Source of the DNA: a virus
Reading direction: 5' to 3' (one strand)
DNA: 34,861 bases
Virus record (IMG/VR): IMGVR_UViG_3300030329_004893
Location: 18,496 to 53,356 of that record
The translations under genes and the position numbers were made by a program. Shown here piece by piece: positions 1 through 34,861 of this stretch; within the stretch, counting starts at the first letter, position 1, and each line of letters opens with the position of its first letter. The notes beneath the pieces were generated by a model that did not search any database, had not been told where the DNA came from, and saw nothing but the letters and a program-made list of their open reading frames with translations.

Positions 1-2
1 CT

Positions 3-1754
3 CTTACCGATCATGGTACGGTATCAGGTGCGGTAGATTTTTGCAGAACCTTTAAAGGCGCATCACAAAAACAAATCTTAGGGTGTGAGTTTTATTTATC
101 AGAAAAAGATGCTACAGAAAAATCGTCTGAAAATAGAAAGTTAATTCACCAAGTGGTATTAGCTAAAAACCTAGAGGGGTGGAAGCAGATTCTCGGCTTG
201 GTTTCCCAATCGAATCATGCCGATCAATTTTACTATAAACCTCGCATTGACTTTAATCAATTACGTGAAGCTGCCTCTTCAGGGAACTTAATTTCATTTA
301 GCGGACACTTAGGATCTTATTTGGGGAATATAGCTCTCGAAAACCAATCTGATAGCTTTATTTGTGAAGCAGCTCATCGATTACAAAACATGTTTGGTCG
401 AGACAATTTCTTTATTGAAATTCAACTAATAGATTCAGAAAATAACGAAGGCGCCCGTATCGCAGGAGAACGATTGCGCGACATTGCCAAGCAAGCTAAT
501 ATACCATGCGTAGCCACTCCTGATGCTCATTATCCTACGCGAGAAGCAGCCGAGGACCAAAGAGTCTTATTGTGTACTTCACTTAAAAAAACTATAGGAC
601 AAGTTAGACAAGAATTAAAACAGGGTAAGTCAAAATCCTTAAGCTCGTTCTTTGCCTCTAACAATTACCATATACCATCGTATGAAGATATGAAAAAGTT
701 TCATACCGATGAAGAATTAGACAATACGCTTAAAATTGCCTCTATGTGTGAACAATATAATATTTTAGGCGCACCTAACCCTCCCGAATTTAAAGCCCCT
801 ACCGGATATAGTCCGAAAGAATATTTACGACATCTATGTAAATTGGGATGGGCTGAAAAAATGGGTCATGTCAAAAAGAACACTGAAGAGTTTGAGCAAT
901 ATGGAGACCGTGTGAATCGAGAACTGGAGGTGTTTGAAGAAGCGGGACTATCTAGTTACTTTCTTATTGTTCAAGATATTCTTAAGTATTGTAAACATGA
1001 AGGCTACTTAACTGGTCCCGGCAGGGGTAGTGCAGCGGGATGTATGGTTTCTTATTTGATCGGAATTACTCAAATTGATCCCATTAAATATGATTTAGTT
1101 TTTGAAAGATTTTACAATGCCGGTAGAAATACAGACGAACGAATCTCTATGCCCGATATTGATCTTGATGTACCTAAAGAAGCTAGAGAAAAAGTTATTG
1201 ACTATATGAAACAAAAGTACGGCAAAGCGAACGTAGCACAAATTGTTACTTATCAAACGTTACAAGGTAGGTCCGCTCTTAAACGTGTTATGCAAGCGCG
1301 AGGCAATATATCATTTACAGAACAAAATGAAATTACAAAACATATTATGGACGAAGCTAAAATTGCCGATGAGCTTCAAGACATGAAGGAGGAGTTGGGA
1401 GAGGCATCATTAATTCTATGGGCCTTAAAAAATAGAAAAGATAAGCTTAAAGATTGGTGTGAGATAGGAGATGACGGAAAGCTGGAAGGTAAAATGGCGC
1501 GCATTTTTGAACAAGCCATGCGTATGGAAGGAACCAAAATTATACAATCAAAACATGCTGCTGGTGTGGTTGTATCTCCATCTCCAATATCCGAAACTTG
1601 TCCTATGGTTAAATCAGCTAATAAAAGCGAAACCGATTTGCTGGCTGGTTTTGAAGGTCCAAGCTGCGAAGATGTTGGTTTGCTGAAATTGGATGTTTTA
1701 GGTATTAGAATGTTAGATAAAATAATGGAAGTTCCTCTAATTTTAAAAGGATAA
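3..1754 (+). CDS. dnaE: DNA polymerase III alpha subunit, N-terminal half (5' partial)
   Basis: This is the N-terminal half of a C-family replicative polymerase that copies the phage genome. The frame is open from the window edge, so the gene starts upstream; an internal GTG at 153 is not the start. About 583 residues are visible. The PHP domain comes first: TDHG at residues 3-6, then GCEFYL, and TPDAHYP further on. The polymerase palm follows, with GPGRGSAAG near residue 338, PDIDLD at 385-390 (two catalytic Asp), and KLDVLG with the third catalytic Asp at 564. All three catalytic Asp are therefore in this half. The protein stops about 19 residues after that Asp, where a normal DnaE would run on into the fingers. 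The rest is encoded at 2764-4410. The stop TAA is followed one base later by the ATG of the SET gene. The split is certain from sequence; assembly of the halves is inferred. Confidence 0.93.
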   Translation, partial: LTDHGTVSGAVDFCRTFKGASQKQILGCEFYLSEKDATEKSSENRKLIHQVVLAKNLEGWKQILGLVSQSNHADQFYYKPRIDFNQLREAASSGNLISFSGHLGSYLGNIALENQSDSFICEAAHRLQNMFGRDNFFIEIQLIDSENNEGARIAGERLRDIAKQANIPCVATPDAHYPTREAAEDQRVLLCTSLKKTIGQVRQELKQGKSKSLSSFFASNNYHIPSYEDMKKFHTDEELDNTLKIASMCEQYNILGAPNPPEFKAPTGYSPKEYLRHLCKLGWAEKMGHVKKNTEEFEQYGDRVNRELEVFEEAGLSSYFLIVQDILKYCKHEGYLTGPGRGSAAGCMVSYLIGITQIDPIKYDLVFERFYNAGRNTDERISMPDIDLDVPKEAREKVIDYMKQKYGKANVAQIVTYQTLQGRSALKRVMQARGNISFTEQNEITKHIMDEAKIADELQDMKEELGEASLILWALKNRKDKLKDWCEIGDDGKLEGKMARIFEQAMRMEGTKIIQSKHAAGVVVSPSPISETCPMVKSANKSETDLLAGFEGPSCEDVGLLKLDVLGIRMLDKIMEVPLILKG

Positions 1755-1755
1755 C

Positions 1756-2103
1756 ATGTATAGACCACTACCTTCAGAAGTGACAATCAATAAGTCACAC
1801 ATAGACGGTTTAGGATTATTTGCTACCTGTGATATCAAAGAGGGACATAATCTAGGAATAACCCACATTCACAATCATAACTTTGAAAATCAATATATAC
1901 GTACGCCACTGGGTGGATTTATCAATCATGCTAACGTGTCCAACTGCAAATTAATTAAATCAAACATAATTGTAGGAGACCATGACAAAGACTGGAAAAG
2001 GGAAACGGTGTTGATGTTAATTACGAAACAATTAATACCTGCTAATACAGAACTTACGACCTACTATTCTTTATATAACATATCAAACGAGGAGATGAAA
2101 TGA
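1756..2103 (+). CDS. minimal SET-domain protein (putative lysine methyltransferase)
   Basis: A 115-residue protein that consists of little more than a SET domain. SET proteins transfer a methyl group from S-adenosylmethionine to protein lysines. Visible motifs are GLGLFAT (18-24), the SAM-contacting GGFINHA with N57-H58, a following SNC at 62-64, and ELTTYYSLY (99-107), which carries the catalytic-type tyrosines. The size is close to vSET of chlorella virus PBCV-1 (about 119 residues), a known minimal viral SET enzyme. It starts one base after the stop of the polymerase N-half and overlaps the exonuclease gene by ATGA, so it is translated as part of the replication operon. No pre-SET or post-SET cysteine cluster is seen. 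The substrate is unknown; phage or host replication proteins are a guess from position. Confidence 0.8.
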   Translation: MYRPLPSEVTINKSHIDGLGLFATCDIKEGHNLGITHIHNHNFENQYIRTPLGGFINHANVSNCKLIKSNIIVGDHDKDWKRETVLMLITKQLIPANTELTTYYSLYNISNEEMK

Positions 2104-2771
2104 ATAATCGTTGGATTATAGTTTTTGATTGGGAGACCGATGGTACTGATCCAGCTACTTGCAATCCAGTAGAATTAGCTGCTGTGCCGATAGAGCCACG
2201 CACTTTAGAAATTAAAACAGATAAAGCATTCAGAACAGTTATTAAACCTCCCGGTATAACAAAAGAAGAATACTTTACAGATGAACGTCAAAAGACTATT
2301 GAGTGGCACGCTAAACAGCGCGGCGTGGAAAGCACAGATATAGTAGCAGCATGGAAGAAGGGTAAAAGCGAAAAAATTGCTTGGAAAAACTTTTGTGAGT
2401 ATTGTAAAAAATTCCATATTGAAAAATCCTATGGAAATTGGTATACTGAACCCATTCCAGCAGGATATAACATTATTGGTTTTGATCTACCTATTTGCGA
2501 AAGACTAGCTAAAAAACATAAAACCCCAATGCCCTTTGCCAAAGTCAATAAAATGGATTTAATGGACCTCTTGTTTTATTGGTTTGAAAATCTGGACGAA
2601 CCCAAAAACATGCGACTTGATACAATGAGAGATTTTTTTGGTGTCAAAGCAGAACAGGCACATGAGGCATATTCTGATACAGTAGACAGCGCAAAACTCT
2701 TAACACAATTTATCAAGTTTCATCGACGACAGTCTAGCGTAGCAAAATTTAAGGGAGCAATGAGTGGCTAA
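2100..2771 (+). CDS. DnaQ-like DEDDh 3'-5' exonuclease (proofreading)
   Basis: A 223-residue exonuclease of the DEDDh superfamily, the fold of the epsilon proofreading subunit and of exonuclease I. The motifs are complete: ExoI has D10 and E12 in FDWETDG; ExoII is GYNIIGFD with N124 and D129; ExoIII has H188 and D193 in AHEAYSD. These residues bind two metal ions and remove 3'-terminal nucleotides. The gene lies inside the break of the polymerase III alpha gene. It overlaps the SET gene upstream by ATGA and the polymerase C-half downstream by 8 bases. It is therefore very likely the proofreading partner of the split polymerase, although repair or nucleotide scavenging cannot be excluded. No clamp-binding or alpha-binding tail could be recognised at the C-terminus. 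Confidence 0.9.
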   Translation: MNNRWIIVFDWETDGTDPATCNPVELAAVPIEPRTLEIKTDKAFRTVIKPPGITKEEYFTDERQKTIEWHAKQRGVESTDIVAAWKKGKSEKIAWKNFCEYCKKFHIEKSYGNWYTEPIPAGYNIIGFDLPICERLAKKHKTPMPFAKVNKMDLMDLLFYWFENLDEPKNMRLDTMRDFFGVKAEQAHEAYSDTVDSAKLLTQFIKFHRRQSSVAKFKGAMSG

Positions 2772-4410
2772 ACTTTTTAAATGTGGATGTAAATTTGAAG
2801 TACGCGACGACCATATTGTATATGATCCCAACATTGAAACATTACCACTAAACTGCGAACATACTTGGGATATGATTTCAGCAGGCAATACTAAAGGAAT
2901 ATTTCAATTAGAGTCCCAGCTTGGACGAAGCAAGGCCGAACAAGTTAAGCCTCGCAGTATTGAAGAGCTATCTGATTTAATTGCTATTATCAGACCCGGA
3001 TGTATGGAAGCTATAGTAGACGGTAAAAGCCTAACACAACACTATATAGATCGTAAACATGGAATAGATCCTGTAGAGTATTTTCATGATGCACTAAAGC
3101 CTATTCTGTCTAGTACATATGGTATTTTAGTTTATCAAGAACAAGCCCTATTAATTGCGCGAGACGTTGCGGGCTTTAATTTACAAGAAGCTGATATTCT
3201 ACGTAAAGCGATTGGTAAAAAGAACGTAAGCTTAATGGCAGACTTAAGACAGCAATTTATTCAAAAGGCCTCAGACAAAGGAACCGTTACAAAAGAACAA
3301 GCTAAAGAAATATTTAGTTGGATAGAAAAGTCACAACGATATTCTTTTAATAAATCTCATTCGGTAAGTTATGCATACAATTCATATTTAACAGCATATA
3401 CAAAAGCTCATTTTCCACATGAATTTTTTACCTCATATCTTAAAAATTCTATTGGTAAACCAGATGCATATTTAGAAATAGAAGAATTAATAAATAATGC
3501 CCGACTTATGAATATTGATGTGCAGCCTCCTAATATAAAAAAGATGAACAAGTATTTCACTTTAATCAATGGTAAGCTACCAACTTTTGGCATAACCGAA
3601 ATTAAAGGAGTAGGCGGTTCGGTATACGATAAAATGATGTTATGTCTAGAAAAAAATAAAATAGATCTTAAAACATGTGACTGGGATATGTTTCTTATTG
3701 GCTTTGGTCCGTGTATAAAAGTCGATGCTTTTGAAGCTTTAATTCTTAGTGGCGCTTTAGATTGTTTTAAAGTTAGTCGAAGTAAAATGAATCATGAATT
3801 AAAAATGTTTAGAGAATTAAGTAAAAGAGAAATCCCTTGGTTACAGAGTTATAAACAAAACCATATTGACCATAACCTAACACAATGTATTCAGGCGATG
3901 ATTGATGAAAATGATTGGTCAGATCGTAAACGGCCTATATTCCGACGAGATCGAGTAGAGGTCGTTGCCAGCATTGTTGATTCTTTAAAAAATCCGGGTT
4001 ATGAATTAGTCGATCTTCCCGGCTGGAAAGCCAGAAAAGAAGAACACTATTTAGGCGTAGCATTAACATGCGCACGAGTTGATGAATATGATACTAGTCG
4101 CGCCAATTGCACCTGTAAAGAATATGTTGATGGATTTAATTCTCAAAAAGGCATACGTATCGCGGCTCAAATTGACTATATACGTGAATGGAAAATAAAA
4201 AAGGGCAATTCAAAAGGGCAAAAAATGGCATTTATTACAGCTAGCGACGGCACATGTAGCTTGGACAATATTACGATGTTTTCTGATGAGTGGACAAAAT
4301 ATCAAAAAGACCTTACTGAAGGCCAAATCGTTTTATTAATTGGTAATCGCGACATAAAACGAGGAAGTTTTATAATAAAATCAATTTCTAAGATCAAAAA
4401 CCTAGTTTAG
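2764..4410 (+). CDS. dnaE: DNA polymerase III alpha subunit, C-terminal half
   Basis: A 548-residue protein that continues the polymerase where the 3-1754 gene stops. GNTKGIFQLES (about 41-51) and the LIAIIRPG segment are fingers motifs; SFNKSHS (194-200) is the strongly conserved DnaE block that hosts split inteins in cyanobacteria, here uninterrupted. GITEIKGVG near 275 is the tandem helix-hairpin-helix region, and an OB fold occupies roughly 455-545. The start is GTG: a TGA lies immediately upstream in frame, and AAGGGAG sits a few bases before it, so no longer start is possible. It overlaps the exonuclease by 8 bases, suggesting coupled translation. The first 25 residues (FKCGCKFEVRDD) form a Cys-containing lead-in not typical of DnaE. 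Together the halves span a full-length palm-to-OB polymerase with nothing obvious missing. Confidence 0.93.
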   Translation: MAKLFKCGCKFEVRDDHIVYDPNIETLPLNCEHTWDMISAGNTKGIFQLESQLGRSKAEQVKPRSIEELSDLIAIIRPGCMEAIVDGKSLTQHYIDRKHGIDPVEYFHDALKPILSSTYGILVYQEQALLIARDVAGFNLQEADILRKAIGKKNVSLMADLRQQFIQKASDKGTVTKEQAKEIFSWIEKSQRYSFNKSHSVSYAYNSYLTAYTKAHFPHEFFTSYLKNSIGKPDAYLEIEELINNARLMNIDVQPPNIKKMNKYFTLINGKLPTFGITEIKGVGGSVYDKMMLCLEKNKIDLKTCDWDMFLIGFGPCIKVDAFEALILSGALDCFKVSRSKMNHELKMFRELSKREIPWLQSYKQNHIDHNLTQCIQAMIDENDWSDRKRPIFRRDRVEVVASIVDSLKNPGYELVDLPGWKARKEEHYLGVALTCARVDEYDTSRANCTCKEYVDGFNSQKGIRIAAQIDYIREWKIKKGNSKGQKMAFITASDGTCSLDNITMFSDEWTKYQKDLTEGQIVLLIGNRDIKRGSFIIKSISKIKNLV

Positions 4411-4437
4411 ATACTATAATAGTAGTATAGAGAAGGA
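4411..4437 (+). promoter_or_regulatory. possible promoter -10 and ribosome binding site before the sigma-like gene
   Basis: This is one of the few gaps in the left block. It contains TATAAT at 4415-4420, a perfect bacterial -10 hexamer, but no convincing TTGACA-like -35 at the usual distance (that region is the end of the polymerase gene). AGAAGGA at 4431-4437 is a good ribosome binding site. Promoter use is inferred only. Confidence 0.35.
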
Positions 4438-4448
4438 TATATGAAATA

Positions 4449-4907
4449 ATGGAAAATTTAATTGAACAAAATATGGGTCTGGTATTAACCATAGTTAATC
4501 GATTCAATCCCAAAACCCACCACGATAAAGAAGCATATATACAAGCCGGTCGTATAGGGCTATGGAAAGCTTTAAGCAAATTTTCCCAAGCTAAAGGTAG
4601 TAAATTTTCTCCATATGCTTGGAATCCTATTAAGTGGGAAATCATCAAAGAGATTCGTACAGCCTCGGCACGACATAATAATGTTTCACAATTAGATGAT
4701 CAATACGAGCCTGAATGTGATTATACTCAGCCATTTTGGGAGTGGATACCAAACACCTTAACTACTTGTGAGCACGACATCATAGAGTTAAGGTTGGCTG
4801 GCTATAACTTTAAAGAAATTTCCAGTCAATTACAACTGTCTCGATCAAATATTAAAAAAAATTATAATAGTGCTATCAAAAAAATTAAAGAATTAAACTA
4901 TGAATAA
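4449..4907 (+). CDS. sigma-70 family-like transcription factor
   Basis: A 152-residue protein with the two core parts of a small sigma factor. Region 2 lies at about 30-72 (YIQAGRIGLWKALSKF, then a helix ending WEIIKEIR). A region 4-like helix-turn-helix lies at about 103-150 (EHDIIELRLAGYNFKEISSQL and a second helix with KKIKEL). Such proteins bind host RNA polymerase core and direct it to phage promoters, usually for middle or late genes. The length resembles ECF-type and phage late sigma factors. The start ATG at 4449 overlaps the stop of a three-codon ATG-AAA-TAA at 4441-4449 placed directly behind the ribosome binding site. The 3' end overlaps the next glycosyltransferase gene by 8 bases (ATGAATAA). 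The DNA target is unknown. Confidence 0.8.
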   Translation: MENLIEQNMGLVLTIVNRFNPKTHHDKEAYIQAGRIGLWKALSKFSQAKGSKFSPYAWNPIKWEIIKEIRTASARHNNVSQLDDQYEPECDYTQPFWEWIPNTLTTCEHDIIELRLAGYNFKEISSQLQLSRSNIKKNYNSAIKKIKELNYE

Positions 4908-6558
4908 AAAAACAGTACTAGTAATGGGTGAAGCTCATTACTTAAACTCAGGTTTTGGAACCTATACCAATGAGTTACTAACTCGTTTACATAAAACCGG
5001 TAAATATAATGTAGTAGAATTTGCTTCGTATGGCAATTTTAATGACGCTAAAAATGTTCCATGGTTGTATATTCCAAACCTACCAACCAATGGTAACCAA
5101 CAAGAACAAGATATATATAATAGTAACGGATCTAATCAGTTTGGAGTTTGGCGATTTGATAAAGTATGTTTGGAGGTTAAGCCCGATATCGTACTTAGTT
5201 ATCGAGACCCATGGATGGATGAATGGATTGCTAACTCATCTTTGCGACCGTATTTTCATTGGGTATGGATGCCTACGGTAGATTCTGCGCCTCAACGTCC
5301 TGAATGGGTTAATGTGTTTGCGGAATGCGATGCTATTTTGACCTATTCGGAATTTGGTGGACAAGTATTAAAAGAACAAGGTAAAAATAATATTAATTGG
5401 ATTGGGTGTGCTTCTCCGGGTATTGATCCTACTATGTATAAACCATTGTCTAAACGCGAACATAGAATATCTATGGGTGTAGATCCCGACTGTTTTATCG
5501 TTGGAACAGTTATGCGTAATCAAAAACGCAAATTATTTTTTGAGCTTATGAAAGCTTTTCGCATTTTTTTGGACGAAGCGCCTCCTGAAATAAGTCATAA
5601 AACATATTTGTATTTACATACTAGCTATCCTGAAAAAGTAGGTTGGGACTTAGCACACGGAATAATTGAATATGGTCTGGGCGGTAAAGTCTTAATGACT
5701 TATATTTGCAGGAGTTGCAAACATTTCTTTCCTTATTTCTTTCAAGATGCTCTGGCGCAATGCCCACGCTGTCAGCAAAAAACAGCAGTGTGTCCTACAG
5801 TGTCGTTAGGATTGCCTGTAGAAGAACTTCCTAAAATTTATAATCTATTTGATATATATGCGCAATATGCAATTTGCGAAGGATTTGGAATGCCGCAAAT
5901 AGAAGCTTCAGCCTGCGGGGTTCCAGTAGCCGCTACAGATTATAGTGCTATGCATGATGTGGTTAGACTCACCAAAGGATACCCTGTTCCAGTTAGGACA
6001 TTCTTTAAGGAAATGGAAACAAATGCTGAACGAGCATATCCTGACAATGCAGAGTTTGCTAAAATTTTAATCAAGTTTTTTTCTCGTTCTGAAGACGACA
6101 GGATGCAAGAATCAGTACAGGTTCGTAAGGCTACTTTGGAACGATATGACTGGGACAAAAGCAGTCAAGTATGGGAAAATTATATAGATTCTTACCAACC
6201 ACACAACCTACAAGGACAATGGACAAGTGCTCCAAGATTTATTAATGTTCCGACTAGCATACCTCCCGAACTATCAAATAAAGACTTTGTTACGTGGATT
6301 TTTACTTCTGTAATACACGAACCACACAAACTTTACACAGAAGAAGCAATGAGTCTTTATCGAAGCTTAATGCTCGGTGCTCGCGTAGGACCGGGATTGG
6401 TGCAACCAATCAATCGAGAGCAGATTTTTTCACAGTATCAAGCTCGCGCAAACAATCGAAATATCATAGAGTCTGTGCGAGTAGGACAACAGTCTATGGA
6501 TCGTGAACAATTTTTAATAGAGTCATATCAAAGACACGAGAGGATTATAGGATCATGA
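4900..6558 (+). CDS. GT-B glycosyltransferase with inserted zinc ribbon
   Basis: A 552-residue glycosyltransferase of the GT4-like GT-B class, which moves a sugar from a nucleotide-sugar donor to an acceptor. The N-terminal Rossmann domain begins VLVMGEAHYLNSGFGTYT. The C-terminal donor domain has the E-x7-E signature EGFGMPQIE (E327, E335) followed by SACGVPVAATD. Between strands of the C-terminal domain sits a cysteine cluster, C270-x2-C273-x14-C288-x2-C291, with a further Cys at 298. This has the form of a zinc ribbon and is not part of the standard fold. Residues after about 430 form an extension of unknown role, ending in a Gln/Arg-rich helix. It overlaps the sigma-like gene upstream by 8 bases and the next glycosyltransferase by ATGA. 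Acceptor and sugar cannot be read from the sequence. Confidence 0.85.
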   Translation: MNKKTVLVMGEAHYLNSGFGTYTNELLTRLHKTGKYNVVEFASYGNFNDAKNVPWLYIPNLPTNGNQQEQDIYNSNGSNQFGVWRFDKVCLEVKPDIVLSYRDPWMDEWIANSSLRPYFHWVWMPTVDSAPQRPEWVNVFAECDAILTYSEFGGQVLKEQGKNNINWIGCASPGIDPTMYKPLSKREHRISMGVDPDCFIVGTVMRNQKRKLFFELMKAFRIFLDEAPPEISHKTYLYLHTSYPEKVGWDLAHGIIEYGLGGKVLMTYICRSCKHFFPYFFQDALAQCPRCQQKTAVCPTVSLGLPVEELPKIYNLFDIYAQYAICEGFGMPQIEASACGVPVAATDYSAMHDVVRLTKGYPVPVRTFFKEMETNAERAYPDNAEFAKILIKFFSRSEDDRMQESVQVRKATLERYDWDKSSQVWENYIDSYQPHNLQGQWTSAPRFINVPTSIPPELSNKDFVTWIFTSVIHEPHKLYTEEAMSLYRSLMLGARVGPGLVQPINREQIFSQYQARANNRNIIESVRVGQQSMDREQFLIESYQRHERIIGS

Positions 6559-7694
6559 ACATTTTATTTGTCGGACCCTATAGACAACAGGATGAGTGGG
6601 GCTATAGAAGTCAGTTTATACTACACTACCTAAATCAAACTGAACATAACATAGTATCTCGTCCCATATATTTAAACTCTTCTCCTACGTATAATGCGCA
6701 TATTGAGAAATCAGAATTTGTCAATAACGAAAATCAAAATTATGATATACTAATTCAGTATATGCTACCCTCTTTTGCTGTGTATCAAGGAGAATTTAAA
6801 AAACGTATAGGTATATTTCATCACGAAACTATTCCCAACGATATTCCAAGAGTTGCTTTAAACGTAGAAAATTTAATGGATGAAATATGGGTAGATAGTA
6901 AAATCGTAGCAAAAAATTTACAAGACATCTTCCAACGTTATAAGATATCTACTATAGTTAAGCCTATGCCTCCCGTTTTAAATTTAGATAATTTACCACC
7001 AGATCCGCAAGTACCTTCAATACGTAATAACACCCCCGCTATAAAAGACCGATTTATATTTTACTACATAGGCAATATACATAGCGATAGATCGGGATTT
7101 AAAGAAATCTATACTGCATATTTAAATACATTTACTAAACAAGATCCAGTAGCTTTAGTAGTATACTTAGATACGCCCACGCCCCCCAATAATATACAGG
7201 AAATTTTCGATAGTTATAGAAAACGCATATCATTTAAAAATTCACCATTACATGATCCTCTAGTACATGTCCTAAATCCTCAACAAGGTATGATACAACC
7301 AACAGAAAGATTGGCTATGCACAAAGATGGTGACTGTATGATTCATCTGGACTATGCGATGACACACACATCTACAATACTAGAAGGGGCGCTCTATCAA
7401 AACACGCCAATAATTAATCAAAATAACGCCTTACATGAATGGTTAGGTGATGAACACTTTTGGTGTGTCAATTCATATGAAGATCTTTGTACACTACCTC
7501 CTAATACAGCACCTCCCGGTTTATACAGATACACTACGGGCGAATCATGGTATCGACCGATTGTCAAATCGCTGTCAGAAACGATGAAGGTAGTATATAC
7601 CGATAAATTTCAACGCGATAAAAAAAGACGTGCTAATTCTCAATTACGACAATATTTACACAACACTTCCTATAACAATCTGATAAATATATAA
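6555..7694 (+). CDS. GT-B glycosyltransferase-like protein
   Basis: A 379-residue protein with the layout of a GT-B glycosyltransferase. The N-terminal part starts MNILFVGPYRQQDEWGYRSQ, typical of the first Rossmann strand and Gly loop. A second Rossmann-type segment begins RFIFYYIGNIHSDRSGFKEIYTAY (about 165-190), and a later donor-site-like stretch is DCMIHLDYAMTHTSTILEGALYQNTPII (about 255-285), where LEGALYQNTPII stands where E-x7-E enzymes have their second Glu and Gly-x-Pro-Val. The match is weaker than for the preceding gene, so the exact family is open. It overlaps the upstream gene by ATGA and is separated from the next by two bases, so the three are made together. Confidence 0.7.
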   Translation: MNILFVGPYRQQDEWGYRSQFILHYLNQTEHNIVSRPIYLNSSPTYNAHIEKSEFVNNENQNYDILIQYMLPSFAVYQGEFKKRIGIFHHETIPNDIPRVALNVENLMDEIWVDSKIVAKNLQDIFQRYKISTIVKPMPPVLNLDNLPPDPQVPSIRNNTPAIKDRFIFYYIGNIHSDRSGFKEIYTAYLNTFTKQDPVALVVYLDTPTPPNNIQEIFDSYRKRISFKNSPLHDPLVHVLNPQQGMIQPTERLAMHKDGDCMIHLDYAMTHTSTILEGALYQNTPIINQNNALHEWLGDEHFWCVNSYEDLCTLPPNTAPPGLYRYTTGESWYRPIVKSLSETMKVVYTDKFQRDKKRRANSQLRQYLHNTSYNNLINI

Positions 7695-7696
7695 TT

Positions 7697-8677
7697 ATGA
7701 ACACAACAGTACCGGTCAAAAATGTTATACGCTCTGTTGATAGGGCTAACAATCTAGAGACCCCATTACATATTTTAAGTATATGTAAAAATAATGAAAA
7801 ATATATTTCGTTATTATCGTCTACGCAGCATCAGTTTTATATACTACCGCAGCATCCTTGGAACAATATCATAGAAAAACGCCCCGCGAACGTACATACT
7901 TATAACGTCTTTTCTCCTCCTTTAGACTTTATTATATGTTATGACAGAGCCGAACAGTATGATGAGGCTGTTCTTTTGTCTCGACAGCTACAAGTTCCTA
8001 TTATTATTGTAGATATGTGCTCTAAAGAATCTATACGACCTCATCACTTTTTAGAAGACATGCACAATATTGATCTTAATCGTCTTAACAGACATGCGGC
8101 CTTAGCCGTTTATAACCACACAGACATACAACAGTCGTGGTCACATAATAATTTGACAGTTGCGCAAACTATTGTTATAGGTGTTGATGTTAACAAGTTT
8201 AACAGTATAAATCCAAAAAATAAAAAAGGAATTGCTCTCGATAATAATATTCCGGCACAAATAGGAGCTGTGGTAGCTTCATATGTTAATAACACCCATG
8301 ATATATTACCCACTGATCGTGACGACACAAACACGCCTATCGTTAATACTACTAAATATTTTATTAATCCGTATAAGCATATTACCGTAAAAACCTTAGA
8401 AGCAATGGCGGCTGAAAATGTTGTCATAGCTTTAAATACTCCTGATATCGCCAGCATTATTACACATCAAAAAACAGGTTGGTTACTTCATAGTCTAGAC
8501 GATCTACCTGCGGCGCTTGTTCTCTTAGAACAAAATCAAAATTTACAGCAAACAATTGCTCAAAATGCACGACAAAAGATCGTTAAAGACCATTCTCTAG
8601 ATAAATTCATATCGCGGTGGCAAAATACACTCCAAGCAATCCGAATGACTATATATCATCCAATACCCACACTATAA
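7697..8677 (+). CDS. GT-B glycosyltransferase-like protein (diverged)
   Basis: A 326-residue protein resembling a diverged GT4-type glycosyltransferase. The clearest part is the C-terminal domain: NPYKHITVKTLEAMAAENVVIALNTPD around 216-245, a block with the LEAMA-x(4)-P/V pattern of donor-binding sites, then HQKTGWLL and a closing helix ending in FISRWQ, as in many GT4 enzymes. The N-terminal part is less recognisable but has alternating strands such as DFIICYD and VPIIIVDM, as in a Rossmann fold. The E-x7-E motif is incomplete, so it may be inactive or a binding partner of the other transferases. It starts two bases after the previous gene. Asn, Thr and His are frequent. Confidence 0.6.
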   Translation: MNTTVPVKNVIRSVDRANNLETPLHILSICKNNEKYISLLSSTQHQFYILPQHPWNNIIEKRPANVHTYNVFSPPLDFIICYDRAEQYDEAVLLSRQLQVPIIIVDMCSKESIRPHHFLEDMHNIDLNRLNRHAALAVYNHTDIQQSWSHNNLTVAQTIVIGVDVNKFNSINPKNKKGIALDNNIPAQIGAVVASYVNNTHDILPTDRDDTNTPIVNTTKYFINPYKHITVKTLEAMAAENVVIALNTPDIASIITHQKTGWLLHSLDDLPAALVLLEQNQNLQQTIAQNARQKIVKDHSLDKFISRWQNTLQAIRMTIYHPIPTL

Positions 8678-8688
8678 GAAGGACAGCT

Positions 8689-9096
8689 ATGAAGATTAAT
8701 CTAATTACATCGACTATGAATGATTCGCCCTCTATTGCAGATCATCAAAACATATTGTTAGATAAAATTGATGAAGTAAATAATGGTTTATGCACCAGTA
8801 TTATGATGCAGCATGTGCTACAATATTTATCTATCCAACAACTAGAGAATGTGTTAAGTAAGCTTAGACATGGTGGAATTCTCAATATTCATGCTATAGA
8901 TATATCATTGCTTGCAAAGGGTTTGTATTGGGGAGAAATCGATATACAGAAATTTTCCTCTATCTTAGAAGGTAGTATTTCGTATCACTCGGCAGAGTTC
9001 CTGAAAGCCTTTTTAGAACAACGTGGTTACGTTATTGAGCACGTTGCTATGGACATCGACACTTTTTCCTTTATTTTGCGAGCCAAAAGACCATGA
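8689..9096 (+). CDS. truncated SAM-methyltransferase-like protein
   Basis: A 135-residue protein. The ATG at 8689 is preferred over an upstream TTG-type start because AAGAAGGA ends five bases before it. The sequence matches the second half of a class I methyltransferase: MMQHVLQYLSIQQLENVLSKLRHGGIL (about 38-65) resembles the strand-4/helix block ending in a Gly-Gly turn, followed by IDISLLAKGLYWGEID and a C-terminal FLEQRGYVIEH strand pair. The N-terminal Gly-rich SAM-binding loop (D/E-x-G-x-G-x-G) is absent; only about 35 residues precede the matching part. It may be an inactive relic, a regulatory subunit, or an acceptor-binding domain. It lies between glycosyltransferases, where sugar methylation would make sense, and overlaps the next gene by ATGA. 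Confidence 0.55.
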   Translation: MKINLITSTMNDSPSIADHQNILLDKIDEVNNGLCTSIMMQHVLQYLSIQQLENVLSKLRHGGILNIHAIDISLLAKGLYWGEIDIQKFSSILEGSISYHSAEFLKAFLEQRGYVIEHVAMDIDTFSFILRAKRP

Positions 9097-9920
9097 GCGA
9101 TTCAGATAGATTAGTGCCTATTTCATCAACATTTTGTTTAGATTGTGTGTTTGCAGAATATGATGAAAACAACAAGCAAACGGGGTGTAGGGCGGGTCGC
9201 CTAGAACAATTTCGCAATGCCAATATACCCATATCCGACATAACACATGACAATACCACGTCCTATATTATAGAAGGTAAGGCATGTATATATTATCGCA
9301 ATAAGGAGTGGGCACATGAAAAGTATAAAGGTAAAGATGATCAAGAAATATTTTCTATTGTTCAACAACAGCTCAACATTCCATATCATGCTATTGTATT
9401 TTTACGCAAGGATGACAATATAGATGATGCCAAAATGCGATTATCGGAATTAGAACAACAAAAGGTTAAGCCTAAAATTGTAACTCTAGTAGACCGTTCA
9501 CATTCCGAAGTTGCTATTACTCCACAGCTATTACAATTATTTAACAAGTATAGCTTTGCGTACTGGCGAGTACAAACGGTTCAAGCCACCGACCAAACAG
9601 ACATACAGGTTGTGGATCTTATATATGATAGTACTAAACAAATACCATTTATGTTTTATATATGCTTCGAAAGTAGAAGTCCTATTCCTTCTGAATTTTC
9701 TGAAGAAATACATACCGCCGTACAAGACAATATGCAGGCTTTTACAGTGTTATTACCCAACGCTGACAACGTAGGAGGAGGAGCATTAAAAGTAGCTCAT
9801 GCTAAACACGCAGGAAACTCATTTGATATTCCTTTAGAAACTAAGATTATCCATTATGATGACGCGCCTCATTTAATTAAAAAGGTAGAAGATATATGTC
9901 CAAGTCTCCAAACGTCTTAG
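9093..9920 (+). CDS. Cys-motif protein, possibly GT-A-like
   Basis: A 275-residue protein without a firm family. The first 75 residues hold a cysteine set, CLDCVFAEYDENNKQTGC (C15, C18, C32) and GKACIYYR, that could bind zinc. From about residue 95 there is a segment like the start of a GT-2 (GT-A) fold: PYHAIVFLRKDDNIDDAKMRLSEL and then KPKIVTLVDRS, i.e. a strand, a helix counting along a polypeptide, and a strand ending in a charged residue. A clear DxD motif was not found. The neighbours are glycosyltransferases and a nucleotidyltransferase, so a role in the same sugar pathway is likely. It overlaps the methyltransferase-like gene by 4 bases and the next gene by 25 bases. Confidence 0.5.
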   Translation: MSDSDRLVPISSTFCLDCVFAEYDENNKQTGCRAGRLEQFRNANIPISDITHDNTTSYIIEGKACIYYRNKEWAHEKYKGKDDQEIFSIVQQQLNIPYHAIVFLRKDDNIDDAKMRLSELEQQKVKPKIVTLVDRSHSEVAITPQLLQLFNKYSFAYWRVQTVQATDQTDIQVVDLIYDSTKQIPFMFYICFESRSPIPSEFSEEIHTAVQDNMQAFTVLLPNADNVGGGALKVAHAKHAGNSFDIPLETKIIHYDDAPHLIKKVEDICPSLQTS

Positions 9921-10432
9921 TTGCTGTAGGTCAAACCCAGAACAACATGGGGTATGTGCCACAGCAAACGTATCGAAATTTATTTACAGAATTTAATCTC
10001 GATACAGCTATATCGTTTGACAACGATGCTGACTTTTATAATACTAAAATTAGAACTCCATCCACTCAAGGGAAGTCCGATTTTGATATATATGGATTTG
10101 TGCCGGGAAACTATAGCTATACTTATGATGATAGTATTCAAACTATTGTGGAATTTTTTCAGCAAGATAGTCAGATCGATATCGTGATCTGTGACTTGTT
10201 ATTCATACGACCTAATTTTACATCTTATACATATATACATCCTCAATCTGAGAATAACATACCCTTTTTTATAAATAGCTCCATAGTAAATAAAATACGC
10301 TTTGTAAATGAGCCCCAACTAATGCAAAAACAATTAAGAGAACTACAACAGCAAGGCCATATTATCTTTCATATCGCACTTCCTTTAATTTCAATCCATA
10401 GCGACCCCGCTCAAACAATATCGAGATCATAA
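9896..10432 (+). CDS. hypothetical protein of the sugar cassette
   Basis: A 178-residue protein that I do not recognise with confidence. It begins SPNVLVAVGQTQNNMGYVPQ, a strand and a short loop like the opening of a nucleotide-sugar-binding domain. It contains IDIVICDLLFIRP (about 94-106), which could be a GT-A nucleotide-binding strand with its Asp, and ends with a Gln-rich helix followed by HIIFHIALPLISI. The start overlaps the previous gene by 25 bases; the ATG at 9896 is the first in this frame. Such a large overlap suggests a paired partner of the 9093 product. It may be a shortened GT-A protein; this is inference. Confidence 0.45.
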   Translation: MSKSPNVLVAVGQTQNNMGYVPQQTYRNLFTEFNLDTAISFDNDADFYNTKIRTPSTQGKSDFDIYGFVPGNYSYTYDDSIQTIVEFFQQDSQIDIVICDLLFIRPNFTSYTYIHPQSENNIPFFINSSIVNKIRFVNEPQLMQKQLRELQQQGHIIFHIALPLISIHSDPAQTISRS

Positions 10433-10441
10433 ACAAACGTA

Positions 10442-11137
10442 ATGAAATTTAAAAAAGATAATGTAGGTGTGATAATTCCTGCGGCTGGTATGGGTCGTAG
10501 AATGAAGTCGTATGGACCTAAGCCACTAATAAAAATAGGTAATTCTACCGTTATTAAAAATCAAATCAATCTAGTACAAACATATTTTGGTACTTCGACA
10601 ACCTTAGTATTGGTTTGTGGTTTCCAAGCTAATGCGCTAATGAATGAAACTCCGTCCGATATTCTCAAAATCGAAAATGAACGATACACCGAAACTAATG
10701 TAGCTCGTAGTATTGGTTTGGGCTTACGTGTGCTTTCATCAGCTTCAAAAGTTCTAATTATATACGGCGACCTAGTATTTAATTCTGCTGCGATCAAAAG
10801 TATTGATTTAAAAGAATCGAGTATTATAGTTGCTGATGAGGGAATGGGAGAAAATGAAGTAGGATGTGTTATAGATCATAAAACTCACAAACTTGCAAAT
10901 TTGATGTATGACCTACCTTATAAGTGGGGACAAATAGCAGTATTTATGAACCAAGAGCTGGAACTATTAAAACAATTATGTTGGGATGAAAAAAATTATA
11001 CCAAATTTGGTTTTGAAATTATTAATCAAATATTATATAAAGGGGGTTCTTTCAAATGTATCCAACACCCAGATATAAAAATTGTTGATATTGATAATTC
11101 CAAAGATATAGAAAAGGCCAAAGAAATTTTATTATGA
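10442..11137 (+). CDS. sugar- or choline-phosphate nucleotidyltransferase
   Basis: A 231-residue nucleotidyltransferase of the NTP_transf/MobA-like superfamily, which joins a sugar-1-phosphate or an alcohol phosphate to CTP, UTP or GTP. The signature GVIIPAAGMGRRMKSYG-PKPLIKIG (8-33) holds the pyrophosphorylase loop G-x-G-x-R-M and the Lys after Pro. YGDLVF (108-113) carries the metal-binding Asp110, and DIDNSKDIEKA near the C-terminus gives the second metal-site Asp. The length and the early NERYTETNVARSIGL segment resemble LicC-type choline-phosphate cytidylyltransferases, though sugar nucleotidyltransferases fit as well. It would supply activated donors for the flanking glycosyltransferases. 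It starts 10 bases after the previous gene and overlaps the next by ATGA. Confidence 0.8.
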   Translation: MKFKKDNVGVIIPAAGMGRRMKSYGPKPLIKIGNSTVIKNQINLVQTYFGTSTTLVLVCGFQANALMNETPSDILKIENERYTETNVARSIGLGLRVLSSASKVLIIYGDLVFNSAAIKSIDLKESSIIVADEGMGENEVGCVIDHKTHKLANLMYDLPYKWGQIAVFMNQELELLKQLCWDEKNYTKFGFEIINQILYKGGSFKCIQHPDIKIVDIDNSKDIEKAKEILL

Positions 11138-12003
11138 AAATTGTTATTCCTACCCTACCGTTATTAATTACAAAGTATGTAGCTCAATGCTTACAGTCGC
11201 TTAAAAATGACAATATCAATACGCTTATGTGGAACTCACAAAAATCCATAGTAGATGTATTTGACGAATTACAACCCGAGATTATATTTTTACACACATC
11301 ACAAATCAATCAAGCATTTGCAACAGTATGTAACGAGTTTAGTTTTAAATATGTTCTTATTGTAACTGATCAGCCCATACCTACTAACCTACCGCAATCT
11401 CCATCTGCTATCATTGATTTGTCCAGTAATGATTCTATCATCACCAGTCAAAATAACGTTATGCGCCCAACAGCAATGGCTAATATCCCAGATATTTATG
11501 ATGCACGATATATAGACAAATATAAATCGGAGATTTTGATTGATACAACTTTCACTTCCGGTATCGATAGTGATATTATCGACCTATTGTCCTATTTAGC
11601 TAATGAATATTGCACAAAAATTATAGGCGATCAGCCTGTACCATTACACAACTATATTGGTAAAGTTAATATGATAGATAGGGCTATTTTTTTAAAGTCC
11701 GCTAATATAGTTATTGACATAGGCGCTAATGAACATGCGTGGGATGCAGCATATTTAAAAGTGCCCACTTTGTGTACTCATCCCACCAATAGCGACCTTA
11801 TCTATTGTTCGAGTCTTAATATTTTAAAACAAAATTTACATACCTTATTCAGCAATGAATTAGCTAAAAAAGAATATATTACCCAAATATATAAAAGCGC
11901 ATGTAATAATACATCTTTCATATTTACCTCTAAACTCTTCAATAGGATAGGCGAAGTTGAAATTTCTCACGAATTGCTAAAAACCCAAGAGGCCCTACTA
12001 TGA
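11134..12003 (+). CDS. putative glycosyltransferase-like protein
   Basis: A 289-residue protein of uncertain family. The pattern KIVIPTLPLLITKYVAQCLQSL at the start, EIIFLHTS near 49-56, and the late block ANIVIDIGANEHAWDAAYLKVPTLCTH (about 188-215) follow the order of GT-B enzymes, with AYLKVPTL standing in for the A-x-G-x-P-V turn. The protein is short for a full GT-B enzyme (usually 330 or more) and no catalytic residues can be assigned, so it may be a diverged or non-catalytic member. It overlaps both neighbours by ATGA. Confidence 0.5.
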   Translation: MKIVIPTLPLLITKYVAQCLQSLKNDNINTLMWNSQKSIVDVFDELQPEIIFLHTSQINQAFATVCNEFSFKYVLIVTDQPIPTNLPQSPSAIIDLSSNDSIITSQNNVMRPTAMANIPDIYDARYIDKYKSEILIDTTFTSGIDSDIIDLLSYLANEYCTKIIGDQPVPLHNYIGKVNMIDRAIFLKSANIVIDIGANEHAWDAAYLKVPTLCTHPTNSDLIYCSSLNILKQNLHTLFSNELAKKEYITQIYKSACNNTSFIFTSKLFNRIGEVEISHELLKTQEALL

Positions 12004-12461
12004 TTGGTGTGTTAAAATCTGAAATAAACAAATCAGATCAAAATGTGTTTCTGATTAATAGTTTAAATAAATTAACTAAGGAAACTACAACACAGAACTG
12101 TTTATTTTGCAATGAAGTAGATCCCACTTTAAACCCCCGGATAATGACAAATGTCTTACCTCGAATTCATATGTTATATTTTAAGGATATCCTAATCACA
12201 GATGACCTTACCGAAGCCCAAAGCTTACAAAATATTCCCAACGCTAAACGTCGATTTATATATTTATATCATTTAGAATGGCCATATATAGAGCAGTTAT
12301 CTTTTACACATATTAAATCGATATTATTAAATGATGATATTGGATTAATTGCAAGAAGTGTCACACATGCTAAGTTAATTACACAATTATTTAAAAAACC
12401 TGAATATATAATGCCGGAATGGAATTATAAAACACTTATAGAGATTGATCACAATGAATAA
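12000..12461 (+). CDS. hypothetical protein, glycosyltransferase-associated
   Basis: A 153-residue protein with no firm match. It has one CxxC (CLFC, 34-37) that could be half of a metal site, strands at RIHMLYFKDILITDDL and KRRFIYLYHLEWPYI, and LIARSVTHAKLITQLF near 118-133. The alternating strands and helices look like part of a Rossmann-like domain. It overlaps the previous gene by ATGA and the endonuclease gene by 8 bases. It may be an accessory protein or a fragment of a glycosyltransferase; the evidence is context only. Confidence 0.45.
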   Translation: MIGVLKSEINKSDQNVFLINSLNKLTKETTTQNCLFCNEVDPTLNPRIMTNVLPRIHMLYFKDILITDDLTEAQSLQNIPNAKRRFIYLYHLEWPYIEQLSFTHIKSILLNDDIGLIARSVTHAKLITQLFKKPEYIMPEWNYKTLIEIDHNE

Positions 12462-13218
12462 AAATGAAAAATATATTTTAGAACTATATCAACAAAAACA
12501 ATGGAGTACGTATCAAATTGCGGAAAAATTGAATACATATCCAAATAAAATTCGTCGTATTCTACAAAAGCACGGTATAGTATTAAGGAAGGCAACAGAC
12601 GCACAAAAAAATGCTCTAGACAATGGGCGTGCCAAACATCCCACTAAAGGCAAACAACGTTCTGAAGATACTAAACAAAAAATTAGCGAATCACAAGGCT
12701 TGGTATGGGATAGATTAACCGAAAAAGAAAAATTACATAGATCGAAAATTGGAAAACAGGCGTGGGAACAAAAAACAGATATAGAAAAACAAAATCTCAT
12801 ATTGCAAGCTCAAGAAGCAGTTCGTGAAAGTAGTCGTAAAGGTTCCAAGCTAGAACATTTCTTATTGTCAGAATTAGGCAAACATAAGATTAAAGTTGAA
12901 TTCCATAAAGAGCATTGGCTGCAAAACCATAACTTACAAATAGATTTATATTTACCTACGTATAAAGTAGCAATAGAAGTAGATGGTCCATCGCACTTTA
13001 AACCTGTATGGGGTCAAGAAAATTTAGCTCGCAATATTAAAGCAGACCAACAAAAAACCGGATTAATTTTACAAAGCAATTTAGTTATGGTCAGGATCAA
13101 ACAGGACAAATCCTTAACTCAGCGATATATGCGAACCATACTACAAAAGTTATTGGGGTTGTTAGATCAAATTGGACAGAAATATCCACAGGAAAATGAA
13201 AGGTATTTTGAACTATGA
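12454..13218 (+). CDS. homing-type endonuclease, Vsr/EDxHD fold
   Basis: A 254-residue free-standing endonuclease. The ATG at 12454 is preferred over a TTG three codons upstream because it forms the ATGAATAA overlap with the previous stop, as at the sigma/glycosyltransferase junction. Residues 18-42 form a helix-turn-helix (STYQIAEKLNTYPNKIRRIL). TKGKQRSEDTKQKISES (about 63-80) is a NUMOD3-type DNA-binding repeat seen in homing endonucleases. From about 133 to 225 there is a PD-(D/E)xK nuclease of the Vsr-like EDxHD kind: Glu in SKLEHF, Asp in IDLYLP and EVDGPSHF with its Glu, Asp and His. Such genes spread between phages by cutting DNA lacking them. It is not inside an intron here; it sits in frame in the operon. 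Confidence 0.82.
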   Translation: MNKNEKYILELYQQKQWSTYQIAEKLNTYPNKIRRILQKHGIVLRKATDAQKNALDNGRAKHPTKGKQRSEDTKQKISESQGLVWDRLTEKEKLHRSKIGKQAWEQKTDIEKQNLILQAQEAVRESSRKGSKLEHFLLSELGKHKIKVEFHKEHWLQNHNLQIDLYLPTYKVAIEVDGPSHFKPVWGQENLARNIKADQQKTGLILQSNLVMVRIKQDKSLTQRYMRTILQKLLGLLDQIGQKYPQENERYFEL

Positions 13219-13970
13219 ACAGTACGAGCGAATTGTCAGACATGGTAGAAATGGTAGAAGGACAATCAAAGTATCTGGACGATTTTGAAAGACAAGAGAT
13301 AGATGATCAAAGACCACATGAGTCTGACCCTGAATGGTCGGAATATTTATTAGATCAACTGTCCGATAGCGAACTCATTAACGGGGCGCCCACCGTTGAC
13401 GGATTACGTCGCATTACTGAAAAATGTTTTGGAGAAATCGTACAATCCAAAAGCGACATTGTCGAAACACCAACGTCTCAAAATAATCAACGCTGTACTA
13501 TCCGTCATACTCTAGCTATTAATAAGTATAGTAGCAGACAAAATATATCCGTAGATGGATGTGTTGATGTACTTTATCATAAAACACCCTATCCATTTAA
13601 AGATCATTTAATTGCTACTGCGGACACTAGGGCTGAAGGTAAGGCATTAAGACGTGCTTTAAAAATTCGAGTAGTAACTGCTGAAGAGTTACAAAATGAA
13701 GATGAAGATGAAAGTTTAACAAATGATGAATTAGTCAATGATCAACAAATTTTGGCTTTAAACCAACTTTGTAAACGACTTAATATCTCGGTTGTGCCTT
13801 TTGTTACGGCTGAATATAAAATTACAAAGATTAATGAATTACGTAATCTTGAAGGTAGGTTATTAATTAGTAAATTGTCCGACTTTCAACGAACACCAAC
13901 AGATATTCCCAAATCATATATTGGATATGATGATAACTGGAAAACCAATTTTTACGGGAGTTCCCAATGA
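13215..13970 (+). CDS. possible Rad52-like single-strand annealing protein
   Basis: A 251-residue acidic protein. The central block VDGCVDVLYHKTPYPF followed by HLIATADTRAEGKALRRALKI (about 131-151) resembles the A-x-A-x-TRA-x-GRAL-R motif of Rad52/Erf-type annealing proteins of phages. These bind single-stranded DNA and anneal complementary strands during recombination. An acidic stretch (NEDEDES) separates it from a C-terminal helical segment, NDQQILALNQLCKRLNI and later KINELRNLEGRLLISKL, which may be a DNA-binding tail. The next gene is a zinc-ribbon protein, a pair seen in phage recombination loci. The assignment rests on one motif. It overlaps both neighbours by ATGA. Confidence 0.5.
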   Translation: MNSTSELSDMVEMVEGQSKYLDDFERQEIDDQRPHESDPEWSEYLLDQLSDSELINGAPTVDGLRRITEKCFGEIVQSKSDIVETPTSQNNQRCTIRHTLAINKYSSRQNISVDGCVDVLYHKTPYPFKDHLIATADTRAEGKALRRALKIRVVTAEELQNEDEDESLTNDELVNDQQILALNQLCKRLNISVVPFVTAEYKITKINELRNLEGRLLISKLSDFQRTPTDIPKSYIGYDDNWKTNFYGSSQ

Positions 13971-14347
13971 AAGCTAGAATAAAAGCTACTGACAGCCTAT
14001 GGTTTGATGTAGAAGCAGAACAGGAAGATGAACTATTTAAACAAATTGCACGCATACAAGAAATCTTTCAATACAAGGGGTGCGGCGCATGTGGGTCTGC
14101 CAATATTAAGTTTGTATGCAGATTAGACAATTCTGACAATGATTGGTTGGAAATAGTATGTCAAGACTGTAGAGCTAAATTAATCTTCGGACGCACCAAA
14201 AAAGGAGGCTTAATTTTTCCTAAGATCAAATGGGATCAATTGTCTACTAAACAACAAGAACAACGTATCAACGAAAAGGCGTATGCTGACAAAAATCGCG
14301 GATATTTACCAGATTCTGGATGGTTTATTTATAAACCCAGATCTTAA
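13967..14347 (+). CDS. zinc-ribbon protein
   Basis: A 126-residue protein with a clear zinc ribbon: C39-x2-C42 (GCGACGS) and C65-x2-C68 (VCQDCRA), 23 residues apart, inside strands such as KFVCRLD and AKLIFGRTKKGGLIFPK. The basic segment after the ribbon and its place beside the Rad52-like gene suggest nucleic acid binding, perhaps in recombination or transcription. A C-terminal helix is Gln- and Lys-rich (STKQQEQRINEKAYADK). No catalytic motif is seen. This is the last gene of the continuously overlapping run; a 54-base gap follows. Confidence 0.7.
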   Translation: MKARIKATDSLWFDVEAEQEDELFKQIARIQEIFQYKGCGACGSANIKFVCRLDNSDNDWLEIVCQDCRAKLIFGRTKKGGLIFPKIKWDQLSTKQQEQRINEKAYADKNRGYLPDSGWFIYKPRS

Positions 14348-14401
14348 ACACAGTTTAGTGTATTATAACAATACATATCAATATGAAATACAATATGACA
14401 T
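14348..14401 (+). promoter_or_regulatory. possible promoter before dnaJ
   Basis: The 54-base gap between the zinc-ribbon and DnaJ genes is very AT-rich and contains GTATTATAACAATA around 14360-14373, a -10-like box similar to ACTATAATAGTA before the sigma-like gene. Both can be written TATAA[TC]A-N-TA. No -35 and no terminator hairpin was identified. No Shine-Dalgarno is obvious before the DnaJ ATG. This is a weak, inferred site. Confidence 0.25.
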
Positions 14402-15031
14402 ATGAATCCTTATAAAGTATTGGGTATAGCCAATGACGCTACTCCCGATGATATTAAACAAGCATATTTGACATTGGCACGTCAACACCACCCAGATACA
14501 GGGGGAGATGCAAATAAATTCAAAGAAGCTCAACAGGCATATGATATTTTATCCAATAAACAACCTTCATCGCCAGAGCCTACACACCCACACCATATAA
14601 ATCCTGCCGATCTTACCAATTTATTTACGCAGGGTGGTCATCCTTTTGGAGATATTTTTTCTCAGTTTTCCAATCGTCAAACACGACAACAGCCGGTTAA
14701 ACTTCACACAGACGATAGTGAAATTCAATTTAATTTAAGAGCTAATTTAGAACAAATAAAAAATGGTGCTACTACCACCATAGCTTATAACCGAAATATA
14801 GCATGTCCAGACTGCCGTGGTATAGGAGGAGAACAAAAAACTCATTGCGCAGAATGTAGAGGCGCAGGCGTTATCACAATCCGACATGGACCTACAATGC
14901 TACAACAGCATCCATGCGCCTCTTGTAATGGTCGAGGTGTAATTTGGCAAAACCCATGTCGTAAATGTCAAACAAACGGATATGTACAACAAGCTGAACA
15001 AATCAAAGTTAAAATTGGTGAAGACAAATAG
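14402..15031 (+). CDS. dnaJ: DnaJ-like co-chaperone, C-terminally shortened
   Basis: A 209-residue J-domain protein that would stimulate the ATPase of a DnaK-type chaperone. The J domain fills residues 1-50 with the essential HPD at 30-32. A Pro/His/Gly-rich linker follows (PHHINPADL to GHPFGDIFSQF). The zinc domain has four CxxC units: CPDCRGIG (C135, C138), CAECRGAG, CASCNGRG and a degenerate CRKCQTNG. The protein ends shortly after, so the C-terminal substrate-binding and dimerisation domains of bacterial DnaJ (about 375 residues) are largely absent. Phages use such proteins to recruit host DnaK for replication or particle assembly. It stands 12 bases before the membrane-protein gene, with GAGGAA between them as that gene's ribosome binding site. 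Confidence 0.9.
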   Translation: MNPYKVLGIANDATPDDIKQAYLTLARQHHPDTGGDANKFKEAQQAYDILSNKQPSSPEPTHPHHINPADLTNLFTQGGHPFGDIFSQFSNRQTRQQPVKLHTDDSEIQFNLRANLEQIKNGATTTIAYNRNIACPDCRGIGGEQKTHCAECRGAGVITIRHGPTMLQQHPCASCNGRGVIWQNPCRKCQTNGYVQQAEQIKVKIGEDK

Positions 15032-15043
15032 AGGAATACGACA

Positions 15044-15319
15044 ATGTTTGTAAATGCGTTTGAAATTTTTTTACAAAGTTTAGCATATTCTTTTTGGCCT
15101 TTTATATTTATAATCATTAGTTTGTATATGGCAAATAAATATTTTAATCATGGCTATAAGCAAAAAATAGACAAAGACAAAAAAATTAGCGAAACAGGCC
15201 GCAAAGACGAAATGCAAAATTTGGCCGACAAAGCCATCAATTTCAAACCGCCTAAAATTGAAACTTCATTTGGCGAACAACGCATAGGTGAGGTGTATAA
15301 TCATGAGACGAAGGATTAG
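15044..15319 (+). CDS. small single-pass membrane protein
   Basis: A 91-residue protein of unknown function. Residues 10-32 (about FLQSLAYSFWPFIFIIISLYM) form one hydrophobic segment long enough to cross the inner membrane. The rest is charged and Lys-rich, with no further membrane segment. The basic residues directly after the segment favour a cytoplasmic C-terminus by the positive-inside rule. A ribosome binding site GAGGAA precedes the ATG. It overlaps the start of the actin-like gene by 17 bases, so the two are probably translated together; a membrane anchor for the actin-like protein is one possible role, by context only. Confidence 0.6.
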   Translation: MFVNAFEIFLQSLAYSFWPFIFIIISLYMANKYFNHGYKQKIDKDKKISETGRKDEMQNLADKAINFKPPKIETSFGEQRIGEVYNHETKD

Positions 15320-16529
15320 AAAGATATCTGGACTACAAGAAACCTTTATCGATTTAGATAGGGGTGACAACTTTCAACCACCTCCCACACCTCCAGCTAG
15401 CAACAACGCCGAAAACGAAAGCCACAATCACCATGGTCAAGAGGTTGAATCATATCATCCAAAAATATATGAGGTATTTTCCATGAGCGATAATATAACC
15501 GTGCCATCAAATCATCGTGCTATAGGCGTAGATATTGGAACAGGATTTATTTCCTGTGCCGAAAAAGAAGGCGATCAAATCAAGTTTAGAAAAATTAGAG
15601 ACGCCTTTTTCAAACTGAACCCTTCGAAATTTTTAGAAGGAGCAGCTAATCAGTTTGGTGAAAATATGCTAAAAAATTCCGGGGCACACTATGTAAAAGT
15701 TGACGATATCATATATGTGTTAGGTGATGATGCTTTCAAATTTGCTAGCCTATTTCATCAGGAATGCTTACGTCCAATGTCAAAGGGTGTGTTAAATCCC
15801 AAACAACCAGTGTCTAATCTAATGGTTGGAGAATTAGTCAAGGCTGTTGCAGGACGACCTACCTCAGACGACGATGTGCTTTATTATTGTGTTCCTGCTG
15901 AACCTATTGATGCTGACTATGATGTAGAATACCATAAGCAAATCCTTAATGGTGTTTTTGCAGACTTAGGATATAAAAATATTAATGTAATGACCGAAGG
16001 CTTGGCGATTATTTATTCGGAGCTAGCCGATACTCAATATACAGGTATTGGTATGAGTTTTGGAGCTGGAATGTGTAATATTGTTTATTCCTTTATGGGT
16101 ATGCCAGTATTTTCCTTTAGTCTTAGTAGGGGTGGAGACTGGATAGATGCACACGCAGCACAACATACTGATGAAACACATAATGTAGTAACCAGTATTA
16201 AAGAAAAAGCAGGTTTCAGCCTGTATGATTCGACCAATGGTATTCAACAAGCGATTTCAGTATACTATGAATCATTACTTAGTTATGTGGTAGAACAGTT
16301 TAAAGTATTATATGAAAGAACTCCTAAAAAAGAATTGCCAAATGTTACTATGGAAATGCCGATAGTGATTGCTGGCGGCACATCATTAGTTGTAGGTTTT
16401 GTAGAAAGGTTACGAGAGCTAATTGATGATGAATTCCCCATTCCAATTTCTGAAATTAAACATGCACAACAACCATTATTTGCTGTATCTAACGGATTGT
16501 ATCAAGCAGCTGCTTTATCATCACAATAG
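15303..16529 (+). CDS. actin/Hsp70-fold ATPase (ParM/MreB-like)
   Basis: An actin-like ATPase of 408 residues from ATG 15303. The phosphate-1 motif is AIGVDIGTGFISC (73-85), phosphate-2 is IGMSFGAGMCNIVYSF, followed by SLSRGGDWID, and the adenosine motif is VIAGGTSLVVGFVERL. These are the ATP-binding elements of the actin/Hsp70/ParM fold. Filament-forming relatives segregate DNA or position structures in the cell. Two starts are possible: ATG 15303, after AGGTGAGG, gives a 60-residue Pro/Asn/His-rich disordered lead; ATG 15483, after TATGAGG, gives only the folded core beginning MSDNITVP. Both have plausible ribosome binding sites. The gene lies behind a membrane-protein gene and ahead of a reductase gene. 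Polymerisation is inferred. Confidence 0.85.
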   Translation: MRRRIRKISGLQETFIDLDRGDNFQPPPTPPASNNAENESHNHHGQEVESYHPKIYEVFSMSDNITVPSNHRAIGVDIGTGFISCAEKEGDQIKFRKIRDAFFKLNPSKFLEGAANQFGENMLKNSGAHYVKVDDIIYVLGDDAFKFASLFHQECLRPMSKGVLNPKQPVSNLMVGELVKAVAGRPTSDDDVLYYCVPAEPIDADYDVEYHKQILNGVFADLGYKNINVMTEGLAIIYSELADTQYTGIGMSFGAGMCNIVYSFMGMPVFSFSLSRGGDWIDAHAAQHTDETHNVVTSIKEKAGFSLYDSTNGIQQAISVYYESLLSYVVEQFKVLYERTPKKELPNVTMEMPIVIAGGTSLVVGFVERLRELIDDEFPIPISEIKHAQQPLFAVSNGLYQAAALSSQ

Positions 16530-16554
16530 TACAATGTAAATAAGGTTAGATCGT

Positions 16555-17604
16555 ATGGCAAATATTACAGTAGGTATTGCTGGATCAGGACACATGGGAC
16601 GGGCTGTTGCTTGGGCTATGGATAAGTTAGGCTATAGTCTTGTTATTTTAGACCAGCAACAACACTGTCTCTATAAATGTCAAGAACTATTACCAGAACG
16701 TCCACATAGGTTTATACGCGCAAAATCGTTTAAGTGTTTTAACAACTGTGATATGGTTATTTCTTCGTTACCGTTTCATCAAAATTTATCATTAGCGCGG
16801 TTTTGTATAGCTAATAATATTGCTTATTGTGATTTAGGGGGTAATGTACAAACAAGCCAATCTATTAATCATTTTGGTAAGCAGCAATCTCGCAATATAA
16901 TAATGACAGATTTGGGTTTAGCTCCCGGATGGGTTAATATAATTGCGGAACATATGTATCAGAAATATATATCTAAACACAATACAACTCCTACTGATAT
17001 TCAAATGAGGGTGGGTGGTTTACCACAACATCCGCAGAACACATTAAAATATGGCTGCACTTGGTCTTATGATGGGCTAGTGAATGAATATCGTGATCGT
17101 TGCAAAGTCTTACGACACGGTGAACAGATTATGGTTAATGGTATGCAAGGATACGAGTATCCAATTTATAGTGATATTGGACCCTTAGAAGGTTTCTATA
17201 CAAGTGGAGGAGTATCGCATACTATTGACACGATGCAAAGACGTGGTGTATTAAACTGTTCATATAAAACGCTACGATATCCTCAACACCATCAGATAGT
17301 TAATTTTTTAATTCATGAAAGCGGATTAGATGATAAGTCAATTATCGACATATTTAAAAAAACCTGTCCTCCGCAAGACGATTTAGTCATAATCCAAGTA
17401 AGAGTGAACGACTCATCTTTTGAACAAGTAATCAGATCGGACAGTCAGTTCTCCGCAATGCAAAAAGCAACTGGCTTTCCTATTGCGTCAGCCGCCCATA
17501 CAATCCTCATATCGGACGTAGAGACGGATGTTTTAAAATATAGCGACCTCAACTACCCCCAATTTAATAAAACCCTTGAACAATTATTCAACATAGCCAA
17601 TTAA
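16555..17604 (+). CDS. saccharopine dehydrogenase-like NAD(P)-dependent oxidoreductase
   Basis: A 349-residue oxidoreductase of the saccharopine/lysine-6-dehydrogenase type. The N-terminal Rossmann fold has G-x-G-x-x-G in VGIAGSGHMGRAVAWAM (6-22). MVISSLPFHQNLSLARFC and AYCDLGGN follow the order of this family, and DLGLAPGWVNIIA (about 122-134) is its hallmark catalytic-domain entry. The C-terminal part contains the alpha/beta substrate domain with GGLPQHPQNTLKYGCTWSYDGLVNEY and LEGFYTSGGVSHTI. Members act on lysine- or polyamine-derived substrates by reversible reductive amination or oxidation. In a phage it would be an auxiliary metabolic gene. Its stop overlaps the stop of the convergent gene at 17601-17604. 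The ribosome binding site TAAGGT precedes the ATG by 8 bases. Confidence 0.85.
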   Translation: MANITVGIAGSGHMGRAVAWAMDKLGYSLVILDQQQHCLYKCQELLPERPHRFIRAKSFKCFNNCDMVISSLPFHQNLSLARFCIANNIAYCDLGGNVQTSQSINHFGKQQSRNIIMTDLGLAPGWVNIIAEHMYQKYISKHNTTPTDIQMRVGGLPQHPQNTLKYGCTWSYDGLVNEYRDRCKVLRHGEQIMVNGMQGYEYPIYSDIGPLEGFYTSGGVSHTIDTMQRRGVLNCSYKTLRYPQHHQIVNFLIHESGLDDKSIIDIFKKTCPPQDDLVIIQVRVNDSSFEQVIRSDSQFSAMQKATGFPIASAAHTILISDVETDVLKYSDLNYPQFNKTLEQLFNIAN

Positions 17605-17852
17605 AGTGGCCATTTAGGGCGTAAAGGAGAACATCTACCAGTCAATTCATATAATCTTTTTTTTAAATTAATAATTTTATCTGCATACGCCAATATGTCT
17701 TGCCGTTTAATCTTATCTCCACCCCATGCTTGCCCCGGCCTGTAGCTGCCCGCATTGTAGTCTGTTTTTTGAATCATTCCCAATGCACGTTGATACTTCC
17801 GAATTTGATGTTCTATAGTCCTATCTTCTCTTAAGGGACCATTACCACTCAT
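17601..17852 (-). CDS. small hypothetical protein
   Basis: An 83-residue, basic, mostly helical protein with no recognised family. Visible elements are an N-terminal segment RTIEHQIRKYQRAL, a Gly/Tyr-rich turn NAGSYRPGQAWGGD, and a helix QDILAYADKIINLKKRLYEL. It is the last gene of the minus-strand tail block, 27 bases after PhoH. Only a weak ribosome binding site is seen (GTGAGAAAA). Its stop codon shares the TTAA tetranucleotide with the stop of the plus-strand reductase gene. Confidence 0.55.
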   Translation of the reverse strand: MSGNGPLREDRTIEHQIRKYQRALGMIQKTDYNAGSYRPGQAWGGDKIKRQDILAYADKIINLKKRLYELTGRCSPLRPKWPL

Positions 17853-17879
17853 TGGATTTTCTCACGTAGGTAATATTAC

Positions 17880-18560
17880 TCAACCATGAAGTCGATTTAA
17901 AATTTGAGCTATAATATCGTTACGTACTATATCGGTGCCTTCTAAGCTACATATCGATACACCGTCTAGTCCATCTAACTTATTTATACATTTTTCAAAG
18001 CCGCCCTTCATACTATCATAAAGATCGGTTTGTTGAGGGTCTCCATTTATTATAGCTTTAGAGTTACGACCAATGCGTGTTAAAAACATTTTTATTTGAT
18101 CAAATGTAGCATTTTGAGCTTCATCTAAAATCATAAATGTGTCATGAAAATTTCTTCCCCTCATATATTCTAAGGGACATAACTCAATAGTATTAGAATT
18201 ACGAAACACACGGAGTGCTTCTGATGATAAATATTTAGACATTTCTTCCAAGACTGGAATCAGATAAGGTTGAATTTTTGCTGTATAAGTTCCGGGCAAA
18301 TGACCAAGACCACGTCCCGATTCGATAGTAGGACGTGCAACAACAATTTTCTCAACTTGTTTAGTTAGTAGATACTGACATGCTACCCCAACAGCAATTG
18401 CCGTTTTACCTGAGCCTGCTGGTCCTGAACAAAATACAACATCTGAACGATGAATAGATTTTAAGTATTGAGACTGGTTCGGACTTTTAGGCTGTAAGGT
18501 TGTTTGTAAAGAATAGTTAGCATTGTCAGTATTATTATTTTTACGTTTTTTTCGAGCCAA
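17880..18560 (-). CDS. phoH: PhoH-family P-loop ATPase
   Basis: A 226-residue ATPase of the PhoH family. Walker A is GPAGSGKT (46-53) and Walker B is FMILDEAQ (about 142-149). The PhoH-specific VVARPTIESGRGLGHLPGT and GDPQQTDL follow in the right places. The first 30 residues are a Lys/Asn-rich, disordered lead. PhoH proteins are common in phages; their role is debated (RNA metabolism and phosphate stress are proposed). The start is TTG at 18560, 4 bases after the stop of the upstream gene, with no better ATG nearby. The gene lies downstream of tail genes on the same strand. Confidence 0.9.
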   Translation of the reverse strand: MARKKRKNNNTDNANYSLQTTLQPKSPNQSQYLKSIHRSDVVFCSGPAGSGKTAIAVGVACQYLLTKQVEKIVVARPTIESGRGLGHLPGTYTAKIQPYLIPVLEEMSKYLSSEALRVFRNSNTIELCPLEYMRGRNFHDTFMILDEAQNATFDQIKMFLTRIGRNSKAIINGDPQQTDLYDSMKGGFEKCINKLDGLDGVSICSLEGTDIVRNDIIAQILNRLHG

Positions 18561-18564
18561 TAGA

Positions 18565-19305
18565 TCACTCTTGTTTTTTTCTGAAAGGAAGAATTTTATT
18601 TAAAAACGCTTTTCTTTTATCACATCCACATCCCTCTTTCATACCTAACCACTGTTGTACAGTATCTTCACCAATTCCCAATGTAGATAATACGCTACTT
18701 ATTTTATCTCCTAAACCGTCTGTTGTTTCTTCATAATTTTCAGGAGTAATACCTTGTTCGGCCATTGCCTTTAATATATCATCATATTTATCAGGAGTAA
18801 TACCTTGTTCTTCCATTTTGGCTAGCACCTTATTAACTTGTTCATTGTGTTCAGACATTAACTTATGATGGGCGATTGCTTTTTCTTTTTGTTGGAAATA
18901 TTCCTCTTGTTGTTCGGGAGTAAGTGTATCAATATAGGCCTTTTCTTGTTTTTGACGAATCTCTTGATATAGCTTCATTGCGGCTTCCCGCGCCTCAAGC
19001 TCTTCTCGTTGTCGGTCTTTTAACCATTCTAATTTTTTACTTTGTTCCTCTTTTTGTTGTTGTTGATAGTCTTCTTGCCACTGTAATATTTTCTTATAAT
19101 CAGGAAGGTCTTTTACATGATCTTGAAAGTTAGGACTATTAACAGTCTTAAAAAATTGTATAGAATCTTTACGCCATTTAGGACTGTGTTTACAGCTTTT
19201 ATAAGTGCTTTCACTCATATTTGTTTTATACACCGGACAATACCCCGGACCATCACATTGACATTCTGGAATCTGAGTTTCTGTTTGATTGTTCTGATTA
19301 TTCAT
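18565..19305 (-). CDS. coiled-coil protein with terminal cysteine motifs
   Basis: A 246-residue protein of unknown function. The start ATG at 19305 is chosen because GGAGGAG ends 8 bases before it; a longer start at 19362 would overlap the previous gene and lacks such a site. Near the N-terminus is a compact cysteine set, PECQCDGPGYCPVYKTNMSES..KSC, that may bind zinc. The middle (about 60-150) is a Gln/Glu/Lys-rich coiled coil. Two 17-residue repeats containing EQGITP follow (DNA repeat at 18740-18810). The C-terminus has GCGCDKRKAFLNKILPF, a Cys motif I have seen in phage proteins of unknown role. It may be a virion or assembly protein, by position after the tail genes. Confidence 0.55.
   Translation of the reverse strand: MNNQNNQTETQIPECQCDGPGYCPVYKTNMSESTYKSCKHSPKWRKDSIQFFKTVNSPNFQDHVKDLPDYKKILQWQEDYQQQQKEEQSKKLEWLKDRQREELEAREAAMKLYQEIRQKQEKAYIDTLTPEQQEEYFQQKEKAIAHHKLMSEHNEQVNKVLAKMEEQGITPDKYDDILKAMAEQGITPENYEETTDGLGDKISSVLSTLGIGEDTVQQWLGMKEGCGCDKRKAFLNKILPFRKKQE
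18740..18810 (-). repeat. 20-bp direct repeat, 51 bp apart
   Basis: The 20-bp string 18740-18759 recurs without mismatch at 18791-18810. The spacing of 51 bases is 17 codons and stays in frame, so it encodes a tandem protein repeat (EQGITPDKYDDILKAM against EQGITPENYEET). It reflects a local in-frame duplication. Confidence 0.75.
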
Positions 19306-19313
19306 CCAATTAG

Positions 19314-19320
19314 CTCCTCC
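19314..19320 (-). promoter_or_regulatory. ribosome binding site deciding the 18565-19305 start
   Basis: GGAGGAG on the minus strand, 8 bases ahead of the ATG at 19305, is a strong Shine-Dalgarno sequence. It lies just after the stop of the 649-residue protein and decides between this start and a longer one. Confidence 0.8.
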
Positions 19321-19325
19321 TATTA

Positions 19326-21275
19326 TTATTCTGATGTTTCCTGTATAATTCCTGTATACCACATAATCACCGGCTCATTTTTCTCACACATACTAACACA
19401 TGTGTCTTCGCCGTCCGCTTCTCGACATAATATCTTGCCATATGATTCCGCAACAGCAGTTCCATCTCCACAGTTCACGTCCCGACCACACTGATTATAA
19501 TTAACCCAACAACCCCAGTCGATGTCTGTACCGTCTGCTGTGCCTACTATACCATTCTTCCAAGGCAGCAGCGACTCCCATCCGACTGTTTTACATTCAA
19601 TCGGATCGAACGGGATAATGTTCTCGTAACAACCCCAGAGAGAAGTCCACCATTTCGCACAAGGATAGTAATCGCCTTTCTCACACTCAGAAGCCCAGTT
19701 GGGTGGATCATATGGGCTGTTCGGTTCTAACGAGCCTAAGTTATCCCCACACGGAACCGGTTCGCCCCCCCAGTTTTCAATGGGCCGACAACCCACCGGG
19801 TCAACAGGCACAGCAGTCCAGTTGTTGGTATAACATGGGTAAGTGCTAGCCATAGGCTGAGTAACTCCGATAGTGAGTGTTGTGCGCTCATTTGTAGGTA
19901 TTGTGGCTGTATTCTCGCCTGTTGGTACGGGACGTTGGTCACAGCCGTTTGTTCTAGCACGACAATTATTGTGTTCTTTCCAAAAAACACCTCTTCGTTG
20001 TTCGGCGTCGGTATCGTTATAACCTGTTTGACAATCACAATGCATTAACCACGCACCAACTACCACCAATTTAAAATTTTGCTCATCAGTATGGCATTGA
20101 CCACTTACAATAAAATGAGTTCCCATCGGAGATTTAACAGCACTATTATGAGGAATCATATCCATATCAAAAGTCTGTGAGGTGTTAGAGGCTCGTGAGT
20201 TAGCCGATAGTGCTGTACCGGCATCCACTGAAGAAGGAGAAAACAGACTAGACTCTGAATGTGGTCCCCCCCAAGACCAACGATTGCCATGGCATTCGCC
20301 ATATTTATACACACATGGAGAGCAGGCTGAAGTTGCAGTCTTTGTTTCTAACTTATATTCTGGCGGCACGCCTTGCAGACACACTACGTCATCATTCTGT
20401 TTACATGGTGCCTCCAAGTCTAGCACGGGTGTGTAGTATGTATACGTATACTGTTCTTCGTTAGGTGCTATAGAAAATGTAAAACAATCCATATTACAGT
20501 CAAATCCTGCACGCTTGCCATGAGTAGCAGGGCCTCCTATGTTGTCGGTGAGCGGAGCGTGATCAGATCTAGGACAGGCCAAGAATGTACCAGCTTGGGC
20601 TCCATCTCGAAACTCAGGCGCACAGGGATGATCAGCAGGAATGCTTTGAACGTAGTTGTTGGTAAATCCAGTTCGACAACAACATAAAGAAGCTATTATA
20701 CCCATCCCACCACATTCGCCCGGAATACTATAAGAGGGTCGATCAGGTGTTGTAATATCACCCTTGCAAATAACTCCTTCATATCCCCATGCCTCTTTAT
20801 ACTTACCCTTTTTAGCAGAATCTGTATACTCTGCACCCTTAGGGCCTATGCCCTGATTCTGCTCCCAAGTGTCCTTCGTCCCCGCTCGACATTGCCACTG
20901 CGTACTATCGCTAGGAGAATTCTCAACCGCCATCGCTTGTGTCTTATAGCATTCGCTATCCCCCTGCGATAAATCAAATTGGATATTGCCCTCGCATTTA
21001 TGTTCTTTCCATTCTACGTCATAACTAGCTACTGGTCCTTCAATCGTAGTAAAATGAGGAGCCATAGTAACACAGGCATGAGTGGTAAAGGTCAAGCCCC
21101 CTTCAGGAGGACATGGACAACATCCACAATGACACGACTCACCAAGATCTGCCGCATCGAAACCATACCGGGTCCATGAGCTTGATTGTGTTGACCCACA
21201 ACATACACAGCATGGTTTTTCTGGAGCTTCGCCGGTCACACCGTCAACAATAGTTTTAATAAGTTTTTCACTCAT
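19326..21275 (-). CDS. very cysteine-rich 649-residue protein of the tail module
   Basis: A 649-residue protein with 45 cysteines (about 7 percent), many as CC, CxC or CxxC: KPCCVCCG and SCHCGCCPCPP near the N-terminus, SLCCCRTG near 200, HCDCQTG near 405, and a C-terminal run ending DTCVSMCEK. It is also rich in Gly, Pro, Trp and Tyr, has no strong hydrophobic segment, and no recognised domain. The start ATG at 21275 gives MSEKLIKTIV. The sequence is non-repetitive, unlike the protein encoded upstream. Position between the hub-like gene and the coiled-coil gene suggests a secreted-type or virion surface protein stabilised by disulfides or by metal. No signal peptide is seen. Function unknown. 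Confidence 0.6.
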   Translation of the reverse strand: MSEKLIKTIVDGVTGEAPEKPCCVCCGSTQSSSWTRYGFDAADLGESCHCGCCPCPPEGGLTFTTHACVTMAPHFTTIEGPVASYDVEWKEHKCEGNIQFDLSQGDSECYKTQAMAVENSPSDSTQWQCRAGTKDTWEQNQGIGPKGAEYTDSAKKGKYKEAWGYEGVICKGDITTPDRPSYSIPGECGGMGIIASLCCCRTGFTNNYVQSIPADHPCAPEFRDGAQAGTFLACPRSDHAPLTDNIGGPATHGKRAGFDCNMDCFTFSIAPNEEQYTYTYYTPVLDLEAPCKQNDDVVCLQGVPPEYKLETKTATSACSPCVYKYGECHGNRWSWGGPHSESSLFSPSSVDAGTALSANSRASNTSQTFDMDMIPHNSAVKSPMGTHFIVSGQCHTDEQNFKLVVVGAWLMHCDCQTGYNDTDAEQRRGVFWKEHNNCRARTNGCDQRPVPTGENTATIPTNERTTLTIGVTQPMASTYPCYTNNWTAVPVDPVGCRPIENWGGEPVPCGDNLGSLEPNSPYDPPNWASECEKGDYYPCAKWWTSLWGCYENIIPFDPIECKTVGWESLLPWKNGIVGTADGTDIDWGCWVNYNQCGRDVNCGDGTAVAESYGKILCREADGEDTCVSMCEKNEPVIMWYTGIIQETSE

Positions 21276-21287
21276 AATAAATCCTTT

Positions 21288-24200
21288 TTAATCATCACCA
21301 TTATCACAGTTGTTCGAGGGTGTTCCTACACTTTTTAAACAACCATCCTCAAACACGAATGTTCTTTTTATAGCAATAAATTGTGCTCCACTACAACACA
21401 CGTCGGTTACTAACGCAATGTCTTCGGTGTGACCCTCACTACAACCACCACCACTACCACAAGCTTCGATAGTATAATTGCCATTGCCATCTGCGCCGCC
21501 ACCTGCTGCTATTCTCAGCCCACTTCCAACAGTTAGACATGCTAACTCTTTGCAAGGAGTAACGGACATACCACCTTCACAGTTGTCATTGCCTGTTTTA
21601 ATCTTTGTTGGGGCTGAGCCCGATAGCATATAATGGCAGTCTTTATTTTCCTGCACGCCTAAACTTGTTATTTCCAAATTCTTTAATGTAAACTTCTTAG
21701 CAAATGTTCCATCAAAGTTTGTGCCTTTAACTAGTGATCCGTCTTCTAGATTTAGTCCGGGACCAATCATTATACAATCAGTTGGTGCGCACTCTGTATT
21801 CGTAGCACTATCTTCAGCACACCCTGTCTCGCCTATCTTGGTTCCACAAGCATCTATTTCCCACACACAGGTAGAAGCTTCCCCATCTTTCTTCTCCGTT
21901 ACCTGAAGTCCGCTACCAAACGTTAAACCTTCAAAGTAAGTTGTCGTAACCGAATCGCCACATGTTCCAGCTTTAGTAGCAACAGTCGGCCCATTAATTG
22001 TAAACGTTTCAGGGTCAGTAAACGCCCCGTGCAGCCCAGTACCAAAAACCAAACAGCCGCCAAAATCTTCACAGCCTACGGTAGCTCCATCATCATTACA
22101 ACCTACTGACGCAATTTTTATCCCCGAACCCCCCGACCCCGGTGTGCCACTTAATATCCACCGGCAATCGTCAACTCCCTCGTTCAGTGGCAATAATTCT
22201 AGACCTCCCCTTAGCGTCAAATTCTTAAAATACTTATTCTCAATTTTGGGGCCTTTTATTGTATTTGTTACGCCCTCTGTGCTAGCCAACTCTAAGCCAT
22301 CTCCAACCAGTAAGCACTGAACCACACGTTCCTGACCTTCGCACCCATCGGCAGGTGCGGTACATCCCACAGAGCCTAAAGGAAGTCCTGACCATTCGAG
22401 CGTTGGAGTACAGGTTCCTACACCCTCAATCTTTAAACCCTTGTTTATTGTCAAGCTCTGAAAAGAAGATGTTGTTCCGTCGTGATCTATTAATTGTGGA
22501 CCCACAACTTTAAACTCACAATCGCCTGCTTCGGTTTCCGTAAGTATTAACCCTGTTCCAAACGATAGTTTTGCAAATGGTTTTGCCTCCTGTGTAGTGT
22601 TACAATCTTCTGCTAGAATCTTAGGACCGCTAATAGTAATGGGTCCATCATCGTTTTTAAAATCTAACCCTTTACCAATCCAAAGCTCGTTGCTCCATTT
22701 CTTCACGTCCTTTACAACGTTCTCTCCAACCACCTCTCCACAGCCTACTTTACCAATCTGAATTCCGCAACTTGCAATATACTTGCTGGCGTCGTCTTTT
22801 ATTGCCCCTTCCGTTCCGTCCCTCAGCTCCAAACCATCACCAATCTCTAAGTTACAAAAATGAACTGGCGCTTCGTCGCTACCACATTTTTCACCAGCTT
22901 TCCACTTGTCGCCATTAGACGCTGGTGATGATACAGTTGGACCTTTTAGTGTAAACTCGCATTTACCAGCATCTTTCTCTTCAAGCAATAATCCATCTGA
23001 AATTATTAATTTATAAAATTCTTTCGGCTCTATCTTTGCAGTTTCGTCGCACTGCTGACCTTCCGTACCAATTTGTGGTCCTGTGATCTTATAGCATAAA
23101 TCGTACTCGTCTTCTTTGGTAAGTTTTAATCCCGTTGAAATATTTAATTTTTCAAATCTGGAAGGGGCGATATCGGGATGATCACAACTGTCCTTCATTT
23201 CAATATACATTGACGCGCTAATTGTGGCATTACAATCATTTCTTTCCAGTAAAATTCCCTCACCAACATTTAGCTTTGTAAAGCTAAACTCAGGAACGTT
23301 CTTTTTTGCCGTATCTTCTGATAAGCAGGTGTTATCGGGTGCGTCTTGATAAATATGAGGACCGGTAATCTTAAATATACAGTTGTTAAAGTTATCAACC
23401 CATAAACCACTCCCAAACCATAATTCTTGAAACGAATATGGACCGTCGTTAACGTCACAATCAACCAGCTTCACTCCCGGTCCTTCAATCTTCCACGTAC
23501 AAGAGGAAGAAGTCCAAGTAGGAGTAATACCTTTGCCAAACTCTAGTGTAGAAAAATGCTTTTCTGTTCCGTAACTTGCAGTCACACAACTATTATTGTG
23601 TTTGCCCTTCGGTCCTGCAACTTTAACATTACAATTACCATCTTTCTGAGGAAATAATCCAGTAGAAAAGATGAGCTTATCAAAAGCTTGATCTGCAAAA
23701 CTAGAGCCACCACCACACGGCGTATGAGACACTTTAGGCCCTGAAATTCTATAGTGACAATCACCATCCGCACTTGCAAATGTCAATCCAGTACCAATAA
23801 CGAGATTGCTAAAAGCAACAGGATTTTCATTTGTGTCGCAAGTGTTGTTTTGAAGAGTCGGACCACCAATGTTAAAATTACAATTAGCCTCATGGCTATC
23901 AGTTTTGATAACACGCAAACCGCTAGTGAATGTAACGGACTGAAATTGGGAATCGATTGCAGGATTACCACACATTGCTGCTTTAATCTTAGGCCCTGTA
24001 AGAGCAATTTCACATTTCGTAGCATCATAAGCATAATGTAAGCCAGTCCCAACAACAAGATTTTTAAATGCCACAGGAGTTGCAGGGCTACTACCACAAG
24101 GACTATGTTGAATAGTAGGACCAGCCACGTTAAACTTACAGGCATCTGCTCCAGCAGACCCTTCTTGTTTAACCCGCATACCGCTTACAAACGTTATTTG

Positions 24201-27200
24201 TGTAAAGTGATGATCAATATTGGTAGGATTTTCACAATCAGTCACCTTAATCTTAGGACCATGAATAACCACTTCACAATCTTTCACCTTCTCATAATGC
24301 AAACCACTACCAATAAGAAGTTTGGATAGGCCCTCAACAGATCCGTTCTCGCAACCACTTTCTTGAATGGTAGGACCAGCAATCTCCCACTCACACTCAT
24401 CACGCTTCACTGTTCGCATTCCACTTATAAATCTAATAGTGTCAAAAGCTTCTGCGATACCTTCGGCTGCGCCATTACACTTCCCCGATTGTATTTTAGG
24501 TCCGGTAATCTTAATATGACAAGCATTACCGTCTATGTCTGACTCCATAGTTATGCCGCTACCAATAATTAGTTTCTCATACGGTTTAGCTTCCGCAGTA
24601 GTGCCACATCCACTCTTTTGAATTTTTGGTCCTGCAATTTTCCATTCGCATCCGTCTTCGCTGATCTTTTGAGAAGTAAGACCACTTACAAATATAAGCT
24701 TGCTAAAAGATTCTGCTATACCCTGCGTTGAACCATCACACTTCCCAGATTGTATTTTAGGCCCTGTAAGTTCAACATGACAATATCTTTCAGGATCATT
24801 AGGATCTTCTGGTTGTGATAGTTGATAAAATCCTAATCCACTTCCAATCACCAAATTAGACAATCCCTGTCGTGAGCCATTATTATCGCATCCACTTTCT
24901 TGAATAGTAGGGCCAGAAATTTTCCATGTACATCCACTTGGATCGGTCTTAGCCAACCTCATACCACTCACAAAGATAAGTTTATCAAATGACTCCGGTT
25001 CATTTTGCGGTGTTCCCTGACAATCGCCAGACTGAATTTTTGGTCCAGTAACTACAAAATCTCCAATCCCTAAACCGCTTGGCCAATTTCCTTCTAAACC
25101 ACTTCCAATCATGAAACAGCCCGTTAAGCCCGTACAAGGATTGCACGCATCTTCACAACATCCAGTTGTTCCGACTTTTAAAACGCCACTTGTTCCTGAA
25201 GGAGGAGGTATAATCCAATATTTACATTCGGCGGTATCGTAATACGCCATAGCCTTTGCGCCTGACTCAATTTGCGTATTAGTCCAATTTTCTACATCAA
25301 TAGTGGGGCTTTCAACCGGTGATCCACCAGAAGTTATATCGTTCTTGGTTTTGATTACTATACCCTTACCATCAGCCCCCGGACCAATATTACCCGAAAC
25401 CTCTATTTGATAAAGTCTAAAAGCATTCGGTGAGGTCCACACACCTCTCTTACGATCAAAACGTAAATCAACAGGAGCAACCGGCCATGTACGAGAATTC
25501 GCCAACCAATCATCCTTAAATTCGTCTTTTAGATTAGAATAACTAGTCTGAAAACTACCTATCGAATCTCCTGCTTTATTAGGAATGGGCTTACCATTAA
25601 GATCATAACCCCAACCATGTATCATTAGTGGACCACGTAAAGCTAAAAATCTGTAGTCTTCATTATAATCACTTTGCAGAGAACCTCCTTCACTCATTCC
25701 TCCACTTTGCATTAATAACTTACCGGGATTGTTAGAACTCCACTCTTCGCCCGCATTACCTCTAGCTACGCCTTCAATATCATGGCCTTTAGTACTAGAT
25801 GCCGCACGACCATCGTCTTCTCCAATCCAAGTGTTGTCAATGTCTTTAGGATTTGTAAGAAAATTAAGATATTTAGCAGTAATATCTAACGGCTTAACAG
25901 CATTACCCTCGGCATCCATTACCGGAGGAGGAGGTCCAGTGCTATTACTCAGGTTGCTATCTGCGCCGCCGACGCTACCACAACTTCCAAAACTGGAAAC
26001 TACTTTAGGTAAATTACCTTTATCGCTTGATGAGGACTGTACGGGTCTAAAAAAACCATCCATAGTCATCATAGAAGTTTTATCAGCCTCTGATTTAGCA
26101 TAAAAAGGCATCGTGGTCTTAGTCGGTGATATTACTAATTTCCTTTGGAAATCAGCACTGCTATCGCTAAGCATTTTGCCCACAAAAGCCACGGCAGGAC
26201 TTTTCGGAGCTACATTGCCTTTACCAATATCAGAAGCTACAGAACCTGCCACGTCCGTACGACGTTCAGACGCACGAATTAAATTCCTTAAAGCAGAACG
26301 TGCCCTCATTTCTCGCTCGCCTTTTTGACGATTTAAACCAATTTGTTTAAGTCTTTCAGCATTACCTTTAGTAAATCTACCAAAAACTGGAGTAAAGCTA
26401 TTAACGGTATAGGTAGTAGTAACGCCATTAGTGCCCACAGAAACACTTATATTAGATATAACGGCGCCGCCTGTTAGGGTAGATCCCCACCCATAAAAAC
26501 TATAGTTAAAACCACCAATGCTTCTTTTTCGTGTGTCATAAGTGCTGCTTACCGCACCTCCGTCATTAATGTTTGACGCCAACGTACGTGTAGGTAAGCC
26601 GGGAACAGAAACCTCTCCTCTTGCCGCCTCTTGCTGCCAAGTCGAACTTTCTGCAATCTTAGCAGTACCTGCGGCATTCATAGAATCAAAGCCACCATAC
26701 TCCCACGGAACAAGCCCTTCGTCAACCTCTACGTTAGTACTGCCGGGGTCTGCTCCGGCTTGTTTCCACGGACCATAACAAGTCGTAGTACTTTGCAGCG
26801 GTACTCCAATACCTGCGGGATCAAGCTTATATGCTGGACCCAACGCATTAACAGTGGCACCTTGACCATCAAGTTTTTTCTTCGAATTGGATACGCCGTC
26901 CTGTTGCTCGACAGATGCATTAGTAGTAAGCTTACCAGTACTCTGGAAAACATCTATAGGACGATTAGTTTCAATACTGTCCTCATCAGCTTCAACGTCT
27001 ACAATACCATTGGACAAAGTAATCAAGGCCCCTCTGATACTATCTTTAGTTCCTTCAGGATCTTTGGGAGATCCTATAACCCACTTCTCATCGACGGTTG
27101 CTTTTATCCATATATCATTATTGTCTGGATCTACAATAAAGCTATCGTTATTAAGTCCTTTCGTATTGATATCATCTCCACTAGAAAACTTAACCATAGG

Positions 27201-28736
27201 TTGAACTTTACCGCTATCGTCCTTAAACATATCGCTAGCTATGCTAGGATTAGTTAAACCTAATATAGTCGTCGCGTCTGATGCGTAGTTTACGCTTGGC
27301 CATGCACCATCTGTCGATACTATATCACTATAGGTGACTTGGTCTGTATCACTATCAACCGACCTACAAATAACACTATCCAAAGAAAAATAAACTAAAA
27401 ACTGCTTACCATAAACGTCTGAAACATAGGAATTAAGCCAATGGTGAAGGCTTTTGGCGTCTCGAAGAGCTTTAGATGCAGGATCGCCAGTCGGATCATC
27501 GTCGTTAGTGCTAGTCTTGATATCCGCCGCATTATCTTGAGCGTTCGGATCAGCGCCTACAACATCCGTAAGTTTGAGTCCCAAAGTATCTGAAAAGTAC
27601 TTATAAAGCACACTGTTCTTATTGCCCGGATTCTGAATCAGTTTTTGAAAGCTTTCATAATTACCCGCTGCGGCTCTCAATTCATTTTCACCAACCCAAT
27701 TTTTATTTCCGGGAACAGGATCATTTAGAGCCAAATTAATTTTACGGAAATCTAATTCTACTTCCCAAGATAATGGACCCGACCCCTGTTTAGCTTTTAA
27801 CGGTACACCTTCAGCATCCCAACCCCAAAAAGGAGTCATACCCTGTTGGTTTGTACACTGATAATACTGTTTAACTTTTCCCCCAATAAGCATGGTTGAA
27901 TTAACTTCAGCACGTAACTCTTTACCTAGAGCTTTGCTTATTACATTTTGACCAGAAATAAATGACTGAATACCATTAATAGCTGGTTGATTTTTACGAG
28001 CTATAGTTACTACCTTAATAACATATTTGCCGAAACCCGGAAACATTTGCAGATAATAATCACAACCGGCATCTTCACAAACCTGATTCACTATATCGCT
28101 AACAGACATTGTCGGTCCAGTTAGACGATAATTGTTATTGGCTTGAGGAATGGAAGAAAGATCTAATATATAGCTATCGTTCTTAAAGGCTAAACCCTTA
28201 CAGTATGTGCCATTTCCTCCTATACCACCAGTTAATGCTTCTAAGCTCTGTTGTATCAAGTACCACGGAATACCACGACTAGTTCTGTTAGATGATCCGA
28301 ACCCTCCAGCAGGAGCACCAAAAATAGTACCGTTAAAATCCTTTTGAGAACAATTCCCACCCAGAGATTCTAAAAATCCATAAACATTAATAATATTATA
28401 AAAAGGGACCGGACCTTCGTAGTGATCCAAAATAACCTGAGTATTATCTAAAATAGGATGAGGAGAGATAAGTTTTACATTGTATAGCGCACCATCAGAA
28501 CCTTGTTTGGAATTCCATGACTGCACTAAACCACAAAAAGAAAAACTACCCATAGAAAATACAGCAGCTTGACCTACTGTTGGTTCAATAAAGGCCTCAT
28601 TACAATCAGCAGCTAAGTTAATAGTAACTTCCGAAGATTGACCTCCCCATCCCGCAGAGGCATTAAAGTCCACAACGCTAACACCTAAGAACTTAGCACC
28701 GGGAATAGAACCACAAATACTAGGCTGTTTGGCCAT
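21288..28736 (-). CDS. giant hub-like tail protein with about 27 cysteine-bearing repeats
   Basis: A 2482-residue protein, probably the tail-tip or baseplate hub and its fiber. The first 330 residues look like a tail hub: SVVDFNASAGWGGQSSEVTI, QAAVFSMGSFSFCGLVQSW and ISPHPILDNTQVILDHY follow the order of a hub domain with its beta strands. The middle (to about 1200) has ALRGPLMIHGWGYD near 1030 and PVDLRFDRKRGVW, a conserved stretch of large-phage tail proteins. From about residue 1207 to the end, 40-48 residue repeats follow with a core F-x-x-L-x-x-G-S-G-L and C-x-x-x-I-x-GP-x-I-x-x-x-x-C. Start ATG at 28736 has AGGAGA before it. The gene follows the 494-residue protein by 21 bases. Receptor binding or tail-tip fiber is the inferred role. 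Confidence 0.75.
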   Translation of the reverse strand: MAKQPSICGSIPGAKFLGVSVVDFNASAGWGGQSSEVTINLAADCNEAFIEPTVGQAAVFSMGSFSFCGLVQSWNSKQGSDGALYNVKLISPHPILDNTQVILDHYEGPVPFYNIINVYGFLESLGGNCSQKDFNGTIFGAPAGGFGSSNRTSRGIPWYLIQQSLEALTGGIGGNGTYCKGLAFKNDSYILDLSSIPQANNNYRLTGPTMSVSDIVNQVCEDAGCDYYLQMFPGFGKYVIKVVTIARKNQPAINGIQSFISGQNVISKALGKELRAEVNSTMLIGGKVKQYYQCTNQQGMTPFWGWDAEGVPLKAKQGSGPLSWEVELDFRKINLALNDPVPGNKNWVGENELRAAAGNYESFQKLIQNPGNKNSVLYKYFSDTLGLKLTDVVGADPNAQDNAADIKTSTNDDDPTGDPASKALRDAKSLHHWLNSYVSDVYGKQFLVYFSLDSVICRSVDSDTDQVTYSDIVSTDGAWPSVNYASDATTILGLTNPSIASDMFKDDSGKVQPMVKFSSGDDINTKGLNNDSFIVDPDNNDIWIKATVDEKWVIGSPKDPEGTKDSIRGALITLSNGIVDVEADEDSIETNRPIDVFQSTGKLTTNASVEQQDGVSNSKKKLDGQGATVNALGPAYKLDPAGIGVPLQSTTTCYGPWKQAGADPGSTNVEVDEGLVPWEYGGFDSMNAAGTAKIAESSTWQQEAARGEVSVPGLPTRTLASNINDGGAVSSTYDTRKRSIGGFNYSFYGWGSTLTGGAVISNISVSVGTNGVTTTYTVNSFTPVFGRFTKGNAERLKQIGLNRQKGEREMRARSALRNLIRASERRTDVAGSVASDIGKGNVAPKSPAVAFVGKMLSDSSADFQRKLVISPTKTTMPFYAKSEADKTSMMTMDGFFRPVQSSSSDKGNLPKVVSSFGSCGSVGGADSNLSNSTGPPPPVMDAEGNAVKPLDITAKYLNFLTNPKDIDNTWIGEDDGRAASSTKGHDIEGVARGNAGEEWSSNNPGKLLMQSGGMSEGGSLQSDYNEDYRFLALRGPLMIHGWGYDLNGKPIPNKAGDSIGSFQTSYSNLKDEFKDDWLANSRTWPVAPVDLRFDRKRGVWTSPNAFRLYQIEVSGNIGPGADGKGIVIKTKNDITSGGSPVESPTIDVENWTNTQIESGAKAMAYYDTAECKYWIIPPPSGTSGVLKVGTTGCCEDACNPCTGLTGCFMIGSGLEGNWPSGLGIGDFVVTGPKIQSGDCQGTPQNEPESFDKLIFVSGMRLAKTDPSGCTWKISGPTIQESGCDNNGSRQGLSNLVIGSGLGFYQLSQPEDPNDPERYCHVELTGPKIQSGKCDGSTQGIAESFSKLIFVSGLTSQKISEDGCEWKIAGPKIQKSGCGTTAEAKPYEKLIIGSGITMESDIDGNACHIKITGPKIQSGKCNGAAEGIAEAFDTIRFISGMRTVKRDECEWEIAGPTIQESGCENGSVEGLSKLLIGSGLHYEKVKDCEVVIHGPKIKVTDCENPTNIDHHFTQITFVSGMRVKQEGSAGADACKFNVAGPTIQHSPCGSSPATPVAFKNLVVGTGLHYAYDATKCEIALTGPKIKAAMCGNPAIDSQFQSVTFTSGLRVIKTDSHEANCNFNIGGPTLQNNTCDTNENPVAFSNLVIGTGLTFASADGDCHYRISGPKVSHTPCGGGSSFADQAFDKLIFSTGLFPQKDGNCNVKVAGPKGKHNNSCVTASYGTEKHFSTLEFGKGITPTWTSSSCTWKIEGPGVKLVDCDVNDGPYSFQELWFGSGLWVDNFNNCIFKITGPHIYQDAPDNTCLSEDTAKKNVPEFSFTKLNVGEGILLERNDCNATISASMYIEMKDSCDHPDIAPSRFEKLNISTGLKLTKEDEYDLCYKITGPQIGTEGQQCDETAKIEPKEFYKLIISDGLLLEEKDAGKCEFTLKGPTVSSPASNGDKWKAGEKCGSDEAPVHFCNLEIGDGLELRDGTEGAIKDDASKYIASCGIQIGKVGCGEVVGENVVKDVKKWSNELWIGKGLDFKNDDGPITISGPKILAEDCNTTQEAKPFAKLSFGTGLILTETEAGDCEFKVVGPQLIDHDGTTSSFQSLTINKGLKIEGVGTCTPTLEWSGLPLGSVGCTAPADGCEGQERVVQCLLVGDGLELASTEGVTNTIKGPKIENKYFKNLTLRGGLELLPLNEGVDDCRWILSGTPGSGGSGIKIASVGCNDDGATVGCEDFGGCLVFGTGLHGAFTDPETFTINGPTVATKAGTCGDSVTTTYFEGLTFGSGLQVTEKKDGEASTCVWEIDACGTKIGETGCAEDSATNTECAPTDCIMIGPGLNLEDGSLVKGTNFDGTFAKKFTLKNLEITSLGVQENKDCHYMLSGSAPTKIKTGNDNCEGGMSVTPCKELACLTVGSGLRIAAGGGADGNGNYTIEACGSGGGCSEGHTEDIALVTDVCCSGAQFIAIKRTFVFEDGCLKSVGTPSNNCDNGDD
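21290..25118 (-). repeat. tandem protein-coding repeats, about 27 units of 40-50 codons
   Basis: The C-terminal 1276 residues of the giant tail protein can be divided by eye into about 27 units. Each begins with a strand like F-(S/D)-K-L-I-(I/F)-G-S-G-L, has a Cys about 10-20 residues later in C-x-(W/F)-x-I, then GP-x-I and a second Cys. Two types alternate in the first part: IGSGL units ending GPKIQSGKC and FVSGM units ending GPTIQESGC. Later units diverge and gain extra cysteines. I count about 63 cysteines in this stretch. The form suggests a disulfide-stabilised beta fiber. Confidence 0.8.
24441..24800 (-). repeat. higher-order 261-bp repeat (one pair of units)
   Basis: The stretch around 24448-24510 and the stretch around 24709-24770 are visibly similar at the DNA level (ACACTTCCC-x-GATTGTATTTTAGG in both), offset 261 bases or 87 codons. 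This equals one pair of alternating repeat units, and marks a relatively recent duplication in the repeat array. A related copy lies a further 282 bases upstream near 25028. Confidence 0.65.
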
Positions 28737-28757
28737 ATAAACTTCTCCTAACTACAT

Positions 28758-30242
28758 TTAACATGATCCTATCTCCCAAGACTTACTTCTAGTATAGTGT
28801 CCTGCTGCCGCCTCCCAAGTTTCAGTATCGCTAGTAACAAATGAATTGTCTGGATCTGCGAAAAGAGTATCATATGCCGATACACTCTTTATATTAGTAT
28901 AATCAGATGTAGGTTTATATATAACATCAACAGAAACATCTTTCGTTTGAGGACCAGTTGCTCCCAAGCTTTGTAAAAGCGGACCATTGCTCCCTCTTCC
29001 TAAGATTGTAATTGAAGCATATAAGTCTGGACGACCATTTTCAGTAACTGAAATCGTTTCTGTTATTGCGCTCGAATCTATAAAGTCTAATCTATCATTA
29101 TAAGAATAACTATAGGTCACAGTTCCTGCTATAGGATTATAGCCAACAGTACTAGATAAAGGTAGTTGATGTAATGGATAACTGGGTTTGGCGGCTCGGA
29201 TATCGAGATGAGCTGTCTTCTCTAAAACTTTCTTTGCTCTGCTATAAAGAGATCCTGAAACGCTTGCCCATTTCGTCAAAGCTGCCTCAAATTTATCATT
29301 GCCTGTTGGAGGACAGTCATTTCCACACGGAATATAATCAATACCTTGAATAGTACCATTAACAGTAATACTAGTAAAAGGAGTGTCGGATGACTGTTCT
29401 GAGCTACCCTCAAAATCTTCAAGAGCACCATTCTCAGTAGCAGGCAAAGCAATATATGTTTGACTGCCAGCACAAGACCCATCACTTTTATTAACAGAGA
29501 GCGTTTTAAAAGTACTTCTAATATTTAGTCCGTCCACACACATAACGCCGCTAAAATAATCGCTAAAATCGCCCGTTGCACATAATTCAGATTGAACATA
29601 ATTCTTGGCGCGTTGCCATGGATCAATATAATCTTCGGTGTCTGTAGGTGCTAAAGAATCGCCTTGTGCTGAGACATTTTTGGTAATAGTAAATACCGAA
29701 GGTAGCTGTACGTTGAAAACGCTATCTGCGGCAGCAGTACCCACTCTCTCATTAAAAAATTCTATACTAGTATCTTGAGATAAGGATATAAGTCCCGATG
29801 ATGACATGTCTCCTTGACCGCCTTCCAATCCTACCGCTTCAGAGCGAGCACCAATCAAAGTCGGTAGTTCTAAAGTAATAGTATATGTTGCTTGTCTGAC
29901 ATAATTGTCACCAGCAGCATTAGCTATATCAATATTTATTACTTTAGGATATCCACTAATAATAGGATCTTTATCATCACATTTTAATAATAATACTTCA
30001 AAATCTTTTGCAAAAGCGTCTCTTAAATCTTGAGCGTCAGTGAGAACAGTGGTCATACCGCCCTTATTATCATCTAGGTTTAGTCCGGTAGGAAGTATGG
30101 TTCCATTAAGGGTAAGGGAGTACTTAGTTGCGATACCGGTATTGGAAGGAGTCTTTATAACTTCTTTATTAACCGTAAATAATGGTCTGGGGCTAAATTC
30201 ATAATCCCCATATTTAAATGTAATACCGTCGCCTAATGGCAT
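28758..30242 (-). CDS. tail or baseplate structural protein, hypothetical
   Basis: A 494-residue protein between the tape measure and the hub-like gene, so most likely a baseplate or tail-tip component. It is beta-rich and has no recognised catalytic motif. Visible stretches are YGDYEFSPRPLFTVNKEV near the N-terminus, SLTLNGTILP, and near 375-400 SSTVGYNPIAGTVTYSYSYNDR, followed by SITILGRGSNGPLLQSLGA; together they resemble a repeated beta-sandwich. Cysteines are few but conspicuous (SELCATG, CGNDCPP, and the last residue). AAGGGG lies 8 bases before the ATG at 30242. The stop of the tape measure gene lies 38 bases upstream. Confidence 0.6.
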   Translation of the reverse strand: MPLGDGITFKYGDYEFSPRPLFTVNKEVIKTPSNTGIATKYSLTLNGTILPTGLNLDDNKGGMTTVLTDAQDLRDAFAKDFEVLLLKCDDKDPIISGYPKVINIDIANAAGDNYVRQATYTITLELPTLIGARSEAVGLEGGQGDMSSSGLISLSQDTSIEFFNERVGTAAADSVFNVQLPSVFTITKNVSAQGDSLAPTDTEDYIDPWQRAKNYVQSELCATGDFSDYFSGVMCVDGLNIRSTFKTLSVNKSDGSCAGSQTYIALPATENGALEDFEGSSEQSSDTPFTSITVNGTIQGIDYIPCGNDCPPTGNDKFEAALTKWASVSGSLYSRAKKVLEKTAHLDIRAAKPSYPLHQLPLSSTVGYNPIAGTVTYSYSYNDRLDFIDSSAITETISVTENGRPDLYASITILGRGSNGPLLQSLGATGPQTKDVSVDVIYKPTSDYTNIKSVSAYDTLFADPDNSFVTSDTETWEAAAGHYTRSKSWEIGSC

Positions 30243-30280
30243 TGCAATACCCCTTATAACTAAGTTTTAAATTTGTAGGT

Positions 30281-33200
30281 TTAAGATCCAGAAAAATCAG
30301 AATTGGCAGGCTCAGATGCTGAAATGGTGCCGCTATCACCACTAAGATCATTTCGAGCTTCTGGTTTAACAGCTTTTTCAATAGCAGTTTTAATTTCACC
30401 TCTAATTGTACTTATTACACCCTTACTCCAATCTTCTAAAACCTTACCTCCAACTAACTGAACAGTAATAGCTCCTAGCTGTCCTGTCATTTCAATTTTT
30501 GGTGGAATAGCTCCCTTAAATGCTCCCATAATCTTTTCAGCCACATAATCACCACCGGTTTCAAACACCAGACTCATCTTTTCAGCTAATTCTTTACCTT
30601 CCATTGTCTTACGTAGCTCGTCAAATACATTACCGCTGGCAGCATTTTTGTCGCCAGCCACATCTGATGGTGTGGGTGGATTGACTGGAGCGTTTCGTGG
30701 ATCAGTACTGTCTTTCTGAGCTTGAATATTATTTGCGACCTGTTGTTGTGTTTGTTGTCGTTTTACTTCTTGAGACAGGGCTCCTGTATTCATAGATAAT
30801 CCAGCATTTCTAATACTCAAATTATTAGAGTTTATCGCAGCATTTCTAAAACCAGCTAGTCTGCCAGCAGTATCGCCGGGACGCAACATAGCATCACTTT
30901 TCAATTGAGCAATCTCTTTACCTTCCTTTTTCTTTTTATCCCTATTCATAACTTTTTCTAAAGTTTTGTTGTCTTTTGCTGCATCGGCACTAGCCTTACG
31001 GTCGGCTTTGTACTTGTCTTTATCTATACCTGTTGCCCCAACAGGACGACCAGTAGCCGGATCTATCTTTACCACATCGTTCCTCGCTACGGGTGGCTGA
31101 ACTGTAGCGTTTCGTGGATCGTCAAGCTCGTCTTCCTTCTGAGCTAGGATTGATCCCCAACTATCTGGAATAGCGTCGAAAAGTGCAGTCGGTAAAGACG
31201 ACAAATCAACACCGGCATCTTGCAACACTTTTGTCAAGCCATCAATCATACCAGTTAATGCTCCAGTAGCAGCTCCTTCATCTTTTTTCTTAAGTTGAAG
31301 TCGTCCCCCTTCTCCTTTGACATACGTTTCACCGCCTATCTTGTATTCTTTTTCAGCAGCTTTTGCAGTTTTTTCAGCAACGTCTTTGGCTTCACTCTTC
31401 GGACCACCAGTACCTAATAATCCTATAATCGTATCCATTCGAACAAGAACATCTGAACAACATGCGCCAGCAGCAGTCCCCTCCTTGTTTTCTTCATCTG
31501 TTTTTACGTCTGAGGCCGTTGGTAGAGCTTCATCAGTCACTACTTTCCCTTTTATGCGCTTCTTTTTCGTTCCCGTTCCCTTCTGCCACACCGGTTTTGT
31601 TTGTGCGTAGGAAGAAGGATCAGTCATAGACACCACTCCCGCCGCTGCACCATAGGCAGATTTTCCGGCTTCCCACATCCGACCGGCTGTTCCCATGCAC
31701 ACACAATTTTTAATTTCGCCTAAAAGCTGAACTATAGAAGATAATTCAGGAATGGTAGCGGCTTGTTTGTCCTGTTCCGCAACCGCTATATCAGCTGCTG
31801 TTGTTGCTGCTTCTGCTTGCTGTTCTTTTTCTTTCTGTTTTATCTCTGCTGTGGTGAGATCCTCTGTAGGAACAAGCGCGGGTTGTATTGGAGCAGTTTG
31901 TGGTGGCGATGTCTTCTTTTCCTTTTCTCTTGCGGCTTCATCATCTTGCAATTGTTTTCTAGCGACCATTTTCTTTTTGAATTCTGTTTTGGATTCCAGA
32001 TTAGCCTCTGCTTTATCCAACGCCTTCTTTTTCTCCTGTTGATCTATTTTCGAATCTCGTTCTGCTTGTGCTGCTGCCGCATCACCGGCTGCTTTAACTC
32101 TTTCTTGTTTGAGTTTGTCGCTAATGTCCCCTTCGTCCTTTTTAGCCGCTTCTTGTTCTGCTTTTTCTCGTGCTTCCTTAACTTTGGTATCATGAGCATT
32201 TTGTGACTCAGTGAAAGCCTTCTGAGCCGCATCTCGTTCGGCTGTAGCCTTAGCCACGTCTTTATCTACCGATGCCATATCAGCAGCATCGAGCCCACCA
32301 CGCATCAACGCAAACTCTTGAACAGCATTTTCAAAATTCGTGACTGCCGTATTAAATCCTTGATCCGCATTATCTAATACCGTAGCCAGAGCTGCTTCTT
32401 CGCGCTCTAACATTTTTTGCATAACACCAACCTGCATATCTCCTATTTTTTCCATCTCCTTACCTAATAAGGCCGCTTCATTCTCAGCCTTAAACATTTC
32501 ATCCAAATTATCACGTAATATATCGCCCAACTTTTCCAGCTCTAAAGAATCAGCCAAACCGGAAAATGAACCAGCTAAGTTCGTCATTAAGTTATCCATG
32601 ACCTCGCCTCTAATGTCGGCCATAGCTCCAGCATCGCTAGTATCTACCCCTCTCTGTCTAGCAATATCTTCTGTTTTTCTTCGTATTTGTCCCATAATCA
32701 ATGGATCATTACTTTGAATTCTTCTCATCAAATCAGCGCCTTCTTGCCTATTCAGATCTTGATCAGAATCAAACATTTTTTCTACAGCGCTCAAAGGTGC
32801 AGTAATTTGCTGATTGAAGTCCTGTACTGACATTTCACCACGTTCCAACTTATCCAAACCATCAATAATACTAGTAACGGTTCCTCCAAAATCTTTTTGT
32901 CTAGCTTGTTGTTCAGCAATTTTAGCTTCAATCGCAGCTAACATTCTAGTATCATTCGACAACTGTCTTAAAGCAGCCTCTGTTCCATTAATCTCTCGAT
33001 TCAGCTTACCCAATTCCTCAGAGTTTTTCCTAACCTCCTCTGGAGTACCTTGTCCCTGTACCCCTTGCAATTTTTCACGCTTCTGATCCAGTGTTTCTAA
33101 ACGACCAAATAATGCGGCTGGATCGAGTACGTTACCAGTAAATGCAGTACCTTCTCCCGGTTTCAAACCACCCCTCATTTGAATGGTCATTCTTTTTTGT

Positions 33201-34861
33201 AAATCGCCTTGTGCTCGCTGAAAAGCACCCGCAGTGTTACCTAAAGCACTGTTAACTCTGTCGCGTATTGCTTCTTGTTTATCAAGCATACTTAATTCCA
33301 CTTCCATGCGACGTTTAGCCATTTGTTCCTGTATTCTTGCAATGTCCATTAAGGCATTTTTCATTTCCGCAACACTTTTATCAAAGCCAGCCATCTCTTC
33401 TTTAGTTGCATTAAATGCTTTACCTAGAAGATCACTAACATTTCCTCCTTCTTCAAACATTTCTTTAAGAGTGTCAAATGTAAATGCACTACCGCCTTGT
33501 CGGGAGGTTGCCCTACCTTCTTCTAATGCTGCCGTTAACGACTTTAACATTTCGGGAGGAAGGGAGCCACCAAATTCTAGCTGCACAGCATCGATGACTT
33601 CTTGATTGGTTAATTTTGCACCACCCGCTTGAGCAGCATCAAGCTTATCAACCACATTACGCATAGCAAGAGGAAAATCTCGACCTGCTTTTAACATTCC
33701 TGATGTATCACGAAAAGCTGCATCAGCTTCTGGAGTATTTCCTCCAAAGGCTTTCAATTGTCCTATAGATGAATCAATTTGTTGGTCGCTAGCAGAAGCA
33801 AGATTTTCAAAAGGATTAAATTGTTTAAATTCTCCAATAGTCTTTTCCCCAGTAATTTGTGCAAAGGCAGTTTTCATCTGATCGGCTACAAGTCCCATCT
33901 GAACAGCAATACCCTGTGTTCTTTCACCAAACCGTTCCAACCCCGCCACTAAAGCATCTAATGCTTTTCTCGATCTTTTTGCAGCATCTTCAATAACCTT
34001 CTGTTGTGCAGCGGCTACTTTCTTGGCATTGATCTCTTCCATTTGCGAAAGTATGATTTTCTCTACCATTTTTTTATGTTCGTCATCAAGACCGCTATTT
34101 TGAATAGCAGCTTTAGCCTTGCTCATATCGCCAGTTTTAACTAACTCATCAATGTCTAACTCACTTCTTAAGTTAACAAAGGCCGCTTTTAGTTCTTTTC
34201 CTCCCTCATCACCCAACAAATCTGCTTCAGCTCTAATACCATCAATTAATCCTACTTCTATCTTAGTAGCAGTTAATTTATTAAGCTCTTTAACAAATCT
34301 AGATGTTTCTCCTGTGCTACCATTGAGAACTGTATTCATCTGCTTAAAGGCCGAGGTTGTAAGACTAGCTTGTTCAGAAGGATTAAGATTTTGAGAGGTA
34401 GTTTCAATAGCTGCTATCTCTTTGACTTGGGACATATCAAGCTTATCAATTAAAGATCCAGATGCTTGATCCACAGCCTTATTTAAATTTTCTATAAACT
34501 CAGGAGTAATAGATTGAGCCGCCCTATCAAATGATAAAGCAGTATTTTGAATAGTCTTATCTGTAGTAAATAGAGCCGTTCCTAACCCAACCAGAGCACC
34601 CACCAATGCACCTGTAATAGCTCCCGCTAGAGTACCTATAACTGGAACAACACTTCCTATCGCACCTCCTAAAATGGCCCCAGCAACAGCACCTCCACCT
34701 GTAGATACTGCACCGCCGCTGATGCCTCCTGATGTCCCCGCCCATTTTTGAACAGTACCACCCGTACCTAACATTTGAGATAAGCCGAAACCACCCTCTG
34801 CTTTGTCAAAAGAAGCTGCCTGAATCTTATCAAAAGACTGTAGAGGTTTCGCTACAGCGCT
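30281..34861 (-). CDS. tape measure protein (5' partial)
   Basis: The visible part has about 1526 residues and the frame is open to the right edge, so the start is outside the window. An ATG at 34774 is internal, preceded in frame by SFDKIQAASFDKAEGGFGLSQ. Near it is a long Gly/Ala/Val hydrophobic region (about 34570-34715: VAGAILGGAIGSVVPVIGTL and onward), as in the membrane-inserting part of tape measures. Then come long helical and coiled-coil stretches rich in Ala, Glu, Lys, Gln and Asp, most marked at 31900-32480. The protein sets tail length and helps DNA delivery. Unusual are CVC near 31700 and CC near 31460, and two copies of DPRNA-x-V-x-PP near 31115 and 30690. Confidence 0.9.
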   Translation of the reverse strand, partial: SAVAKPLQSFDKIQAASFDKAEGGFGLSQMLGTGGTVQKWAGTSGGISGGAVSTGGGAVAGAILGGAIGSVVPVIGTLAGAITGALVGALVGLGTALFTTDKTIQNTALSFDRAAQSITPEFIENLNKAVDQASGSLIDKLDMSQVKEIAAIETTSQNLNPSEQASLTTSAFKQMNTVLNGSTGETSRFVKELNKLTATKIEVGLIDGIRAEADLLGDEGGKELKAAFVNLRSELDIDELVKTGDMSKAKAAIQNSGLDDEHKKMVEKIILSQMEEINAKKVAAAQQKVIEDAAKRSRKALDALVAGLERFGERTQGIAVQMGLVADQMKTAFAQITGEKTIGEFKQFNPFENLASASDQQIDSSIGQLKAFGGNTPEADAAFRDTSGMLKAGRDFPLAMRNVVDKLDAAQAGGAKLTNQEVIDAVQLEFGGSLPPEMLKSLTAALEEGRATSRQGGSAFTFDTLKEMFEEGGNVSDLLGKAFNATKEEMAGFDKSVAEMKNALMDIARIQEQMAKRRMEVELSMLDKQEAIRDRVNSALGNTAGAFQRAQGDLQKRMTIQMRGGLKPGEGTAFTGNVLDPAALFGRLETLDQKREKLQGVQGQGTPEEVRKNSEELGKLNREINGTEAALRQLSNDTRMLAAIEAKIAEQQARQKDFGGTVTSIIDGLDKLERGEMSVQDFNQQITAPLSAVEKMFDSDQDLNRQEGADLMRRIQSNDPLIMGQIRRKTEDIARQRGVDTSDAGAMADIRGEVMDNLMTNLAGSFSGLADSLELEKLGDILRDNLDEMFKAENEAALLGKEMEKIGDMQVGVMQKMLEREEAALATVLDNADQGFNTAVTNFENAVQEFALMRGGLDAADMASVDKDVAKATAERDAAQKAFTESQNAHDTKVKEAREKAEQEAAKKDEGDISDKLKQERVKAAGDAAAAQAERDSKIDQQEKKKALDKAEANLESKTEFKKKMVARKQLQDDEAAREKEKKTSPPQTAPIQPALVPTEDLTTAEIKQKEKEQQAEAATTAADIAVAEQDKQAATIPELSSIVQLLGEIKNCVCMGTAGRMWEAGKSAYGAAAGVVSMTDPSSYAQTKPVWQKGTGTKKKRIKGKVVTDEALPTASDVKTDEENKEGTAAGACCSDVLVRMDTIIGLLGTGGPKSEAKDVAEKTAKAAEKEYKIGGETYVKGEGGRLQLKKKDEGAATGALTGMIDGLTKVLQDAGVDLSSLPTALFDAIPDSWGSILAQKEDELDDPRNATVQPPVARNDVVKIDPATGRPVGATGIDKDKYKADRKASADAAKDNKTLEKVMNRDKKKKEGKEIAQLKSDAMLRPGDTAGRLAGFRNAAINSNNLSIRNAGLSMNTGALSQEVKRQQTQQQVANNIQAQKDSTDPRNAPVNPPTPSDVAGDKNAASGNVFDELRKTMEGKELAEKMSLVFETGGDYVAEKIMGAFKGAIPPKIEMTGQLGAITVQLVGGKVLEDWSKGVISTIRGEIKTAIEKAVKPEARNDLSGDSGTISASEPANSDFSGS

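What the first reader, a model, noticed from the sequence alone, without database searches (positions are those of the whole stretch)
21288..28736. Tail hub fused to a fiber of about 27 cysteine-bearing repeats
A hub-like N-terminus and a 1276-residue repeat array in one chain of 2482 residues. Each unit has a GSGL turn and two cysteines around an I-x-GP-x-I strand. This suggests a long, disulfide-laddered beta fiber on the tail tip, a form I cannot match to a described phage fiber.
Basis: partly seen in the sequence, partly recalled or inferred. Interest (0 to 1): 0.8.

Follow-up and report, generated by a model that had tools for sequence, protein, structure and literature searches.

The report
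Phage tail hub with variable-length fiber
This uncultured-phage gene encodes the hub that closes the phage tail, fused to a long tail of about 28 repeated, cysteine-paired units that probably forms a host-seeking fiber whose length changes strongly between related phages; the hub is a known kind, but the repeat matches no family in the databases searched.

Summary
The repeat array is real. The ORF (minus strand, 2482 aa) has a baseplate-hub N-terminus and about 28 units of about 43 aa. The hub part was supported by structure prediction: VgrG, PVC-spike, Mu gp44 and gp27-type hubs match with Z up to 14.3. It lies two genes behind the tape measure gene, as in other tails. I found 37 loci in uncultured-virus contigs that encode relatives of the hub, and none in 50,697 phage records, in one genome from each of 84,980 prokaryotic species, in Pfam or in PHROGs. 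Estimated n runs from 0 to about 28 and differs sharply between close relatives (28 vs about 4; 17 vs about 1; 16 vs 0). Of 93 units in 8 proteins, 66 carry exactly two cysteines. The units nearest the hub alternate in an A/B pattern. The most likely reading is a trimeric hub with a C-terminal central fiber, like the layout of lambda gpJ, built from an undescribed repeat. The fiber fold, trimer state and disulfides were not shown; the repeat model was uninformative (pLDDT 37.6).

The parts
21288..28736 (-). Hub-fiber fusion ORF, 2482 aa
   Evidence: no internal stop; homologous hub ORFs in 37 loci of uncultured-virus contigs, about 15 of them in the near group.
25197..28736 (-). Conserved N-terminal hub region, residues 1-1180; residues about 12-788 carry the hub fold (gp27/VgrG/Mu gp44 type) with long insertions
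   Evidence: AlphaFold pLDDT about 70-85 over most of residues 15-380, 420-580 and 640-780; Foldseek PDB E 2.2e-6, VIA Z 14.3 over 278 residues.
25152..25439 (-). Linker after the conserved RGVW motif, residues about 1100-1195, ending in YYDTAECKYW
   Evidence: RGVW motif in 11 of 12 relatives inspected; a YYD..C-type motif in several of them.
21501..25139 (-). Array of about 28 units of about 43 aa, consensus hF.kL.fGtGL.v....C.y.I.G..i....C
   Evidence: best-ordered part residues 1246-1680 (window 23697-25001).
21306..21473 (-). C-terminal cap, residues 2422-2477 (DVCCSG...IK..F.F..GCL)
   Evidence: 57% identical in L004; same motif, read by eye, at the C-terminus of L005, L009-L013, L016 and of L019, which has no repeats.
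28758..30242 (-). 494-aa tail protein between tape measure and hub, conserved in near relatives
   Evidence: Full-length homologs at 29-60% identity; no family match. Role inferred (distal tail or baseplate ring).
30281..34774 (-). Tape measure protein, 1497 aa (the open frame continues past the window edge)
   Evidence: Weak PHROG hit here; positional counterparts in L003 and L005 match PhageMin_Tail 4e-16 / 9.3e-11 and PHROG tape measure 6.6e-27 / 4.8e-8.
19326..21275 (-). Cysteine-rich neighbor, 649 aa, 6.9% Cys; possible partner of the fiber
   Evidence: A Cys-rich (4.7-10%) protein lies just behind the hub, or one gene further in L007, in L004, L005, L007, L009-L013 and L016, but not in L006, L014, L021 or the two distant repeat-less loci checked.

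Best explanation
The gene encodes the tail hub of a large uncultured tailed phage, with a central tail fiber built as a C-terminal extension of the same chain. Shown by sequence or modelling: the N-terminus has the baseplate-hub fold; the gene follows tape measure and a 500-aa tail gene; after a linker come n copies of an undescribed two-cysteine repeat; a cap ends the chain in many relatives; n varies from 0 to about 28. Inferred: as such hubs are trimers, three chains run together as one extended beta-rich shaft pointing away from the tail; the paired cysteines cross-link or clamp the shaft once the virion leaves the reducing host cytoplasm; the tip (cap and irregular last units) touches the receptor, and gain or loss of units sets the reach.
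For: Hub fold. Gene order TMP - 500-aa gene - hub. Family and array. Units found only inside hub ORFs in 21 phage records. Unit number differs sharply on the hub tree: window 28 / L004 ~4, L011 17 / L012 ~1, L003 16 / L014 ~1 / L021 0. The cap is retained in a hub with no units (L019). Purifying selection between L007 and L008: dN/dS 0.42 hub, 0.50 array. 66 of 93 units have exactly two Cys. Precedents: lambda gpJ trimer = hub domains plus C-terminal central tail fiber with a beta-prism shaft and receptor-binding tip (PMC11101478); phage Milano virion disulfides, with 1.4% Cys proteome-wide (PMC10811340) against 3.2% in this protein.
Against: The repeat model is uninformative (pLDDT 37.6, pTM 0.21), so there is no direct evidence for a rod, beta shaft or trimer. 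Cys pairs are not always kept: 21 of 93 units had an unpaired count (expected about 27 under independence). No host, virion or expression data.
Confidence: 0.62

Rival explanations
1. Beads on a string: each unit (or A/B pair) is a small independent two-cysteine beta domain, and the hub carries three flexible adhesive strings rather than one rod.
For: Each unit is about 43 aa with its own Cys pair and variable loops; linker lengths vary.
Against: A small independent domain would often fold in AlphaFold even with a shallow alignment, and it did not, though this is weak. The A/B two-unit period suggests neighbors pack against each other.
Confidence: 0.18
2. Single-chain beta-solenoid: each unit makes two rungs of one chain and the Cys form an intrachain ladder.
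For: Regular strand-turn-strand pattern and fixed Cys spacing of 14 in the first units.
Against: The loop between the GxGL strand and the first Cys varies widely in length, which solenoids tolerate poorly; the monomer was not predicted as a solenoid.
Confidence: 0.1
3. The paired cysteines bind metal ions or stay as free thiols rather than forming disulfides; the fiber itself stands as in the best explanation (so this rival overlaps it).
For: Co-retention of the two Cys is only slightly above independence.
Against: The typical two-Cys unit has no histidine or further Cys at conserved positions to complete a metal site (alignment A8).
Confidence: 0.25

Closest known systems
Lambda gpJ (hub with C-terminal central tail fiber)
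   Same: One chain with hub domains followed by a C-terminal extension, in a tail gene module. gpJ is a trimer that seals the tip and extends the central fiber (PMC11101478).
   Different: No detectable sequence relation; FNIII, alpha-helical shaft and Ig-like receptor domain of gpJ not detected; here 0 to about 28 two-Cys repeats stand in that place.
Baseplate hubs: VgrG1, PVC and AFP spikes, Mu gp44, MuSo2 43-kDa tail protein, T4 gp27, phage p2 baseplate hub
   Same: Fold of residues about 12-788 (Z 14.3 to 7.0, about 220-330 residues aligned).
   Different: Long insertions (the alignment spans about 780 residues for about 280 aligned), 6-13% identity, and no OB/spike or lysin module detected in the part modelled well.
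Triple beta-spiral fibers (adenovirus shaft, reovirus sigma1)
   Same: The first half of each unit (L.fGtGL.v) resembles the strand-turn-strand consensus with Gly/Pro at the turn (consensus from PMC3150272); repeats in series form a shaft.
   Different: Position c is hydrophobic in only 8% of units; unit about 43 aa, not about 15; two conserved Cys; trimer untested. Not filed as a member.
Agrobacterium phage Milano (disulfide-locked virion)
   Same: Cys-rich structural proteins in the tail region (PMC10811340).
   Different: Milano's disulfides are in sheath, tube and baseplate of a contractile tail; here Cys sit in a repeat array of the hub protein, disulfides unproven.

Membership tests
Phage baseplate/tail-tip hub (gp27/VgrG/Tal superfamily) | Hub fold | tested here: met
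   Foldseek E 2.2e-6 and 30 PDB chains at E <= 0.001, nearly all tail hubs or spikes; VIA Z 14.3, 48 chains at Z >= 8.
Phage baseplate/tail-tip hub (gp27/VgrG/Tal superfamily) | Gene order behind the tape measure gene | tested here: met
   TMP - 500-aa gene - hub in the window and near relatives; TMP identity in L003 and L005 by Pfam and PHROG.
Phage baseplate/tail-tip hub (gp27/VgrG/Tal superfamily) | Homotrimer at the tail end | not testable with these tools
   No multimer prediction on hand.
Lambda gpJ-type central tail fiber | Hub and fiber in one chain | tested here: inconclusive
   One chain with a hub and a repeat array is shown; that the array is a fiber is inferred.
Lambda gpJ-type central tail fiber | FNIII domains and Ig-like receptor-binding domain | tested here: inconclusive
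   No such Pfam match at E <= 1; structure of the C-terminal half not obtained.
Triple beta-spiral fiber | About 15-residue repeat, hydrophobic c, e, g, k, m and Gly/Pro at j | tested here: not met
   j Gly/Pro 89% and m hydrophobic 85%, but c only 8% (b 86% instead); e, g, k (and partly j) were fixed by the search pattern. Repeat length about 43, second half has a different turn.
Disulfide-crosslinked virion (Milano type) | Raised cysteine content of virion proteins | tested here: met
   3.2% Cys in the ORF, 6.9% in its neighbor, against 1.4% for Milano and 0.9% for T4 (PMC10811340).
Disulfide-crosslinked virion (Milano type) | Disulfides present in the particle | not testable with these tools
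   Needs virions.

The most novel reading that the evidence does not exclude
The array is a previously undescribed trimeric fiber fold with an A/B two-unit period and a cysteine ladder, used by a clade of uncultured phages as an extendable central tail fiber whose length is tuned by gain and loss of units between a fixed hub and a fixed tip cap.
Probability: 0.35. Interest if true: 0.7.

Novelty: new variant of a known kind. Interest (0 to 1): 0.5.

Why it matters
Tail hubs with fibers are well known, but here a natural series of relatives carries the same hub with 0 to about 28 units, which would let one test directly whether central-fiber length affects host reach, adsorption or particle stability. 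The repeat matches no family in Pfam, PHROGs or the PDB sequence set searched, so a structure could reveal a new fibrous beta fold, possibly disulfide-stabilised.

Tried and rejected
Shift-by-unit self-alignment for folding (A6) collapsed onto identical residues and was discarded. The six-unit model from a 12-row alignment gave pLDDT 37.6 and was not used for fold searches. The unit profile found nothing credible in PDB sequences (best E 0.67). The unit alignment was too variable for a collection scan. Tail sheath PF04984 was not found in 10 records, with three control genomes positive: fits a non-contractile tail but proves nothing, as the records may be incomplete and sheaths are diverse. 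Assembly collapse or artefact rejected as the cause of the different unit numbers: best unit-to-unit DNA identity in the window is 65%, far too low for collapse. Triple beta-spiral membership rejected on position c. Two annotation look-ups were mistaken calls and returned errors.

Full report
What is there. The ORF at window 21288-28736 is on the minus strand and reads 2482 residues without a stop. The window is part of a 53,356-base uncultured-virus record.

The array. About 28 units of about 43 residues follow the consensus hF.kL.fGtGL.v...C.y.I.G..i....C. A unit HMM built on window units found the same units in 8 other proteins in its first round, with at most one domain in shuffled controls. 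Twelve Cys pairs lie at exactly +14, against a shuffled mean of 3.1 and maximum of 10. The first 16 units alternate between two types: mean identity 0.43 at lag 2 and 0.31 at lag 1, permutation P 3.5e-4. Units are old: the best DNA identity between two units is 65%. Units past about residue 1950 are irregular.

Relatives. Tblastn found nothing in 50,697 phage records and the pattern scan found nothing in GTDB genomes. In uncultured-virus contigs, starting from one relative of the neighboring gene, I reached 37 hub loci. A near group shares 28-57% identity over the 1180-residue hub; a distant group aligns over about 800 residues and has no repeats. Complete hub ORFs of the near group are 1291 to 3085 aa long.

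Variable length between fixed ends. Unit numbers are HMM estimates or hand counts: window 28, L007 and L008 about 28, L003 about 16, L011 about 17, L016 about 11, L009 and L010 about 8-9, L004 about 4-5, L005 about 3, L012-L014 about 1-2, L015, L021 and L019 none found. On the hub tree large differences separate sister hubs. L004, 57% identical over the hub, keeps the first unit and the cap (57% identical over residues 2422-2477) but lacks about 23 units between. L019 has the cap directly after the linker. Some relatives (L003, L007, L017, L021) end differently. A unit profile hits only hub ORFs in 21 phage records. Between L007 and L008 both parts are under purifying selection (dN/dS 0.42 and 0.50); in L009 against L010 the hub is 71% and the tail 46% identical, so the array diverges faster.

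The hub. AlphaFold with 23 homologs gave pLDDT 61.7 overall and about 70-85 over most of residues 15-380, 420-580 and 640-780. The PDB search returned VgrG, PVC and AFP spikes, Mu gp44, MuSo2 and gp27-type hubs. The gene follows tape measure and a conserved 500-aa tail gene, as in other tail modules. The hub reading is therefore well supported. Residues about 830-1100 were not modelled with confidence.

How it most likely works. Hubs of this fold are trimers at the end of the tail (established knowledge). Lambda gpJ shows the plan: a trimeric hub that closes the tail and extends as a central fiber to the receptor (PMC11101478). By analogy the C-terminal array should leave the hub as three parallel chains. 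That it forms a beta shaft, and that the Cys form disulfides, is inference: the six-unit monomer model was uninformative, as would be expected of an obligate trimer or of a shallow alignment. Two Cys per unit is a family trait (66 of 93 units), and phage Milano shows that virions can carry extensive disulfides (PMC10811340). A Cys-rich neighbor (about 5-10% Cys) follows the hub in most repeat-bearing relatives and was not seen in L006, L014 and L021 or in the two distant loci checked, so the two may work together; L006 carries repeats without such a neighbor, which speaks against a strict link. The co-loss test of the two Cys is weak (66 both, 21 single, 6 none; 62.9, 27.1, 2.9 expected), so disulfide pairing within a unit is not established.

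Known or new. The hub is a known kind and hub-fiber fusion is a known plan. The repeat and its behaviour, 0 to about 28 units on one hub family, match nothing found in the libraries and papers searched, though most subscription papers and all preprints were out of reach. The first half of the unit resembles the triple beta-spiral consensus, but position c fails, so it is not filed there.

Noticed in passing
window 3-4410 (+): DNA polymerase III alpha is split over two ORFs (PHP and NTPase parts in 3-1754; finger, HHH and OB parts in 2764-4410), with a SET-domain ORF (1756-2103) and a DEDD-type exonuclease ORF (2100-2771) between them.
   Followed up: partly
window 15288-16529 (+); L004 14074-15300: Actin-like protein whose best Pfam match is Volactin, an archaeal actin family (E 1.3e-77); by eye almost identical between the window and L004 although their hubs are only 57% identical.
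   Followed up: partly
window 16555-17604 (+); L004 13004-14050: Saccharopine-dehydrogenase-like ORF next to the actin-like gene in both phages (E 2.8e-19).
   Followed up: no
L004 7979-11398 (+): The relative of the Cys-rich neighbor carries an extra N-terminal matrixin-type metalloprotease domain (HEIGHSLGLSH, PF00413 E 3e-11) that the window copy at 19326-21275 lacks.
   Followed up: partly
L005 16429-17931 (-): TnpB/Cas12f-like ORF (PF07282 E 2.6e-13) close to the hub genes.
   Followed up: no
window 17880-18560 (-): PhoH-like ATPase (E 6.9e-67) downstream of the tail genes.
   Followed up: no
L018 and L023, downstream of the hub: In the distant, repeat-less hub group a Cys-poor protein of about 1140-1160 aa follows the hub where the near group has the Cys-rich gene.
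   Followed up: no
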